Origin: Cellulophaga sp. BC115SP
GTDB lineage: Bacteria > Bacteroidota > Bacteroidia > Cytophagales > Spirosomataceae
NCBI RefSeq assembly: GCF_009905545.1
Contig: NZ_JAAALB010000020.1
Location: 1 to 64,000, forward strand
DNA: 64,000 bases
Direction of reading: 5' to 3'
Shown here: piece after piece, positions 1-64,000 of the stretch
Position numbering within the stretch: position 1 is the stretch's first letter
How the letters are laid out: every line of letters begins with the position of its first letter
The notes under the pieces: generated by a model
Databases searched by the model: none
The model's input: only the letters and a program-made list of their open reading frames with translations
Told to the model about the DNA's origin: nothing
Made by a program: the position numbers and the translations under genes

Positions 1-85
1 GATTTGAAGATTTGAAGATTTGAAGATTTGAAGATTTGAAGATTTGAAGATTTGAAGATTTGAAGATTTGAAGATTTGAAGATTT
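1..85. repeat. Tandem array of the octamer GATTTGAA
   Basis: Ten perfect copies of the 8-bp unit GATTTGAA plus a partial copy run from the window edge to about position 85, so the array may extend upstream. The unit is not a multiple of three. The rest of the 1-407 stretch holds a perfect stem-loop at 203-242 and a degenerate region of reverse-complement units at 340-398. I see no gene in it. Confidence 0.9.
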
Positions 86-202
86 TTTAAAAGAGATAAA
101 TAGCAAGTTAGTTAAATAAAGTTAGTTTTCAGGTAAGCTTTTAGTTTTATAAAAATGAGTCATCCCGAATTTTAATATTGGGGTTTGGCTCTAAGTTTTT
201 AT

Positions 203-242
203 AACAAAAGCGGTCGGAAAGTAATTTCCGACCGCTTTTGTT
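203..242 (-). terminator. 18-bp perfect stem-loop, probable terminator of the first RND operon
   Basis: Positions 203-220 and 225-242 are perfect reverse complements with a 4-nt GTAA loop. The GC-rich core (CGGTCGGAAA) is flanked by AACAAAA/TTTTGTT, so it could work in either direction. It lies about 165 nt past the stop codon of the RND pump gene on the minus strand, which makes it the likely end of that transcript. Confidence 0.6.
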
Positions 243-339
243 GATGTTATTATGCTAGAACAAAAATTTTAACACCATCATTCATTCAATCATTAAATTT
301 TGGAAGACTCTTGTTTATGAACTAAAGTATAGGAAGCTT

Positions 340-398
340 GTACATTTTCAAATCTTCAAATTACCTAATTTTCAAATCACCAAATCCCCAATCTTCAA
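340..398. repeat. Degenerate octamer/heptamer repeat, reverse complement of the edge array
   Basis: The segment is a run of TTCAAATC-like words (TTCAAATC, CTTCAAAT, ACCAAATC, CCCAATC, TTCAAATT) spaced 7-8 bp apart. This is the reverse-complement sense of the GATTTGAA array at 1-85. It ends within 10 bp of the stop codon of the RND pump gene. It looks like an older, decayed relative of the perfect array. Confidence 0.6.
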
Positions 399-407
399 AT
401 TGAAAAA

Positions 408-3400
408 CTACGCTTTTGTGTGTTTTTTGCGGTTAGCGATTTTTTCGATAACTACGAATAAAACAGGCACAATGAAGATTGCTAAGGACGTTGCTGATAG
501 CATACCTCCAAATACGGTCCAACCAATGGTTTTACGAGATTCGGCTGCAGCACCACTTGCAAATGCTAATGGTAAAACCCCTAGGATAAAGGCTAGCGAC
601 GTCATAATAATTGGTCGCAAACGTAGTTGAACAGCCTCTAAAGTTGCAGAAATAAGCTCCATACCGTGGTCTACACGTTCTTTAGCAAATTCTACAATCA
701 AAATGGCGTTTTTAGCTGCGAGACCAATCAAGGTAATCAAACCAATTTGTGCATAGATATTGTTTGAAAGGTTTGGTAAAAGGGTCAATGTCAAAATTGA
801 ACCAAAAGCCCCAACTGGTACCGCAAAGAGTACTGAGAATGGAATAGACCAACTTTCATACAAGGCTGCCAAGAATAGGAATACGAATATAATCGAAATC
901 GCAAAAATCAAAACTGTACTATCTCCTGCCTTAATTTCTTCACGGCTCATACCAGAGAATTCATACGAATAACCTACCGGTAATGTTCTTGCTGCAACTT
1001 CTTCCAAAGCTTTGATAGCTTGTCCACTACTAAAACCTGGTTTTGGAGTACCATTAATTTCAATAGCACGATACACGTTATAGTGCGAAATCAATGCGGC
1101 ATTTTCGATAACTTTAGCATTGACCAAAGTTTTCAAAGGCACCATATTACCAGCTGAGTTACGAACATAATACTGCTGGATTTTGTCCAAAGAAGAACGG
1201 AAACTACTATCTGCTTGTACCATTACACGGAAGTTACGACCATATAAGGTAAAATCGTTTACATACGAACTACCCAATAGCGTAGAAAGTGTACCAAAAA
1301 TATCGTTGATATTGACACCTTGCTTTTTGGCTTGGTCACGGTTTACATCTATCTGATAACCAGGCGTTCTGGCACTAAAGAAAGTATATGCCATACCAAT
1401 TTCTGGGCGTTTGTTAAGTTCTGCTAAGAAAGTACGAGCTACTTTTTCAAACTGCTGAATATTGTCTGGACTAGTTGTTTGTTGTAATTCAAAAGTAAAA
1501 CCAGCCGTTTGACCCAAACCTGGAATAGCAGGAGGGGCGATAGGTAATACACGAGCCTCTTTGATGTCAGAAGTGATTTTTTTGATATTATCAATTACAC
1601 TTTGTACATGGTGTTCTTTTCCTTTACGATCCGACCAAGGTTTTAGGTTTACGAAGAAAGTACCTACGTTTGATTTGTTTGAGAAACTCACGACGTTCAA
1701 ACCAGCAATACCACCCACAACACGCACTTCAGGAATACGCTCCAAACGACTCATGATGTTTTGGAACATCTCTACGTTACGAGCCGTTGAAGTTGCTTCT
1801 GGCATTTCGTATGTTACATACATACGTCCTTCATCTTCTGTAGGAATAAAACCTGTTGGTTTATTTTTGAACAAGAAGAAAAGACCAACAAATAAACATG
1901 CCATCATAACCAATACCAACGGAGTAGCTTTTATCCATTTGGCAACGCCACGTGTGTAAGCGAATGAGAGTTTTTCGAAACGATTGTTAAACCATTTAAA
2001 AAATCTATCTAACAGACTCTTACGTTCATCTTCGCTAGGAGTTGGTTTAAGCATAATGGTACACAACGCTGGCGTCAATGACAAGGCAACAAATGCCGAA
2101 AGAATCACAGACACTGCAATGGTAATGGCAAATTGTTGATACAAACGTCCTACAATACCTGGCACAAAACTTACAGGAACGAATACCGCCGCCAAAATTA
2201 AGGCAATAGCGATTACTGGACCTGAAATTTCTTTCATAGCTTTTTGTGTCGCTTCTTTTGGAGTCAATCCATGCTCGTCCATATTGTGCTGAACGGCCTC
2301 AACTACCACAATGGCGTCATCCACAACGATACCAATCGCTAATACGAAAGCAAACAAGGTCAAGGTATTTATGGTAAATCCAAAAGGAATAAACAAGATA
2401 AAAGTACCAATCAAAGATACAGGAATTGCTAAGATAGGAATCAACGTAGCTCTCCAACTCTGTAAGAATAAGAACACTACGATAATCACCAAAATCAAGG
2501 CTTCTACCAAAGTATGTACTACCTCTTCGATAGATACTTTTACGACAGAAGCTGATTCTAATGGAACCACATAGTCAAGGTCTTTAGGGAAAGTCTTTTT
2601 CATTTCTGTCAAAGCCTTAGTTACACCTTCATACGTTTCCAAAGTATTTCCTCCTGGCGCTAAGTAAATGATTACAAATGCCGCAGGACGCTTTCCTACG
2701 AAGGCATTTACACCATAGTCAAAACGACCTAATTCTACACGAGCAACATCTTTGAGATACACAATACTTCCAATACTTGGAGAGCTTCTTACAACGATAT
2801 CCTCAAATTGTTCTTTAGTGTTCAAACGGCTGTTTGTCAATACACTATATTCAAATGCTTGATTCTGAGGTTGTGGGTTACCACCAATTACACCAGCTGC
2901 TACTTGTAAGTTTTGTTCAGCCAAAGCTGCCGAAACATCTGATGGAGTCATACGAAGAGCCGCTAATTTTTCTGGATCTAACCAAATACGCATCCCGAAG
3001 TCATCGGCACGGGATACAATATCACCTACACCTTTGATACGTTGGAGGGCATCTTTCAAATAAATATTGGCATAGTTACCAATGAATTTTGCATCATGAG
3101 TCCCATTAGGAGAATAAAGCGCCAAGGCCATCATGATACTTGGGTTACGTTTACGAACCGTCAAGCCCAAACGTTTTACCGCATCTGGAAGAGTTGGCTG
3201 TGCTACTGATACACGGTTTTGTACGTCTAGCGCAGCAATGTTAACGTCAGTACCAATATCGAAAGTTACGTTAATACTACTCTGACCACTACTGGTACTG
3301 TTTGATGACATATAACTCATGCCAGGCGTACCGTTAATTTGGGTTTCGATAGGAGTAGTAGTGGTTTGTTCTACCGTTTGAGCATCTGCCCCCGTGAATA

Positions 3401-3545
3401 TACCCGATACAGTTACGGTAGGAGGGGTAATATCAGGATATTGAGAAACGGGCAGTGTCGCCATGGCAATAGCTCCCACAATTACAATCACGATGGATGT
3501 AACGATGGCAGTTATGGGGCGTTTTATAAAAACATCAGCTATCAT
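408..3545 (-). CDS. RND-type efflux pump, inner-membrane transporter (HAE1/AcrB-like)
   Basis: This 1045-residue protein is the proton-driven inner-membrane pump of a tripartite drug efflux system. It has the full RND plan: an N-terminal membrane helix after MIADVFIKRP, two large periplasmic loops, and transmembrane helix 4 carrying GIVVDDAIVVVEAV near residue 405, whose paired aspartates relay protons in AcrB. The length matches the family (about 1,030-1,050). I chose the ATG at 3545; a TTG 9 nt upstream also opens the frame. It is the last gene of an OMP-MFP-RND operon, 204 nt after the fusion protein. The substrate cannot be read from sequence; hydrophobic drugs or bile-like compounds would be typical of the family. 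Confidence 0.93.
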   Translation of the reverse strand: MIADVFIKRPITAIVTSIVIVIVGAIAMATLPVSQYPDITPPTVTVSGIFTGADAQTVEQTTTTPIETQINGTPGMSYMSSNSTSSGQSSINVTFDIGTDVNIAALDVQNRVSVAQPTLPDAVKRLGLTVRKRNPSIMMALALYSPNGTHDAKFIGNYANIYLKDALQRIKGVGDIVSRADDFGMRIWLDPEKLAALRMTPSDVSAALAEQNLQVAAGVIGGNPQPQNQAFEYSVLTNSRLNTKEQFEDIVVRSSPSIGSIVYLKDVARVELGRFDYGVNAFVGKRPAAFVIIYLAPGGNTLETYEGVTKALTEMKKTFPKDLDYVVPLESASVVKVSIEEVVHTLVEALILVIIVVFLFLQSWRATLIPILAIPVSLIGTFILFIPFGFTINTLTLFAFVLAIGIVVDDAIVVVEAVQHNMDEHGLTPKEATQKAMKEISGPVIAIALILAAVFVPVSFVPGIVGRLYQQFAITIAVSVILSAFVALSLTPALCTIMLKPTPSEDERKSLLDRFFKWFNNRFEKLSFAYTRGVAKWIKATPLVLVMMACLFVGLFFLFKNKPTGFIPTEDEGRMYVTYEMPEATSTARNVEMFQNIMSRLERIPEVRVVGGIAGLNVVSFSNKSNVGTFFVNLKPWSDRKGKEHHVQSVIDNIKKITSDIKEARVLPIAPPAIPGLGQTAGFTFELQQTTSPDNIQQFEKVARTFLAELNKRPEIGMAYTFFSARTPGYQIDVNRDQAKKQGVNINDIFGTLSTLLGSSYVNDFTLYGRNFRVMVQADSSFRSSLDKIQQYYVRNSAGNMVPLKTLVNAKVIENAALISHYNVYRAIEINGTPKPGFSSGQAIKALEEVAARTLPVGYSYEFSGMSREEIKAGDSTVLIFAISIIFVFLFLAALYESWSIPFSVLFAVPVGAFGSILTLTLLPNLSNNIYAQIGLITLIGLAAKNAILIVEFAKERVDHGMELISATLEAVQLRLRPIIMTSLAFILGVLPLAFASGAAAESRKTIGWTVFGGMLSATSLAIFIVPVLFVVIEKIANRKKHTKA

Positions 3546-3749
3546 AAGTAACAAATTTGTTGAATAGCTATTGGTGATTTCAAGAAAAGATAAAACGTCT
3601 TGCTTTCTAGTATTTAACGCTTATAATGAGGTATTTACAAAATACCTTTTCAAGATTTTACAAAAAATGACCAATAGTTAAGATACTTAATAAATATCTA
3701 AGAATAAGTTAGATGAGTTGTGCCGAAACTCCACTCATCAATGGAATTA

Positions 3750-4883
3750 CTATTTTTTCGCAGGAGCTGCTGGCGCTGGGGCTTCGGTAGTATAAACCGA
3801 ACCCTCACGCAAGTTTTGAATACCCTCTACGATGATTTTGTCGCCCGATGTCAAACCTTTTTTCACAATGACTTTTTTGCCAATCGCTGTTCCGAGTTCT
3901 ACACGACGTTGGGTTACTTTACTACTATCTCCTGGTACATACACAAAAAACTCTCCCAACTGCTCAGAAATAGCTTTGTAAGGAATGACCACTGCCGAAT
4001 TACTTTTAGTCAAAACACGTACAGTTCCTGTCATACCAGCACGTAGGATATTTTGAGGGTTTGGAAAAATCAAACGAGTTTTGATAGTACCTGTCTGCGA
4101 GTCAACTGCACGGTCAAGTAAGGCGATTTTTCCATTATATGGATATTTTTCACCATCAAATGCTAAAGTAAAAGTTGAGTCAGAGGCAGAAGTTTTTTGT
4201 TGAAGCATTTTTGAGAATTTGAAAATCTCTTTTTGGTCAACATTAAAATCAACTGCTAGTTGACGGTCGGTAGATACAGTGTTTAAGATAGTTTGCCCTG
4301 CTGTTACGGCCGTACCTTTTTTCACTAACGAGATACCAATTGTTCCGTCGAATGGCGCAAAAATTTTGGTATATCTCACATTAGTTTGAACACTACGGAT
4401 ATTAGCTTTTGATGCATCTACTTGTCTTTGAGCTGCTTCCAAAGCGGCATCAGCATTATCGACTAGTTGTTTGGCTACGGCATCGTTTTTGGCTAACTCA
4501 TGATAACGGTTGGCATCTTTTTGAGCTTTTCCTAAATTGGCCTCTTGCACTTTTAGATTAGCTACTGCTTGGTCGTAGTTTGCTTCAAATAATTGGGTAT
4601 CAATGGTATAAAGTAATTGTCCTTTTCTTACACGAGCACCATCAGCAAAGTGAACACCTGAGATATAACCACTTACTTGTGGGCGAAGCTCCACCATGTC
4701 AAGGGCGTTTACAGTTGCAGGGTATTCATCAAAATAAGCGGCATCAGTACTTTCAACAGCTTCGATACTTACCGATACTGGAGGGGGAGTTAATGCTGCT
4801 GTATCAGTTTTTTTTCCGCCACAAGCACTGAGTAATGCGATACTCACAATTGCAGCAAAAGAGTTAGTTTTATACATGAACAT
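3750..4883 (-). CDS. Periplasmic membrane-fusion lipoprotein of RND efflux system (AcrA-like)
   Basis: This adaptor links the RND pump to the outer-membrane channel. The N-terminus is a lipoprotein signal ending in the lipobox LLSAC followed by GGKK, so it should be lipid-anchored in the periplasm. Then come the split lipoyl/barrel-sandwich domain (for example VELRPQVSGYISGVHFADG), a long alpha-hairpin (about residues 95-165), the second lipoyl half (FAPFDGTIGISLVKKG), and a beta-barrel and membrane-proximal domain. Length is about 377 residues, normal for the family. The ATG at 4883 is used; an ATG at 4877 giving MYKTNSF is equally plausible, and the TTG further upstream is unlikely. It sits between the TolC and RND genes of the same operon. 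Confidence 0.92.
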   Translation of the reverse strand: MFMYKTNSFAAIVSIALLSACGGKKTDTAALTPPPVSVSIEAVESTDAAYFDEYPATVNALDMVELRPQVSGYISGVHFADGARVRKGQLLYTIDTQLFEANYDQAVANLKVQEANLGKAQKDANRYHELAKNDAVAKQLVDNADAALEAAQRQVDASKANIRSVQTNVRYTKIFAPFDGTIGISLVKKGTAVTAGQTILNTVSTDRQLAVDFNVDQKEIFKFSKMLQQKTSASDSTFTLAFDGEKYPYNGKIALLDRAVDSQTGTIKTRLIFPNPQNILRAGMTGTVRVLTKSNSAVVIPYKAISEQLGEFFVYVPGDSSKVTQRRVELGTAIGKKVIVKKGLTSGDKIIVEGIQNLREGSVYTTEAPAPAAPAKK

Positions 4884-4943
4884 AAGACACAATGTTTATT
4901 GGATAACCGACTTTGGGAATAGTCGATACAAATATTTTAAATG

Positions 4944-6338
4944 CTAGTAATTTAATTGACCAAGGGATTTTTGTACATCTATTTTGCTTGAAAGCAATAG
5001 ATACAAAGTATTGTAGTAATTGATACGAGCCGAACGTAAATCTGTTTCAGCCGTGATTACTTCCAAATACGTTTTGATACCTGAGCGATATTGCATTTGT
5101 ACAAGGTCATATACTTCTTTAGCCAACTCCATATTTTCTTTTTGTGAAAGAAAAACGGTCAAATTACTCTTGTAAGTTGCCAAAGCCTGTTGGTATTCGT
5201 TATTGACCGAGTTTTTAAGATTGACCATATCCAAGTTCAAACGCTTGATTTGCCACTCAGCAGTATTGGTATTAATCTTACGTTTGCCTCCTTGAAAAAT
5301 AGGTAAAGCCAAAGTCAAATTGGCAAAGGAGTTAGGGTAATTTCTAGTATATAAGTCACCAAAACTATTATTCAAAAAGTTGAGGTTATAAGCTCCGTTC
5401 AAGGATACACTAGGAAGATATGCCCATTTACTGTAGTTCAAATCTGCTTCTCTCAAACGTTTAAGGGTTTGCAATTGCTGATACTCGATTCTATTTTGTA
5501 CCTCTACTTTTTGCGTAGTATCAAGGGCAATTTCATTTTCCATCTGAGTTGGCTCATACGTAATCTCCAAAGGCTTGTCGACAGGATACCCCATCAAATA
5601 TTTGAGGGCTTGTAATCTTGCTTTCAACAATTCTTCATTACTTGCCTTGGTTGCCATCGTGTTATTCAAGGTAATGGTAACACGCTTATAGTCAATTTTG
5701 TCGGCTGTACCTGCGTCGTAGTTGCTTTTGGCATCTTTCAAGCTCTTTTTCAAGCGAATAATATCGCCTTCTGCAACACTGATTTGTTGTTTGGTCGAAA
5801 GTACCGCATAAAATGCTTTGGCTACGTTAGCTGCAACAGCAATTTTATTGTTGGTAATACTTTGTGAAGCTTGCTGACGAACATCGTTTTGTGAACGATT
5901 TGCCAATAACAAATCACGGTTAAAAATACTTTGTGTCAGACTAAACTGAGCCGCTGAAGTATTGTCAACACCTAGTTTTACAGGATTGCCTCCGATGATA
6001 CTCGTCTGAACAGCAAAGTTGTGCTGTAAATTGTAATTAAAATTGATTTGTGGATACCAATCAGCGAGTTTGCTTTTAATGGTATTTTCTACAACGCGCT
6101 GGTCTATAACCGACTGTTGAATTAAAGGTTGGTGTTTTAGTGCATATTGAATCACATTATCGAGTGTGGCTTTGTCCAAAGTTGGAGATTCTGCCGCAAG
6201 ATTCTCTGCACTAGTACCCTGAATCGCAGTGGTATTCTGCGTAGTTTGGGAAAATGTTTTGCCTGACCAACCGAGTAAACTCAGTGCTGTAAGAAACAGC
6301 GTCGGCCACAATTTTCCTTTGTGAAGCCTAGTACTCAT
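4944..6338 (-). CDS. TolC-family outer-membrane efflux channel
   Basis: This 464-residue protein has a signal peptide ending near FSQ (about residue 31) and two repeated coiled-coil/beta-strand halves, as in TolC (for example SKLADWYPQINFNYNL in the first half and YQQALATYKSNLTVFL in the second). It forms the trimeric exit duct for the downstream AcrA/AcrB-like pair. It is the first gene of the operon and its stop lies 60 nt before the fusion protein start. No regulator is adjacent. The 266 bp upstream carries only the terminator of the next operon and AT-rich DNA. Confidence 0.9.
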   Translation of the reverse strand: MSTRLHKGKLWPTLFLTALSLLGWSGKTFSQTTQNTTAIQGTSAENLAAESPTLDKATLDNVIQYALKHQPLIQQSVIDQRVVENTIKSKLADWYPQINFNYNLQHNFAVQTSIIGGNPVKLGVDNTSAAQFSLTQSIFNRDLLLANRSQNDVRQQASQSITNNKIAVAANVAKAFYAVLSTKQQISVAEGDIIRLKKSLKDAKSNYDAGTADKIDYKRVTITLNNTMATKASNEELLKARLQALKYLMGYPVDKPLEITYEPTQMENEIALDTTQKVEVQNRIEYQQLQTLKRLREADLNYSKWAYLPSVSLNGAYNLNFLNNSFGDLYTRNYPNSFANLTLALPIFQGGKRKINTNTAEWQIKRLNLDMVNLKNSVNNEYQQALATYKSNLTVFLSQKENMELAKEVYDLVQMQYRSGIKTYLEVITAETDLRSARINYYNTLYLLLSSKIDVQKSLGQLNY

Positions 6339-6557
6339 GAATTTAAGTTTTAGTAATTAATTATTTGTATTGCTGAGGTACAACGTATTTGAACAACGCC
6401 CATCGTTTGGCTTTCGTTCCGATTTTGAAATCGTTTTCGATAAAAAGGTCAATATTGTTGACTATTGTGCTAAAATACCCGATGAATAACCTGAAAGGGT
6501 ATGATAAATAAATGATAGCTGAGTTTAATCATGGATGAATACTTTTTGTAATAAAAA

Positions 6558-6582
6558 AGGAAGAGTGATTATCACTCTTCCT
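6558..6582 (-). terminator. Rho-independent terminator after the dipeptidase gene
   Basis: AGGAAGAGTGAT (6558-6569) and ATCACTCTTCCT (6571-6582) form a perfect 12-bp stem around a single base. On the minus strand it is followed by a run of six T residues. It starts 22 nt after the stop of the VanX-like gene, so it should end the receptor/ABC/dipeptidase transcript. Confidence 0.85.
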
Positions 6583-6604
6583 GCTAAAATCAAGCCAAAT
6601 GTTA

Positions 6605-7294
6605 TTATTCGAAGGTTTTGAAGGGTAAATCCAAGATTTCGTAATTTGTATTACTCTTATAATTAAAATGCCACCATTCCATGGGGTCAACTACAAATCC
6701 ATACTTTTTCATGACATTTTTTAGTAGCTCTCTATTTTGCTTGGCTTCGTCCGAAACCAAAGGGAATTCAGGATGAGAGGCATATACCAAAGCGTCGAAT
6801 GGGGTTGGCATTTTGAGTTCTTTTCCTGTTTTTAAATTTACCAAAGTCAAATCCAACGCAATACCTCTATTGTGCTTACTTCCCGTCCAAGGCAAACCCA
6901 TATACAAGGTATCGGGCAGCATTTCAAACATCTGAACGGTAACCGAATACGGACGGTAAGCATCATAAATTTTTAGAGATAAGCCTTTCAGTTTTAGTTC
7001 TTCCTGAACTTTGGCAAGTGCCTTGGCTACTGGCAAACGAACATACGCTACGGCTTTAGGGTAGAGTTTTTGATAAAAAATATTTTGTGAAGTAGCATAT
7101 TTAATGTCCATTTTGATGTTGGGGACATATTTTTTCAATAACACTAAAGCTTTATTGCTATCTTCTTTAACCGATTTTAGATAGGCTTCTTTGGTATATA
7201 TGACCAATAGCTTTTTAGTATTCTGAGCCTTGATTGAATGAATGGATAACACAAGTAAAGTACTAATAATAAGAGTTTTAAAAAAGATATTCAT
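6605..7294 (-). CDS. D-alanyl-D-alanine dipeptidase (VanX/DdpX-like, peptidase M15D)
   Basis: This predicted zinc peptidase cleaves D-Ala-D-Ala or a related cell-wall dipeptide. From the chosen ATG at 7294 it is 229 residues with a signal peptide (MNIFFKTLIISTLL... to KAQ), so it acts in the periplasm. The M15 zinc motifs are intact: SKHNRGIALD (His141, Asp148) and EWWHF (Glu206, His209). The arginine of YDAYRPY (about 114) matches the VanX catalytic arginine. The frame opens 48 nt earlier, but that start would put 16 residues before the signal peptide. It is the last gene after the ABC ATPase (66-nt gap) and is closed by the terminator. No vanR/S/H/A genes are in view, so vancomycin resistance is not implied; peptidoglycan recycling is likelier. 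Confidence 0.88.
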   Translation of the reverse strand: MNIFFKTLIISTLLVLSIHSIKAQNTKKLLVIYTKEAYLKSVKEDSNKALVLLKKYVPNIKMDIKYATSQNIFYQKLYPKAVAYVRLPVAKALAKVQEELKLKGLSLKIYDAYRPYSVTVQMFEMLPDTLYMGLPWTGSKHNRGIALDLTLVNLKTGKELKMPTPFDALVYASHPEFPLVSDEAKQNRELLKNVMKKYGFVVDPMEWWHFNYKSNTNYEILDLPFKTFE

Positions 7295-7360
7295 GGAATT
7301 TGAGAGTGAAAATAATGTGTAATTTGAATTGAACCAATCCACAAGGATAGCTGACTATCC

Positions 7361-8056
7361 CTAGATGGTTTGCAGATACAACTGCTCCAGTTCATTGGCA
7401 GATATAGAAGAAGCATCAATCACGGATACTAAGTTCCCTTCTTTCATAATACCAATGCGGTGTGCTACTTCTTTCGCTCTAAAAATATCATGCGTCGCCA
7501 TTAAGATAGCGGTACCATTTTGAGACAGTTCTTTAAGTATTTCCGAAAATTCATTGGAAGCCTTTGGGTCAAGTCCGCTGGTAGGTTCGTCGAGTAAAAG
7601 TACCTTGGCTTTTTTAGCAATGGCAATAGCTATGCCTACTTTTTGGCGCATTCCCTTTGAATAGCCTCCCACACGATTATGATGTGCAATAGCTTGTAAA
7701 TCAGCCTTCTGTAATAGATTTTCTAGTTCTTGCTCTGAATAGTTAAATCCTGCTAATGAAGAGAAAAACGCAAGATTTTCTACACCCGAAAGATTAGGGT
7801 ATAACATGACCGTTTCGGGAATATAGGCAAGATGCTTTTTCGTTTCAGTGGGATTTTGTGCGACCACAATGCCATCAATTACGGCATCGCCTGCGCTTGG
7901 TTGGATAAAACCTAAAAAACAATTGATAGTAGTTGTTTTTCCTGCGCCATTTTGCCCTAGTAAGGCAAAGATTTCTCCTGCTTGAATCGTTAAATTGAGT
8001 TTATTGAGAGCGGTATAATCACCGTATTGTTTCGTTAAATTATGAGCTGTAAGCAT
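7361..8056 (-). CDS. ABC transporter ATP-binding protein (ABC-2/NosF type)
   Basis: This 231-residue ATPase drives the two membrane subunits encoded just upstream. It has Walker A GQNGAGKTT (about residue 36), the signature YSKGMRQ, Walker B LLLDEPTSGLD and the switch histidine in ATHD. The ATG at 8056 gives MLTAHNLTKQYGDY; a TTG 6 nt earlier is less likely. The subtype, with a short C-terminus and sitting next to ABC-2 permeases, resembles NosF-like and bacitracin/Na+ exporter ATPases. Cargo is unknown. The position downstream of a TonB siderophore-type receptor suggests a role in metal or siderophore handling. Confidence 0.92.
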   Translation of the reverse strand: MLTAHNLTKQYGDYTALNKLNLTIQAGEIFALLGQNGAGKTTTINCFLGFIQPSAGDAVIDGIVVAQNPTETKKHLAYIPETVMLYPNLSGVENLAFFSSLAGFNYSEQELENLLQKADLQAIAHHNRVGGYSKGMRQKVGIAIAIAKKAKVLLLDEPTSGLDPKASNEFSEILKELSQNGTAILMATHDIFRAKEVAHRIGIMKEGNLVSVIDASSISANELEQLYLQTI

Positions 8057-8074
8057 GGTCAAAAGGGTTGAATA

Positions 8075-9415
8075 TTAGAAAATTAAATTCTTTATGGCTT
8101 TCCAGAAACAAAGCAGTGAAATCAATACCATTGGAAGAATCGTTGAAAACCAGTGAATAATCACTTTGTCATGAAATGAAGCTAGTTTGAATTGTTTCCA
8201 GTTTTCTTGCTTTACGGGTATTTCTGCAAATATTTTCGGATAAAAATACAAGCGCTTTTGCTCATGGAAATTTTCCAAGGCTTTCCAAAAACTCAAATTG
8301 TTTTGAATGTCAGTCAGACTTAATTGGTTGAAAGACAGTTGAGTATTGATGCTCGGAACTACCCAGCCAATGATTTGAACGAGATATTCTCTTTGCTGAA
8401 GTTTTTCTTTGAGTTGCTGAGATGATACCATCGATTCATCATCTGCCATTTGCTGTGCTGCATAATACCACAGCCAACTATAGTCATGCCCTTGTGGATG
8501 TTTGTATTTTCTGAACTGAGGATAATGCTGGTAAAATTTTTCTATCGTAGGTTCTTTGGCTTTATCCCATTTGGAGTGATATGCCTCGCGACTATCCAAG
8601 GTAGTTTTGAAAGCTTCGGGCACGGGATAAATAGCTGCCACAGTAGCATTGACACTGGCAGGGATAATAATGGTCAGCATTACCCATGTGATTAACAAAA
8701 TTAGGGCATTTTGACTTGAGCTCTTTTGCCAAGATACTACTAACCAAGAGATACAAAACCAAAAAGTTACATACAAAATAGCCACCAAGCAAAATGCTAT
8801 GAAAGCGAGGTCGAAAGCAATAGAAAGGTAAAATTTGGCTATTATGAATAAGAGAATAAGTACCAATAATATACTAAAATAGCGGATGCCTATCTTCCAT
8901 AGCAATACTTTTTGAGGATTTTGAGCTTGTGTCAAAAGTAAGCTCCAAGTACCTTCTTCTTTTTCTTCTGAAATTAGATTGAAACAAAAAGCGATGATAA
9001 TCAGGGGAAAGAAATAGAGTAAAACAAAGCTGAAATCCAGATTCCCTAATAACTGATACATGGGATTCATGAGGTCAGTCGTGTATTTTTGTTCCTCCAG
9101 ATTTCGAATCGTAACACTGATGATAGAAGGATTTATATCTCGTTGTCCAATCGATAAACCTGCCAAATTGGGTGTTTGGTTAACCAAGCCAAAACGCAAA
9201 TAGTATAACAATAACCCCATTTCTTTATCAACATTTTGTACATATCTATTAATGTTTTCTTGCTGATAATGTGCTGTCTCTTCAATTATTTGGGTATTTT
9301 TCTGTAAAAATTGTTTTCCAATATTAAGACTTACTAGCCCTGAAATCAACAATAGTAAAAGCCCCAACATTAAGCCTTTCGAGCGTGTAAAGTTCTTGAT
9401 TAATAAAGTTTTCAT
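8075..9415 (-). CDS. ABC-2 type permease, DUF3526-like, subunit 2
   Basis: This 446-residue integral membrane protein has one helix near the N-terminus, a long extracytoplasmic loop (about residues 35-125), a cluster of four to five helices (about 130-265), a second soluble stretch and a final C-terminal helix. That is the layout of the DUF3526/ABC-2 permeases found in pairs in Bacteroidota. The motif ISEEKEEGTWSLLLTQ is the ABC-2 coupling-region signature and matches AKERENGTLKILLTQ in the neighbouring subunit, so the two probably form a heterodimer with the ATPase. Its start is 18 nt past the ATPase start region on the same strand. Confidence 0.85.
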   Translation of the reverse strand: MKTLLIKNFTRSKGLMLGLLLLLISGLVSLNIGKQFLQKNTQIIEETAHYQQENINRYVQNVDKEMGLLLYYLRFGLVNQTPNLAGLSIGQRDINPSIISVTIRNLEEQKYTTDLMNPMYQLLGNLDFSFVLLYFFPLIIIAFCFNLISEEKEEGTWSLLLTQAQNPQKVLLWKIGIRYFSILLVLILLFIIAKFYLSIAFDLAFIAFCLVAILYVTFWFCISWLVVSWQKSSSQNALILLITWVMLTIIIPASVNATVAAIYPVPEAFKTTLDSREAYHSKWDKAKEPTIEKFYQHYPQFRKYKHPQGHDYSWLWYYAAQQMADDESMVSSQQLKEKLQQREYLVQIIGWVVPSINTQLSFNQLSLTDIQNNLSFWKALENFHEQKRLYFYPKIFAEIPVKQENWKQFKLASFHDKVIIHWFSTILPMVLISLLCFWKAIKNLIF

Positions 9416-9442
9416 AAGTTCCTTGCCGTTTCTGTGGTGCTT

Positions 9443-10888
9443 TTATGCTTTAAATTTTCTCTCTTGACTTTTTACCAAAAAGCCTAATCCCAAAAGCCAT
9501 ACAGCCATAGCCAAAAGTGAATAGACTTCACTTTTCAAGACTGTTTCCAGACCTAAAAAACGGTATTCAAAATCTGGAAAAGAAGCCCAGTATTTTTGAC
9601 TGATGCTATAATTTTTCTCAGTAGGTTTACGCTTTTGATTACTGATCAACTTGATTTGAAGCTGATTCATGTGTTGTGCTAGTTGGTAGCGATAGGCTTC
9701 TGTTTGCTTTTGAAAATCTTGATAATTGGCATAATCGGTGCCTGAAAGCGCCATCGATATATTTTTGATGGCGATAAAGGGATTAATAATAGCCGTTTTT
9801 TTGACTATATCTTGTTGGGATTCGTATGTTCTAACCAGTTGCTTTTGATGCCGATTGTACACTTCGGCACTCAATCGCTCACCTTCTTGCATCACTATAC
9901 CACCATAATTGAAGGGTAACTTGTGAGTAGAATCTACACCATAAACTTTGAGCAAGGAGTCTTTCAAAGCCGAAAAGTGAGGGTCGTTGGGATTATGACT
10001 ATCACCTAACTTGATTAATTCGGCTTCGATAGCGGTATCGAATTCTATTTTTGACGGAGAATGATACAAGTTTTGTCCAACAACTTGAGATATTTTTGGT
10101 AAAACCAAGGTAAAAACCAACCAACAGCCAATCAATTGCGTAAGTGCCGACTTAGAAGATTGACTTTTTGCTGAAATAAAAACAACTAATAGGCTGATAA
10201 TCAATGTGTAAATTAGATATAAAAAAGCTAAAAATACCCATCTTACAAGTGGTTCTACTCCTGTATGAGATTCCATATTCAAACCTATTAAAAGGGCACT
10301 CAATAAGAATGCAGGCAACAAAACGGTAAGTGATAGGGTAAACAATCCTAGCGTTTTGCCCCAAATAAGTTCTTGCCAACTAATGGCTTGGGTCAAAAGA
10401 ATCTTGAGTGTTCCATTTTCTCGCTCTTTGGCGATCAAATCAAAACCCCAGAATATGAGTAGGAGAGGAATTAGAAGTTGGAGAATTAAAGCACAAGAAA
10501 GTTCTCCAAAACGTAGTAATCCACTCGAAAAACTAGCCTCTGAAAAGTTCACTGTATTTTGGCGATGTGCTTCAAGAAATACCGCATTCCCTAGAAAACT
10601 GTCCATTCCAAAATCAAAAAAACTGAGGGGGTAGTTTTCTCGAAAAGCTACATAGCCGTAATGTGCCATGCGGTGTGGGTGTTTGTCTGGGCTTTTTTCC
10701 CAACCTTCACGAACTTTAGTATGGTAATGTTCTGTGTTTTCGTGATGGTTTTTCATGGTAAAATATCCTGTAAAAACCGAAAACATTAGCAGCGTGTTAA
10801 ATAATACAATCAAAACCTTTGTACTTCGGGATTTGATGGTGTTTTGCCAGACTTGTTTTGCTAGAATTTTTAGAATCCAGAATCTCAT
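9443..10888 (-). CDS. ABC-2 type permease, subunit 1
   Basis: This is a membrane subunit of about 481 residues with the same plan as the next gene: an N-terminal helix, a large extracytoplasmic loop, five to six helices carrying AKERENGTLKILLTQ, a long loop and a terminal helix. The ATG at 10888 (MRFWILKILAKQ) is chosen because the longer frame, to 11023, would overlap the receptor gene by over 80 nt and begin with non-membrane sequence. It lies 53 nt after the TonB receptor stop, across a small stem-loop at 10913-10936. The cargo is unknown. Confidence 0.85.
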   Translation of the reverse strand: MRFWILKILAKQVWQNTIKSRSTKVLIVLFNTLLMFSVFTGYFTMKNHHENTEHYHTKVREGWEKSPDKHPHRMAHYGYVAFRENYPLSFFDFGMDSFLGNAVFLEAHRQNTVNFSEASFSSGLLRFGELSCALILQLLIPLLLIFWGFDLIAKERENGTLKILLTQAISWQELIWGKTLGLFTLSLTVLLPAFLLSALLIGLNMESHTGVEPLVRWVFLAFLYLIYTLIISLLVVFISAKSQSSKSALTQLIGCWLVFTLVLPKISQVVGQNLYHSPSKIEFDTAIEAELIKLGDSHNPNDPHFSALKDSLLKVYGVDSTHKLPFNYGGIVMQEGERLSAEVYNRHQKQLVRTYESQQDIVKKTAIINPFIAIKNISMALSGTDYANYQDFQKQTEAYRYQLAQHMNQLQIKLISNQKRKPTEKNYSISQKYWASFPDFEYRFLGLETVLKSEVYSLLAMAVWLLGLGFLVKSQERKFKA

Positions 10889-10912
10889 ATTTTTATGTGG
10901 TTTATAGAAAAT

Positions 10913-10936
10913 AGAGACGTTGTAGGCAACGTCTCT
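10913..10936 (-). terminator. Stem-loop between receptor and permease genes
   Basis: AGAGACGTTG (10913-10922) pairs perfectly with CAACGTCTCT (10927-10936) around a TAGG loop. It lies between the receptor stop codon and the start of the first permease. There is no strong T-run, so it could be an intra-operon attenuator or an mRNA-stability hairpin that makes the receptor more abundant than the ABC subunits. Confidence 0.5.
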
Positions 10937-10941
10937 GAAAA

Positions 10942-13443
10942 TTAGAATTTGTAAGTCATCGTTAGCATAAAATTGCGAGGAGCACCTGGGAATAGACGCG
11001 TATAGTTTTGAGCGCCCAACCAATATGTTGTATCAAAAAGGTTATTGATATTGAGTGCAATTTGAACATGGCTCTTGCTTGGGGTGTAATACAAAGCTGC
11101 ATCGAAAGTGGTAAAGGCAGGAACTTCAAATCCACGGGTAAACCAAGGAATTTTGCTTCCCTGATATTGTGCACCAAAGCCAATCCCTAAATCACTCAAG
11201 CTCGATTGAGCATCAAAATTGTAGCGAGTCCATAAGTTTGCACTATTTTTGGGTGTATTTTCCTTTCGTTGACCAATCAAATTAGCATCTCTGTCCATAA
11301 TAATTACAGCGTCGATGTAACTGTAAGAAGCATTTACTTGCCAATTGGGTAAAATGAAACCTGCTATATCTACTTCAAAACCTCGACTTCTGTCGGCACC
11401 ACGTTGCACCAACAAATCTGGATTGCTGGGGTCATTGGCATTCATCAGGATATTTTTCTGATTGATTTCATAAATCGCAGAATTTATCGTAAATCTTCCT
11501 TCAAGAATCGTAGCCTTCGCTCCAACTTCTTTCAAATCACTTTCCAATGGCTTAAACATCGCTGCCGATTGGGCAGTCCAAACGTAGTTACCTGTACTTG
11601 GCATCAAAGTAACCGTATTCGATTGTGGTTGATAACCTTTGAGATAAGTTCCATACACATTAATAGCCTTGTTTACTTCGTAAGTCAAGCCAACACGAGG
11701 AATAAGTGCAGTGTTTTTGAAAGAGGCTTCGTTGGGAGCATTGTAATTGGTAATATCCTCAAACCATTCGTTTCTTAAACTCAACAAGGCTGACCATTTT
11801 CCCAGCTTGATTTGCTCTTGCATATAAATCGCCTCTGTTGTCGTCATCGCTGATGGAATTGCCGTGCGAACATTGAGCGTATAATCATTGAGGTTTCTGA
11901 CTGTGTAACTTGGGTTGTTAAGGTCAAAATAACTCACATTAGGGCGAGGTAATGTTTTTCCATTGTACGTAATTGTTTGATAATTAGAAACATTAGCTAC
12001 CGAAAAACTGCTGGCGACGCTTCCATCCTTCAATAAAAAACCTCTTGCTGCATTTTGCCCACCTCCTTTGATTTTGTGCCAAAACTGCCCATCGTAGCCA
12101 ACCAAGAGTTTATGACTGGTTTTTCCTAAATCAAAATTGGCATTGAGATACAAGTTGATATTATCGGTACTCCATGTTTGTTTGCGTTGGATAAATTGCA
12201 TTCCGATCAAGCTACTTACTTGTGCACCAGTAATATCCGTCGCAAAGGCATTGGTTGTGCGGTGTTCTTGCAAATCTTCCAACCAATTTTGTTTCATATA
12301 GGACGCATTGAAAATCAAATTCTTCGTAAACTTATGCGAAAGATTTCCCATCAAAATCAGGTCTTTTGACGAAAAGAAATCACCTGAAGCACTCAAACTC
12401 GTACTAATAGGGGTGCTGTTCAAATTGGTTACGCCTGCAACTGCTCCAAAAATCGGTTGACCTCGGTCGAGTGTTCCATTGAGATTGCTATAAATCAATT
12501 CGGCATTGATGGCAGTTTTGTCACTTGGCAAATACGTAAATGAAGAAGAAATCAAAATAGCGTTATTGTTGACCAAATCTCGATAGGATTTGGCATCTTG
12601 ATAAGCGCCATTCAGACGATATAGAAGTGTTTTTGACTCATTGAGAGGGCCTGTAAAATCGAAAGTTCCACGAACAGTACTAAAACTTCCTGCACTCAAA
12701 CTTACCTCATGGCGTTCCTGCGCCAAGGGTTTTTTGGTAACCATATTGATACTTCCTCCAGGGTCAACACTCGAAAAGGTGACCGATGCAGGACCTTTCA
12801 GAACTTCAACACGCTCGATATTGGTGGTGAGCGGTTGTAAAAAATAGTACTGTCGAGTACGCATCCCGTTGATGATTTGTCCTTCTTCGTTTTGACTAAT
12901 TCCTCGAATACTATATTGATTATAAAAACTTGAAGGAGTTACTCCGCTGGCGATTTTGACTGCATCGGCTAACTGAAATGCTTGACGATCAGCGATTAGT
13001 TCTTTGGTAACCGTACTCATCGCTTGTGGCAATTCTTTGTTTTTAATCGCAATTTTAGTTGCCGAAAAACTGTACTCACTGTTATAATCTTTTTGTGTAC
13101 GACCCACAATTTCAACCGCTTGGAGTTCAGTATTATCATTTATTAATGTAAAAATCTGCGGTGTTGAAGAATTATTGAGCTCAATTTTTTGGCTTAAAGT
13201 TTTGTATCCAATCGAGCTAATACTGATTTGTGCCGTACTAAAATCTAGTTGTTCGATTGTAAAAGTACCATCATTGTTGGTAATCGTGGATTTAGTTTGT
13301 TTAGCTGATTTGAGCTTTACGCTTGCATGTGGGATAGCTTGTTGATTTTCGTCGACTACTTTGCCATTTATCGTTTTTTGGGCAATAGTAGTCAGGCTCA
13401 ATAGCAGTAAAATTGCCATTGAGAGCATTTTTTGTAAGTACAT
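10942..13443 (-). CDS. TonB-dependent siderophore-type outer-membrane receptor
   Basis: This 833-residue outer-membrane receptor probably imports a ferric siderophore or similar chelate. After a signal peptide (MYLQKMLSMAILLLL... to AQ) it has a CarboxypepD_reg-like domain (about 20-105), a plug domain with VEVLKGPASVTFSSVDPGG, and a 22-strand-type barrel ending in the terminal aromatic (MLTMTYKF). The siderophore subfamily plug signature (YSIRGISQNEEGQIINGMRT) is clear. The start is the ATG at 13443; earlier in-frame codons would add 46 residues with no signal features. A TTGCAA palindrome lies 63-81 bp upstream, matching one beside a Fur-family gene at 37 kb, so iron-dependent repression is likely. 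Confidence 0.9.
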   Translation of the reverse strand: MYLQKMLSMAILLLLSLTTIAQKTINGKVVDENQQAIPHASVKLKSAKQTKSTITNNDGTFTIEQLDFSTAQISISSIGYKTLSQKIELNNSSTPQIFTLINDNTELQAVEIVGRTQKDYNSEYSFSATKIAIKNKELPQAMSTVTKELIADRQAFQLADAVKIASGVTPSSFYNQYSIRGISQNEEGQIINGMRTRQYYFLQPLTTNIERVEVLKGPASVTFSSVDPGGSINMVTKKPLAQERHEVSLSAGSFSTVRGTFDFTGPLNESKTLLYRLNGAYQDAKSYRDLVNNNAILISSSFTYLPSDKTAINAELIYSNLNGTLDRGQPIFGAVAGVTNLNSTPISTSLSASGDFFSSKDLILMGNLSHKFTKNLIFNASYMKQNWLEDLQEHRTTNAFATDITGAQVSSLIGMQFIQRKQTWSTDNINLYLNANFDLGKTSHKLLVGYDGQFWHKIKGGGQNAARGFLLKDGSVASSFSVANVSNYQTITYNGKTLPRPNVSYFDLNNPSYTVRNLNDYTLNVRTAIPSAMTTTEAIYMQEQIKLGKWSALLSLRNEWFEDITNYNAPNEASFKNTALIPRVGLTYEVNKAINVYGTYLKGYQPQSNTVTLMPSTGNYVWTAQSAAMFKPLESDLKEVGAKATILEGRFTINSAIYEINQKNILMNANDPSNPDLLVQRGADRSRGFEVDIAGFILPNWQVNASYSYIDAVIIMDRDANLIGQRKENTPKNSANLWTRYNFDAQSSLSDLGIGFGAQYQGSKIPWFTRGFEVPAFTTFDAALYYTPSKSHVQIALNINNLFDTTYWLGAQNYTRLFPGAPRNFMLTMTYKF

Positions 13444-13505
13444 GGAAAAAAGTATAAAGTTTAAATTGAGAAAATGGAAAGTTTTACTCAAATGCAAAAT
13501 TTGTT

Positions 13506-13524
13506 TTTGCAATATTGTTGCAAA
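13506..13524. promoter_or_regulatory. Putative Fur-family operator upstream of the TonB receptor
   Basis: The sequence TTTGCAATATTGTTGCAAA is a near-perfect palindrome, with one mismatched inner pair. Read on the minus strand its core is TTGCAACAATATTGCAA, which differs by one base from the perfect palindrome at 36988-37004 in the promoter region shared by the Fur-family and flavoprotein genes. Position and symmetry suggest a dimeric regulator site controlling the receptor-ABC operon. That the Fur-family protein binds it is inference. Confidence 0.6.
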
Positions 13525-13596
13525 TATAAAACAAGAATTGATTTTTCTAGAAACTTTTACCTTGAAATCTATAAAATACACAGTTTTTAGGCTTTT

Positions 13597-13693
13597 TGCA
13601 GTAAATAAGTTAAATATTCATCGCAAAATATGCAGTGAATATTGCTGATGCGGTAAATAATGAATATATTCACAGTATAAAATGCGGTGAATA
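13597..13693. promoter_or_regulatory. Array of TGCRGTRAATA repeats before the Fic gene
   Basis: Direct copies of an 11-bp motif lie at 13597 (TGCAGTAAATA), 13631 (TGCAGTGAATA), 13649 (TGCGGTAAATA) and 13683 (TGCGGTGAATA). An inverted copy is at 13615-13625 (TGCGATGAATA on the minus strand), with a weaker inverted one at 13667-13677. Starts are spaced 34, 18 and 34 bp. The last copy ends on the A of the Fic start codon. This is the arrangement of a multi-site autoregulatory operator; the downstream protein has a C-terminal winged-helix domain that could bind it. Confidence 0.6.
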
Positions 13694-14808
13694 TGTATAT
13701 CTATCAACTCTTAAAATGGCCTAATTTTATTTGGGATACCGAAATAATCACACCCTTATTGACTTCGGTACGGTATAAACAGGGCAAACTAACAGGTCGA
13801 ATGATGGGCTTGGGTTTTTCTTTGCAAGAAGAAGCCGAGCTTAAAACGCTCACAGAAGATGTCCTTAAAACAAGTGAAATAGAAGGTGAGTTTTTGAACC
13901 CTGAACAAGTTCGCTCTTCAGTGGCTCGTAAATTAGGAATGGACATTGGAAGCTCTGTGCCTTCCGACCGCCATGTTGATGGAGTAGTCGAAATGCTCTT
14001 GGATGCGACCAAGCATTTTTCCCAGACATTGAGCGATGAGCGATTATTTGGTTGGCATGCTGCTTTATTCCCAACAGGCAGAAGTGGTATGTTCAAAATC
14101 ACTGTGGGCGATTGGCGTACAGCTCAAGAAGGTCCAATGCAGGTGGTGTCGGGAGCAATGGGAAGAGAAATTGTGCATTTTGAAGCGCCCATAGCCGAAA
14201 AAGTACCAGACGAAATGCAAGCATTTTTGGCATGGTTTAATGAAAATCAATCTTATGATTTGATTTTAAAGGCAGGAATAGCCCATCTTTGGTTTGTGAC
14301 GATTCACCCTTTCGATGACGGCAATGGTCGCATCGCTCGTGCGCTGACTGATTTACTATTGGCTCGCTCAGATGAAAGTTCACAGCGTTTTTATAGTATG
14401 TCTTCCCAAATACAAAAAGAGCGAAAAACCTATTATACCATGCTCGAAAGAACACAAAAGGGAGATTTGGAGATTACAGACTGGTTATTTTGGTTTTTGT
14501 CTTGTTTAGAAAGGGCTCTTACCGAAGCTGAACAAACGTTGGATTCCGTGCTGACAAAAGCTCGCTATTGGACTTATTTTTCGACCAAGATACTCAATGA
14601 ACGTCAGCACTTTATGTTGAATAAACTCATGGATGGTTTTGAAGGAAAGCTAAATACCTCCAAGTGGGCAAAAATGACTAAGGTTTCCAATGATACGGCT
14701 TTGAGGGATATTCAAAATCTGGAAAACCAGCAAGTATTGGTGAGAGAAGACGCTGGCGGACGAAGTACACACTATCAATTGATTGATTTAAAAAAGATAG
14801 ATTTTTAG
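13693..14808 (+). CDS. Fic-domain protein with N-terminal DUF4172-like region and C-terminal winged helix
   Basis: Predicted nucleotidyl (AMP) transferase of the Fic family. The complete catalytic motif HPFDDGNGR is at about residues 205-213, and an N-terminal inhibitory motif TSEIEGE (about 60-66) marks a class II, self-inhibited Fic protein. The N-terminus (IYQLLKWPNFIWD) matches the DUF4172 region typical of this subgroup. The C-terminus (KMTKVSNDTALRDIQNL) is a winged-helix DNA-binding domain. I start at the ATG at 13693; a GTG 6 nt upstream would add two residues. The protein stands alone with no antitoxin-sized partner nearby. The repeat array over its start codon suggests it represses its own transcription. 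The modified target is unknown. Confidence 0.9.
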   Translation: MYIYQLLKWPNFIWDTEIITPLLTSVRYKQGKLTGRMMGLGFSLQEEAELKTLTEDVLKTSEIEGEFLNPEQVRSSVARKLGMDIGSSVPSDRHVDGVVEMLLDATKHFSQTLSDERLFGWHAALFPTGRSGMFKITVGDWRTAQEGPMQVVSGAMGREIVHFEAPIAEKVPDEMQAFLAWFNENQSYDLILKAGIAHLWFVTIHPFDDGNGRIARALTDLLLARSDESSQRFYSMSSQIQKERKTYYTMLERTQKGDLEITDWLFWFLSCLERALTEAEQTLDSVLTKARYWTYFSTKILNERQHFMLNKLMDGFEGKLNTSKWAKMTKVSNDTALRDIQNLENQQVLVREDAGGRSTHYQLIDLKKIDF

Positions 14809-14869
14809 GCGTAATTACTTTCTGATTTAAAAGTAGAAAAGCCAACAATCCTCTTTTTACACTTTAGCA

Positions 14870-14904
14870 ACCTATCTTTTCTGGTAAAATTAGAAAAGAT
14901 AGGT
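14870..14904 (+). terminator. 13-bp stem-loop between the Fic and GH115 genes
   Basis: ACCTATCTTTTCT (14870-14882) pairs perfectly with AGAAAAGATAGGT (14892-14904) around a 9-nt loop. It begins 62 nt after the Fic stop and ends 29 nt before the GH115 start. The stem is AT-rich and lacks a following T-run, so it may be a weak terminator or a 5' leader element of the GH115 mRNA. Confidence 0.45.
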
Positions 14905-14933
14905 ATTACCAAACACAATCAATACCTCAACTT

Positions 14934-16868
14934 ATGCTAAAGTGTATTCAACGACTTTTATGGGTGCTATGTATCGTAGTTCCTTGTTCAAAAGTGTTTT
15001 CCCAATTTACCATTTCTTCGCAAACAAAAATTCAAGCTGTTGCTGATAAACAGCAATATGCGACATTGATGAAGCAATTTTTGGAAGAAGATATACAAAA
15101 AGTTTATGGAAAAAATCTTGCCTCAAATACTGCTTCTATTATTTTATTGAGGGTTGCGGGCACTTCAACACCACAAATTCCAAGTGCAAAAATTCAAGCA
15201 ATCGATAAATCACTTCAAGGAAAATGGGAGGTTTTTAGTTTTAAAACAATTCAACACAATCAACAACAATACCTGATTGTAACAGGCTCTGACAGAAGAG
15301 GTTTAGCGTATGGAACCTTCACTTTGTCAGAAAAATTGGGCGTGAGCCCTTGGTATTTTTGGGCAGATATCCCTGTTGCTTCTCGAACACAAGCCACTAT
15401 TATTCAGGATTCTACAAGTACAGAACCTTCTGTTCAATATCGTGGTATTTTTATTAATGATGAAGATTGGGGTTTGCAGCCTTGGGCTGCTAAAACTTTT
15501 GAACCTGAAACCAAAGATATTGGTCCCAAAACCTATGCAAAGGTTTTTGAATTACTTCTTCGTCTCAAAGCCAATATGATTTGGCCCGCGATGCACCCAA
15601 GCACCAAGGCTTTTTATCATTATCCTCAAAATAAAGAGGTAGCAAACCAATATGGAATAGTGGTGGGAACCTCGCATGCAGAACCCATGATGCGCAACAA
15701 CGTAGATGAATGGGTAGACAGCACCATGGGCGAATACAATTACAGAACTAACAAAAATCGTGTAACTGATTATTGGATAAAACGATTGGAGGAAGTTCAA
15801 AATTATGAAAATCTTTATACCATTGGTATGCGTGGAAAACACGACAGTGGGATGGAGGGAATCAAAACTAAGAAAGAAGCTGTCGCACTTACAAATCTGA
15901 TTATCAATGAGCAAAGAGCGTTGTTGAGCAAGTATCTAAAGAAAAAAGTCCAAGATATTCCTCAGGTTTTGACTTTGTATAAGGAAGTATTGGAGCTTTA
16001 CAAAGAAGGCTTGGAAGTGCCCGAAGATATTACACTGATTTGGCCAGATGATAACTACGGGTATATCAAAAATCTGAGCAATGCCAATGAACAAAAGCGT
16101 TCGGGTGGCTCAGGAGTGTATTACCACGCTTCGTATTGGGGGCGCCCACATGACTATTTGTGGATTGGTACGACCGACCCTTCGCTATTGCGTTTTGAAA
16201 TGCAAAAAGCCTATGAATTAGGGAGTCGAAAAATATGGGTATTGAACGTGGGAGACATCAAACCACAAGAATATCCGACGCAGTTATTTTTGGATATGGC
16301 GTACAATATGCAGCCATTTTTGAAGAATATTTCAGGCAAAGAACATTTGGAAAATTGGACGTTCAAAAATTTAGGTTCAAAAGAATATGGGAGCCTTTTA
16401 TGGAAAAATTGTCAATTAGCTTTCATTCGTAAACCAGAATTTATGGGCTGGAGTCGCACCGAACCGACCACCCAGACAAAAGCTACCGATTTTTCTTTGG
16501 AAGAAGTAAAAAAGCGTATAACTGATTTTGAGAGTTTGGAACGAGGAGTTGCTCAACTAGAGCCTCAATCAGAACCACTAAAATCTCCGTATTTTCAGTT
16601 GGTTGCTTATCCTATTTTGGGTGCTTCCAAAATGAATCAGAAATTTTTGTATCTGGATTTATATTACAGAACAGCACCTAATGCTCGCACCGACCAGCAA
16701 CCAGAATTTCAAAAATCATTAGAAGCTTATCAGGGAATTAAGGAATTGACAAAGCAATATAATTCTGGTAAATGGCAAAATATGATGAGCATGAACCCTC
16801 GTAATTTGCCTGTATTCAAAAAGCCTGAAGAGTTAAAAAACGTACCTCAAAAGATAGATAAGGTATGA
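14934..16868 (+). pseudogene. GH115 alpha-glucuronidase, N-terminal part, ended by in-frame TGA
   Basis: The 644-residue frame is a secreted family GH115 enzyme (xylan alpha-1,2-glucuronidase, removing 4-O-methyl-glucuronic acid side chains). It has a signal peptide to about FSQ and an N-terminal domain. The catalytic barrel carries the highly conserved VQYRGIFINDEDWGLQPW, LLRLKANMIWPAMHP and GTSHAEPMMRNNVDEW, and a helical domain follows. It stops at a TGA (16866-16868). The same frame continues without shift into the family's C-terminal beta domain to 17342, giving 802 codons in total against a usual 800-950. This is either a nonsense-mutated gene, a sequencing error, or two separately made polypeptides. 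All barrel motifs remain. Confidence 0.85.
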
Positions 16869-16883
16869 GCTTCAATCAAAATT

Positions 16884-17342
16884 ATGATTCCTGCTGGAGC
16901 ATTTTCAGAACAAGGCAAAGGAGCTGATTCTTATTGGGAAAAAATAGCAGAACCCTCGTTTACTGGTAATGCTTTGGTGAGTAAGCCATTTTCTTTACCA
17001 AAAAGTATAGCGCAAAATTCAGATGCTCAGGCTTGGGTCAACTATGAAGTTGATATTGAAAAAGAAGGTAATTATGTGCTCAAACTTAAAGCGATACCTT
17101 TACATCCTTTGCATAGAAATGTAGGTCAAAAAGTAGAAGTGAAACTAGATAAAGAGATAGGTAAAGTGATTGATTATGAGACTTTTGATAGAAGTGAAGA
17201 ATGGAAAGAAAATGTGTTGACCAACAAAACAATCAAAGAAATATCAAAAGCATTCCTGACTAAAGGAAAGCATATCATTCAATTACGTATGATAGATGCA
17301 GGGGTATTGCTGGATTCGATACAATTGGAGGGTTTGGAATAA
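16884..17342 (+). pseudogene. GH115 C-terminal beta domain, in frame with the upstream part
   Basis: This 152-residue frame begins IPAGAFSEQGKGADSYWEKI, the conserved opening of the C-terminal domain of GH115 enzymes. It is in the same frame as the preceding 644-codon part; the codons between (GCT TCA ATC AAA ATT) are sense codons. There is no signal peptide, so as a separate product it would stay in the cytoplasm and be useless for a secreted enzyme. I therefore read it as the separated tail of one gene. The sequence shows no further damage, which implies a recent event or an error. Confidence 0.8.
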
Positions 17343-17360
17343 AAGGCTTTAAATATAAAT

Positions 17361-17461
17361 GCTAGCCCAAATAGGTAAGATGAGATATTGGGTAAATGAG
17401 GTTTTACAAAAAAACTCCCAATTCATCATTCAAAACTCATCACCTCTACCTATGGGCTAGC
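17361..17461. terminator. Long hairpin between convergent GH115 and TolC genes, with heptamer repeats in its loop
   Basis: GCTAGCCCAAATAGGTA (17361-17377) and TACCTATGGGCTAGC (17447-17461) pair with a 2-nt bulge. The loop contains 7-bp phased words (ACTCCCA, ATTCATC, ATTCAAA, ACTCATC, ACCTCTA at 17414-17448). Lying between converging transcripts, it probably terminates both. Confidence 0.5.
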
Positions 17462-17486
17462 TTGGATTTATATGTGTGTTAGTAAA

Positions 17487-18830
17487 TTACTGGTTTCCGA
17501 TTAAGCTTTTTAGCTCTGATACTGCTAGGGTGTACGCCAATTGTGCTGCATACACATCGGCATTAGCTTTTGCCACAAGAGCCTTGGTGTTTAGGATGTC
17601 TGTTTTTACGTTAAGACCTGCCACTTGCTTATCTTCTTGAACTTTCAGTTCCTTGGTACGATAATCCAAAACACGTTGTGCAACCGCAATCAAAGACTTG
17701 CTTTGGTTGACTTTACGATACGCTTTTTCAATATCGCTGGTTACTTGTTGTTGAAGGTTCAAAATATTTTCTTCAGCTTGTTTGGCTTGAGCTTCGCGCT
17801 GTTTGAGTAAGTGTTTATTTGAAAACAAATCTTGAACGTTCCATTTTAAATTCAGTCCCACAAAAGGATTATGATTGGGTAAAATAGGGTTACCTGATTG
17901 ATACGTATATCCAGTAACGAACCCGAAATCGGGGAGTGTACTTTGTTGGGCAGCTTTGATACCTAGCTGAGCTTTTTCTTTGGTTAGGCTAGCAATTTGA
18001 ATATCAGGATTTGAAGAGCTAGCATTTTTAAAGTTCTCAATACCAGCTACTTGCTCCATCACAAAGGAAGATTCTTGGAGATTGAAATCTTCATCAGCAA
18101 TACCTGTTAGTTTGACTAAATCTGATTTATAATTTTGTGCCTGAATGCTCAGTTTGAGGATATTCTGTTCCTCATCTGCGATATTTGCCAATAAGCCTGC
18201 TTGGTTTACATCGATGGTTTTTCCAGCCGCAATAGCCGTTTCGACATCGCCCAATTTGGCTTTTGCTACAGCTAATTTTGCTTCCGCTTCTTCTAATTGC
18301 TTTTGGGCAATGAGTGTTCCATAATACAATTGCTCAACACCTTGGGTAATTTGTAAGGCAATCTTTTGCTTTTCTTTTTCCGTAATAGCCACATCCATAC
18401 GATTTACCTCCAAACCAGTCTTGATTTTAATCTGCTGACTGATAGGCTGATAGGCTGTAACACCTAAGTTGTATAGATTTTTATTCCCAATCTGAATATT
18501 TTTATCTTCATTGGGTAATGGCACTTGTACAGTAGAGCTTATTGGCAAAACTCCAATAGACCCCGCAGGAATCGTGATGTTGGCCAAATTAAAATTGTAT
18601 TGGTAATTTCCGTTGACCGTAGCCGTAGGATAACGCTTGGTTTCGTCCTCTTTAATTTTGGCTTCACGTTCGGCTATTTGCCATTGTTTTACCGATAAGA
18701 TATGATTGCTTTTAAGAGCGGTTTCTTTCAGCTGTTGCAACGAATAGGTCGGTGTTTGAGCCGTGGCATATTGCCCTTCCAAAGAAAGGGCAAGTGCCAT
18801 AAGGGTGATATTTTTAACGAAAGACTTCAT
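17487..18830 (-). CDS. TolC-family outer-membrane efflux protein of the second RND system
   Basis: This 447-residue outer-membrane channel subunit has a signal peptide ending near residue 25 (YATAQ) and two TolC-type helical hairpins with extended alpha-helical stretches rich in Gln/Glu/Ala (for example KEKQKIALQITQGVEQLYYG). The divergence from the 5-kb TolC homologue is large, so this is not a recent duplicate. It is the last gene of its operon, 8 nt after the RND pump stop. Together with the fusion protein and pump it makes a full tripartite exporter. Confidence 0.9.
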   Translation of the reverse strand: MKSFVKNITLMALALSLEGQYATAQTPTYSLQQLKETALKSNHILSVKQWQIAEREAKIKEDETKRYPTATVNGNYQYNFNLANITIPAGSIGVLPISSTVQVPLPNEDKNIQIGNKNLYNLGVTAYQPISQQIKIKTGLEVNRMDVAITEKEKQKIALQITQGVEQLYYGTLIAQKQLEEAEAKLAVAKAKLGDVETAIAAGKTIDVNQAGLLANIADEEQNILKLSIQAQNYKSDLVKLTGIADEDFNLQESSFVMEQVAGIENFKNASSSNPDIQIASLTKEKAQLGIKAAQQSTLPDFGFVTGYTYQSGNPILPNHNPFVGLNLKWNVQDLFSNKHLLKQREAQAKQAEENILNLQQQVTSDIEKAYRKVNQSKSLIAVAQRVLDYRTKELKVQEDKQVAGLNVKTDILNTKALVAKANADVYAAQLAYTLAVSELKSLIGNQ

Positions 18831-18838
18831 ACCGATTC

Positions 18839-21800
18839 TTATGCGTTTTGTTGTGTTAAAATGTCTTTTTTGTCCTTAGGTTTGATCCAACCTATGTATA
18901 GCACGGGTACAGACAACAGAGCCATGAGCATACTCCATACAACCCCAAAGGCTAATACGCTTGCCAATGGTGCCCACATCGGCGAGTGCGAAACAATCAT
19001 AGGAACAACACCAATAGCAGCAGCCATTGCCGTCAGGAATATCGGACGTAAACGGCGCTTACCACTTTCGATTGCAGCAGTACGAATATCCATACCATGT
19101 TTCATAAGCTCGTTGGTATGGTCAACTAGGATAATGGCATTTCTTACCACAATACCCGACAATGAAATCAGACCAATGAAAGCAGTAAAACTAAAGTTAT
19201 TCCCTGTAACATAAAGACCTAAAATAGCTCCGAACAAACTCAAAGGAATAGTAAGCATCACAATAGCAGATTCTTTCAAATTACGGAACTGGAATAATAG
19301 GATAAAGAAAATCAATACCAAGCTTACCATCAGTACAGTCACCAATTGAGAAAATGTTTCCTTCTTATTAGCATCTTCGCCACCATATTCAATTCGATAG
19401 CCGCTTGGTAATGGTAACTTGTTGATTTCTGGCTGAATAGCTTTGACTAATTCTGCGGGCAATACGCCTTCTGCCAATTCACTTTGCACGGTCAAGGTTC
19501 TTACGCCATTGCGGTGCATGATTTTTCCCGCTTGCCATTCTGGAGTGATATCTGCGATTTGACGCAATGGAACGTTGGCACCTGTTACAGGCGATTTCAT
19601 ATAGGTATTAGCCAAGTCGTCGGTATTTCTACGACTATTTTCATCTAATCTCAAGACAATATCAACGGCGTTGTTTCCTTCATACATAGTCGAGATAGCT
19701 GCGCCACTAAAACCTGTATATACGGTTTGAGAAATACTGGTAGTGGTAAAACCTAATCGGTTAGCTTCTTCCTTGAGTTTTATACCAAAGCCATAATAGT
19801 CTTCTCCAAAATCACTTCTGACAAATTTACTTCCCGCAGTCTTTTTGATGATTGTCGATACTTGATTAGACAAATCTTTCAAATGATTAATGTCGTCACC
19901 GATAATTCGTACTTCAACAGGGGCTTTTAAAGGTGAACCTTGTTGCATCAATTTCACAAAAGTTGTTCCCTCAGGAATTGCCATTTCTACTTTATTACTC
20001 AACTCTTCTGCTAACTCTTCGGCTGTTTTGTCGGTTGTAGTATTAATCAAAATCTGCGCATAGTTCGTTGTAGGAAACTCTGGCGAGAAATTATAGTAAA
20101 ATCTCGGAGCGGCTGTTCCTGTAAAAGTGGCGTAGGAAAGTACTCGTTTATCACCTTTAATCAAAGCCTCAGCTTTAAGAATAGCCTGATTGGTTTTTTC
20201 AAGCTTTGTTCCTGTTGGCATCCACAATTCTACCACAAATTGGTTACGTTCGGCTGATGGGAAAAATAATTGTCTTACCCCTGCTTTGAATAATAAACCT
20301 GCCAAAAGAATTGGAATAACACTACTGATAATCGTGGCAATAGGATGTTTTACACACCATTCCAACAGATTATTATAGCCGATTTGCATATAGTCGAGCA
20401 AGCTTTTTCTGCTTTTCTTCTCATTTTCACCATGTTGATGTAAACCTTTTTTGATAAACATAAAACATAACATTGGCGTAAGTAACATAGCTACGATGAA
20501 CGATGACGCCAAGGCAACAGCAACGGTAATCGGTAAGGCAAAAATAAACTCACCAACCGAACCATTTAATAAAATCATCGGCATAAACGAGGCGATAATC
20601 GTAATGGTAGCAGCCAGTACTGGAATCACCAAATCACTAGCACTACGCCATGCGGCTGTCCAACGCTCTACACCTTCATCGAGTAACTCTACGTAGTTGT
20701 CGGCAATGACAATGGCATCATCTACGACCATACCAAGTACCAAAATCAACGCTGCTAATGATACCTGATGTAATTCGATGCCCAAAGCGTGCATAATGGC
20801 GAAAGTTACAGCTACAGTCATCGGAATGGCAGTAGCAGCTACGGCAGCAATCCGTAAGGGTAAAAGCAATACAACCACCACAATCACAGATAAAATCGCT
20901 AGGAAAAACTCGTGTATAAAATGCGATACGTTTTCATCTACCAAATGAGGTTGGTTGACAATAGTCGTAATTTTTACTTCCGAAGGTAATACTTGTTTTA
21001 CGGCTTCTATTTTTTTATTGACTTCATCACCAAACTGAACAATGTTATTGCCTTCGTGCATTTGGATGGATAACAAAATTGCTTTGTTTCCATTCACCGT
21101 AATGATACTTTGTGGTTCGGTATAATCACGCTTGAGATTTGCCACATCGCTTACTTTTACCGTTGAGCCACTTTGCGATGCACCCACAATTTGATTTGCC
21201 AAATCATTTTCGGTATTGTAAAAACCATTGGTGTAAAGCGGTGTTTTGCTTTGCTCAGTTTTGACAGAACCCGTTGCATTAATGCTATTTTGAGATTGTA
21301 ATACTTTCACGATTTGTTGCAAACTAACGCCATATTGTGAAAGTTTTTCAGAGCTAGATGATACAACAATCTGTTCTTTTTGCTCCCCAACACGTTTGAT
21401 TTTTGATGCCGCTGGAATCGTTCTTAAATAATCTTCCAACTTTTGAGCATACGTTTTAAGCTCGGCATAGCTGGCTTTATTGCTTTCTAAAGCAATTACC
21501 ATAGCCTCGGTATCTCCAAAATCTGAGTTGACGATTGGACCTCTTACGCCCTCTGGTAAATCCAATTGCTTGGATACGAGTAGTTGATGGCGAAGTTTGC
21601 TCCAAAATACATCAGGCAATTTTACTTTTTCGGTTAACTCCACATTGACTACTACGATACCATCTTTGGTTGTAGAATAGGTTTTTGCTTTGTTAACTTC
21701 CTCATATTGAAACAAATACTGTTCAAGCTTTTTAGTTACTTGGTCTTCTACCTGTGCTGAGTTTGCCCCAGGAAAGTAAGCAATAACCAAGCCTTGACGA

Positions 21801-21925
21801 ATCGTAATTTTTGGGTCTTCACGACGAGGCATATTCATCAAAGAATTGACCCCAATCGCAAATAGCAGTAACAATACCGATAAGGTTACGTGCTTATATT
21901 TGAGTGATGCTTGTATAATATTCAT
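18839..21925 (-). CDS. RND-family efflux pump, inner-membrane transporter
   Basis: This 1028-residue RND pump has the N-terminal helix, two periplasmic porter regions and the proton-relay helix LGMVVDDAIVIADNYVELL near residue 395. It lacks the helix 4 pattern of heavy-metal RND pumps, so an organic substrate is more likely than Cu/Zn. The N-terminus (MNIIQASLKYKHVTLSVLLL) and the conserved MPRREDP are typical of the CzcA-distant, AcrB-related RND permeases common in Bacteroidota. It starts 7 nt after the fusion protein stop, so translation is probably coupled. Expression may be controlled by the Crp/Fnr-type gene upstream. Confidence 0.92.
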   Translation of the reverse strand: MNIIQASLKYKHVTLSVLLLLFAIGVNSLMNMPRREDPKITIRQGLVIAYFPGANSAQVEDQVTKKLEQYLFQYEEVNKAKTYSTTKDGIVVVNVELTEKVKLPDVFWSKLRHQLLVSKQLDLPEGVRGPIVNSDFGDTEAMVIALESNKASYAELKTYAQKLEDYLRTIPAASKIKRVGEQKEQIVVSSSSEKLSQYGVSLQQIVKVLQSQNSINATGSVKTEQSKTPLYTNGFYNTENDLANQIVGASQSGSTVKVSDVANLKRDYTEPQSIITVNGNKAILLSIQMHEGNNIVQFGDEVNKKIEAVKQVLPSEVKITTIVNQPHLVDENVSHFIHEFFLAILSVIVVVVLLLPLRIAAVAATAIPMTVAVTFAIMHALGIELHQVSLAALILVLGMVVDDAIVIADNYVELLDEGVERWTAAWRSASDLVIPVLAATITIIASFMPMILLNGSVGEFIFALPITVAVALASSFIVAMLLTPMLCFMFIKKGLHQHGENEKKSRKSLLDYMQIGYNNLLEWCVKHPIATIISSVIPILLAGLLFKAGVRQLFFPSAERNQFVVELWMPTGTKLEKTNQAILKAEALIKGDKRVLSYATFTGTAAPRFYYNFSPEFPTTNYAQILINTTTDKTAEELAEELSNKVEMAIPEGTTFVKLMQQGSPLKAPVEVRIIGDDINHLKDLSNQVSTIIKKTAGSKFVRSDFGEDYYGFGIKLKEEANRLGFTTTSISQTVYTGFSGAAISTMYEGNNAVDIVLRLDENSRRNTDDLANTYMKSPVTGANVPLRQIADITPEWQAGKIMHRNGVRTLTVQSELAEGVLPAELVKAIQPEINKLPLPSGYRIEYGGEDANKKETFSQLVTVLMVSLVLIFFILLFQFRNLKESAIVMLTIPLSLFGAILGLYVTGNNFSFTAFIGLISLSGIVVRNAIILVDHTNELMKHGMDIRTAAIESGKRRLRPIFLTAMAAAIGVVPMIVSHSPMWAPLASVLAFGVVWSMLMALLSVPVLYIGWIKPKDKKDILTQQNA

Positions 21926-21932
21926 GACGCAA

Positions 21933-22967
21933 CTATTTAATTGTAATTAGAGAACCATCCGAAAGTTTGTTTTGACCTGCTGATACCACAACCTCGCCAA
22001 CATTCAGTCCCGAAACTACCTCTACTTGATTATCTGCCACTTTTCCGATACTAATTTTGCGTTTGAATGCTTTGTTTTGGGCTTGGTCAACCACATATAC
22101 AAACTCTTGATTATCCAAATCATGATTGATGATTTCTAAAGGCAATAAAATTCTTTGTGCTGCTACGTTAGTTTTGATACGCGCCTCGGCAATCATTCCA
22201 GGACGAATCAAAAGACCCGGGTTATCTACTTCTATTTTGATGGTAAACGCTCTTGAAGTAGCATCAGCGGCTGAACCTACTTCGGTTACTCTTCCTTTAA
22301 AAGTTTTATCAAGTGCCGAAATAGTCACCTCTGCCATTTGCCCCAATTTGATTAAATGAAGTTCACCTTCGGGTATATACGCAAGGACTTTTACTTTACG
22401 AATATCTGATATTACGAGAAGAGGATTTCCAGTACCAATGATTTCGCCAACTTCCCCTAATTTCTTAATCAATACTCCGCTAATGGGCGAATACAATTTG
22501 GTATCGGTAAGATTTTTTTGTTGTAGTTGTTGCTGTAATTTGGCTTGTTGTAGTGTGAAATTTACTTTAGAGAAATCACTTTCAGAAATACTATTACGAT
22601 CACGCATCAACTTAATGCGATTGTACTCATCCGATACCTGATTTACTTGAACATCTGATAAGTCCTTTGCTATCTTATAATTAGTAGGTTCGATGGTGGC
22701 TACTAATTGACCTTTTCCAATATTTTGTCCTTCACGACTAGAGATAAAATTGATACGTCCTGCTACTAAAAAGCCCAAACGAACCGTGGTGCTACCATCA
22801 ACGTTCCCACTTACCGACACCTCTTTGTTGGCTTGCGATGATTCAACTTTTGTAACATTTACAGCAATAGCCTGAGCTTTATTTTCTGTAGTTTTTGTTT
22901 CATTGTGTTTGCAACTTGCCAATAACAAAGTTGTAAGCACACCTAGATAAATATTAGCGTACTTCAT
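21933..22967 (-). CDS. Membrane-fusion lipoprotein of the second RND system
   Basis: This 344-residue periplasmic adaptor has a lipoprotein signal (GVLTTLLLASC at residues 9-19), barrel-sandwich halves (VRLGFLVAGRINFISSREGQ and YSPISGVLIKKLGEVG), a short helical hairpin and a beta-barrel domain. It links the RND pump to the TolC channel encoded downstream. It lies 12 nt after the small reductase-like gene and 7 nt before the pump, so all four genes look co-transcribed. Confidence 0.91.
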   Translation of the reverse strand: MKYANIYLGVLTTLLLASCKHNETKTTENKAQAIAVNVTKVESSQANKEVSVSGNVDGSTTVRLGFLVAGRINFISSREGQNIGKGQLVATIEPTNYKIAKDLSDVQVNQVSDEYNRIKLMRDRNSISESDFSKVNFTLQQAKLQQQLQQKNLTDTKLYSPISGVLIKKLGEVGEIIGTGNPLLVISDIRKVKVLAYIPEGELHLIKLGQMAEVTISALDKTFKGRVTEVGSAADATSRAFTIKIEVDNPGLLIRPGMIAEARIKTNVAAQRILLPLEIINHDLDNQEFVYVVDQAQNKAFKRKISIGKVADNQVEVVSGLNVGEVVVSAGQNKLSDGSLITIK

Positions 22968-22979
22968 GGTTTGGGGATT

Positions 22980-23381
22980 TTAAATGAATAAAGATTTTTG
23001 TATGTTAATTTGTTGAATATCTAAAAAATGCAAAAGTGCTGTTGCCTTTTCACAAAACTCCTCATTGCCACATACCAGAAATTCCATTTGATTCATGGTA
23101 TTAGCATTGATAATCGATTCTAATTCAGGATGTTCTTGAAAAAAGTTGTCAGAAACTTCCGAAGAAATCAAATAGGCAAATAGTACTGTTGGATAATGTC
23201 TTACTAAAATGTCAAGTTCTCGGCGAAAGCTAAAAACTTGAGCAGGAGAATAATACACCACCGATACATGGTGCATACCCTTGGCGGTAAGTTTTGCTTT
23301 TATCTGAGGAAAAATGGTCGACATTCCCGACTCGTCGGTGATGTAAACCCAATGGATACTATTTTCAATATCTGCCTCCAT
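22980..23381 (-). CDS. Small protein resembling the NAD-binding domain of ferredoxin reductases
   Basis: This 133-residue cytoplasmic protein has no signal peptide. The C-terminus (FLVCGNEEFCEKATALL, then FLDIQQINIQKSLF) follows the pattern CG...F...v..L...gi....I...F that closes NAD(P)-binding domains of flavodoxin/ferredoxin reductase-like flavoenzymes. The N-terminus (IHWVYITDESGMSTIFPQI, VSVVYYS) resembles the start of the same domain, but the usual GGIGITP glycine motif is replaced by DESGMST. The FAD-binding domain is absent, so it is either a domain relic with a new role or a partner protein. As first gene of the efflux operon it could sense a redox ligand. This is a remote-pattern call. 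Confidence 0.5.
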   Translation of the reverse strand: MEADIENSIHWVYITDESGMSTIFPQIKAKLTAKGMHHVSVVYYSPAQVFSFRRELDILVRHYPTVLFAYLISSEVSDNFFQEHPELESIINANTMNQMEFLVCGNEEFCEKATALLHFLDIQQINIQKSLFI

Positions 23382-23519
23382 CGTTTTGTTGTTTAAATTT
23401 GATGAGACAAAGTTGGGGATAAGAAAAATGGGAATTTTTAATCTATATTAAAAAATGAGGCCTTGTCAGAAAAAAATGAAAAGGTCAGTTTGTAGCTTTT
23501 TAAATTCAGGAAGAAACTG

Positions 23520-24083
23520 TTATTTCGTTTTTGACCGAATGACACTCAAGGTTTGTTGGGTAATACCAAGATAAGAGGCAATATGCCCCAGTGGCGCACG
23601 CATCAGAATAGAAGGGTGGTCATTGAGTAGCGTAGAATATCTTTCTTGAGCAGTATGAAACTGCAATGAATACAGTCTATCCGAAAACAACTTTACCATC
23701 TGGATAGAAGTCAAAAATACATAATCTTTCAGTGGTGGAATTTCTTCGGATAGGGCAAGAAAATCTCTATACTGAATAGTTCTGAGTGTTACATCCTCCA
23801 AAGCCTCTGTCCCATAAGGAGTAGGTTGATTAAAAAACACACTATCGATATTCATAGAGACAAAGCCTTCTTCGAAGAAAAAGTGTGTAATATCTTTATC
23901 GTTGTGGGTGTAATAAGTGCGTAACAGGCCTTTTTCCACAAATGTTGCCTTTTGGGAATTGGCGCCTGGGAGCATCAGGATAGTATTTTTAGCATGGCGC
24001 TCGGTTTTGAAGGCTTTATTAATCCGTTCTTTCTCGGCTTCTGTTAAAGAAATTTTGCTACTAATATGTTGTATAAAATCCAT
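23520..24083 (-). CDS. Crp/Fnr-family transcriptional regulator
   Basis: This 187-residue regulator has a cyclic-nucleotide-binding-like beta-roll (about residues 25-110; FVEKGLLRTYYTHNDKDITHFFF) and a C-terminal helix-turn-helix (APLGHIASYLGITQQTLSVIRSK). This is the short Bacteroidota Crp subgroup, which lacks the canonical cAMP-contacting motif. It ends 138 nt upstream of the second efflux operon on the same strand and probably controls it, though it could be co-transcribed with it. The effector is unknown. Confidence 0.88.
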   Translation of the reverse strand: MDFIQHISSKISLTEAEKERINKAFKTERHAKNTILMLPGANSQKATFVEKGLLRTYYTHNDKDITHFFFEEGFVSMNIDSVFFNQPTPYGTEALEDVTLRTIQYRDFLALSEEIPPLKDYVFLTSIQMVKLFSDRLYSLQFHTAQERYSTLLNDHPSILMRAPLGHIASYLGITQQTLSVIRSKTK

Positions 24084-24195
24084 AGGAGAAATGATAAGTT
24101 TTGGCGGCGCACAGGCCTATGGCATTGATTGAGATCTTAAAGCATTTTTAAACTTTGTAATTCATTACAATGATAAGGTTTGTATTTATTTTAAT

Positions 24196-24340
24196 GAAAT
24201 CCTACTGTTTGAGCCGAAGGCGAGGTGGGTCGCCACTCCGATTAGGATTTCTTGACTTTCTTTTGCGGCCGTCGCTCGGTTACTTTTCTTGCGTTAGACG
24301 GGCACGCCTAGTGAAGAAAAGTAAGGAGTGTCGATAGGAA
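24196..24340. repeat. Structured, GC-rich non-coding element with nested inverted repeats
   Basis: The 465-bp gap 24084-24548 holds no gene. Within it, GAAATCCTA (24196) pairs with TAGGATTTC (24243-24251), enclosing GGCGA/TCGCC (24219-24234). A second hairpin pairs TTACTTTTCTT (24280-24290) with AAGAAAAGTAA (24314-24324). The patch is visibly more GC-rich than its surroundings. It looks like a dispersed repeat element (REP-like), but only one copy is in this window. Downstream of it, 24341-24548 is plain AT-rich sequence before the YHS gene. Confidence 0.5.
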
Positions 24341-24548
24341 ATTTTGTTTTTTGAACAAATGCAAAATAAAATTTCAAAACATCTTCTAAAGATGAACAAA
24401 GCAACAAAATTCAAGAGCAAATTCCAATAAGGAATCCAAGCTTCTATCAAAAGCAATTTTTCCAGAAAATAGATTTATGTCAGTTAGCCGACTTTTAGTC
24501 AAGTAGATATATATGAAGTTTGTGATATAAATTTTAAATCACAAAAAG

Positions 24549-25004
24549 ATGAAGACCAAATTATTTGTATTGTTTTTATTTTTAGTATCCACTAGCACTC
24601 AGCTTTTGGCGCAAGAAACCGACGTTTTCCAGAAAGATGGAATCGCCATTCGTGGATATGACCCAGTAGCTTATTTCAAGCAAAGTAAGCCAGTAAAAGG
24701 ACAAGAAACAATTTCCTATGACTGGAATGGTGTAAAATGGTTGTTTAGCTCTGATGAAAACAAGGAAGATTTTAGGGCAAATCCTGAAAAATTTGCCCCA
24801 CAGTTTGGAGGATATTGTGCTTATGGATTAAGCGAAAATCACAAATCGCCCACCGAACCCGATGCCTTTACGATTGTAGATGATAAATTGTATCTAAACT
24901 ATAGTCTGAAAGTGAAGGAGTTATGGAAAAAAGATATTCCTGGAAGAATCAAAAAAGCCAATGAACATTGGCCTGTACTTAAGTCAAAAGAGGCTAAACA
25001 ATAG
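24549..25004 (+). CDS. Secreted YHS-domain protein
   Basis: This 151-residue protein has a signal peptide (to LLAQE, about residue 22) and one YHS domain (about 30-110): GIAIRGYDPVAYFKQ, the aromatic YDWNGVKWLFSS and the CAYG motif (FGGYCAYGLSENH). YHS domains bind metals and often accompany copper or other metal-handling proteins. Proteins of this exact type are frequent singletons in Bacteroidota and proteobacteria and have no settled function. The gene is monocistronic, with a terminator 47 nt downstream. It is divergent from the Crp regulator 465 nt away. Confidence 0.88.
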   Translation: MKTKLFVLFLFLVSTSTQLLAQETDVFQKDGIAIRGYDPVAYFKQSKPVKGQETISYDWNGVKWLFSSDENKEDFRANPEKFAPQFGGYCAYGLSENHKSPTEPDAFTIVDDKLYLNYSLKVKELWKKDIPGRIKKANEHWPVLKSKEAKQ

Positions 25005-25051
25005 CAGGTTTCTCTATTTTGAAAAAACAAAATTTCTTTAAAATCATTAAG

Positions 25052-25081
25052 GCGGAGAGGTAGACACTTCTCCGCTTTTTT
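25052..25081 (+). terminator. Rho-independent terminator of the YHS gene
   Basis: GCGGAGA (25052-25058) and TCTCCGC (25069-25075) form a GC-rich stem over a 10-nt loop, directly followed by six T residues. It lies 47 nt after the YHS stop on the plus strand. Confidence 0.85.
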
Positions 25082-25261
25082 GTTGCTGAGCGATGATAGT
25101 CGAAAAAGCTGAATGCCTTCTATTTATCCTCTTCAATTGTAATGCTAATACAGTATTTTTAAAGAATATTATCCTTTAACAAGTAGCTGAATTTTTTAGT
25201 TATATTGTTATTCTTAGATATTTTTGATTATTTCGTACAGCTTTCTAATATAACCTCAATC

Positions 25262-25849
25262 ATGCGTATCAAGGAAATACCCTCTCTTCAGGAACAATCA
25301 CTCTGGAATAATTTCAGAGCTGGAGATGAAATTGCCTTCACGCAGTTGTCGACAAGGTACTATAAAATGTTTCGCCATTATGGTGAAAAGTTCACCACTA
25401 ATAGCCAAATCATCGAAGATGCTATTCAGGATTTATTAGTCAATTTGTGGGTAAAAAGAACCTCCTTAACAGAGGTTGATTCGGTAAAGTTTTATTTATT
25501 GAAATCTTTCAGGAATCAATTATTTAAAACCTTAAGAGCTTTTAGTGCTGTTCCTTTTGAAGATGATTTTCAGGAGAACTTCTCGGAGGCATCTTCGGAG
25601 ATGTTTTTTATCGAAAATGAATCTCAGCAAGAGCAACAATCCAAAATTTCGTATTTTCTCAAGCAACTCCCTGATCGTCAGAGAGAAATCCTTTATTTAC
25701 GCTTCTATCAAGATTTGAGAGTAGAAGAAATTGCGCAATTATTACAAATCAAGCCACAATCCGTTTCGAATATCATCCAACGCGCACTTTTGAATCTTCG
25801 CCAACACTGGGAATTATTGGTTCCTTTTATTTTACTTTGGTTACTCTAA
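25262..25849 (+). CDS. ECF RNA polymerase sigma factor (SusCD-associated)
   Basis: This 195-residue sigma-70 family ECF factor has region 2 (about 15-85; GDEIAFTQLSTRYYKMFRHY, DAIQDLLVNLWVKR) and region 4 (about 135-185; LPDRQREILYLRFYQDLRVEEIAQLL, then PQSVSNIIQRALLNLR). The hydrophobic C-terminal tail (LLVPFILLWLL) is common in Bacteroidota PUL sigma factors. The start is the ATG at 25262 (MRIKEIPSLQ); the longer frame adds 19 unrelated residues. It should be held by the FecR-like protein encoded 267 nt downstream and activate the SusC/SusD genes when the receptor binds its ligand. Confidence 0.9.
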   Translation: MRIKEIPSLQEQSLWNNFRAGDEIAFTQLSTRYYKMFRHYGEKFTTNSQIIEDAIQDLLVNLWVKRTSLTEVDSVKFYLLKSFRNQLFKTLRAFSAVPFEDDFQENFSEASSEMFFIENESQQEQQSKISYFLKQLPDRQREILYLRFYQDLRVEEIAQLLQIKPQSVSNIIQRALLNLRQHWELLVPFILLWLL

Positions 25850-26116
25850 AAATCGGTTCTGCCAATAGGCATTGATATTCAAGGTGTCACCCCTTTTCTT
25901 TATTCCTCAATCTTAGGTGAATACTTCTTCTTTTCAATTTTTTATACAAAAAATGATAATTTTAATCTCCTCAAAATCAGTGTTTTATTATTTTTCCTAA
26001 AAAAATTTGTGTTTTAGTGAGTATCCAACTAGTGTTTTTGGGATGTAGTATATATAATGTCAAATTGACACAATTTAGCTCTTTAGTTTTACAGATATGC
26101 TAAAGAATTCAGCAAT

Positions 26117-27256
26117 ATGAACACGAAAAAAACATTTGAGGCGCTCTTAGAAGACGCTACCATTCGCAACTGGGTGTACGAAAACCGTAACCAGCCCACG
26201 TATGTATGGGAAGAATGGGCTCGTACTCAAGGAATCGAAGGAGTGTATCTTCAACAGTTGCGTGTATTTTTATCAGAATTAGAAGGCGAACCAGTGGTGT
26301 TGGACGATAACTACATTCAGTCTCGTGTGCAAACTGCCCTAGAAAAAGCAAAGTCAATTGAAACCAATGAGTTGTATCAGGTAGATCAGTATGTAGGGCA
26401 ACCCTCAAAAAGCCTATTAAAGATTGTTTCAGAATATTGGGTTGCGGCGGCTTCACTGTTGATTTTTGTAGGGTTAGGGTATTTGATTTATACCGCCAAA
26501 CAAAACCAACCTACTCCGATAATCAGTTTTGACCAAAAATTAGATCTTTCGCATCAGGAAGAATCTTTTGTAGAAACTACCAATCCTAACAAACGCAACA
26601 AAATGGTGGTTTTGCCCGATGGTAGTACCGTTATTTTGCAAAAAGGAAGTAAGCTCAAATATTTTGATTCGTATAACGCTCACAACCGAGAAGTGTATTT
26701 GAGTGGTGAGGCCTTCTTTGAAGTAGTCAAAAATCCGAAAAAACCATTTTTAGTATTTACCAAAGATATTGTAACCAAAGTTCTAGGTACAAGCTTTACG
26801 GTAAAAGCTTTTGACAATGACAAGGAAGTGAAGGTTATGGTAAAAACAGGAAAGGTAAATGTAATTCAGCAAAAAAGCCTGAATATTAAAGATATAACAG
26901 ACAAAGCAGATCTTGGAGGAATATCGCTAACTGCCAATCAACAAGCAACTTATCAACGAGAGGAGCATAAACTGATTAAAGCAGAGCTGGTAAAACCTCA
27001 GTTTTTAGCATTGAGTAACAATACCCAATCTTTTATCTTTAAATCTACTCCGATTTCCGAGGTTTTTGTACAATTGAGCCAAGCCTACGGCATAGAAATA
27101 GTATTCGATGAAAAAGTCATGAGCAAATGCACTTTTACGGCTACTCTTGGAACAGAGCCACTGGATGAAAAAATGAAATGGATATGTGCTGCAATAGATG
27201 CTGACTATCAGGTATCTGGAGGGAGAATTTTTGTAGAGGGCAGGCCTTGTCAATAG
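26117..27256 (+). CDS. FecR-family anti-sigma factor
   Basis: This 379-residue single-pass inner-membrane protein has a cytoplasmic N-terminal part (1-107), one membrane helix (about 108-126; VAAASLLIFVGLGYLIYTA), a periplasmic FecR domain (about 160-265, with LPDGSTVILQKGSKLKYF and FLVFTKDIVTKVLGTSF), and a C-terminal secretin/STN-like region that contacts the SusC signalling domain. It relays the signal from the outer-membrane receptor to the sigma factor encoded upstream. The 267 bp between them shows no other gene. Confidence 0.9.
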   Translation: MNTKKTFEALLEDATIRNWVYENRNQPTYVWEEWARTQGIEGVYLQQLRVFLSELEGEPVVLDDNYIQSRVQTALEKAKSIETNELYQVDQYVGQPSKSLLKIVSEYWVAAASLLIFVGLGYLIYTAKQNQPTPIISFDQKLDLSHQEESFVETTNPNKRNKMVVLPDGSTVILQKGSKLKYFDSYNAHNREVYLSGEAFFEVVKNPKKPFLVFTKDIVTKVLGTSFTVKAFDNDKEVKVMVKTGKVNVIQQKSLNIKDITDKADLGGISLTANQQATYQREEHKLIKAELVKPQFLALSNNTQSFIFKSTPISEVFVQLSQAYGIEIVFDEKVMSKCTFTATLGTEPLDEKMKWICAAIDADYQVSGGRIFVEGRPCQ

Positions 27257-27385
27257 TTTACAAACCTATGATGTATGAAAGAAAATTAACTAAAACTTAA
27301 TAACTATGTAACTAAAAACCCTATCGTCACAACGACAGATTACAAAAAAGATGAATGATGCGCCAACATCACCCATCTTCAACCA

Positions 27386-27438
27386 AATCCCTTTTTGATG
27401 CTGCTACGCTAGGTCCTAAAAATTAGGACTCAGGGATT
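27386..27438 (+). promoter_or_regulatory. Nested hairpin in the FecR-SusC intergenic leader
   Basis: Outer arms AATCCCT (27386-27392) and AGGGATT (27432-27438) enclose inner arms GTCCTAA (27413-27419) and TTAGGAC (27423-27429). A GTTTTTG run follows. It lies in the 223-nt gap before SusC. It could terminate the sigma/FecR transcript or serve as a leader structure of the receptor mRNA. Confidence 0.4.
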
Positions 27439-27479
27439 GTTTTTGTCAATTTTTCACAACTAACAAATTATCCAAAAGT

Positions 27480-30400
27480 ATGAAAAAAAAGTTTCCATCG
27501 TATCAAACTTTACGAAAAATTATGAGAATTAGTTTGTTGCAAATCGCTCTTTCCGTCCTGTGCGTGAGCATGTCATTGGCACATAGGAGTAATGCTCAAG
27601 ATTTGCTAAACAAAAAAGTGACGCTTCATCTCAACAGAAATGAGGTAGTCGATGTGTTGGAGAAAATCGAAAAACAAACTCAAGTAAATTTTATTTATAG
27701 TCCCGAAATTATCGATGCTAAAAGAAGTGTTTCAATCAACGCTGACGAAAAAGCTTTGGGTGATTTATTGACTGAATTGTTTCGTCCTTTAGATATTAGT
27801 TTTGAGGTGGCGGGCAAACAAATTTTATTGAAAAGAAGAAAAAACGCCTTGCCAACAAAAGAAATTCTACCAAACCTAAGTTGGCAAATGCCCGATATCG
27901 TAGTGACAGGTTCCATAAAAGATGAAAATGGGGAAGCATTGGTAGGGGTGACTGTTCAAATCAAAGGTACTACGAAAGGTACTACGACAGGTCCTGATGG
28001 AACTTTTAAACTTTCAGTTCCAAACGAGCAAACTACCTTGGTATTTTCGTCGGTAGGTTATCAAAAGATGGAAATCCTTGTAGGAAAACAAACTGCCTTG
28101 AATGTTGTGCTAAAAGCGGATGTAGGTAACCTCGATGAAGTTGTGGTTGTTGGTTATGGTTCACAAAAGAAAAGTGCTATTTCGGGTGCTGTTTCGGATA
28201 TTAGTCAAAAAGCAATTGCCAGTAACCCTTCTCCCAATTTAAGTAACTCATTGGTTGGTCAGGCTACAGGTATTATTGCTACGCAACGTTCGGGTGAGCC
28301 AGGAAAGGATGCTTCAAATATCTTGATTAGAGGTATTGGTACAACTGGAGACGCGTCACCAATTTTTGTTATTGACGGTATTGTTCGTTCTTCGAGTGAT
28401 TTTGCACAGTTGAACTCAAGTGAAATCCAATCATTTTCAGTGTTGAAAGATGCTGCAAGTGCGGCTGTATTCGGGATTCGTGCAGGTAACGGGGTTATTT
28501 TGGTTACTACCAAAAGAGGTGCTGAAGGCAAAATGCAGATTGACTTTAACGCCAATGTGGGTGTACAAGAGCGCACTCGTAATCCTGAGTTTTTGAACTC
28601 TTACGAATATGCTACTTTATACAATGAAGCTTTGGCTAACGATGGAAAGCCTGCGCTTTATTCGGCTGCTGACTTAGAAAAATATCGTACCCATTCTAGT
28701 CCAGACACACACCCAGACTCGGATTGGTTTTCTGTATTGAAAAAATCAGCGATGGTACGTAACTATTCTATTTCGGCTACGGGCGGTACAGACAAAATTC
28801 GCTATGCTACTTCATTGGGATATTTGAAGCAAGACGGTATTATTCCATCAAATGATTTCAATAGATATAACTTCCGTTCAAATATTGATGCAAACGTAAC
28901 AAGTACAACTAAACTTTCATTTGACCTTTCGGGACGTGATGAAAAAACTAACAACGTTGCTTCCGAGGAAGTGTTTAGATGGATGTCAGGTATTCCACCT
29001 AATAGAACACCTATTACTTGGTCGAATGGTACTTATTCAAATGGTCCATCTTATTTGACTTTACCAGAAAATGGTTATAGAAAAAGAAATATTCAAGCAT
29101 TTCGTGGACGAATGGAGTTGGAGCAACAATTACCATTTTTGAGCGGATTGTCTATTAAAGGAATTGCGTCCTATGATAAAACTATTACTGCTAACAAAAA
29201 CTGGACGTTTACCAAAATTCCATTTTTCAATAGACTCGCGGATGGCTCGTTTGTAGAAGCGCCAAAAGGACCAACGTCATTAAATCAGAATAGCTATGAT
29301 GAACAATCGGTTACTTTGGAGACGCACTTGAACTATAAGAAAACGGTAGGGAAAAGCAATTTTACAGGTTTGCTATTGTACACACAAACCAAACAACTTT
29401 GGAACTACATGAGTGTTTCTCGTGAAGGATACACGTTGGCAATCGACGAAATCAACTTTGGTGCTGCTGCAAACCGTAACAACAGTGGTTATTCAGGAAG
29501 TAGCGGTCGCCAAGGGATTGTGGGTCGTTTCAACTGGGCTTATGCAGATAAGTACTTTTTCGAAACAAGCTTTAGAGCAGATGGTTCAGAGCAATTTGCA
29601 GATGGAAAGCGCTGGGGCTTCTTCCCATCGGTATCGGCAGGTTATGTGATTTCACAAGAGTCATTCATGAAAAACTCTTCGGTAATTGATTTCTTAAAAC
29701 TTCGTGCTTCTTATGGTATTTTGGGCAATGACCGTTTGGGTGGAGAAAGATTCCTGTACCTACAGTCGTACTTCGTAAATGGGTCTGCTGTTTTTGGAGA
29801 TGCCAATGTGCAACCAACGATTGTGGAAGGAAGACTTTCAAATCCGAATGTAACTTGGGAAACCGTTAAGAAACTGAACATTGGTTTTGATGCTACTTTA
29901 TTTAAAGGAAAATTGACAGCAGTAGTTGATTACTTTTCAGATAAAAGAAGTGATATCCTAGCTTCAAGAAATCTATCAGTCCCTAGTTTATTGGGTGTAT
30001 CGTTACCAGTAGAAAACTTGGCTAAAGTAAATAATAGCGGTGTTGAAGTCACTTTAGGACACAGAAATCGCCTTTCTAATGACCTTGGGTACTCGATTGG
30101 TGGGAACCTAACTTATGCTAGAAACGAAATTGTATTTATTGATGAGGCAGCTTCTGTTAATCCAAACATCAGAAGAACAGGCTTGCCACTGAATACCCAG
30201 TACGGTTACAGAGCCATTGGTATCTTCCAAACACAAGCAGAAGTGGATGCCGCAGCAAAACAAGTAGGCACAACAGCCCCAGGTGATATTCGTTACGAGG
30301 ATATTAACAAGGATGGTCAGATTAACGACCTTGATAGAGTTGCCATTGGAAAATCAAATACTCCAGAAATCATTTTTGGTATCAATGGAGGCTTTCAGTA

Positions 30401-30833
30401 CAAAAATTTTGATTTTTCTTTCTTATTCCAAGGAGCAACCAACGTGAACCAATACTATAGTGGTGAAGGTGCATGGCCATTCTTTGTAGGTTCGGGAGCC
30501 TTAAAAGCAAACTTAGATCGCTGGACCCCATCGAACCCTAACGCTAGCGAGCCTCGTGTATTGATTGACCCTACAAACATGAATCATGCGGAGTCTTCGT
30601 TCTGGATGAGAGATGCCTCATATATTCGTCTCAAAAATGTTGAATTAGCTTATAATGTTCCTTTAGAAAAACTAAAAATCGGCTTTATCAGAGGTATTCG
30701 TGTTTACATCAACGCCAATAACGTTGCCACTTGGTCAAAAATCAAAAACTATGACCCTGAAAATGCTAGTGGTAGAGGTTGGGATTATCCTCAGTTTAGA
30801 ATTTGGAACGCAGGTGTAAACTTTAAATTTTAA
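27480..30833 (+). CDS. SusC/RagA-family TonB-linked outer-membrane transporter with signalling domain
   Basis: This 1117-residue TonB-dependent transporter works with the SusD protein to import an oligosaccharide or similar nutrient. In order: signal peptide (to about SNAQ, residue 40), STN signalling domain (about 48-115), CarboxypepD_reg-like domain (about 133-210), DEVVVVGYG box before the plug (near 220), plug with IFVIDGIVRSSSDF and VLKDAASAAVFGIRAGNG, and a barrel ending WNAGVNFKF. The STN domain explains the dedicated sigma/FecR pair upstream. No glycan-degrading enzyme lies directly beside the pair; the GH115 gene 10 kb upstream is the nearest, so the substrate stays open. Confidence 0.93.
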   Translation: MKKKFPSYQTLRKIMRISLLQIALSVLCVSMSLAHRSNAQDLLNKKVTLHLNRNEVVDVLEKIEKQTQVNFIYSPEIIDAKRSVSINADEKALGDLLTELFRPLDISFEVAGKQILLKRRKNALPTKEILPNLSWQMPDIVVTGSIKDENGEALVGVTVQIKGTTKGTTTGPDGTFKLSVPNEQTTLVFSSVGYQKMEILVGKQTALNVVLKADVGNLDEVVVVGYGSQKKSAISGAVSDISQKAIASNPSPNLSNSLVGQATGIIATQRSGEPGKDASNILIRGIGTTGDASPIFVIDGIVRSSSDFAQLNSSEIQSFSVLKDAASAAVFGIRAGNGVILVTTKRGAEGKMQIDFNANVGVQERTRNPEFLNSYEYATLYNEALANDGKPALYSAADLEKYRTHSSPDTHPDSDWFSVLKKSAMVRNYSISATGGTDKIRYATSLGYLKQDGIIPSNDFNRYNFRSNIDANVTSTTKLSFDLSGRDEKTNNVASEEVFRWMSGIPPNRTPITWSNGTYSNGPSYLTLPENGYRKRNIQAFRGRMELEQQLPFLSGLSIKGIASYDKTITANKNWTFTKIPFFNRLADGSFVEAPKGPTSLNQNSYDEQSVTLETHLNYKKTVGKSNFTGLLLYTQTKQLWNYMSVSREGYTLAIDEINFGAAANRNNSGYSGSSGRQGIVGRFNWAYADKYFFETSFRADGSEQFADGKRWGFFPSVSAGYVISQESFMKNSSVIDFLKLRASYGILGNDRLGGERFLYLQSYFVNGSAVFGDANVQPTIVEGRLSNPNVTWETVKKLNIGFDATLFKGKLTAVVDYFSDKRSDILASRNLSVPSLLGVSLPVENLAKVNNSGVEVTLGHRNRLSNDLGYSIGGNLTYARNEIVFIDEAASVNPNIRRTGLPLNTQYGYRAIGIFQTQAEVDAAAKQVGTTAPGDIRYEDINKDGQINDLDRVAIGKSNTPEIIFGINGGFQYKNFDFSFLFQGATNVNQYYSGEGAWPFFVGSGALKANLDRWTPSNPNASEPRVLIDPTNMNHAESSFWMRDASYIRLKNVELAYNVPLEKLKIGFIRGIRVYINANNVATWSKIKNYDPENASGRGWDYPQFRIWNAGVNFKF

Positions 30834-30844
30834 CAAATATTAAG

Positions 30845-32482
30845 ATGAAGAAAATACTATATAAAATTTTACAACTTGTTTGTACGCTAACAAGTATTAC
30901 GTTGATTGCTAGTTGTGAATCTGATATTTTGAACCAAGTGCCTAAAGACTCATTGACTGGCGAAACGGTTTGGACAGATCCACAAGGGGCAGTTCAGTTT
31001 GTCAATGCCATCTATGGACAAATGCCTTCTGGTTTTGACCGTAATTATCAAGGCTGGGCCAAAGGACTTTATTTATTGGATGGTGTAACTGATGATGGCG
31101 ACGTAGGTATGCCTTGGACGCACTCCAATGAATTACAAACTGGTAACTTTTTGCCTTCTGGTGTACCTTGGGGCGAAACTTGGGGCGATTACTACAGCTT
31201 GGTTCGTAAAGCCAATATGGCGCTCGAAAACTTGGGTAGCCTAAAAGACGAAGCATTGCGTAATCGCTTGATGGGCGAAGCATATTTCTTGCGTGGGTTT
31301 ATTTATCATGAATTATTAAGACTATATGGAATGCCTTCTACAGGAAGCGAACCTACAGGCGTTCCGTTGATTAATAAAAGTTTGACATTGAGTGATAACT
31401 TCCAGATTCCTCGTGCTAAATATGATGAGGTGGTAGATTTTATTATTGCTGATTTGGATAAAGCAGCCTCTCTATTACCCAAAAAAGGGGCTATCGAAGC
31501 AGGTAGAGCTACCTCAGGAGCTGCCAATGCCCTTAAAAGTCGTGTGTTATTGTATGCTAGTCGTTGGCAGGCGTCGGCGGATGCTGCCAATAAAGTAATC
31601 AATACGGATTATACCTTGTTTAATGATTATAGAACCTTGTTTTTAACCAAAAACAATAGCGAGATTATTTTTGCTAAAAAATTCCAAGCGCCTGATAAAG
31701 TGCATTTTGGGGTAAACAATGGCTTCGATGTAGTGAACTCTCCGCCATCCATTAGAGGTGGTAGTGATGCTGGCTGGGGTGGTAACGTGCCAACGCAAAA
31801 CTTTGTTGACTCTTATGACATGATAGATGGTAAATCTCAAGCCACATCGCCATTGTACAAGGCGTCTGAACCATGGACAAACCTTGACCCTCGTTTTGAG
31901 GCAACAGTTGTACACAATGGTTCTACGTTCCGTGGACGCGTAATTGAATTATTTGCAGGTGGTGCCGATGTAACAGGTAGAGCTGAAGATACCAAAACGG
32001 GCTATATCTTACGCAAGTTCCACGAAGAGCAATATGTGCTTTATACAAAAAGTAGCGACCAAGATTGGATTTTTATCCGTTATGCAGAAGTTTTATTAAA
32101 CTATGCTGAAGCTAAAAATGAGGCTTCTGGTCCAGATGCGACAGTATATAGCGCTATCAACGCTATCAGAAAAAGAGCAGGTATGCCAGACCTAGAGGCA
32201 GGACTTTCAAAAGACCAAATGCGTGCTAAAATCCGCAACGAACGTAGAATTGAATTGGCTTTTGAAGAACACCGTTTCTTTGATATTCGTAGATGGAAAA
32301 TTGCTGAAAGCTTATTGAATGGTCCGTTGTATGGTGTTAAAATGACAAAATCTGGCAATACGATTACCTATACTCGCTATGCGTTCGAGAATAGAGGATT
32401 CCCTTCAAAGCTTTATGTATTGCCAATTCCACAAAGTGAAGTAGATAAAAACCCAGCAGCGAAGCAAATTGCAGGCTGGTAA
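30845..32482 (+). CDS. SusD/RagB-family nutrient-binding surface lipoprotein
   Basis: This 545-residue surface lipoprotein has a signal ending in the lipobox LIASC (cysteine near residue 24), an N-terminal SusD-like region (NQVPKDSLTGETVWTDPQGA) and the C-terminal RagB/SusD domain with the conserved NERRIELAFEEHRFFDIRRW. It caps the SusC barrel and binds the substrate. It starts 11 nt after SusC. Degenerate heptamer repeats begin directly after its stop, and a strong terminator follows at 32710. Confidence 0.93.
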   Translation: MKKILYKILQLVCTLTSITLIASCESDILNQVPKDSLTGETVWTDPQGAVQFVNAIYGQMPSGFDRNYQGWAKGLYLLDGVTDDGDVGMPWTHSNELQTGNFLPSGVPWGETWGDYYSLVRKANMALENLGSLKDEALRNRLMGEAYFLRGFIYHELLRLYGMPSTGSEPTGVPLINKSLTLSDNFQIPRAKYDEVVDFIIADLDKAASLLPKKGAIEAGRATSGAANALKSRVLLYASRWQASADAANKVINTDYTLFNDYRTLFLTKNNSEIIFAKKFQAPDKVHFGVNNGFDVVNSPPSIRGGSDAGWGGNVPTQNFVDSYDMIDGKSQATSPLYKASEPWTNLDPRFEATVVHNGSTFRGRVIELFAGGADVTGRAEDTKTGYILRKFHEEQYVLYTKSSDQDWIFIRYAEVLLNYAEAKNEASGPDATVYSAINAIRKRAGMPDLEAGLSKDQMRAKIRNERRIELAFEEHRFFDIRRWKIAESLLNGPLYGVKMTKSGNTITYTRYAFENRGFPSKLYVLPIPQSEVDKNPAAKQIAGW

Positions 32483-32524
32483 TTGAGTTTGAGTGTTGAA
32501 TTGTGAGTGGTGAATGGTGAATGA
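32483..32524. repeat. Six phased heptamers directly after the SusD stop codon
   Basis: Immediately after TAA the sequence reads TTGAGTT, TGAGTGT, TGAATTG, TGAGTGG, TGAATGG, TGAATGA in strict 7-bp phase. The 323-bp gap 32483-32805 also holds a second heptamer block at 32633-32667 and a terminator at 32710-32739, and no gene. Confidence 0.7.
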
Positions 32525-32632
32525 AAAATTTGGGTACTAATACCTTATCTCACTAATTTATTAAACTTAATTCTGCACAATTACTCAAGTATATATCTTA
32601 TTTGCTATAAGCATAAGGCTGTTGGCTGTGCT

Positions 32633-32667
32633 TGCCTAATGCCTACAGCTTATAGCTTACAGCCTGA
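32633..32667. repeat. Second block of phased heptamers (TGCCTAA / AGCTTAT type)
   Basis: Five consecutive 7-mers read TGCCTAA, TGCCTAC, AGCTTAT, AGCTTAC, AGCCTGA. Each keeps the same phase with one to three changes from its neighbour. The words differ from the block at 32483 but the period is identical. Confidence 0.65.
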
Positions 32668-32709
32668 AGAATAACAATTGTTAAGATTAGGAAAATCATT
32701 GGAATTCAG

Positions 32710-32744
32710 TTTATCGGGCGAAGCTTTTCGCCCGATAAATTTTT
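32710..32744 (+). terminator. Rho-independent terminator of the SusC/SusD operon
   Basis: TTTATCGGGCGAA (32710-32722) and TTCGCCCGATAAA (32727-32739) form a perfect 13-bp stem over a GCTT loop, followed by a T-rich tract. It lies 228 nt after the SusD stop and 62 nt before the next gene. Confidence 0.85.
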
Positions 32745-32805
32745 TAAATTAAGTTTTATATTAGTTTTCAATACAAAAGTTGTTTCATCCTCACTATTAC
32801 ATTCA

Positions 32806-35800
32806 ATGTACAAATATCTCTCCATCTGCTTGTTACCACTTCTAATAGCATGTTCTTCCAACAAAAAGGAAACTTTGTTCAAGGCGGTCGATGCCAAAGA
32901 CTCAGGAGTTTCTTTTGTCAATGAGGTAGTAGAAGATGCCCAAAATAATGTACTCGAATACCAATATTTTTACAACGGTGGTGGGGTAGCCATAGGCGAT
33001 GTCAATGGCGATGGTTTGGCGGATATTTATTTTACAGGGAATATGGTTGAAAACAAGCTATATCTCAATAAGGGCAAATCCGAAAATGCTTCTTTTCATT
33101 TTGAAGATATTACCCAAAAGGCAGGTGTAAAGGGTCGCAAGCGCTGGAAAACGGGTGTGTCTATGGCGGATGTAAACGCCGATGGCAAACTAGATATTTA
33201 TGTATGTTATTCAGGAACAGGAACTGACGAAGATCGCCGTAATGACTTGTATATCAATCAAGGAAACCAAAATGGGATCCCGGTTTTTAAAGAATCTGCT
33301 AAAGAATATGGCCTCGATGCACCAGGAACTTACACTACCCAAGTCGCTTTTTTTGATATGGACAACGATGGCGATTTGGATATGTTTATGGTCAATCACG
33401 CCGATATGTTTTTTAATTCAGTTTTCAATACCCAAAAACTGCGTAATACTCGTCACAACAAATTCGGGAATCGCCTTTACCGTAATGATAATGGGCGTTT
33501 CAACGATATAAGCAAAGATTCTGGCATTGATGGAAGTGGATTAAACTTTGGTTTGAGCGTAGCTATGGGCGATGTCAACAACGATGGTTGGTGTGATTTG
33601 TATGTGACCAACGATTATGATGAGCAAGACTTTTTGTATATCAACCAAAAAAATGGTCATTTTAATGAAGTTACCGAAGAAAGCTTTGGACATTTATCGA
33701 AGTTTTCGATGGGCTCGAATATCGTAGATTTAAACAATGACCTCCGTAGCGATTTAATTACGCTAGATATGTTGCCAGAATCCAATGAGCGACAAAAATT
33801 ATTGAAAGGACCCGACGAATATGACAGGTACCAGTTGTTGCTTGAAAGTGGCTTTTATCATCAAAATATGAGAAATATGCTGCATATCAATCAAGGAAAT
33901 ACAGCAAATGGCATTCCAGTATTTAGTGAAGTGGGTCAATTGGCTGGAGTTTCAAATACCGATTGGAGTTGGTGTCCTTTGGCAGGCGACTTTAACAATG
34001 ATGGTCGTAAGGATTTGTATATTACGAATGGTTATTTAAAAGATTTTACGAATCTCGACTTTTTGAAATTTACTTATGAAGAAGAAAATCAAAAAGCACA
34101 AGCTACTGGTCAAAAACTGAATACTTGGCAATTGATTCAGCAAATGTCTCAAACGCTAGTGAGTAATTATGGATTTTCGAACCAAGGAGATGGACAGGAT
34201 ATATCTTTCAAAAATGTCACAGAGGAATGGGGTTTATCAAACCCCTCCATTAGTACGGGGGCGGCTTATGCAGATTTGGATAATGACGGCGATTTGGATT
34301 TGGTTATTAATAACTCTAATCAACCTGCCTTAGTATATGAAAATCGTGAACAACAACAGGCGTCAAATCATTTTGTGAGAATACAACTTTCACAAAATCA
34401 GAAGAATACGTATGGCATTGGAGCTAAGATTGTTTTACATACAGCTTCAGGAGTGCAAACTCAAACACTATTTCCTGCTCAAGGTTTTCAGAGTTGTGCC
34501 GAACCTATCGTTCATTTTGGTTTAGGAAAAGACTCATTGATTACTGCACTCGAAGTGTATTGGACTGATGGAAAAGTAACTAAAATGTCTTCGGTAAAGG
34601 CTAATCAGCTTTTAAAAATAAATAACAACCAAGCTGTTGAGAGCATTTTTTCTCTGCCTGAAACCCCAGCAATGTTTGTCGATTTCACTGACAAATCTGG
34701 GTTGAATTACACTCATCAGAATATCCCACAAGTTGATTTCAAACAGCAAATTTTACTGCCCTACCAGCTCTCAAAACTAGGACCTTTCCTAGCTAGTGGC
34801 GATGTGAATGGTGACGGACTTGAGGATGTAATCGTGGGAGGCAATTATTTAAAACCTGCGGTTTTGTATGTTCAACAACCGAATCAAACTTTTAAGGCTT
34901 CAAATGCGCAACCTTGGAATTCGCTCGGCTTATATACCGATATGGGTTTATGTCTGTTTGATGCCGATGGCGACAAAGATTTGGATTTATTTATTGCACG
35001 AGGAAACACCAACCAACCTTCGCACGCTTCGGATTATCAGGATGTGATTTTTACCAATGATGGTAAGGGTAATTTTAGTCCTGCTCCAAATGCACTGCCT
35101 GATTTAACAAGTAATGGAAGTTGTGTTGCAGCAGCAGACTATGATAAAGACGGGGATTTAGATTTATTTGTGGGTGGTCGCTCCATGCCAGGAAGTTATC
35201 CAGAGGCTGATTTTTCGTATTTACTCAAAAATCAAAGTGCCAATGGTCAGATAAAATTTGTTTATGCCTCCGAGCAAAAGGAAATGTCGTTGCGCCAGCC
35301 TGGACTTGTAAATACCGCAGTTTGGAGTGATATTAATAAAGACGGTTGGCTTGATTTGATAGTCGCTGGTGAGTTTATGGCTATTACCGTTTTCGAAAAC
35401 CATAATGGACAATTGCAGAATGCTACAGCACAATATGGACTAGAAAACTCTCAAGGTATGTGGCAAAAAATCGTGCTTGATGATATTGATAATGATGGAG
35501 ATATAGATATTCTGGCAGGAAATTTAGGACTCAATACCCAGTTCAGGGCTTCTCAAAAAGAGCCTATGACCTTAACTTATGGGGATTTTGACCAAAACGG
35601 AACGATTGAGCCTGTTATCAACTATTTTATTCAAGGTAAAAGCTATCCTTTAGCTACCTTGGATGAATTTTCGTACCAAATGCCAAGCATTAAAAAGAAA
35701 TTCTTGAAGTATAAAGATTATTCGCAGGCAACGCTCAAAGAAATACTGTCTGACGAACAACGAAAAAATAGCAAAGAGCTTCTGGTACAAGAGTTAAGAA

Positions 35801-36153
35801 CAACGCTATTTATCAATAATCAAGGAAAATTTACAGCGAATAGCCTGCCTATTGCAGCTCAAAACTCTTGGATATCAGGTATTATAGTTCAAGATTTTAA
35901 TAAAGATGGAAAGAAAGATTTGCTTCTGGCAGGAAACTTTTACCCTTGGAAAATTCAACTAGGAAAGAGCGATGCCAATAAAGGGCTAGTTTTAGTAGGA
36001 AATGGAAAAGGGTCTTTTGTCGCTTTACCCAATAGTCAAGCAAAATTATTATTAGAAGGAGATATTCGTGGGATTTATCCGATTAAATTGGGTGCTTCTT
36101 CCGCATTTTTGATGCCTAGAAATGCAGATAAATTAAGTGTTTTAAAGTATTGA
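32806..36153 (+). CDS. FG-GAP/VCBS repeat lipoprotein with ASPIC/UnbV domain
   Basis: This 1115-residue exported lipoprotein has the signal MYKYLSICLLPLLIAC with Cys16 followed by SSNKK. The bulk is a beta-propeller of FG-GAP/VCBS repeats, each with a calcium-loop-like Asp/Asn motif (GDVNGDGLADIYF, ADVNADGKLDIYV, FDMDNDGDLDMFM, GDVNNDGWCDLYV, ADLDNDGDLDLVI and more). In the middle is an ASPIC/UnbV domain (about 520-600; NTYGIGAKIVLHTASG, LEVYWTDGK). A second propeller follows. Such proteins commonly follow SusC/SusD pairs and are thought to bind substrate at the surface. A terminator separates it from SusD, so it probably has its own promoter. Confidence 0.88.
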   Translation: MYKYLSICLLPLLIACSSNKKETLFKAVDAKDSGVSFVNEVVEDAQNNVLEYQYFYNGGGVAIGDVNGDGLADIYFTGNMVENKLYLNKGKSENASFHFEDITQKAGVKGRKRWKTGVSMADVNADGKLDIYVCYSGTGTDEDRRNDLYINQGNQNGIPVFKESAKEYGLDAPGTYTTQVAFFDMDNDGDLDMFMVNHADMFFNSVFNTQKLRNTRHNKFGNRLYRNDNGRFNDISKDSGIDGSGLNFGLSVAMGDVNNDGWCDLYVTNDYDEQDFLYINQKNGHFNEVTEESFGHLSKFSMGSNIVDLNNDLRSDLITLDMLPESNERQKLLKGPDEYDRYQLLLESGFYHQNMRNMLHINQGNTANGIPVFSEVGQLAGVSNTDWSWCPLAGDFNNDGRKDLYITNGYLKDFTNLDFLKFTYEEENQKAQATGQKLNTWQLIQQMSQTLVSNYGFSNQGDGQDISFKNVTEEWGLSNPSISTGAAYADLDNDGDLDLVINNSNQPALVYENREQQQASNHFVRIQLSQNQKNTYGIGAKIVLHTASGVQTQTLFPAQGFQSCAEPIVHFGLGKDSLITALEVYWTDGKVTKMSSVKANQLLKINNNQAVESIFSLPETPAMFVDFTDKSGLNYTHQNIPQVDFKQQILLPYQLSKLGPFLASGDVNGDGLEDVIVGGNYLKPAVLYVQQPNQTFKASNAQPWNSLGLYTDMGLCLFDADGDKDLDLFIARGNTNQPSHASDYQDVIFTNDGKGNFSPAPNALPDLTSNGSCVAAADYDKDGDLDLFVGGRSMPGSYPEADFSYLLKNQSANGQIKFVYASEQKEMSLRQPGLVNTAVWSDINKDGWLDLIVAGEFMAITVFENHNGQLQNATAQYGLENSQGMWQKIVLDDIDNDGDIDILAGNLGLNTQFRASQKEPMTLTYGDFDQNGTIEPVINYFIQGKSYPLATLDEFSYQMPSIKKKFLKYKDYSQATLKEILSDEQRKNSKELLVQELRTTLFINNQGKFTANSLPIAAQNSWISGIIVQDFNKDGKKDLLLAGNFYPWKIQLGKSDANKGLVLVGNGKGSFVALPNSQAKLLLEGDIRGIYPIKLGASSAFLMPRNADKLSVLKY

Positions 36154-36168
36154 TCAATTGATTATTAG

Positions 36169-36211
36169 CGCTTTCCTGCTTTTTGTAGCCCCTACAAAAA
36201 GCAGGAAAGCG
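36169..36211. terminator. 20-bp perfect stem-loop between convergent genes
   Basis: Positions 36169-36188 and 36192-36211 are perfect reverse complements around a CCC loop (core CTTTCCTGC, with the A/T part at the tip). It sits 15 nt after the UnbV-lipoprotein stop and 60 nt after the fur stop on the other strand, so it can serve both transcripts. Confidence 0.75.
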
Positions 36212-36271
36212 GATTTATGTTGACCGTGTTTTGAGAAAATTATTGGAAAATGATATTATCAGAAAGCACTT

Positions 36272-36754
36272 TTATAGCTCTATAGCAGGGTACGAATTCC
36301 TGCACTCTTCTCGATTGCACTCCCCATATAACGTAAGCGAATGTCCTGTGACAGTTGCGCCAAAATGCTCTTCGACAGTGGTTTGGATATGGTGAATACG
36401 TGGATCACAAAATTCAAAAATTTGATTACACCTAATGCAAATCAAATGACAATGTTGTTTTCGACCCAAAGCTCTTTCGTAACGTGCCGCCTGTCCTTTA
36501 CCAAATTGGTGTTTTAGTACTAATCCAACTTCTTCAAAAAATACCAAGTTGTTATAAACAGTTGCCATACTCACTTGAAAATTGTTTTGAATGAGATGTA
36601 AATAAAATTCTTCTGCCATAAAATGGTCATGGAATTTGTATAACTCTTCCAATAACTTATATCGCTCGGTTGATTTCCGAAAATTTCTTCTTATAACTTC
36701 TGTATCTAGATGCCTTTTTGCTTTTATAAATTCCTCTCTAGTCGTCGAATCCAT
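36272..36754 (-). CDS. Fur-family transcriptional regulator
   Basis: This 160-residue metal- or peroxide-responsive repressor has an N-terminal winged helix with the recognition pattern VSMATVYNNLVFFEEVGLV (about 61-79), a dimerisation domain with QHCHLICIRCNQIFEF, and a C-terminal ECNREEC. Cys106/Cys109 and Cys146/Cys151 are candidate structural-zinc ligands. The ATG at 36754 is used; the frame opens 66 nt earlier with a hydrophobic stretch unlike Fur. It is divergent from a thioredoxin-reductase-like gene, with a perfect TTGCAA palindrome between them. That pairing hints at a redox role, while the same palindrome at the TonB receptor hints at iron. Whether it is Fur, PerR or Zur cannot be decided here. 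Confidence 0.9.
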   Translation of the reverse strand: MDSTTREEFIKAKRHLDTEVIRRNFRKSTERYKLLEELYKFHDHFMAEEFYLHLIQNNFQVSMATVYNNLVFFEEVGLVLKHQFGKGQAARYERALGRKQHCHLICIRCNQIFEFCDPRIHHIQTTVEEHFGATVTGHSLTLYGECNREECRNSYPAIEL

Positions 36755-36986
36755 CTTGTTTTTAGTCAACAAAGTGTAAATGGTATCAAAAAATACTAGA
36801 GCTATTAGAGATATACCCATAGCTCTAGATTTCTGAATTCACCGATTAATTATACTCTCAGAAAAATACCTCTCTGCGTATTATCCGAGAGCCTATCCTG
36901 TAATGTTCATGAGTAATTACAGAGCAAATATAATTTCTTATTTTTAATTAATCTAAATAAAATTTACAAAAATGTGAATTTTATTT

Positions 36987-37005
36987 ATTGCAACAATGTT
37001 GCAAT
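36987..37005. promoter_or_regulatory. Perfect 19-bp palindrome, putative Fur-family operator
   Basis: ATTGCAACAATGTTGCAAT is a 9+1+9 perfect palindrome. It ends 23 bp before the flavoprotein start codon, where bound protein would block transcription, and is 233 bp from the fur start. It differs by one base in its 17-bp core from the site before the TonB receptor at 13507-13523. Confidence 0.65.
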
Positions 37006-37028
37006 TTTAGAACTAACAATAAACAAAT

Positions 37029-37934
37029 ATGAAAATGGTAAATCAATACGATGTAATAATAATAGGAGGGAGCTACTCAGGGCTATCTTCTGCCATGGCT
37101 TTGGGGCGTTCTTTACGGAAAGTACTGGTGGTAGATCATGGAAAACCTTGCAATAGATACACGCCACATTCTCATAATTTTATTACGCAAGACGGCGAAA
37201 CGCCTTACCATATTTATCAAAAAGCAAAATCACAAGTATTGGCATATCCAACTGTAGATTTGAAAGAGGATAAGGTATTAACAGTATCAAAAACTGAAGA
37301 CGGATTTGAGGCTAAGACATTAAATGATTCCTTTTTTGCGAAGAAAATTATACTTGCTACAGGCATTAAAGATGTATTTCCTGAGATAAAAGGATTTGAG
37401 GACTGTTGGGGAAAAAGCATTTTGCATTGTCCATATTGTCACGGTTATGAAGTCCAAAATCAGCAGATTGCCGTGGTGGGTAATGGCGACATCGGATATG
37501 ATTTTGCTAAATTGATCTATCAGTGGTCAAGCAATATTGTTTTGTTGACTGATGGGAAAAGTACCCTTTCGGATGAACAAGCAAGCAAGTTGTATTCAAA
37601 GGGTATTCGTGTGATTGAAAACACGATAGAAGAGTACAATCATTCAGAAGGACAAGTGACGTATATTAAACTAAGTGAGGGTATGGAGTTGTCAGTTGAT
37701 GCCGTATTTGCTCGAATTCCTTTCCAACAGTCCACAAGTTTTGCTGAGGATTTGGGCTGTAATATGTTGCCATCGGGTTATGTTCAGGTGGATGAAATGC
37801 AAAGAACCTCCGTGCAAGGTGTGTATGCCGTCGGAGATAGTACTAGTATGATGCGCTCGGTTTCGGTAGCTGTCGCTACAGGTACAAAAGCAGGAGCAAT
37901 GGTAAACAAGGAGCTGATAGAGGAAGAATTCTAG
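37029..37934 (+). CDS. Thioredoxin-reductase-like NAD(P)/FAD-dependent oxidoreductase
   Basis: This 301-residue flavoprotein has the class II pyridine nucleotide-disulfide reductase fold: an FAD motif IIGGSYSGLSSA (residues 11-22), an NAD(P) motif VVGNGDIGYDFA (149-160), a redox disulfide CPYC (Cys134, Cys137, within HCPYCHGYE) and the FAD C-terminal motif GVYAVGDST. The spacing and the CHGYE context place it in a TrxB-related subgroup rather than true TrxB (ACATCDG). The electron acceptor is unknown. It is divergent from a Fur-family regulator with an operator-like palindrome in its promoter, so it is likely under that regulator. Confidence 0.88.
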   Translation: MKMVNQYDVIIIGGSYSGLSSAMALGRSLRKVLVVDHGKPCNRYTPHSHNFITQDGETPYHIYQKAKSQVLAYPTVDLKEDKVLTVSKTEDGFEAKTLNDSFFAKKIILATGIKDVFPEIKGFEDCWGKSILHCPYCHGYEVQNQQIAVVGNGDIGYDFAKLIYQWSSNIVLLTDGKSTLSDEQASKLYSKGIRVIENTIEEYNHSEGQVTYIKLSEGMELSVDAVFARIPFQQSTSFAEDLGCNMLPSGYVQVDEMQRTSVQGVYAVGDSTSMMRSVSVAVATGTKAGAMVNKELIEEEF

Positions 37935-38083
37935 AAATTGATTTCTAGATTGTTGAATTTGAAACCTATGTTCTTGCCTAAAAGGTGTTTAATGTATCGA
38001 AGCAAGATAAACATCTCTGGGGAATTGTAGTAAGTACTAGCATAAGATGTTAGCCCCCGCTCGTGATGGTTATTATAGAAAAA

Positions 38084-38252
38084 AGCTCCGTAGGAGCGAC
38101 AGTTTGGTAGTAGGGTGTATATGTGATTGTTAAAAAGAGCGCCGTAGGTGCGAAAGAATATCAATTAAATTATATTGAGTTCTTTCGCACCTACGGCGCT
38201 CTTAAAGGGCTTTTTAATGTGTATTCTACCAAACTGTCGCTCCTATGGAGCT
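38084..38252. repeat. Nested palindromic element in a 345-bp gap
   Basis: The outer arms are 38084-38110 and 38226-38252, a 27-bp inverted repeat with one mismatch, core AGCTCCGTAGGAGCGACAG. The inner arms are 38135-38158 and 38180-38203, a perfect 24-bp inverted repeat, core GAGCGCCGTAGGTGCGAAAG. Outer and inner arms share the motif CCGTAGG.GCGA, so the element is built from four diverged copies of one unit. It lies between the flavoprotein gene (plus) and GH88 gene (minus), whose stops face each other. No gene is seen in 37935-38279; short open frames there are read-throughs of the repeat. Confidence 0.85.
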
Positions 38253-38279
38253 GACCTAAAGGACAATTCACAATTCCCC

Positions 38280-39443
38280 TTACTTACCAGAAGCTTTCAA
38301 TTGCTTGTATCTCAAAAGTGCTTCCAAATAGTAGTAATCTGCATATACCAATGGCACATCCACTTCCGAATTTCCTGGTTTGTGACCAGTGCTATGCATT
38401 AGGATAAAGTGATTGTTTTCTCCAATTTTTGCTTTAAATGCTGGAGAAGAAAGGGTTTCTAGCATTTTGATGGCATTGCTCAAATATTCTGCTTTTTGTT
38501 TTCCTTTTGAGTATTTCGCTAGTTCAAATAAGGCCGAAGAAGCAATAGCGCCTGCTGAAGCATCACGTTCTTCCCCTGGCTTGCTATAATCCCAATACGG
38601 AATTTTGTCGGCTGGCAGGTTAGGATTATGAAGAATAAACGCCGCAATTTTATGCGCTTGCTCTAAGTATTTAGGATCCTTTGTTTCGCGATACATCACC
38701 GTGTAACCATATAATCCCCATGCTTGTCCACGTGCCCAAGCCGACTCATCGGCAGCACCTTGGTGTGTTTTTTTCGCTTGTACTTCTCCGTTCGGACCGT
38801 AGCAAATTACATGATAGCTACTATTATCAGCTCTGAAATGGTTTTTTAAAGTATTATCAGCGTGAACAGTACTGATATTATAAAATGATTTATCGCCCGA
38901 AACTTTGGATGCCCAAAACAAAAACTCCAAGTTCATCATATTGTCGATGATAACTGGGTATTCATATTTTCCTTGAAATTTGTTCCAAGATTTGATTAAG
39001 CCAACTTTAGGGTCAAATCGTGTTGAAAGTGACTTTGCACCCGTTAGCATAATGTTTTTGTATTCCTCATTTTTAGTAAGACGATATCCATTTCCAAAAG
39101 GGCAGTATAGCATAAAACCCAAGTCGTGCGTACCCGTATTGTATTGCTCTTTGGCTACTGCCATTGTCCATTTTTCGGCTGCAGCTTTCCATTTTGGGTC
39201 ATGATTGTATTCGTATAGATACCAGAGTGAGCCTCCAAAGAAACCACTACACCACCATTCAGATTTCATATCACGAGGCGAACCGTCGGGATTGGTAGAT
39301 TGCGGGAACTTGGTCAAATCGGGATGAGATGCCAACATACCTTCATATTGTTTGGCAGCATAATCAAATTCCTTTTTGACATTGATTTGACTCATCGCCA
39401 AATGTGTGCAAGCAAGAAGAAGAAGTGTTTTTACAAATTTCAT
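38280..39443 (-). CDS. GH88 unsaturated glucuronyl hydrolase
   Basis: This 387-residue secreted enzyme has a signal peptide (to about residue 19) and an (alpha/alpha)6 barrel. It removes the 4,5-unsaturated uronic acid from oligosaccharides left by polysaccharide lyases. Family marks are GTHDLGFMLYCPFGNGY (Asp107) and IIDNMMNLEFLFWAS (Asp167), the two catalytic aspartates by comparison with Bacillus UGL, and the conserved GAADESAWARGQAWGLYGY. It follows the lyase gene by 279 nt on the same strand and completes the lyase-hydrolase pair of the locus. Confidence 0.92.
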   Translation of the reverse strand: MKFVKTLLLLACTHLAMSQINVKKEFDYAAKQYEGMLASHPDLTKFPQSTNPDGSPRDMKSEWWCSGFFGGSLWYLYEYNHDPKWKAAAEKWTMAVAKEQYNTGTHDLGFMLYCPFGNGYRLTKNEEYKNIMLTGAKSLSTRFDPKVGLIKSWNKFQGKYEYPVIIDNMMNLEFLFWASKVSGDKSFYNISTVHADNTLKNHFRADNSSYHVICYGPNGEVQAKKTHQGAADESAWARGQAWGLYGYTVMYRETKDPKYLEQAHKIAAFILHNPNLPADKIPYWDYSKPGEERDASAGAIASSALFELAKYSKGKQKAEYLSNAIKMLETLSSPAFKAKIGENNHFILMHSTGHKPGNSEVDVPLVYADYYYLEALLRYKQLKASGK

Positions 39444-39583
39444 AGTTTACAAAGATTTATTGATTCAGTTACAGGAATGCTTAAGGTTGAGATTTTTAAG
39501 TTAGTGCTATGTAAAAGGATGTTATTCGTTAACAGTATATTAGTTGTTGGAATAATCTCATAATCAGAAGGATACACTTTAGG

Positions 39584-39618
39584 CTTTCAGGTACCAGCTT
39601 TCAGCGGTGGGCTTTGGA
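39584..39618. repeat. Phased heptamers (GCTTTCA type)
   Basis: Five 7-mers in strict phase, GCTTTCA, GGTACCA, GCTTTCA, GCGGTGG, GCTTTGG, lie between the heparinase stop and the GH88 start. A second block follows at 39662-39689 (GCCTTGT, GCCTGTT, GCCTAGT, GCCTTCA). Confidence 0.65.
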
Positions 39619-39722
39619 AAAAAGCAGGTCTTTGATGGTTAAAAACATTTTACCCCTCTTTGCCTTGTGCCTGTTGCCTAGTGCCTTCAACACAGAACTT
39701 AAATCTAATTCTCCATGATTAC

Positions 39723-41645
39723 TTACTTTCCTTCAAATTTTAACTGATACTTTCCTTTAGTATTTGGTTTTTTGTGTGTTAGTAAAACTCTTGTAACTAG
39801 CTTCTTACCCCATTTTGTCTTAAAACTATCATATTCCATTCCTTCAGTAGATGGCATATCAGTACTAACGCTGAAAAGATTTGGATCATAGGTAGCCACT
39901 AATTGTGTGTCGTCGTTGGTAAAAATAATTTGTCCCGCCTTACTTGTATCTACTTGACAGATCGTCATCAGGACTTGCTGTAAAGACTGAGGGTTTTGAG
40001 ATAAAACAAAATCGTCATTTATCTCAATTTGATGCTTTTGTTTTAAAAGTTTTACCCCTCTTTTCCAAGTTTGAATACCAGCGTCTTTGGGATAAGCCCC
40101 AGCAATGTTCATGGTCAAACCTATTTCTTTTTCGTTACTCAAAAAGACCACATCATGTGCCTCAAAACTTCGTCCATCTTTTTGACCAATCCCATTAATC
40201 ATCGGTAAATTATGATGCTGAGACTGTGTAAACCAAAGTTCATAGCGTTGCTTTGAGAAAGTTCTGGCAGTGTAATTACCACGACCAGCATCAATAATCA
40301 TAGGTTTTCCTTTGTAATAAATAATGAAATCACCCACGTCATTATGATTGTGGCTTTCGTCGTTGTGCCCACCATGTGTTGCCAAAAACAAGCCTGTGTT
40401 ATCTCTTGCTGTCATCACCTGAATATCGCTAATCCAAGCTTCGTTGACTGGCTGATATTCGGTATCATTTGCTTTGATAGAACCAACTGTCAAAAGATTT
40501 TGGATTCTACGCATTCGCTGATATCCTTCAGTTTTGACTTGTGGATATTTCGTAAAAGCCCATTCCCCAAAGTGTTGTAATTGAGGTTCTTGGATAGCTT
40601 TCCCGAAACGATATAACATCAAACCATCTGGTCGGAGGGTTGGGTCAGCATCAGCAAAATTGACAAAATATTCACCACTAATATGTGTTTTGTACACATA
40701 ATTGGCCATTTTCTTAATAAGCTCATTTTGGTAAATATTTACTCGATTTTGTGTAGCACTTTGAATAAGTTCTAATCCATCAAAAACGCTACCACCCGCT
40801 GCAAACCAGTAACTTGGACCCTCGTCGCAACCGCCATCTTCTCCCAAGCTATTTAGATAAGAATCTAGCCCAATCATTGCGCCGTAGAGCATTCTGGCAC
40901 GGCGACTTTCATCTTTTTCTAGAAGTAAATTACTCATAATCCAATTGGACATAATCCAAGGATTCCAGTTGTTGACAGGTTTAGTTTTGCTCATCCAACC
41001 AAATCTTTCTGGATTGTTGAGCATAGGATTGAAAATACGCACATTGGTTTCGTGATAAATCCTTTTACGAATCAATGGGTTAATTTTATCTAATTTTTTC
41101 CCAACCCAATAATCAGCAATAGCAAGAACAGAAGCGGTTTCTGCAGAAAACAAATCAACCACAGGATTTGTCACATCAGGAAGTCCTGTATGACCAATAT
41201 GCGCAGGAACGCCCCAATAACTTTCTTCGCAAATAGACCAGATACCGTTGAGAATAGCCTCCATAAATCGACCTTTATCTTCGATACTTTCTGCTAATAA
41301 TAATTGGAAAAGATTATTACGTTTACCAAAAGAAATATTTCCATGACGATTGCGGTCACCAGAACGTACGTAGTCGAGTGAAATCGTTGCAGAAATAGGC
41401 TCAAATTTATAGTTAAGAGCTTTTTCGCCGTCTTTAATAATTTTTTGTAATACCGAATCTGGCACTTGAGCCTTCCATTCGGAGGAGTTTTGAGGATAAG
41501 GATGCCATTGGCTGAGAGGAACCAAACTTTGTTGGACTGCCTCTAATGAATATCCTTTTCCAAAGATATTTCGAGGCGTAATTTGTGCTTTGGAACTAAC
41601 GACAAAACACAATAAAAAAATAAGTATTCGAGGTATGGACATCAT
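39723..41645 (-). CDS. Heparinase II/III family polysaccharide lyase
   Basis: This is a secreted polysaccharide lyase of about 640 residues that cleaves uronic-acid-containing glycans by beta-elimination. It has a signal peptide (MMSIPRILIFLLCFVVSSKAQ region), an alpha-toroid domain (about 40-380, with SWICE-like NGIWSICEESYWGVPAHIG) and a C-terminal beta-sandwich with the heparinase II/III signature (SHNHNDVGDFIIYYKG, then IIDAGRGNYTARTFSKQRY). I start at the first ATG of the double methionine; the frame opens 33 nt earlier without signal features. With GH88 and an S1 sulfatase nearby, heparin/heparan sulfate is the best guess, but alginate-active members exist in related families. Confidence 0.85.
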   Translation of the reverse strand: MMSIPRILIFLLCFVVSSKAQITPRNIFGKGYSLEAVQQSLVPLSQWHPYPQNSSEWKAQVPDSVLQKIIKDGEKALNYKFEPISATISLDYVRSGDRNRHGNISFGKRNNLFQLLLAESIEDKGRFMEAILNGIWSICEESYWGVPAHIGHTGLPDVTNPVVDLFSAETASVLAIADYWVGKKLDKINPLIRKRIYHETNVRIFNPMLNNPERFGWMSKTKPVNNWNPWIMSNWIMSNLLLEKDESRRARMLYGAMIGLDSYLNSLGEDGGCDEGPSYWFAAGGSVFDGLELIQSATQNRVNIYQNELIKKMANYVYKTHISGEYFVNFADADPTLRPDGLMLYRFGKAIQEPQLQHFGEWAFTKYPQVKTEGYQRMRRIQNLLTVGSIKANDTEYQPVNEAWISDIQVMTARDNTGLFLATHGGHNDESHNHNDVGDFIIYYKGKPMIIDAGRGNYTARTFSKQRYELWFTQSQHHNLPMINGIGQKDGRSFEAHDVVFLSNEKEIGLTMNIAGAYPKDAGIQTWKRGVKLLKQKHQIEINDDFVLSQNPQSLQQVLMTICQVDTSKAGQIIFTNDDTQLVATYDPNLFSVSTDMPSTEGMEYDSFKTKWGKKLVTRVLLTHKKPNTKGKYQLKFEGK

Positions 41646-41661
41646 AGTATGCTTTAAAATT

Positions 41662-41765
41662 GGATCACTTTTAGTCATGAGTCATGAGCTATCAGCTTCT
41701 GATTATTTTAAAAATTAAGGTAATCAAAAGGGCTGAAAGCTCATAGTCGATGACCGAAAGCTATT
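41662..41765. repeat. Phased heptamers between SusD and heparinase genes
   Basis: Two blocks keep a 7-bp phase: near 41673-41700 (GTCATGA, GTCATGA, GCTATCA, GCTTCTG) and at about 41731-41765 (GGCTGAA, AGCTCAT, AGTCGAT, GACCGAA, AGCTATT). They fill most of the gap between the heparinase start and the SusD stop. Confidence 0.55.
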
Positions 41766-41774
41766 GTACGTACC

Positions 41775-43400
41775 CTACCAATTAGGATTCTGCTTAAGAT
41801 TAGGATTGAGCGCTAATTCATTAATAGGAATAGGCCATAAATAATCTTTTGCTGGGTCGAAACGACGGAATGTTGCTTCTTGTACCAAGATGTAATTATC
41901 GGCAGTGAGTTTTACCGCAGTAGCCGTACCAAATTCACTTTTGAAAAAGAAATTTCCAATGATAGGTTTTACTAATTCAACTTCTGCCGTTTTCCAACGA
42001 ATCAAATCCCAATAGCGGAAACCTTCCACTGCCAACTCTACATGGCGCTCACGACGAATTTCGTTTCTCATGGAAAGACCATTAGCACTTACAAAAGTGT
42101 TGGTCAGCTTGGCAATTTTGCCTCTTGTTCTCAACTTATTGATAGTCAATTCTAAATCAGCATCAGAAATAGACTCATTAAGCTCATAACTTGCTTCTGC
42201 ATAATTTAGTAAAACTTCTGCATAACGAATCACAACTCCATCGATATTAGAACGTTGCAAAGTCCAGTCGTCTGTATTAAAATATTTTTTAGATAAAAAT
42301 CCAGTTAATTGAAAGGCCAAAACAGATACTGAGAAAATAGGATTTGTCCCAATATACGAATCGCCTGATTTCATGATAGTTGAGCTCAGACGTTCATCTC
42401 TATTACTAAATACTTCTGTAGAAATAGTTGGTTTTTTGTACAAAGGAGATTTTTCAATAGGCAATCCGTCAGTCATCAAGTATGAATCCACAAGGTTACG
42501 AGTGGGACTAGCCGAGCCATTTTCTAGGTTACGAGCCGCAGCATGTGTAAGCACAATGTCGGATGTACTTACCCCATATTGTTTTACCAAAATGTTTTCA
42601 CGATTTTGACGACCTTCTCCTGCCAATTGAAAAATGTTGTAATAGCTAGCAAATAAATCATGCTCTTTGCTATCGATAATGGCTTTTGAAGCCGCCAATG
42701 AAATCGTTAAATGTGTCTTGTAATCGCCATATCCATGAAACTTAGCACGTGTTCCTTCAAATAGGGCTGCACGTGATTTGAGCGCCCAAGCAGCAGTTTT
42801 GGTAAGTCTACCATAATTGGCAGTACCTAGTTGCGTTGGCGTTGGAAGTTTTTCAGCTGCGAAATCCAAATCTTTGTAGATACTTTGTATTACTTCCTCA
42901 CGAGTGTTCGCAGGGGCAAATAACTCTGGAGAATTTTCTTTCAAAACTGATAAAATTAACGGAACACCACCATATCGTTGGAATAGAGCATAATATCCCC
43001 ATGCTCTAAAGAATCTTGCTTCGGCAATGTATCGGTCTACTGTTGCCTGAGTCATACCTGAGTTGAGTGCCAAGGGCGCTTTTTCGATGATATTATTGGC
43101 GGCTCTTATAAGTTGATACGAACTGCTGTATGTTCCATCCGTAGCTGGAGCAATACGTGAACCATCACTGATACCATTGGGGGCACGTGCATAGGTATCG
43201 TCTGACCAGTTGTCGTCCGTATTGGGTAAGCCGGGTAAGTAAGTATATAAGAAATTGGCAGCACCTTGTAAGTCTCTTTCCGTTTTCCAGAAAGCAGGGT
43301 CACTAAGTTGTGTTTCAGGAATGCGGTCTACATCGCAAGAGCCTAAGCCCATCGTGAGCAATATGGCCAAAGATATATGTTTGAATAAAGTCTTTTTCAT
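41775..43400 (-). CDS. SusD/RagB-family surface lipoprotein of the lyase locus
   Basis: This 541-residue surface glycan-binding lipoprotein has a signal with lipobox LGSC (Cys23), the N-terminal SusD-like sequence IPETQLSDPAFWKTERDLQGA and the C-terminal motif RRERHVELAVEGFRYWDLIRW. It begins 30 nt after SusC on the same strand and lies upstream of the lyase and GH88 genes. It probably captures glycosaminoglycan-type oligosaccharides for the SusC pore. Confidence 0.92.
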   Translation of the reverse strand: MKKTLFKHISLAILLTMGLGSCDVDRIPETQLSDPAFWKTERDLQGAANFLYTYLPGLPNTDDNWSDDTYARAPNGISDGSRIAPATDGTYSSSYQLIRAANNIIEKAPLALNSGMTQATVDRYIAEARFFRAWGYYALFQRYGGVPLILSVLKENSPELFAPANTREEVIQSIYKDLDFAAEKLPTPTQLGTANYGRLTKTAAWALKSRAALFEGTRAKFHGYGDYKTHLTISLAASKAIIDSKEHDLFASYYNIFQLAGEGRQNRENILVKQYGVSTSDIVLTHAAARNLENGSASPTRNLVDSYLMTDGLPIEKSPLYKKPTISTEVFSNRDERLSSTIMKSGDSYIGTNPIFSVSVLAFQLTGFLSKKYFNTDDWTLQRSNIDGVVIRYAEVLLNYAEASYELNESISDADLELTINKLRTRGKIAKLTNTFVSANGLSMRNEIRRERHVELAVEGFRYWDLIRWKTAEVELVKPIIGNFFFKSEFGTATAVKLTADNYILVQEATFRRFDPAKDYLWPIPINELALNPNLKQNPNW

Positions 43401-43430
43401 AATCCAGAATGTTAAATAGAATATTGGGGT

Positions 43431-46400
43431 TTAGAATGACAAGTTCAAGCCACCAGTGATTGTACCAAAAAATGGATAATCGTTTTGTGAACCGTTTCTT
43501 TGTTCTGGGTTAAAATAATTGTTAAATACGCCCAATCTTGTCAATGAATACACGTCTTGACCCGACACAAATACTCTTGCACGTGTGATACCAATTTTCT
43601 TTAATACGCTTGGTGGAACGGTGTAACCAATTTGAATATTTTTCAAACGAGCATATTGTCCATTCATAATCCATTTGTCGGAAGGTAAGTATCTAAAACC
43701 TCCTTGCAAATAGGGTCTTGGGAAAGTTGCATTTGGATTTTCGGGTGTCCAATAGTCGCGGTGTACCGCCAAAGGCTGTTTCCAAGATTGCGAAAGCGGT
43801 TCAAGTGCTTCACTGTTTGGCATAAATGAACGCTCGCCAACACCTTGAATAAAGGCGGTAAAATCAATAGATTTGTATTGGAATCCGAAATTTAGCCCAA
43901 ATACATACCTTGGTTGGTCAGTTCCCAACATGACCAAATCGCCTGGGTCTTCTGGTGTGCCTTTTCCTACCGTAATTTTTCCGTCACCATTTTGGTCTAC
44001 ATATTTGACATCGCCTGCTCCCGTACGACTATCTTGGAAAGCATGAGTTTTTACCTCGTCGTCGGTTTGGAAATATCCTTCTGTTTTATAACCCCAAATC
44101 GTATTGAGTGGATAACCTTCTAATAATGAGACCGTTCCAGCACCCAAAACTCTACGACCTGCGTAACTCATGAGTTTGTTTTGGTTGTCCGAAAGGTTAA
44201 ATCCAACGTTGTAGTTAAAATGTTCTCCGATTTTATCTCTAAATTTCACCTCAAGTTCCCAACCCCATGACTTCAATTCACCGTTGTTGATTTTAGGTGT
44301 TCCTACGCCAAACGTACTTGGTAACTGCAATGGAGTCAGCATATTACGATTATATTTTACGTAATAATCACCGCTGATTTGAAGTTTGTTTTTCAATAAA
44401 CCAATATCCAAACCTCCGTTGCTTGTTTCGATGGTCTCCCATGATAGATCCGAAGAAGGTACTACGCTTTGATAGAAATACGAAGTACGGGATTCTGGAC
44501 TACCCATAACTAAACTCGAACCTCTAGTCAGCAAATTGAGATAGTCGTAAAAGCCTATGCCCAAGGCATTTCCTAATTGTCCCCACGAGCCTCTAACTTT
44601 GAATTCAGAGAATAGACCGATGTTATTGCTAAACCATTTTTCATGGTGTAGATTCCATCCGACAGAGGTTGAAGGGAAAAACTTAATGCGTTTATCTGGT
44701 GCTAATCTTGAACTTTCGTCGGCACGAAATGTTGCTTCAAACAAAAATCTATCATCATAATTATAATTCAAGCGACCAAAATAAGATTGAAAAGCATAGG
44801 TGTTGATGGTTTCGCTGTTGCTCTTGGTTTTGTCATCGCCAAGGTTGAGTGTAGGTTGGTCATTACTTACTAGGCTCAATGAGGTTGTACTGGTAGAGGT
44901 AAAACGGCTGTCTTCCCATTGGTATCCGCCCATTACATGTATTTTGTTTTTCTTGATACTAAAGTCATAATCTGCCAATAATTGAATGTTGGTATTATTG
45001 GTAAATTCGTTGGTTACGGCATACGAGTTAGGATTATTTAGGTAAAAAACGGGAACAAATCTTCCCCAAAGTTCTACCTGACGGGCAAATCTTCTTCTTT
45101 CTCCAAAGCGATATTGCTGTCCTAATACTGCACGTAATTGTAATCCTTTTAGTACATCTTTTGCGGCTAAAGTAAATACTCCATCGAAGAAATTTCTATC
45201 CATATTGTTGTATCCACCTTCTTTTAGCAAGGCATAGGCATTGTTAGCCGACGAACCTGCACCACCGTTGAGTCTTCCTTCTGGTGTAAAAATAGGGAAA
45301 CGTGTACGCAAACGATATACCTGATATACCAATCCCTCGCCGTCGGTACTTGCCGATGAGGCTTGTTGGTCTTGCTTGGTATAGGCAATACGTGAATCCA
45401 AAGAAATATGCTTGGTCAGTTGTGAGCCTAAATTGAAACGAACGTTGTAACGATCAAGACGGTCGGGGCCTACTCTGAACAAACCTTGTTTGCCGTAATA
45501 GCCTAATGATACCAAGTAATTGGTTTTTTCATTTCCGCCTCTTGCAGAGAAGTTATGCGTTTGCATAGGCGTATATTTTCTAACCACTTGACCAATTTGA
45601 TCTTCTTGATTATAGAAAATATATCTTGTTGTGTCAGAAGGGTTTACAACATAAGGAACACCATCTCTGATACGTTGCAAATCATCGTCGGTATATTCAG
45701 GACCTGTTTTAGCATTTTTGCGTGCTAAGTTGGCATAAAGTGCTTCTTCCAAAAGCGGTAACCTTTCAGGAACATTGAGTGCCCAGTCTACCCCGATTTG
45801 ATTGGAATAATCAAAAACAGTTTTACCCGATTTACCTTTTTTAGTAGTAATCAAAATTACGCCGCCTGCTGCTTGAGCACCATAAATGGCTGCGGCGGCT
45901 GCATCTTTTAGTACACTGATATTCTCTATATCGTTGGGATTGAGGGTTTGTAAAGTAAAACTAGAAACCGTCACCCCGTCGACTAGTACCAATGGATCTA
46001 CGTTGCCATTGGCAGAAGTAGCTCCACGAATCTGAATTCCAATACCTTCGTTGCCTGGTTGCCCAGTACCACGAGTGATAATCAAGCCAGAAGTGACACC
46101 TTGCAAGGCATTAGCTACGTTTGACACAGGACGGTTTTCGATAACTTTTGAATCAATCGTTGAAACAGCTCCCGTCAAATTCGCCTTCTTTTGAGTACCA
46201 TAACCTACCACAACCACTTCATCAAGTGATTTATTGTCCGATTCGAGTATTACGTTGATGATACTTTGAGAACCTACCGCTACTTCTTTACTCACAAATC
46301 CTACAAAAGAGAAGACCAATACCGCACCACTATTGGGAACATTGATTTTGAAACGACCAGCCCCATCAGAATTTACACCTCGTGTAGTACCTTTTAGAGC

Positions 46401-46961
46401 GATATTTACCCCAGCTAGTGGTTCGCCTTTTTCGTCGGTTACCTTTCCCGATACGCTTTGTTCCATCACCACTTGCAATTGCGCTGGTGAAAGCATCGGA
46501 GCATTGGTATTGAGTACAACGGGATGTTCTGAGGAAATAATTTTAGGTAAAAAATCTTCTTTTGTTGAACTGTTCTTGGTGTCTGATGATGGTGAAGGAA
46601 ATTTTTCAACAATCAAATAGGCACCTGATTTTGACTTTTTGTACTTTAATTTTGTGGATTCTAAGAGTCTTTCGAGATTGTTTTCGATTTTTTGATTCCA
46701 GTCTACTACTTGTTGATTGACGGTTACTTTTTCGATTGTCCCTCCTTCAAACAAAATGTCGACACGATAGTGATTTTTTAATTGTCCGAGCACCTCTCTG
46801 AGTTTTTGGGTGTTGCTTGTCAAATGTTGCTCAGTTTTAGTTCTGCTCAAGATATTTTTTTGTGCCATAGCAAATACTTGAGCATTACACGGCTGTCCAC
46901 CCAAAGCCATTGTGCTGAGTAACACGCTGGCTTTGAGTATTGCTGGTAAAGCTAGATTCAT
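43431..46961 (-). CDS. SusC/RagA-family TonB-linked transporter of the lyase locus, with STN domain
   Basis: This 1176-residue outer-membrane transporter has a signal peptide (to about CNAQ, residue 28), STN signalling domain (about 50-120; LREVLGQLKNHYRVDILFEG), CarboxypepD_reg-like domain (about 168-245; SGKVTDEKGEPLAGVNIALK), DEVVVVGYGTQKKANLTGAV before the plug, the plug, and a barrel ending GGLNLSF. The STN domain fits the FecR/sigma pair encoded just upstream. It lies 31 nt after FecR. It is clearly diverged from the SusC at 27.5 kb and not a recent copy. Confidence 0.93.
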   Translation of the reverse strand: MNLALPAILKASVLLSTMALGGQPCNAQVFAMAQKNILSRTKTEQHLTSNTQKLREVLGQLKNHYRVDILFEGGTIEKVTVNQQVVDWNQKIENNLERLLESTKLKYKKSKSGAYLIVEKFPSPSSDTKNSSTKEDFLPKIISSEHPVVLNTNAPMLSPAQLQVVMEQSVSGKVTDEKGEPLAGVNIALKGTTRGVNSDGAGRFKINVPNSGAVLVFSFVGFVSKEVAVGSQSIINVILESDNKSLDEVVVVGYGTQKKANLTGAVSTIDSKVIENRPVSNVANALQGVTSGLIITRGTGQPGNEGIGIQIRGATSANGNVDPLVLVDGVTVSSFTLQTLNPNDIENISVLKDAAAAAIYGAQAAGGVILITTKKGKSGKTVFDYSNQIGVDWALNVPERLPLLEEALYANLARKNAKTGPEYTDDDLQRIRDGVPYVVNPSDTTRYIFYNQEDQIGQVVRKYTPMQTHNFSARGGNEKTNYLVSLGYYGKQGLFRVGPDRLDRYNVRFNLGSQLTKHISLDSRIAYTKQDQQASSASTDGEGLVYQVYRLRTRFPIFTPEGRLNGGAGSSANNAYALLKEGGYNNMDRNFFDGVFTLAAKDVLKGLQLRAVLGQQYRFGERRRFARQVELWGRFVPVFYLNNPNSYAVTNEFTNNTNIQLLADYDFSIKKNKIHVMGGYQWEDSRFTSTSTTSLSLVSNDQPTLNLGDDKTKSNSETINTYAFQSYFGRLNYNYDDRFLFEATFRADESSRLAPDKRIKFFPSTSVGWNLHHEKWFSNNIGLFSEFKVRGSWGQLGNALGIGFYDYLNLLTRGSSLVMGSPESRTSYFYQSVVPSSDLSWETIETSNGGLDIGLLKNKLQISGDYYVKYNRNMLTPLQLPSTFGVGTPKINNGELKSWGWELEVKFRDKIGEHFNYNVGFNLSDNQNKLMSYAGRRVLGAGTVSLLEGYPLNTIWGYKTEGYFQTDDEVKTHAFQDSRTGAGDVKYVDQNGDGKITVGKGTPEDPGDLVMLGTDQPRYVFGLNFGFQYKSIDFTAFIQGVGERSFMPNSEALEPLSQSWKQPLAVHRDYWTPENPNATFPRPYLQGGFRYLPSDKWIMNGQYARLKNIQIGYTVPPSVLKKIGITRARVFVSGQDVYSLTRLGVFNNYFNPEQRNGSQNDYPFFGTITGGLNLSF

Positions 46962-46992
46962 AGAAAATTTATTTAGAAGGTAATGGAATATT

Positions 46993-47988
46993 TTACTTCT
47001 CAGAAAGCACGAAAGTATTTCCTGTTTTGGATAATTTGAGGTCTAATAATTCTACAATGGTATTTAGCAATTCTTCTGCATTTTGGGCTTTATAGGAACC
47101 TACAAGGGTTTTTTTAGCCAAGGAATCACTTTGTAATTTTACTTTTACGCCATAATTTTCTTCCATAATTTGAGTAAACTCAAACAGGTTGGTATCTTCA
47201 AAAATCAATCTGTTTTGTTGCCATGCAATAATAGGGTCAAAGGTCTTGGCGGTATCTTTTTGTACATGATTTCGAATATCAAGCTTGACCAACTCGCCAG
47301 GACGCATGGTGATTTCTTTTTTGACTTTGTTTTCTTGATATTCTAATCTTACTTTTCCTTTATTGAGCATTACTTTTGCGCCTCTTTCTCGACTAAAGAC
47401 ACTAAATTCTGTACCTAATACCACCACTTCAAAATTACGTTGCGTTTTTACGATAAACTTCTGATTGTCAGGTGTATGGGTAACCGAAAATACAGCTTCG
47501 CCGATTAGCTCCACTTCTCTGTTTTTAGTGCCAAATCCAAATCTTGGGACTTTCAGGGTTGAATTGGCATTGAGTGTTACCATGGTGCCATCGACCAATT
47601 GAATTTTATCCACTTGACCAAAGTTCGTCTCATAAATTTGATATTGAAAATGGTCTCTAAAATACCAAGAACCTAAACCAATCATCAAACATGCTGCTGC
47701 TATTTGGCTGATTTTGAACCATATATTGCTTTTGTCCTCTGTTTCATTATCTATAGCAGTAATGACATCATGGTCGGTTTGTTCCATGATTTGTTTAAAA
47801 TCTTGGAGGCGTTTTTCTACAGATGGATTGTATTGAGGATGTTGTGTTTCCCATTCTAACAACCATAAATAAAACAATTCTTGGTTTTGCGTTTTTTTGA
47901 GCCATTCTTCTATATGTTGCTTTTGCAGAGGCGAACTTTTCCCTGCAAAATGCTCAAAAAGTATATGTCTATTCACTACAGATTCCAT
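46993..47988 (-). CDS. FecR-family anti-sigma factor of the lyase locus
   Basis: This 331-residue single-pass inner-membrane protein has a cytoplasmic N-terminus (1-91) containing the anti-sigma helices, a membrane helix (about 92-110; FKISQIAAACLMIGLGSWYF), and a periplasmic FecR domain (VDKIQLVDGTMVTLNANSTL, FIVKTQRNFEVVVLGTEFSV) with a C-terminal STN-contact region. It transmits occupancy of the SusC transporter to the sigma factor 30 nt upstream. All four genes (sigma, FecR, SusC, SusD) run in one direction with gaps of about 30 nt. Confidence 0.9.
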   Translation of the reverse strand: MESVVNRHILFEHFAGKSSPLQKQHIEEWLKKTQNQELFYLWLLEWETQHPQYNPSVEKRLQDFKQIMEQTDHDVITAIDNETEDKSNIWFKISQIAAACLMIGLGSWYFRDHFQYQIYETNFGQVDKIQLVDGTMVTLNANSTLKVPRFGFGTKNREVELIGEAVFSVTHTPDNQKFIVKTQRNFEVVVLGTEFSVFSRERGAKVMLNKGKVRLEYQENKVKKEITMRPGELVKLDIRNHVQKDTAKTFDPIIAWQQNRLIFEDTNLFEFTQIMEENYGVKVKLQSDSLAKKTLVGSYKAQNAEELLNTIVELLDLKLSKTGNTFVLSEK

Positions 47989-48018
47989 AATTTTTCAACG
48001 TGTTTGTTTATCAGGTTT

Positions 48019-48675
48019 TTAAAATAAAAAGTATAGACTAATCCATAAAAATAGGTCTTTGAGGCCAAACTTCAGGGCTTGTATTGCTTTGTGAATATGT
48101 GTTTCGACGGTGCGATGTGAAATATCAAGCTCGTCGGCAATTTCTTTAGCCTTTTTACCTTCAAAGCGATTCATCAAAAAAACTTTTTGACACTGCTTAG
48201 GTAATGTATTGATTATCAGTTCAATTTTCTGGTGTAGCTCTTCATATTGCATAATTTGCTCTGGAAGTTCGGCACCTTCGATATGGTAGACTTTCTCAAG
48301 CGAATCACTTTGCTTGAACTCATTAGCTAGATAATTCAGGGCTCTGTTGCGAACTGCTCTAAACAAATAGGCACGATAAGATGTTGTGACCGATTGGTAA
48401 GCCTGAGTTTTCCAAAAATTACAAAAGACATCACTGACAATATCCTCGGCTACCTCTTTGATATATACGTACCTGATGGCGTGTGAGCAAAGCGCTCGAT
48501 AATACATCCCAAAAAGTATTTCACAACCTTTTTGTGGATGCGTCTGAAAAGCAAGCTTTGCCGCCAGTTCAGCTCCATCAATAATTCTCCCCTCTGTTTC
48601 TGGTTGTGGCTCTACAAATTCCAAAGCTGGATTATCATTTTCAGTAGTTATAGATTTAGGTTCTTGACGAATCAT
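48019..48675 (-). CDS. ECF RNA polymerase sigma factor of the lyase locus
   Basis: This 218-residue ECF sigma factor has region 2 (about 55-125; GCEILFGMYYRALCSHAIRY, EDIVSDVFCNFWKTQ) and region 4 (about 160-210; LPKQCQKVFLMNRFEGKKAKEIADEL, HRTVETHIHKAIQALK). I use the ATG at 48675; a GTG 15 nt upstream is possible. It should activate this locus when the cognate receptor signals through FecR. The 442-bp gap upstream contains heptamer repeats and a hairpin but no gene. Confidence 0.9.
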   Translation of the reverse strand: MIRQEPKSITTENDNPALEFVEPQPETEGRIIDGAELAAKLAFQTHPQKGCEILFGMYYRALCSHAIRYVYIKEVAEDIVSDVFCNFWKTQAYQSVTTSYRAYLFRAVRNRALNYLANEFKQSDSLEKVYHIEGAELPEQIMQYEELHQKIELIINTLPKQCQKVFLMNRFEGKKAKEIADELDISHRTVETHIHKAIQALKFGLKDLFLWISLYFLF

Positions 48676-48831
48676 AGTATAGTCTTTCACACATTTTGAT
48701 GCTATTATACTGTAAAGACAAAAATGGTGTAAAAACTACGTAGTGAAAAATGAGATTTTTTTAAAAATTTTAAGAAAAAGTATTTTATATCTAATTTTTT
48801 AGGATTGATATTGGAAATTGTACCATAAAAA

Positions 48832-48857
48832 AGGTGCTGAATAAGTATCCAGCACCT
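48832..48857 (-). terminator. Hairpin downstream of the sulfatase gene
   Basis: AGGTGCTG (48832-48839) pairs with CAGCACCT (48850-48857) across a 10-nt loop, flanked on the minus-strand exit side by a T-run (complement of CATAAAAA). It lies about 260 nt beyond the sulfatase stop and about 155 nt before the sigma factor start, so it could end the sulfatase transcript. Confidence 0.55.
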
Positions 48858-48910
48858 GTGTAAAAAGCATCAATTTGGGATGTTGTATTTTTGATTGCGG
48901 AAGTATAGCT

Positions 48911-49117
48911 ATCCAAAATCCCGAAATCAACAATCCCAAATCAGAACTTTACGAAGGAATTCTAACTATTGCGGATTTGGGATTTCTGATTTCGGAAATA
49001 AAGTAAAATACCTTTATTTTTTACAAAATATAGAAGTTTACACTTCCGAAATCCAACATCCGATATCCGAAATAAATGGTTTTTATAATCCTTCGTACAG
49101 TCCTGATCCCAAATCCG
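48911..49117. repeat. Phased heptamer repeat field with internal inversion, abutting the sulfatase stop
   Basis: Blocks in 7-bp phase include ATCCAAA, ATCCCGA, AATCAAC, AATCCCA, AATCAGA (from 48911) and TTGCGGA, TTTGGGA, TTTCTGA, TTTCGGA (from about 48969). Then come ACTTCCG, AAATCCA, ACATCCG, ATATCCG and, nearest the gene, CCTGATC, CCAAATC. The second block is the reverse-complement sense of the others: CGGATTTGGGAT (48972-48983) matches ATCCCAAATCCG (49106-49117) exactly. The field ends at the sulfatase stop codon. Confidence 0.65.
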
Positions 49118-50743
49118 TTATCGGAAGATTTTTCCACTCTTTTCTAGTTCTTTGTATTTGGCAATATACATTTTGTCTAGCTCTTCTGAGTCTTTGTATT
49201 TGATACGTAATTGGGCTAGTTTTTTATGTAAATCTGCTTTGATTTTGGCATAGGCAGGGTCATTATAGACGTTTTTGAGCTCGTTTTTATCTTTTCTTCT
49301 ATCATATAATTCCCATTCATCTACATCATAATAGAAGTGGATAAGCTTAAATTGTTCCGTTACAATACCATAATGGCGTTTTACCATGTGTACACTTGGG
49401 TATTCGTAATAGTGATAATAAGCGGCATCTCTAAAGTTTTTGCCTTGCCCTTTAAAGATAGGAATCAGACTTTCGCCTTGCATATCTGAAGGAGGTTTGA
49501 TACCCGCTGCTTCAAGGAAAGTCTGCGCAAAATCCAGATTCTGAACCATCTGAGAGTTTTTAGAGCCTGCTTTGATAATCCCTGGCCATTTTACGATTAA
49601 AGGAGTTTTGAAAGATTCATCAAAAATAAATCGTTTGTCAAACCAGCCGTGCTCGCCTAAGTAAAACCCTTGGTCAGAAGTATAAACGACAATTGTATTT
49701 TCATCCAAACCGTTTTCCTTCAAGAAATCTAAAACTTTTCCAACGCCCTCATCCACCGAAGCAATACAACCTAGATAGTCTTGCATATAACGCTGGTAAC
49801 GCCACTGCATTTTTTCTTTTTCGGTCATGCTTGGGTATTTCTTCATAAATTCTTCATTCATAGGTCGGTAAGTGTCGTCCCAAACCTTTCTTTGTTCAGG
49901 ATTCATGCGACCAACGGTTGCATTGTACAAAGCAATATCATAAGAATGAGATTCTTTGATACCCAATTTTTTCATATTTTCTGGGAAAACCTTGGAGTCT
50001 CCAGCCCAGTTCATGTGCTTAAGAAGATTCATTTCAGCTTCCTTGGCAGCACTTCCACGACCTTCGTAATTATCGAAAAGGGTACTTGGTTCTGGGAAAG
50101 TTTTATGAATAAATTCTTTATAATGACGTTCGGCAGGAATCCATTCGCGGTGTGGAGCTTTGTGCAAATATGCCAAAAAGAAAGGTTTATCTGGATCTCT
50201 TTCATTTTTGAGCCAGTTGAGCGTAATATCTGTGATAAGGTCAGTTACATAACCCATAAGTTTTTTAGGACCTTCTTTTTTGGTAATGATGTCAGGATTA
50301 TAGTAATTACCTTGGTCTGGTAAAATCTGGAACTCATCAAAGCCTTTTGGATTATTACCAAAATGTAATTTTCCAAACATAGCTGTCTGATAACCATTGG
50401 CTTGTAATAGCTGAGGGAATGTAATATTAGTAGTGTCAAATGGAAAATAGTTGTCAACCTTTCCGTTGATATGACTATGTTTTCCTGTTAAAATTACTGC
50501 TCGTGAAGGCGCACAAATCGAGTTAGTTACGCAAGCATTGGTAAAAAGCATACCATCTTTGGCGATTCTGTCGATGTTGGGTGTGCTTGTGAGACGTTTA
50601 TCATAAGCTGAAATCGCCTGATAAGCATGGTCGTCAGACATGATAAAAACAATATTCGGACGTTTGGGCTTATGCGGTTTTAGTGCCATAAATACACTAA
50701 CTGTACCTACTAGTAGTAGTAGGATAACGGAAATTTTTTTCAT
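49118..50743 (-). CDS. Family S1 sulfatase (formylglycine-dependent)
   Basis: This 541-residue exported sulfatase hydrolyses sulfate esters from a glycan. It has an N-terminal hydrophobic signal/anchor (about 4-21), calcium-binding Asp37-Asp38 in FIMSDDHAY, the formylglycine motif CAPSR (Cys77, within VTNSICAPSRAVILTGK), and further metal ligands in TSDQGFYLGEHGWFDKR. Activity requires a formylglycine-generating or anSME enzyme, not in this window. The DDHAYQAISAY and TNSICAPSR context resembles N-acetylglucosamine-6-sulfatases of heparan sulfate loci, which fits the lyase and GH88 nearby. It lies upstream of the sigma gene, in its own transcript. Confidence 0.9.
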   Translation of the reverse strand: MKKISVILLLLVGTVSVFMALKPHKPKRPNIVFIMSDDHAYQAISAYDKRLTSTPNIDRIAKDGMLFTNACVTNSICAPSRAVILTGKHSHINGKVDNYFPFDTTNITFPQLLQANGYQTAMFGKLHFGNNPKGFDEFQILPDQGNYYNPDIITKKEGPKKLMGYVTDLITDITLNWLKNERDPDKPFFLAYLHKAPHREWIPAERHYKEFIHKTFPEPSTLFDNYEGRGSAAKEAEMNLLKHMNWAGDSKVFPENMKKLGIKESHSYDIALYNATVGRMNPEQRKVWDDTYRPMNEEFMKKYPSMTEKEKMQWRYQRYMQDYLGCIASVDEGVGKVLDFLKENGLDENTIVVYTSDQGFYLGEHGWFDKRFIFDESFKTPLIVKWPGIIKAGSKNSQMVQNLDFAQTFLEAAGIKPPSDMQGESLIPIFKGQGKNFRDAAYYHYYEYPSVHMVKRHYGIVTEQFKLIHFYYDVDEWELYDRRKDKNELKNVYNDPAYAKIKADLHKKLAQLRIKYKDSEELDKMYIAKYKELEKSGKIFR

Positions 50744-50932
50744 AGATAGATAGTTAAAAGGTTGAAATTGGGTCTAAAAATAGAAAATCGCTTTAATGTT
50801 TCAAAGTGATACAATTAAATTTGCCCATATATTTTAAGCGAAAATGCCAAAATATGCTGCTGATTTTCACGACTCAAATGTAATACCGAATTAAACAAAA
50901 AGAGTCTTGATTTCTCAAAACTCTTTTGGGGC

Positions 50933-52009
50933 TTAAATAGAAATATAAACTTCTCCTTTACTTATCAATCTTGCTGTTCGAATAACGCCTGAGGATTTAA
51001 TGTCAACTTCTTGATTTTCAGTTAAGTATTCTAAATTTACAGTAAATTCACCTGAAGGGTGCTCGACTGAAAAGAACGAGCTATTTTCGGCGTAATGAGC
51101 AGTGTGTTGGGTAATACTCTTTGGTAAAATACAAGCTGTCGCCACCGAGACGGCTGCCAAAACGCCAATAGCTTCATGCACCACATGAGGAATAAACATT
51201 CGGGTATGTAATACTCCTCCTTGAATTGGTGGAGCAATCAGACACATTTTAGGAATGGTCTGCTGGCTTACATCACCGAGCTGCATCTTTTCACCAGCAA
51301 CGAGTCGAATAGCTTCAATCGTTTGTTTTAACGGCTCATTCGCTTCAAGTTCTGATATACTTTCGTAACCGCTCAACCCAAAGTCCGATGCTCGCATGAT
51401 TACCACAGGCATTCCATTGTCTATACAAGTTGCCTCTATACCATGGATTATATCGATATTATTACCCGTTGGCAAAAGTGCACCACAGGTAGCGCCAACG
51501 GTTTCTAAATAATTACAAATAATTGGCGCTGAAGTTCCAACCACACCATCAATTTTGGTATTTCCATTATATTGTACTTGATAATCAGGTGTTTGAACTA
51601 TCACTTCACAAATTCCACCTGTATTTACCATATTTATTTTGGCGCTTGTGGTTGGAGAATTAGCTTTGAAAATTCCGCTCTCAATCGCAAAAGGCAGAAC
51701 GCCCGCTAACATATTTCCACAAGTTTGGAGCGTCGAAACCTTACCTTTACCTATCTGAACTTGTACAAAAAAGTAGTCTAAATCTGCCTCAGGAATTGAC
51801 GAGGGACTCACAATGGCAATTTTACTACTCAATGACGAACCACCTCCCAAACCATCTATTTGTCGACCATCTCCTTGCGTTGTTCCTTCAATGGCTGCAA
51901 TAAGATACTGATTTCGAAGGTTTTCATCTTCAGGTAAATCTTTTTTCAAGAAAAAAAGCCCTTTTGAACTTCCCCCTCGAAAGTGCATATATGGAATGGC
52001 TAATTGCAT
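50933..52009 (-). CDS. PrpF-family isomerase, probable 4-oxalomesaconate tautomerase (GalD/LigU-like)
   Basis: This 358-residue protein has the diaminopimelate-epimerase-like fold of PrpF/GalD. It should interconvert keto/enol or double-bond isomers of 4-oxalomesaconate in the meta-cleavage of gallate or protocatechuate. Visible marks are RGGSSKG (11-17), GGGSSLSSK (55-63) and the catalytic-type cysteine in LQTCGNMLAG (Cys97). A plain PrpF (2-methylaconitate isomerase) cannot be excluded by sequence. The neighbouring hydratase and aldolase make the aromatic role far likelier. It overlaps the dehydrogenase gene before it by 10 nt, so the two are translationally coupled. Confidence 0.82.
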   Translation of the reverse strand: MQLAIPYMHFRGGSSKGLFFLKKDLPEDENLRNQYLIAAIEGTTQGDGRQIDGLGGGSSLSSKIAIVSPSSIPEADLDYFFVQVQIGKGKVSTLQTCGNMLAGVLPFAIESGIFKANSPTTSAKINMVNTGGICEVIVQTPDYQVQYNGNTKIDGVVGTSAPIICNYLETVGATCGALLPTGNNIDIIHGIEATCIDNGMPVVIMRASDFGLSGYESISELEANEPLKQTIEAIRLVAGEKMQLGDVSQQTIPKMCLIAPPIQGGVLHTRMFIPHVVHEAIGVLAAVSVATACILPKSITQHTAHYAENSSFFSVEHPSGEFTVNLEYLTENQEVDIKSSGVIRTARLISKGEVYISI

Positions 52010-52773
52010 GATTTTAAGAGCTTTTCAAGGTTGTTTCTTGTGCCACGAGTAACAATTGGTTCCACTCCTTTGTCTTCCAACATTTCGATGACGGCTTCCA
52101 TTTCGTGCATTCTACGCAAAGCGTGTGTACGACTTCCTTCCACAAATCGGTTGATAAGTTCGTCATTGCCACCAACCAGCGAACTAATTTGTCCTCTGAT
52201 GTAGGCTTCCATCCCGAAGGCTTCACCAGCTTCCATGGCTTCGCAGATAACTGCCGCTATGCCTTTGTAAACAATAGAGCGTAAAAGTTTTCGAGTTGCC
52301 GCATCTCCAATGACACTATTTTCGACTGAAGAAATATTGAGGTTCAAGGGTTTTACAAAATCTAAAAAATCTGAAGTATATTCTCCTGCCGCTAAAATAG
52401 GCGTTAAAATGCCTTTGGGAGGAACAGGCGCCATAATCGCCAAATCGATAACTTTGATTTGAGTCGGTGCTAGAATTTTGGCAATAGCGATTTTCTTTTG
52501 TGGTCCTGAGGTATTCATTTCACAAAAAAACTGATGTGGTTTTGCAACCGTCGCTATTTCTTGAGCAATTTCGATAGAGGCAGAAGACAAGTTAACACTC
52601 AATATCAAGTCCGCATAGCTTGCGGCCTCTGCGTTACCTTCAACTAACTGAATATCAGGATGTAATTTGTATCTAGGCTCAGGGTCGTAACCCCAGATTT
52701 GATGTCCTTTTTCTACTAAATCATTGGCAAAGCGAGCTCCAGCCTCGCCTAAACCTAATATGGCTATTTTCAT
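52000..52773 (-). CDS. 6-phosphogluconate-dehydrogenase-like NAD(P)-dependent oxidoreductase with DUF1932-type C-terminus
   Basis: This 257-residue cytoplasmic oxidoreductase has a Rossmann motif GLGEAG (7-12), the beta-hydroxyacid dehydrogenase-like stretch FCEMNTSGPQKK (about 87-98), and a helical C-terminal domain (KLLRSIVYKGIAAVICEAME, about 162-181) of the DUF1932 type. Its substrate is unknown. In this setting it may act on a carbonyl or hydroxy intermediate of the meta-cleavage route, perhaps replacing the LigC dehydrogenase, which is of a different family. It is separated from the aldolase gene by the 380-bp tandem-repeat gap and overlaps the tautomerase gene. Confidence 0.75.
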   Translation of the reverse strand: MKIAILGLGEAGARFANDLVEKGHQIWGYDPEPRYKLHPDIQLVEGNAEAASYADLILSVNLSSASIEIAQEIATVAKPHQFFCEMNTSGPQKKIAIAKILAPTQIKVIDLAIMAPVPPKGILTPILAAGEYTSDFLDFVKPLNLNISSVENSVIGDAATRKLLRSIVYKGIAAVICEAMEAGEAFGMEAYIRGQISSLVGGNDELINRFVEGSRTHALRRMHEMEAVIEMLEDKGVEPIVTRGTRNNLEKLLKSCN

Positions 52774-52817
52774 AAAATTCTTAATTTAAAACTTCAAAAT
52801 ATGCCTTTGTTAAAGTT

Positions 52818-53153
52818 ATGCCTTTGTTGGAGTTATCTCCAACAAACTTGCGTCAGCAACAAATCAACTATCTTGTATTCATCTAGTTTGACTAGTTGCT
52901 GACGCCTATATCGTTAGAGACAACTTTATGCTTTTGTTGGAATTATTTCCAACAAACTTGCGTAAGCAACAAACTAACTATCTTGTATTCTCTTAGCTTG
53001 GCTAGTTGCTGACGCCTATCTCGTTGGAGACAACTCCAACGATGGCGAAATCTCCAACAAACTTACGTCAGCAACAAATCAACTATCTTGTATTCTCTTA
53101 GCTTGGCTTGTTTCTGACGCCTATCTCGTTGGAGAAAACTCCAACGATGGCAC
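52818..53153. repeat. Three tandem copies of a 105-114 bp hairpin-bearing element
   Basis: Units at 52818-52927, 52928-53041 and 53042-53146 start with ATG-C/G and share the invariant AACTATCTTGTATTC (at 52866, 52976, 53081). In unit 1, TTTGTTGGAG/CTCCAACAAA (52823-52846) and GCGTCAGCAAC/GTTGCTGACGC (52850-52905) form two hairpins. Unit 3 has lost about 9 bp at its start. The array fills the 380-bp gap 52774-53153 between the aldolase and dehydrogenase genes; no gene is seen in it. Units are contiguous with no spacers, so it is not CRISPR. Confidence 0.85.
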
Positions 53154-53771
53154 CTAATATCCAAACTTCTCATCCCAACCATAAATCTGTAACGACGTCT
53201 TTCCTTGTCTAAGTTGTTCACGAACCTTTTCTTCTTTGACCTCTCGTGCAATGGCTCTCTCGATGGTTTCTTCGATTTTTTCTTGAGGAATAATCACAAC
53301 GCCATCTCTATCTCCAACAACAATATCACTGGGATTGATAAGAATATTACCTATCATAATGGGTTCGTTGAGCGTACCATCACCATAATTGGAAGTGCCA
53401 TGAATACACAGTCCCCGACTAAACACTGGAAAACCCATCGCTTCAATATCGTCGGCATCACGTACACAAGCGTCGATTACTAAACCATTGATTCCTTTGG
53501 TTTTAGCTCCTAAACTCATGAGATCACCCCAATATCCTGCCTCATAAAACCCTGAACAATTGACAATTAACACATCTCCAGCATTTGCATAAGCATAGGC
53601 ACGATGCAAGAGCATATTGTCGCGAGGCATAGTCTGAACAGTGTACGCAGGTCCGCAGACTTTCATATTTTTCGCAATCGGCTTGATAGCTGAGGGTAAA
53701 TTCCCTTTTTTACCCATGGCTTCATGCAATGTGGCAGCCGAAAATTTGGCAAGTTCTTGTATTAAATCCAT
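53154..53771 (-). CDS. RraA-family 4-carboxy-4-hydroxy-2-oxoadipate aldolase (GalC/LigK-like)
   Basis: This 205-residue class II aldolase would split 4-carboxy-4-hydroxy-2-oxoadipate into pyruvate and oxaloacetate, the last step of meta-cleavage of gallate/protocatechuate. The family also decarboxylates oxaloacetate. The RraA/HMG-CHA aldolase motifs are present: GYWGDLMSLGAKTKG (79-93) and DACVRDADDIE (100-110, with Arg104-Asp105 for substrate and metal). It begins 3 nt after the hydratase gene, so the two are co-translated. RNase E inhibitor RraA shares the fold, but the operon makes the aldolase role the better reading. Confidence 0.85.
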   Translation of the reverse strand: MDLIQELAKFSAATLHEAMGKKGNLPSAIKPIAKNMKVCGPAYTVQTMPRDNMLLHRAYAYANAGDVLIVNCSGFYEAGYWGDLMSLGAKTKGINGLVIDACVRDADDIEAMGFPVFSRGLCIHGTSNYGDGTLNEPIMIGNILINPSDIVVGDRDGVVIIPQEKIEETIERAIAREVKEEKVREQLRQGKTSLQIYGWDEKFGY

Positions 53772-53774
53772 AAC

Positions 53775-54494
53775 TTAAAAAATGGTATTAGTGACTCTTG
53801 GTACTTGACTTTGATGCGCTTCGGCAAACTGAACATTTTTTTGTCCAGAAATTCTTCTTGCATGATTCCCACGACGTGAGGCTAACTCGGCATAATAATC
53901 TCTGAGATACTTTTGAGCACCCATACAATCCATCGCTGCCATTTTTTTGTCCATTACCGAAGTAATATCTATATAGGTATCTGGTAAAAAGCCGCAAAGT
54001 TCTGGTTGGTGAGGCTCAAATGAATACCAAGCTGGCGGGTCGATATTCTTAAATGCACTCGGAACACCTGCTCCGCAAGACAACAATCTTGCACGCTGTG
54101 TGGCCTGAAATGCTAAGGGATGATCTGGATTAAAAGGGTCTTTTTCTGAGTGGGTTAGGATAACAGTCGGCTCAAAATCGCCGATAATATGGGTTAATTG
54201 GGTAATTCTTTCGTCTGAAATCAACATAGGATAATCGCCCCAGTCTAGAAATTGAATAGGAGTTTCTAAAATATCGGCTGCTTTTTGCGCCTGCTCGTGA
54301 CGGATTTCCTTTACATTATCGACACTTCTTTGCGGATTTTCTTTCCATAATTCCCCCGATTCGCCTCTTTCGCCGTAGGACATACAAATAACAAGGGTTT
54401 CGGCTCCTTCTTCAATGGCTTTGGCGATAGTTCCTGCTGAGCGCCAAACGAAATCTGCCGAATGAGCGCCTATGACTAATAATTTCTTTTTCAT
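53775..54494 (-). CDS. PIG-L/LmbE-family 4-oxalomesaconate hydratase (GalB-like)
   Basis: This 239-residue metal-dependent enzyme has the PIG-L fold. The usual AHPDDE motif is replaced by AHSADFVWR (His11, Asp14), a substitution I know from the Pseudomonas putida 4-oxalomesaconate hydratase GalB. The second zinc-site stretch is HSEKDPFNPDHPLAF. It would hydrate 4-oxalomesaconate to 4-carboxy-4-hydroxy-2-oxoadipate, substrate of the aldolase encoded 3 nt downstream. A sugar deacetylase role is less likely given the operon. Confidence 0.85.
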   Translation of the reverse strand: MKKKLLVIGAHSADFVWRSAGTIAKAIEEGAETLVICMSYGERGESGELWKENPQRSVDNVKEIRHEQAQKAADILETPIQFLDWGDYPMLISDERITQLTHIIGDFEPTVILTHSEKDPFNPDHPLAFQATQRARLLSCGAGVPSAFKNIDPPAWYSFEPHQPELCGFLPDTYIDITSVMDKKMAAMDCMGAQKYLRDYYAELASRRGNHARRISGQKNVQFAEAHQSQVPRVTNTIF

Positions 54495-54534
54495 GATAAT
54501 AATTGGTGGTTTTAAGAGACCTTATTTTCAAAAA

Positions 54535-54569
54535 ATTCAACACTCAATATTCAACGCTCAAAACTCGTA
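54535..54569. repeat. Phased heptamers overlapping the end of the dioxygenase gene
   Basis: Five 7-mers, ATTCAAC, ACTCAAT, ATTCAAC, GCTCAAA, ACTCGTA, run in phase across the stop codon (54558-54560) of the extradiol dioxygenase, so its last few codons lie inside the repeat. Confidence 0.6.
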
Positions 54570-55520
54570 GAGGTCTTCAGGCATGGGTGTTCCTCTTGTA
54601 TGAAAGCTATCAACGGTTTTGAGCCCCCAAGCTTGTCCTTTCGAGCGTTCTTCTCGATTCCAGACAACTGTCTCATAATCAGGGTCTAAAATGAGTCTTG
54701 CTGTAGGATTAGCTATTTCGATTCTATTTCCTCCAGGCTCATACACATACAAGAAAAACGTTTGCTGAATGGCGTGTTTATGTGGACCTGTTTCGATAAA
54801 AATACCATTTTCTAAAGCTATATCTGCTGCCAAAAGAACTTCTTCACGACTGTTTACGGCGTAAGTCAAATGATGAAAACGCCCCGATAAACCCGAATGA
54901 TCTTCGGTAATGGCAAGGTCATAAGATTTGGAATTTACCGAAACCCAAACACCTTTAGGCTGTTCATCAAATACAATAGTCTCGGTCATTCGCCCACCTA
55001 ATACCTTGAACTGGAAGTCACTAAAAGCGCGAATGTCTTTGGCTAGTAGATTGAGATGATCTATGCGCCTTACATTCATACCTCTGCCTGGAAATTTACT
55101 AGCGGTATTCTTAAGGGCAGATTTGTGTTGCTCGTCAGGTTGATATTTACGGGTATCAAAATAGATTTCAGCCAAATGACCATCAGGATAGCGAAACATA
55201 AAAGTATCACCATAGCCACATTCACCCTCGTGCCAACGAATGCCCAGATTAGCTTGCTGTATTGCTTTTACTCGTCTTTCTAGTGCAGATTTACTTCGGG
55301 CACGCCATGCAAAATGCCCAATTCCTGCATGGCGATGCGCTCGAAGCTTAAGCGTATAATGCTCATAATCGTCATAAGCACGCAAATAGGCACAATCTTC
55401 ATGGGTTTCGACAAGCATCATTCCGAGAATCTCCGTGAAAAAACGGATACTCTCATCGAGCTTTGGTGTGAGTAATTCTACATGAGCTAAGTGTGCCAAT
55501 TCCCAAGTAATATCTTCCAT
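54558..55520 (-). CDS. Type I (VOC-fold) extradiol ring-cleavage dioxygenase
   Basis: This 320-residue protein has two VOC modules (about 9-120 and 152-272), as in catechol 2,3-dioxygenase. The second module keeps the 2-His-1-Glu iron triad: His155 (RRIDHLN), His216 or His217 (RFHHLTYAV) and Glu268 (GGNRIEIAN). His247/His249 and Tyr258 are candidates for the acid-base residues seen in XylE-type enzymes. It should cleave a catechol-like ring next to its two hydroxyls. The following genes act on 4-oxalomesaconate, so the likely substrate carries a carboxylate (gallate or protocatechuate). It is first in the operon, divergent from an AraC-type regulator, with a TAATTTTG -7 box. Confidence 0.85.
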   Translation of the reverse strand: MEDITWELAHLAHVELLTPKLDESIRFFTEILGMMLVETHEDCAYLRAYDDYEHYTLKLRAHRHAGIGHFAWRARSKSALERRVKAIQQANLGIRWHEGECGYGDTFMFRYPDGHLAEIYFDTRKYQPDEQHKSALKNTASKFPGRGMNVRRIDHLNLLAKDIRAFSDFQFKVLGGRMTETIVFDEQPKGVWVSVNSKSYDLAITEDHSGLSGRFHHLTYAVNSREEVLLAADIALENGIFIETGPHKHAIQQTFFLYVYEPGGNRIEIANPTARLILDPDYETVVWNREERSKGQAWGLKTVDSFHTRGTPMPEDLYEF

Positions 55521-55553
55521 AACGAGTGGTTTTGTGTTGTTTAAAACGTATTA

Positions 55554-55561
55554 CAAAATTA
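55554..55561 (-). promoter_or_regulatory. Bacteroidota-type -7 promoter box for the meta-cleavage operon
   Basis: On the minus strand the sequence TAATTTTG fits the Bacteroidota consensus TAnnTTTG exactly and lies 34-41 nt before the dioxygenase start codon, in the divergent region shared with the AraC regulator. A clear TTG box at -33 is not seen, which fits a promoter that needs an activator. Confidence 0.5.
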
Positions 55562-55627
55562 GTTGTACGAGAAGGTTTTATTAGGAGACTTTTTGTACTT
55601 TTAAGGATAAAATTCGAACATAAGTCA

Positions 55628-56506
55628 ATGGATTCACTCAAGAAAATTACCAATTTTGATGGGCTTTATGGGGATGAAAATGGCAAATATTCGTCTGAAT
55701 ATTTGTTTTTAGAACCCATTTCTACAAGAAGTAAGGAATTTGATTGGCAAATCAAACCGCACATACATTTAAAACTTTTTCAAGTATTTATAGTAAAAAA
55801 AGGAACTCTTCGCTTTACAGATGCCATTTCTGAGTACGAATTAAACGCACCTTGTTTGATGGTAATTCCTGCTATGGCCTTACATGGACTGGTGTATCAT
55901 CCAGATATTGAAGGAAGTATTTTAACCTTATCAGAAAATATGATAGAAGATATTTTTGAAACATCTCACCCTATTTGGCAGACATTTGAAAAAGTGAGAG
56001 TTATTCAATCATTTGATGAAAATGGTACTTTCGAAAAAATGCTCTATCAGTTACAATTGGCAGAATACGAATTGTTCAGCGAAAATTCGGATAGGATGAT
56101 GATGATTAAAGCTTGTTTGACCCAGTTTTTTCTCCATATTCATCGATTGGCTACACAGGATGCCAACCTTTCTGGAGATTCCTTACAAATGGCATATTTT
56201 AGAAAGTTTTTACAAAACATCAAAAAATCCTCTCATCAAAAAAGTATTCCTGATTTTGCGGAAGAGTTGAGCATTTCTGCTGTTCACTTAAATAGAATTT
56301 GTAAAGCTATTGCTGGAAAATCAGCTATAGAGTTGGTACACCAACATTTGATTCAGGAAGCCCAAAAGTATCTGTTACATACGTCCTATTCTATTTCTGA
56401 AATTGCCTATTTGCTTGATTTTGAGTATCCTAATTATTTTGCCAAGCTCTTCAAAAAACATATTGGCTTATCACCCGCCGAATATCGACAAGTGGATAGG
56501 AGATAG
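55628..56506 (+). CDS. AraC-family regulator, PobR-like
   Basis: This 292-residue transcription factor has an N-terminal cupin-like sensor domain (about 10-140; IKPHIHLKLFQVFIVKKGTLRF) and two helix-turn-helix motifs (about 190-285; SIPDFAEELSISAVHLNRICKAIAGKS and SISEIAYLLDFEYPNYFAKLF). The layout matches PobR, the 4-hydroxybenzoate-responsive activator. The ATG at 55628 (MDSLKKITNF) is chosen; the frame is open further upstream, but that would run into the divergent promoter. It probably activates the divergent meta-cleavage operon, the pca operon, or both, on sensing an aromatic acid. Confidence 0.87.
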   Translation: MDSLKKITNFDGLYGDENGKYSSEYLFLEPISTRSKEFDWQIKPHIHLKLFQVFIVKKGTLRFTDAISEYELNAPCLMVIPAMALHGLVYHPDIEGSILTLSENMIEDIFETSHPIWQTFEKVRVIQSFDENGTFEKMLYQLQLAEYELFSENSDRMMMIKACLTQFFLHIHRLATQDANLSGDSLQMAYFRKFLQNIKKSSHQKSIPDFAEELSISAVHLNRICKAIAGKSAIELVHQHLIQEAQKYLLHTSYSISEIAYLLDFEYPNYFAKLFKKHIGLSPAEYRQVDRR

Positions 56507-56557
56507 GGGATTTAATGAATATTGTGTATTTTAGATATAGCAACTTCCTAGTATTCT

Positions 56558-57382
56558 ATGTTTTACCAAGTATTTTCTCCCCAACCAGCTCTGCGAGAAT
56601 TTGTGAATAATATCATGATTTTTCGACTTGATATGCCTGCGATAGGTAAAAATCCTACGGTGGTACTGCCTCCATTGGGGGAGCAATGCCTATATTTTTA
56701 TCCGCTAGAATCCCCGATGAGTGAGTATTTGGACAAGGAGAAAATTGTAAAACTGTCACCAAGTATCTTAGTTGGTCCACAGGTAAATCGAGTTAAGTTA
56801 ACGATGCCTTTTCATAGTTATACCGTTAAAGTTGGATTTCAACCTGGGGGATTGTTCCGAATTTTAGGAATTCCGATGAATGAAATGGTGATGGACGAAT
56901 CGCTGGATAGTGTTTATTTTCTGGATAAAGAAATCCAGTTTATCAATGAACAACTTTGTGAATTGTCTGATGCAAAAGCTATTATCCAACTTGTTGAGAG
57001 GTTTTTATTGAAAAAAGCCCAACAACTCCGACCGTCTCTGCCTGTAGATAAGGTTCTTTCGCTAGTGCATCAAAAAGGAGGTTTGATGACAGTGGAAGAT
57101 ATAGCCGAAAATGCCTGTGTTAGCACTCGACAGTTAGAGCGGTTATTTCAGCAAAGAATTGGTTTACAACCTCGTTTTTTTACTCGAATTACTCGTTTTG
57201 CAAAAGCTTGGCGCTTGAAGGAAAATAATCCTCAAATCAAGTGGACTTCTATTGCTTACGATTGTGGTTATTATGACCAAATGCACTTAATTCGGGATTT
57301 TAAGGCATTTTGTGGTAGTTCTCCTTCGGTGATGGAAGATGAAATCAAAGCGTCTTCCTTTACCTTGGGAGGTCAATTATAA
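56558..57382 (+). CDS. AraC-family transcriptional regulator (DUF6597-like N-terminus)
   Basis: This 274-residue regulator has a distinct N-terminal sensor region (YQVFSPQPALREFVNNIMIF, VKVGFQPGGLFRILGIP) that belongs to the Bacteroidota DUF6597-type group, and a C-terminal AraC DNA-binding domain (about 180-265; TVEDIAENACVSTRQLERLF and SIAYDCGYYDQMHLIRDFKAF). It starts 52 nt after the PobR-like gene. It is unlike PobR in its sensor, so it probably answers another signal; a link with the following SnoaL-like gene is possible. Confidence 0.85.
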   Translation: MFYQVFSPQPALREFVNNIMIFRLDMPAIGKNPTVVLPPLGEQCLYFYPLESPMSEYLDKEKIVKLSPSILVGPQVNRVKLTMPFHSYTVKVGFQPGGLFRILGIPMNEMVMDESLDSVYFLDKEIQFINEQLCELSDAKAIIQLVERFLLKKAQQLRPSLPVDKVLSLVHQKGGLMTVEDIAENACVSTRQLERLFQQRIGLQPRFFTRITRFAKAWRLKENNPQIKWTSIAYDCGYYDQMHLIRDFKAFCGSSPSVMEDEIKASSFTLGGQL

Positions 57383-57463
57383 AAGTAAACATGTCGCATT
57401 GGTACTATTTTAACCTATTGCCAAGAGATAATTTTGTCACTATAAAACTTAAACATTATAGTT

Positions 57464-57970
57464 ATGAAATATCTACTTTTAATCATGGCAACATGGGGAT
57501 TTTCGACGTTTACTGGTCTGGCACAGAATCAAGAACAGGACAAAATAGTTATTGAAGGACAGATAGATTTATTTTTTAAAGATTGGGAAAATCACAACTT
57601 CGATAATATGGTCAATTATGCGACCGAAGATTCGGATTGGGTCAATGTGGTAGGCATGTGGTGGAAAAATCGAAAAGAGGTGATTTACGCGCATAATGTC
57701 TTTCACAAGGTTATGTTCAAAAATACCAAACTCACCAAAACTTCTGTTCATACTAGATTCATTACCAATGATGTAGCGGTAGTTCGCTTGTACTGGCACA
57801 TGGGAGAATATACTACGCCAAATGGAAATCATCACAATGAAGCAGAAAATATTGCGATGATGGTATTTGTAAAAAAAGCAGAAAAATGGCTTTTGACGGC
57901 TACTGAAAATTTGGTTATTGAAGAAGCTGCTCAAAAAAGTAATCCCGTAAACCGAATGCCTAAAGAGTAA
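57464..57970 (+). CDS. Secreted SnoaL/NTF2-like (DUF4440-type) protein
   Basis: This 168-residue exported protein has a signal peptide (MKYLLLIMATWGFSTFTGLAQ) and one cone-shaped NTF2-like domain (about 27-150) of the SnoaL/DUF4440 group (LFFKDWENHNFDNMVNYATED, VWKNRK-like WWKNRKEVIYAH, FITNDVAVVRLYWHMG). Members bind small hydrophobic ligands or act as isomerases, but no catalytic residue can be assigned. It lies 81 nt after the second AraC gene and is closed by a hairpin, so it may be that regulator's target. Confidence 0.8.
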   Translation: MKYLLLIMATWGFSTFTGLAQNQEQDKIVIEGQIDLFFKDWENHNFDNMVNYATEDSDWVNVVGMWWKNRKEVIYAHNVFHKVMFKNTKLTKTSVHTRFITNDVAVVRLYWHMGEYTTPNGNHHNEAENIAMMVFVKKAEKWLLTATENLVIEEAAQKSNPVNRMPKE

Positions 57971-57988
57971 ATGATTGATAGAAATCTC

Positions 57989-58016
57989 CTAGCTAGCAAG
58001 TCAATTTGCTAGCTAG
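57989..58016. terminator. Stem-loop between convergent SnoaL-like and pcaB genes
   Basis: CTAGCTAGCAA (57989-57999) and TTGCTAGCTAG (58006-58016) form a perfect 11-bp stem over a 6-nt loop. It lies 18 nt after the SnoaL-like stop and 20 nt past the pcaB stop, so it can serve both converging transcripts. Confidence 0.65.
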
Positions 58017-58036
58017 AAGAAAACTAAAAACTTGAA

Positions 58037-59356
58037 TTATTGTATGAAATGAGCAGCCATTTCATGCGCAAAGCCAATAGAATTTTGTGGAGAAAATAGC
58101 TCCTGAATATGTGATTCTGAAAGAAACGACCTGATTTTAGTATTTTCTAAAACTAATGCTTTCAGGTGTTTTCCTTTAGCTGTCGCTTCCTGACAGAGTT
58201 CTTCTACCATTTCATGAGCTTCACTTTTACCTAGGGTTTCTGCCAAAGCAAAAGATAGATTTTCGGCATAAATCAATCCTTGTGTTATTTCTAAATTTGC
58301 TAACATTTTGTCAGGATTGACCTCTAATCCATTGGTCAAAATGCTCATTTGTCGCACACTTCCAGCGGTTAATTGAACCACCTGTGCAAGCGTTTCCCAT
58401 TCGGCATGCCATGTGCCAGTCGCTCGCTCGTGGTCTTGTATTTGAGCACTCAACAGTGTCGCAATCAAATTAGGAACACGTTGTGCATTGGCTAAAATAG
58501 CAATAGAAGATACAGGATTTCGCTTATGTGGCATGGTCGACGAGCCACCTTTGCCTTTGCCTGCTGGCTCAAATACCTCAGCGATTTCAGTTTGCATCAA
58601 CAGACTAATATCTTTGGCTATTTTTCCTAAGCTCCCCGAAAGAATCCCTAATGCAGAAGCAATTTCTATGACAAAATCTCGCTGAGTATGCCATGAAATC
58701 GGATGGTATTCGAGTCCCATATTAGCCGCCATACGCTGTGCAATGGCTATTCCTTTTTGTGGCATACTAGCCAAAGTTCCGACGGCACCACCCAGTTGTA
58801 GATAGTATTTTAAAGACGCTAATCGTTGTTTTGCTCTTTGAAGGCTATCTATCCAAATGGCTACTTTGTAATCAAAACTGATTGGGCGAGCTTGTTGCAT
58901 AAAAGAACGACCTATCAAAAAAGTGCCTTGATGCGCTAATGCTAAAACTTTTAATTGCTCAATACTTTGGGTCAATAAAGGAAGCATCAAATGAATAGCC
59001 TCTTTGCTCTGCAACATCATGGCTGTATCAATCACATCTTGACTGGTAGCTCCAAAATGAACAAATTTTGATGCATCAGCATTTTCCGCCTTTACAATGG
59101 CCGTTAGCTGCTTTACCAAAGGAATAGCAATATTTCCTCCCAAACCTACCTGTATAGCTATTTGAGAAATATCTATTTTTTCAACCTTACAACAATGTGC
59201 TATGATTTCTGAAAATTGACTAGGAATAAACTGGCATTCTGCCTGAGCTTTTGCTAAATGAGCTTCAAAATCAAGAAGATACTGAATACTTTTTTCAGAA
59301 GTATATAGTTCACTAATCCGATTGTCGTAAAATAAGGTTTGAAATAAATCATTCAT
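58037..59356 (-). CDS. pcaB: 3-carboxy-cis,cis-muconate cycloisomerase
   Basis: This 439-residue enzyme of the fumarase/aspartase superfamily converts 3-carboxy-cis,cis-muconate to 4-carboxymuconolactone. The superfamily signature GSSTMPHKRNP (about 266-276) is intact, as are VHFGATSQDVIDTAMMLQ (about 100-117) and the HAEWETLAQV region. The bacterial PcaB subgroup is supported by its place in a complete pca operon. It lies 22 nt after pcaF and is the last gene before a hairpin terminator. Adenylosuccinate lyase shares the fold but lacks this context. Confidence 0.9.
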   Translation of the reverse strand: MNDLFQTLFYDNRISELYTSEKSIQYLLDFEAHLAKAQAECQFIPSQFSEIIAHCCKVEKIDISQIAIQVGLGGNIAIPLVKQLTAIVKAENADASKFVHFGATSQDVIDTAMMLQSKEAIHLMLPLLTQSIEQLKVLALAHQGTFLIGRSFMQQARPISFDYKVAIWIDSLQRAKQRLASLKYYLQLGGAVGTLASMPQKGIAIAQRMAANMGLEYHPISWHTQRDFVIEIASALGILSGSLGKIAKDISLLMQTEIAEVFEPAGKGKGGSSTMPHKRNPVSSIAILANAQRVPNLIATLLSAQIQDHERATGTWHAEWETLAQVVQLTAGSVRQMSILTNGLEVNPDKMLANLEITQGLIYAENLSFALAETLGKSEAHEMVEELCQEATAKGKHLKALVLENTKIRSFLSESHIQELFSPQNSIGFAHEMAAHFIQ

Positions 59357-59378
59357 GAGCGATTGATTTTAGCTAAAA

Positions 59379-60587
59379 TTATACCTTCTCAATAATTACA
59401 GCATATCCTTGACCAACACCCACGCACATCGTACAAAGGGCGTAGCGTTTGTTTTGCTTATGTAATTCAAGGCTAGCCGTTTGAATTAATCGAGTACCTG
59501 ACATACCAAGTGGGTGACCCAAAGCAATAGCGCCACCGTTTGGATTGACTCTAGGGTCGTCGTCGGCTAAACCTAAGGCTCTTGTACAAGCCAAAGATTG
59601 AGCAGCGAATGCTTCGTTAAGCTCAATAATATCGATTTGGTCAAGGGTCAAACCTGCTTTTTCTAAGGCTTTTTGAGTTGCTGGAACTGGACCAATACCC
59701 ATAATTCTAGGCTCAACGCCAACGACTGCCGAAGATACAACTTTTGCCAAAGGTTTTAAACCATATTTTACAACAGCTTCTTCAGAGGCTAAATACATAG
59801 CGGCTGCGCCATCATTCAAGCCAGAAGCATTACCAGCAGTGACACTACCACCTTCCTTTTTAAAGGCTGGTCGCAATTGTGCTAGTTTTTCCAAGGAGGT
59901 TTGAGGTTTTATAAACTCATCTTTCTCAAACTGAACAATTTCCCCCTTTTTGGGACTAATACTTACAGCAATAATCTCTTCTGCTAATCGCCCATTTGAT
60001 TGCGCTTGCGAGGCTTTTTGTTGCGAGCGAAAAGCAAATAAATCTTGGTCTTCACGGCTTATACCATATAGCTCAACCAGATTTTCGGCGGTAACACCCA
60101 TGGCATCAGTGCCATACATTTTGTGCATCAGTGGATTGACAAAACGCCAACCAAAGCTCGAATCAAACATTTGGGCGTCATTTCCAAAAGGTTTTGATGT
60201 TTTTGAAATAACCCAAGGTCCACGAGTCATGTGTTCCATACCTCCTGCAATCATAATATCGGCATCACCTGTTTGAATCGCACGACTGGCATTTATCACC
60301 GCAGACATCCCCGAAGCACAAAGTCTATTGACTGTTTCGCCAGCAATAGTATAAGGTAATCCCGCCAGAAGTAATGCCATACGAGCGACATTACGGTTGT
60401 CTTCTCCCGCTTGGTTGTGACAACCCAAAATCACATCGCCAATGGTTTCGACAGGGATTTGTGGATTGCGAGCTACTAATTCTTTAATGGCTAGCGCCGC
60501 TAAGTCGTCGGCACGAACACTTGATAGACTTCCGCCGAAACTTCCGATAGGCGTACGGATGGCGTCGATGATATAGGCTGTTTTCAT
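59379..60587 (-). CDS. pcaF: 3-oxoadipyl-CoA thiolase
   Basis: This 402-residue thiolase II splits 3-oxoadipyl-CoA with CoA to succinyl-CoA and acetyl-CoA, the last step of the beta-ketoadipate pathway. The catalytic set is complete: Cys90 ([11 protein letters not shown]), His358 ([11 protein letters not shown]) and Cys388 (CVGVGQG). The motifs match PcaF/PaaJ; the latter differ mainly by pathway. Its start overlaps the end of the CoA-transferase gene (ATGA-type overlap, 60584-60587), so translation is coupled. Degradative acetoacetyl-CoA thiolases are similar, but the operon decides the name. Confidence 0.92.
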
Positions 60588-61930
60588 GAGAGTTTTTCGA
60601 TAAATTGTGCAGCAGTTTTAGCTCTTACTTCTTCAATGGTCACATTAGGCATAAGCTCAATAAGCGTAAGTTTTCCTTCTGGATAAGCAAAAACCGCTAA
60701 ATCGGTAATAACCAAATCGACCACTCCTTCGGCTGTAAGTGGAAGGGTACAAGTAGGGACTACTTTTGAGGTTCCATCGGGGTCGGCATGAGTGAGCGTG
60801 ACAATCAATTTTTTGGCACCAGAAGCCAAATCCATCGCACCTCCAACGCCCAAAAGAGGCTTACCAGGCACTGCCCAGTTGGCTAAATTGCCTTTTTCAT
60901 CTACTTCCAACCCTCCCATAATAGCCACATCTACGTGTCCACCACGAATCATCGCAAAGGAATCTGCACTATCAAAATAGCTACTTCCTTTGAGTGCCGT
61001 AACAGGAATTTTTCCAGCGTTGACAGGGTAATCCATTGCACCACCTCCATCTTCAGGGGCTGGACCGACGCCTAGCATGCCATTTTCGGTATGAAGAATA
61101 ATACCATCTTCAGGTTTGATTAAATCTGCAACAAGGGTCGGAATTCCAATACCGAGGTTGACCACATCGCCATTTTTCAGTTCTGCAAAAGCTCGTTTGG
61201 CCATTTGCATACGTGATTCGCTCACTTTCTTGCCTCTATTAACAGAGGCCGATGAACCTAAATCTTCTAATGAAACCTTGGCTTCGACCAAATAATCAAC
61301 AAAACACCCTGGTGTATGTATAAAATTAGGGTCAATTTCACCAACAGGAACGATTTCTTCTACTTCGGCAATCACCAAATCTGCTGCTGTTGCCATCGCA
61401 CGATTAAAGTTTTGCTCCGTCATTCTGTAAGTCAAATTCCCCGCAGTATCGGCTTTCCATGCTCTGATAAAAGCTACATTTCCACGAATTCCTTCGATAA
61501 AAACTTGTTCTTGACCATTAATAATCTTGGTATCTCTTCCTTTTGCAATCAATGTCCCTGCCGAAGTTGGGGTATAAAAACCGCCTATTCCAGCACCACC
61601 AGCACGAATGGCTTCAGCTAAAGTGCCTTGTGGCAGAAGTTCATATTCTACCTGACCAGATTGTGCGGCTTTTACTGCGTCGGGGTTACTGGTAAAAAAT
61701 GAACCAATCATTTTGCTGATTTGTCCATTTAGTAACAATTTACCCCCTCCAAGCTTAGGTTCGCCTACATTATTGCCAATAAAAGTGAGATTTTTAGTTT
61801 GAGTTTTAGCGAGTGCATGAAGCAAATGAACAGGATTGCCTGTCATACCAAAGCCCCCACCCAACAAGACATCGCCATCTTTGACCAATGCTGCTGCTGC
61901 TTCTACCGTAATTTGTGGTACTTGTTTCAT
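60584..61930 (-). CDS. 3-oxoadipate CoA-transferase, alpha and beta subunits fused
   Basis: This 448-residue protein holds both subunits normally encoded by pcaI and pcaJ. The N-terminal half (about 5-225) is the alpha part with [14 protein letters not shown]. The C-terminal half (about 235-448) is the beta part with the catalytic glutamate Glu282 in [10 protein letters not shown]. It moves CoA from succinyl-CoA to 3-oxoadipate. Fused forms are known for SCOT and some bacterial CoA transferases. A general acetoacetate CoA transferase (AtoDA/SCOT type) is the alternative; overlap with pcaF and the pca genes upstream support the aromatic role. Confidence 0.88.
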
Positions 61931-62049
61931 GATTTTTAAGTGATTTAGAAAGTAATCATGAAGTATTTCGACTTGAAAGTAAGCCTATATGTCAAAAGCT
62001 TTATCTGTTTGGGTCGATTTACAACAAATATTTACTTCATGATGCTTTT

Positions 62050-62613
62050 TTATACGTCAAAAAATACCGTCTCTTGTTCGCCTTGCATAACGATATCCCA
62101 TTGATACACAATACCTTCTGGGGTTTCTTGTCGTTGAGCAATGAGTGTGTTTTTTCTTTCTTCAGGAACAGTATTTAAAATAATATCCTTTTGATTTTCA
62201 GTTGTTTCGTCTGAAAAATAAAGCCTTGTATAAGCATGCGTCAACAGACCTCGCATAAAAACCACTACCGTAATATGAGGTGCTTGTCCGTCAACCGATG
62301 CGGGTTTGATAGTCTGAAAAATAAATTGTGCTTCTGGATCAGTGCCTGTCCCAAATCGCCCGAAACCCTTAAAGTCCGAATCTGTAGGGTTATATTGCCC
62401 TTTGGCATCTGCCTGCCAAATCTCAATCATCGCATCGGGGATTGCGTTTCCTTGTCCGTCAAGCACACGCCCTTTGATAGTAATAGGTTCGCCTTGCGTA
62501 CTCGACGTGCGCAAATTGCCCGAAGCAATACTGGTATGGTTATATAAATATTGTTGCGGACTGAGCCCATACGCAAAATATGGACCTACCGTCTGTGATG
62601 GAGTCTGTGTCAT
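62050..62613 (-). CDS. pcaG: Protocatechuate 3,4-dioxygenase alpha subunit
   Basis: This 187-residue intradiol dioxygenase subunit pairs with PcaH to open protocatechuate between its hydroxyls, giving 3-carboxy-cis,cis-muconate. The alpha-subunit start (TPSQTVGPYFAYGLSP) and the beta-sandwich core (RVLDGQGNAIPDAMIEIWQADAKG, FGRFGTGTDPEAQFIF, PHITVVVFMRGLLTH) are evident. It lacks the full iron-ligand set, as alpha subunits do. It overlaps the PcaH gene by 4 nt. The 119-nt gap after it shows no clear terminator. Confidence 0.93.
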   Translation of the reverse strand: MTQTPSQTVGPYFAYGLSPQQYLYNHTSIASGNLRTSSTQGEPITIKGRVLDGQGNAIPDAMIEIWQADAKGQYNPTDSDFKGFGRFGTGTDPEAQFIFQTIKPASVDGQAPHITVVVFMRGLLTHAYTRLYFSDETTENQKDIILNTVPEERKNTLIAQRQETPEGIVYQWDIVMQGEQETVFFDV

Positions 62614-63308
62614 TGATTTTCGAATGGAGTAGCGTTATGTCCTCTTAATACGATGTCAAAATTATATCCCAAGGCAAAATCTGGTTGGGTAAGAGATAAG
62701 TCAAATTGTGATACCAAAAGGTGTCTAGCCTTTTCGGGAACTCCCTGATAAATAGGGTCATATTGCAATAGCGGGTCGCCAGGGAAATACATTTGAGTGA
62801 CCAGACGATTCGTAATATTTGAGCCAAACAAAGAGAAATGAATATGATTAGGGCGCCACGCATTTGGGTGATTCCCCCAAGGATATGCCCCAGGTTTGAT
62901 GGTCATAAAAGTATAACGACCATTTTCATCGGTAACACAGCGTCCGCCTCCAAAAAAATTGGGATCGAGAGGAGCATTGTGTTGGTCAACTTTATGAATA
63001 TATCGACCAGCGGCGTTGGCTTGCCAAATTTCAACCAAAGTGTTTTTGATAGGTCTCCCATCAATATCTAATATTCTTCCAGATACGACAATACGTTCGC
63101 CGAGAGGCTCACCGTTTCGAATACCGTTTTTGGTAAGGTCATTATCAAATTGTCCAACACTATCTTGTCCATAAACAGGCCCTGTCGACTCCGAAAGCGT
63201 ATGTTTCATCGGAATCAGAGGCTTTGAAGGTGCTCTAAAAACGGTTGATTTATAGTCGGGATATAAATAGGGAGGATGTACTTCCCAATCTCTTTGATTA
63301 TGATTCAT
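62610..63308 (-). CDS. pcaH: Protocatechuate 3,4-dioxygenase beta subunit
   Basis: This 232-residue catalytic subunit carries the ferric iron. Ligands visible by comparison with Pseudomonas PcaH are Tyr103 (AGRYIHK), Tyr142 (GAYPWGNHPNAWRP), His155 and His157 (RPNHIHFSLFG). The N-terminal RDWEVHPPYLYPDYKSTVFR matches the family. It starts 24 nt after the PcaD-PcaC gene and overlaps PcaG by 4 nt. This is the entry enzyme of the ortho-cleavage route in this window. Confidence 0.94.
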   Translation of the reverse strand: MNHNQRDWEVHPPYLYPDYKSTVFRAPSKPLIPMKHTLSESTGPVYGQDSVGQFDNDLTKNGIRNGEPLGERIVVSGRILDIDGRPIKNTLVEIWQANAAGRYIHKVDQHNAPLDPNFFGGGRCVTDENGRYTFMTIKPGAYPWGNHPNAWRPNHIHFSLFGSNITNRLVTQMYFPGDPLLQYDPIYQGVPEKARHLLVSQFDLSLTQPDFALGYNFDIVLRGHNATPFENQ

Positions 63309-63332
63309 GTGTTAAATGATTAAAGGTTTTGA

Positions 63333-64000
63333 CTAAAATCCTTTTTTCTCTAGTTCTTGATAAACTTTCTTGGCTATTTTGTAAGCACTATTTGAGCAAG
63401 GAACACCTGCGTAAATTCCCAAATGCAGCAATACTTCCTTTACATCTGACACACTTGCTCCTGTATTCTGAGTAGCTCTGATGTGCATGGCCAATTCTTC
63501 TTCGTGCCCCAAGGAGGCTAAGATGGCAATCGTAATCAAACTTCGCTCTCGTTTGCTGAGTTCGGGTCTTGACCAAACCAATCCCCAAGCACTTTGGGTT
63601 ATATATGACTGAAAATCAGTATCAAAACCACTTTTATTAGCTTCTGCTTTGTCCACATGAGCATTACCCAAAACTGCACGACGGGTTTTCATCCCAAGCT
63701 CATAAAGGGATTCGGTACTAGGCGCAAAAGCAAAAGTGTAAATGAGTGACAGCAACTTTTCGGGAGCATCTACACAAGGGATATGTCCTGACCCCTCTAT
63801 TTCTTCTAGCGAAGCGTGAGGCATTAATGCCACTAACGATTTTACTAATTCAGGAGTAGTAGAAAGGTCTTCTGTTCCAACAACACATAAGGTTTCCGCT
63901 TGGATTTTTTGAACATTTTCGGTCAAATCAGCATCACGAATCGCTTCACAACAATGAATGTAGCCTTTTGGACAACATCTTTCTAGCATCGTTCGATACC
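63333..64000 (-). CDS. Partial: 3-oxoadipate enol-lactonase fused to 4-carboxymuconolactone decarboxylase (PcaD-PcaC, PcaL-type)
   Basis: The frame runs open through the right edge, so the start is outside the window; the visible part is 222 codons. Its first 95 or so residues are the C-terminal part of an alpha/beta hydrolase (PcaD: RTMLERCCPKGYIHCCEAI, then GSGHIPCVDAPEKLL with the catalytic histidine). The remaining 120 residues form a complete carboxymuconolactone decarboxylase domain (PcaC: YELGMKTRRAVLGNAHVD, LSKRERSLITIAILASLG, AMHIRATQNTGAS). It catalyses two successive steps from 4-carboxymuconolactone to 3-oxoadipate. Fusions of this kind (PcaL) are known in actinobacteria. Confidence 0.88.
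   Translation of the reverse strand, partial: YRTMLERCCPKGYIHCCEAIRDADLTENVQKIQAETLCVVGTEDLSTTPELVKSLVALMPHASLEEIEGSGHIPCVDAPEKLLSLIYTFAFAPSTESLYELGMKTRRAVLGNAHVDKAEANKSGFDTDFQSYITQSAWGLVWSRPELSKRERSLITIAILASLGHEEELAMHIRATQNTGASVSDVKEVLLHLGIYAGVPCSNSAYKIAKKVYQELEKKGF

Follow-up and report, generated by a model that had tools for sequence, protein, structure and literature searches.

Gene Organization of the Operon

Which aromatic ring is opened by an operon that joins a type I (VOC) extradiol dioxygenase with the enzymes of 4-oxalomesaconate (OMA) metabolism? The gal pathway of Pseudomonas putida KT2440 consists of GalA, GalB, GalC and GalD, and the protocatechuate 4,5-pathway of LigAB, LigC, LigI and LigU/J/K. 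In the window analyzed here (64,000 nucleotides of Cellulophaga sp. BC115SP), the genes on the minus strand from 55520 to 50933 run in the order VOC dioxygenase, GalB hydratase, CHA aldolase, DUF1932 oxidoreductase and GalD tautomerase. The operon and its flanking features are the following:

55526..56506, plus strand, divergent AraC-family regulator (HTH_18; start codon uncertain)
54558..55520, minus strand, proposed gallate dioxygenase of the ring-cleaving extradiol type I (VOC) class (PF00903, two stretches)
53775..54494, minus strand, putative GalB-type OMA hydratase (PIG-L fold; best solved relative 5cgz)
53154..53771, minus strand, putative CHA aldolase (NF006731, 199.3 bits, cut-off 179)
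52816..53140, no strand, 110-bp tandem repeat within the operon, 3 copies (scored 448 by Tandem Repeats Finder)
52000..52773, minus strand, NAD(P)-dependent oxidoreductase, NAD_binding_2 and DUF1932 (PF03446 and PF09130)
50933..52009, minus strand, putative GalD/LigU-type OMA tautomerase (NF033377, 470 bits, cut-off 440)
50898..50927, minus strand, terminator-like hairpin directly 3' of GalD (13-pair stem)

Gene calls and domain matches bear out the five genes, on a single strand and at the positions and in the order given in the initial annotation. The same order is also seen in related genomes, and this recurrence argues that the grouping is not due to chance. The aldolase and DUF1932 genes are separated by a 380-base gap that contains the tandem repeat, and the DUF1932 and GalD genes overlap by 10 bases. 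Promoter and terminator scans of the region gave counts no different from those in shuffled sequences (terminator-like sites: 4 observed vs. 3.9 in shuffles), and the hairpin is worth noting for its position alone. The nearest named model of the AraC-family protein is HpaA (TIGR02297), at 139.9 bits under a cut-off of 274.65; a homolog is present at 25 of the 31 host-family loci, and the protein is likely the local regulator of the operon.

The OMA tautomerase, OMA hydratase and CHA aldolase that the gallate pathway requires are all present by similarity. GalB matches 5cgz ("4-oxalmesaconate hydratase") over residues 3-237 of 239 (E = 3.7e-65), the aldolase matches the solved structure 3noj (E = 1.3e-40), and GalD matches 6p3j ((4E)-oxalomesaconate delta-isomerase; E = 2e-99). 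These downstream enzymes would thus suit OMA as the intermediate. The remaining oxidoreductase, with its NAD_binding_2 and DUF1932 domains, is not a dehydrogenase of the Gfo/Idh/MocA type to which LigC belongs. Its best solved matches are uncharacterised proteins (4ezb, E = 7.4e-18), and similarity assigns it no role; it is proposed to be an accessory enzyme of the gallate pathway.

The Ring-Opening Dioxygenase

The initial annotation described a two-module VOC dioxygenase with a 2-His-1-Glu iron site, and this is confirmed by the two PF00903 stretches and the predicted ligands H155, H217 and E268, which are conserved across the dioxygenase family. The protein carries only PF00903 and no LigB domain (PF02900), which places it outside the type II class of GalA and DesB. 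Its best named model, catechol 2,3-dioxygenase (TIGR03211), gives 297.7 bits against a cut-off of 320.2, and the model of HpaD / homoprotocatechuate 2,3-dioxygenase (TIGR02295) gives 178 bits against 321.4, so that it stays under both cut-offs. In a fold search with the AlphaFold model (pLDDT 87.5), the best matches were RHA1 2,3-dihydroxybiphenyl dioxygenase (3lm4) and AphC (7q2a), which have the VOC fold in common with it at 38% identity, followed by LapB, XylE and HPCD; these matches do not indicate the substrate. At the position of His200 of homoprotocatechuate dioxygenase, all 71 of the 71 aligned rows bear Tyr, whereas AphC and the RHA1 enzyme bear His. Tyr at this position is also found in PDB 9wgj, named "Catechol 1,2-dioxygenase", which by sequence comparison alone is the closest solved chain (E = 1.7e-96); a literature search on the code 9wgj found no paper.

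To survey the distribution of the dioxygenase, we counted homologs at E <= 1e-60 in 222 genomes of the host family. The dioxygenase is present in 32 of them, and at all 31 of the other host-family loci fetched it adjoins GalB. The combination of dioxygenase and GalB extends to five further phyla. In a wider scan of 80 loci, of which 37 belong to Bradyrhizobium by title, 47 lack GalB inside the fetched stretch, the Bradyrhizobium loci among them, so the dioxygenase can occur outside the module.

Linkage with Tannase and the pca Cluster

Gallic acid is a building block of many plant tannins. Tannase is found in 18 of the 222 host-family genomes, and 15 of these 18 also carry the dioxygenase (one-sided Fisher's exact test, P = 5e-12, with kinship among the genomes not corrected for). 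Moreover, in 11 of the 15 the two genes share a contig, with some 50-1400 bases between them (<1.5 kb). The association is incomplete in both directions, as 17 of the 32 dioxygenase genomes have no tannase at the search threshold and 3 of the 18 tannase genomes have no dioxygenase. The linked gene is predicted to be a tannase of the 6yq4/4j0c type by similarity over most of the chain (6yq4, E = 1.2e-135; 4j0c, E = 5.4e-132), and the same holds for the tannase of the window genome itself (C13, 510 aa; 6yq4, E = 2.9e-143), which is located on a different contig from the operon. A second linkage is seen on one pAt plasmid of Agrobacterium tumefaciens (from walnut), where GalB, the VOC dioxygenase (55%), CHA aldolase, GalD and a PF07519 tannase are consecutive; this tannase is unrelated to that of the host family. 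The adjoining genes pcaB, pcaF, pcaIJ, pcaG, pcaH and pcaDC and a PobA-like gene pass NCBIfam cut-offs, which for pcaIJ and the PobA-like gene are those of subfamily models. Because this protocatechuate 3,4-cluster next door gives protocatechuate a route of its own, protocatechuate is unlikely as the substrate of the operon. The linkage of unrelated tannases to the module in two phyla, the tannase in the same genome and the neighboring pca cluster together favor a gallate-like substrate.

The absence of LigAB, LigC and LigI had been set beforehand as the check on this interpretation, and a search of the window genome found no LigAB, no LigI and no close LigC, so the protocatechuate 4,5-pathway was not seen there in its known form. 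The PF02900 profile retrieved two proteins and no other LigB-type ring opener; as candidates for LigAB both were rejected, since YgiD is the best solved match of each (E = 6.9e-68 and 3.1e-81). Across the 222 host-family genomes a LigB query gave one match, marginal and partial. A LigC query of the window genome gave 13 partial matches, all at <=33% identity. None of its four PF04909 proteins was matched by a LigI query that does find a Roseomonas gene (48%), the genome search itself having no positive control; the one examined further is closest, among solved structures, to a protein that is itself uncharacterised. A DUF6282 protein was likewise not found in the window genome, in a search without positive control.

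Proposed Pathway and Alternative Substrates

We infer that the operon probably encodes a gallate (tannin) catabolic pathway, and the substrate, the cleavage position and the operation of the pathway are all part of that inference. Gallate would be freed by tannase, whose gene is at a separate site in this genome and beside the operon in 11 relatives, and the VOC dioxygenase would bind the gallate through two hydroxyls on Fe(II). Extradiol cleavage of the ring would give OMA directly because the cleaved carbon bears the third hydroxyl, and neither LigC nor LigI would then be needed. GalD would convert OMA to its enol tautomer, GalB would hydrate the tautomer to CHA, and the aldolase would split CHA into pyruvate and oxaloacetate. 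These later steps are those of the known gallate pathway. The VOC (type I) enzyme is best read as a putative non-homologous replacement of GalA/DesB.

Several observations count against gallate, among them the incomplete association with tannase, the location of this genome's tannase on another contig and the scanned loci without GalB. The proposed pathway needs no oxidoreductase, yet DUF1932 is kept at 26 of the 29 host-family loci that are not truncated by the end of a contig; and at 4 of 6 Thermaceae loci the dioxygenase (about 60% identical, with the same conserved pocket stretch) has a PobA-like gene nearby, an indication of protocatechuate as the substrate there. In a rival reading, for which the retention of DUF1932 also speaks, the VOC enzyme would open protocatechuate to a semialdehyde that DUF1932, replacing LigC, would oxidise toward OMA. 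Three Thermaceae loci (L049, L105 and L113) hold the VOC, DUF6282, GalB, CHA aldolase, DUF1932 and PobA-like genes together, and Rieske genes are seen in L049 and L113. In Roseomonas pRo-1, DUF1932 has as neighbors a LigI-like hydrolase and genes resembling LigA and LigB, and the 19-kb stretch contains no match to a LigC query. However, the pca genes and PobA-like gene lie next to the window operon, whose genome yielded neither a LigI-like nor a DUF6282 protein in the searches above, and three host-family loci (L178, L182 and L183) have VOC, GalB, CHA aldolase and GalD but lack DUF1932, two of them (L178 and L182) carrying tannase. In Azospirillum (L119), a Gfo/Idh-type LigC candidate shares a stretch with a DUF1932 gene located at its edge. 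Protocatechuate 4,5-cleavage is therefore an unlikely account of this operon, and a replacement of LigC by DUF1932 possibly suits the Thermus/Meiothermus loci better. Of the two alternatives in the initial annotation, a gallate-like substrate yielding OMA directly is upheld by the tannase linkage, the genome's own tannase and the pca neighbors, and DUF1932 as a stand-in for LigC at the window locus is disfavored by the lack of a PDC hydrolase among the search results and by the three related loci without DUF1932.

Other substrates appear still less probable. A carboxylesterase in or near the operon at 11 of 31 host-family loci would fit 3-O-methylgallate or another gallate derivative, with an esterase removing the ester before or after ring opening, but the five genes here include neither a demethylase nor an esterase, and we regard this as improbable. 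It is hardly credible that a catechol or alkylcatechol 2,3-dioxygenase came to lie beside the OMA module by chance. The best named model, the nearest characterised folds (RHA1/AphC, LapB and XylE) and the many scanned loci lacking GalB nearby speak for it; against it are the score under the catechol 2,3-dioxygenase cut-off and the constant pairing with GalB in the host family, and to our knowledge a catechol without a carboxylate cannot yield OMA.

Discussion

The proposed gallate pathway shares GalB, aldolase and GalD homologs and its proposed intermediates with the gal pathway of P. putida KT2440, and differs in its VOC ring opener and extra DUF1932 gene, as GalA is described as a member of the LigB superfamily (PMC4250580). 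DesB of Sphingobium SYK-6, described as a type II extradiol dioxygenase (PMC3962378), catalyzes the reaction proposed for the window enzyme and belongs to a different superfamily. With the protocatechuate 4,5-pathway the operon has the OMA module in common, whereas neither LigAB nor LigI nor a close LigC was found in the window genome. In a literature search that covered subscription journals thinly, no VOC gallate dioxygenase appeared in the titles or abstract openings among the matches listed.

It is conceivable, though rather doubtful, that the VOC clade with Tyr for His200, often labelled catechol 2,3-dioxygenase, makes up another class of dioxygenases opening the gallate/protocatechuate ring, not homologous to the first and occurring with the module in six phyla, and that Thermaceae degrade protocatechuate by a lig-free route, with DUF1932 and DUF6282 proteins taking the places of LigC and LigI. 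These two partners are testable enzyme candidates, and Tyr at a much-studied second-sphere His position would offer enzymologists a natural variant. Tannin breakdown yields gallate as a major product, and those gallate dioxygenases that are mentioned by name in the portions of the literature consulted are type II. If the type I replacement is true, gallate degraders would be overlooked in genomes and metagenomes whose annotation labels the enzyme catechol 2,3-dioxygenase or simply a VOC protein.

Gene Content and Layout of the Operon

The initial annotation had described a five-gene operon, and this was borne out on the minus strand, from 55520 to 50933 and in the order proposed.

Genes of the operon in transcription order
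Gene 1, 54558-55520, minus strand: two-module VOC dioxygenase, at the 55520 end
Gene 2, minus strand: PIG-L hydratase; nearest solved relative 4-oxalomesaconate hydratase 5cgz (E = 3.7e-65)
Gene 3, minus strand: RraA-type (CHA) aldolase; NF006731, 199.3 bits (cut-off 179); nearest solved relative 3noj (E = 1.3e-40)
Gene 4, minus strand: NAD_binding_2/DUF1932 oxidoreductase
Gene 5, minus strand: PrpF-family tautomerase, at the 50933 end; NF033377, 470 bits (cut-off 440); nearest solved relative oxalomesaconate isomerase 6p3j (E = 2e-99)

The hydratase and aldolase genes are 3 bases apart and the DUF1932 and tautomerase genes overlap by 10 bases, and an AraC-type regulator gene is divergent and faces the operon. 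The aldolase-DUF1932 gap is 380 bases, mostly occupied by three copies of a 110-bp tandem repeat (window 52816-53140), compared with ~77 and ~120-150 bases in the relatives G510 and G512. Among NCBIfam models, the aldolase does not reach LigK (TIGR02798, 186.3 vs. a cut-off of 304.5), and the VOC enzyme reaches neither the catechol 2,3-dioxygenase model (297.7 vs. 320.2) nor HpaD (178 vs. 321.4). By eye, window 38280-50743 reads as a putative glycan utilisation locus, with a SusC/SusD-like pair, genes resembling those for FecR and sigma factors, a sulfatase and two enzymes of glycan-degrading type.

The VOC Enzyme

The AlphaFold model of the VOC enzyme (pLDDT 87.5, pTM 0.89) finds its best folds in RHA1 2,3-dihydroxybiphenyl dioxygenase and AphC (38% identity), followed by LapB, XylE and HPCD; the nearest named relative among the matches listed is from Flectobacillus sp. 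BAB-3569 (98% identity). H217, E268, H249 and Y258 are conserved among the 71 family rows, and H155 is found in 70 of them, the remaining row being cut short. Position 200 is Tyr in all 71 family rows and His in three paralogue rows of the alignment. It aligns with His200 of HPCD, an acid/base residue with several solved variants, and PDB 9wgj also has Tyr there. In a tree of VOC enzymes that did not include AphC and XylE, Thermaceae and Bacteroidota rows form separate supported groups.

Distribution of the Enzyme and Its Module

The VOC enzyme is present in 32 of 222 Spirosomataceae genomes (E ≤ 1e-60). The gene order recurs in related genomes. Matches above 100 bits at the 31 other family loci comprise the hydratase (31), aldolase (29), tautomerase (28), DUF1932 (26), tannase (11), carboxylesterase (11) and MFS transporter (10), and none to LigB, LigC, LigI or DUF6282. 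Missing aldolases and tautomerases all fall at contig ends (L175, L181 and L187), and DUF1932 is present in 26 of the 29 loci open to judgement, being absent without such a reason at L178, L182 and L183. In the class sample, the 4-oxalomesaconate (OMA) tautomerase model matches 4 of 395 genomes. In three of them (the window genome, G242 and G387) a close VOC relative adjoins the tautomerase gene; the fourth, G306, has none.

A wider scan of species genomes listed 80 of 584 loci; several named Bacteroidota loci were already in the family survey and are counted from that survey only. Among these 80, a GalB-like gene lies in the stretch at 33 (28 also with an aldolase-like gene), spanning Bacteroidota, Chloroflexota, Deinococcota, Armatimonadota, Acidobacteriota and Pseudomonadota, some of them metagenome bins. 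The other 47 lack a GalB-like gene in the stretch, Bradyrhizobium loci (37 of the 80 by title) among them. Bradyrhizobium homologues (L062, L053 and others; 58-59%) lack the OMA module. Near them lie a gene for a 495-aa protein that matches no Pfam family and a large gene that by eye resembles molybdopterin dehydrogenases.

Linkage with Tannase

Upstream of the VOC enzyme, directly or across a transporter, recurs a gene that is a tannase by sequence (6yq4, E = 1.2e-135 over most of its length). Tannase occurs in 18 of the 222 family genomes, 15 of which also bear the VOC enzyme vs. 2.6 expected by chance (P = 5e-12, one-sided Fisher's exact test, uncorrected for kinship); G442, G452 and G606 have tannase without the VOC enzyme, and 17 VOC-enzyme genomes have no tannase at the threshold used. 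The two genes share a contig, ~50-1400 bases apart, in 11 genomes (G433, G435, G437, G440, G503, G519, G541, G543, G551, G556 and G561); in G551 the tannase is distant (44%) and the dioxygenase belongs to another tree branch. Within the genus of the window, G512 and G513 have both genes, G510 the dioxygenase only and G511 neither. The window genome, one of only two class-sample genomes (of 395) with tannase, carries it on contig 13 (510 aa, 60% identical; 6yq4, E = 2.9e-143).

A pAt plasmid of Agrobacterium tumefaciens (walnut) bears PIG-L, VOC (55%), CHA aldolase and OMA tautomerase genes followed by a PF07519 tannase (437.9 bits) that is unrelated to the family tannase; on a plasmid of A. 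vitis, the module is followed by a carboxylesterase in place of the tannase. The strongest evidence that gallate is the substrate is thus the association of one module, in two phyla, with tannases that are not homologous to each other.

Gallate or Protocatechuate as the Substrate

A protocatechuate 4,5-route, with DUF1932 acting as LigC, would also lead into the OMA module but is unlikely for the window operon. DUF1932 is usually present, and its gene in Roseomonas overlaps one resembling LigI, with LigA- and LigB-like genes nearby; in Thermus oshimai and Meiothermus it is accompanied by DUF6282 and a PobA-like gene, with no tautomerase found at those loci. A LigC-like role is plausible in both settings. 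The Thermus/Meiothermus loci (L113 8956-15355, L049 and L105), which combine the VOC enzyme with DUF6282, DUF1932, GalB, CHA aldolase and a PobA-like gene, are a candidate lig-free protocatechuate route. In the family, two of the three loci without DUF1932 have tannase; in the window operon, DUF1932 may act on by-products or widen the substrate range.

The operon adjoins a pca cluster (window 58037-64000, continuing to ~65700 of contig C111, L025 1334-3704) in which pcaB, pcaF, fused pcaIJ, pcaG, pcaH, fused pcaDC (NF051488, 410.2 bits; cut-off 390) and, last, a PobA-like gene (NF006091, 569.9; cut-off 351) each exceed a curated cut-off, the PobA-like gene not reaching the equivalog TIGR02360 (502.1 vs. 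538.7). The cluster is a predicted protocatechuate 3,4-route, beside which another route for protocatechuate would be superfluous. Farther along C111 (~70300-76500, L025 8301-14491) lies a group of genes that on inspection by eye resembles a CoA-dependent route for hydroxycinnamates: it comprises an amidohydrolase, an MFS transporter and genes similar to those for enoyl-CoA hydratases, acyl-CoA synthetases and SDR enzymes.

The initial annotation saw no LigC or LigI, and searches of the window genome (7.08 Mb, 206 contigs, 99.93% complete) agree. PF02900 (LigB) matches two proteins, both best matching YgiD; an Azospirillum LigI query, which matched a Roseomonas gene at 48%, has no match; and a LigC query gives 13 partial matches (best 29% over 191 residues, E = 7.2e-13). 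Across the 222 family genomes, an Azospirillum LigB query, which matches Roseomonas LigB at 48% and may not reach the GalA type, gave one partial match (E = 7.9e-4), and the genome concerned has no VOC enzyme.

Gallate is the probable substrate of the operon, a reading well supported by genomic context. The AromaDeg paper places gallate dioxygenases in the LigB superfamily, and the part of its VOC substrate list consulted here does not name gallate (PMC4250580). No report of a VOC gallate dioxygenase was found among the titles and abstract openings listed, and publications outside this search are possible. If the gallate reading is right, the operon would encode the known gallate pathway with a non-homologous first enzyme, in that the VOC enzyme of the window is not homologous to GalA or DesB.
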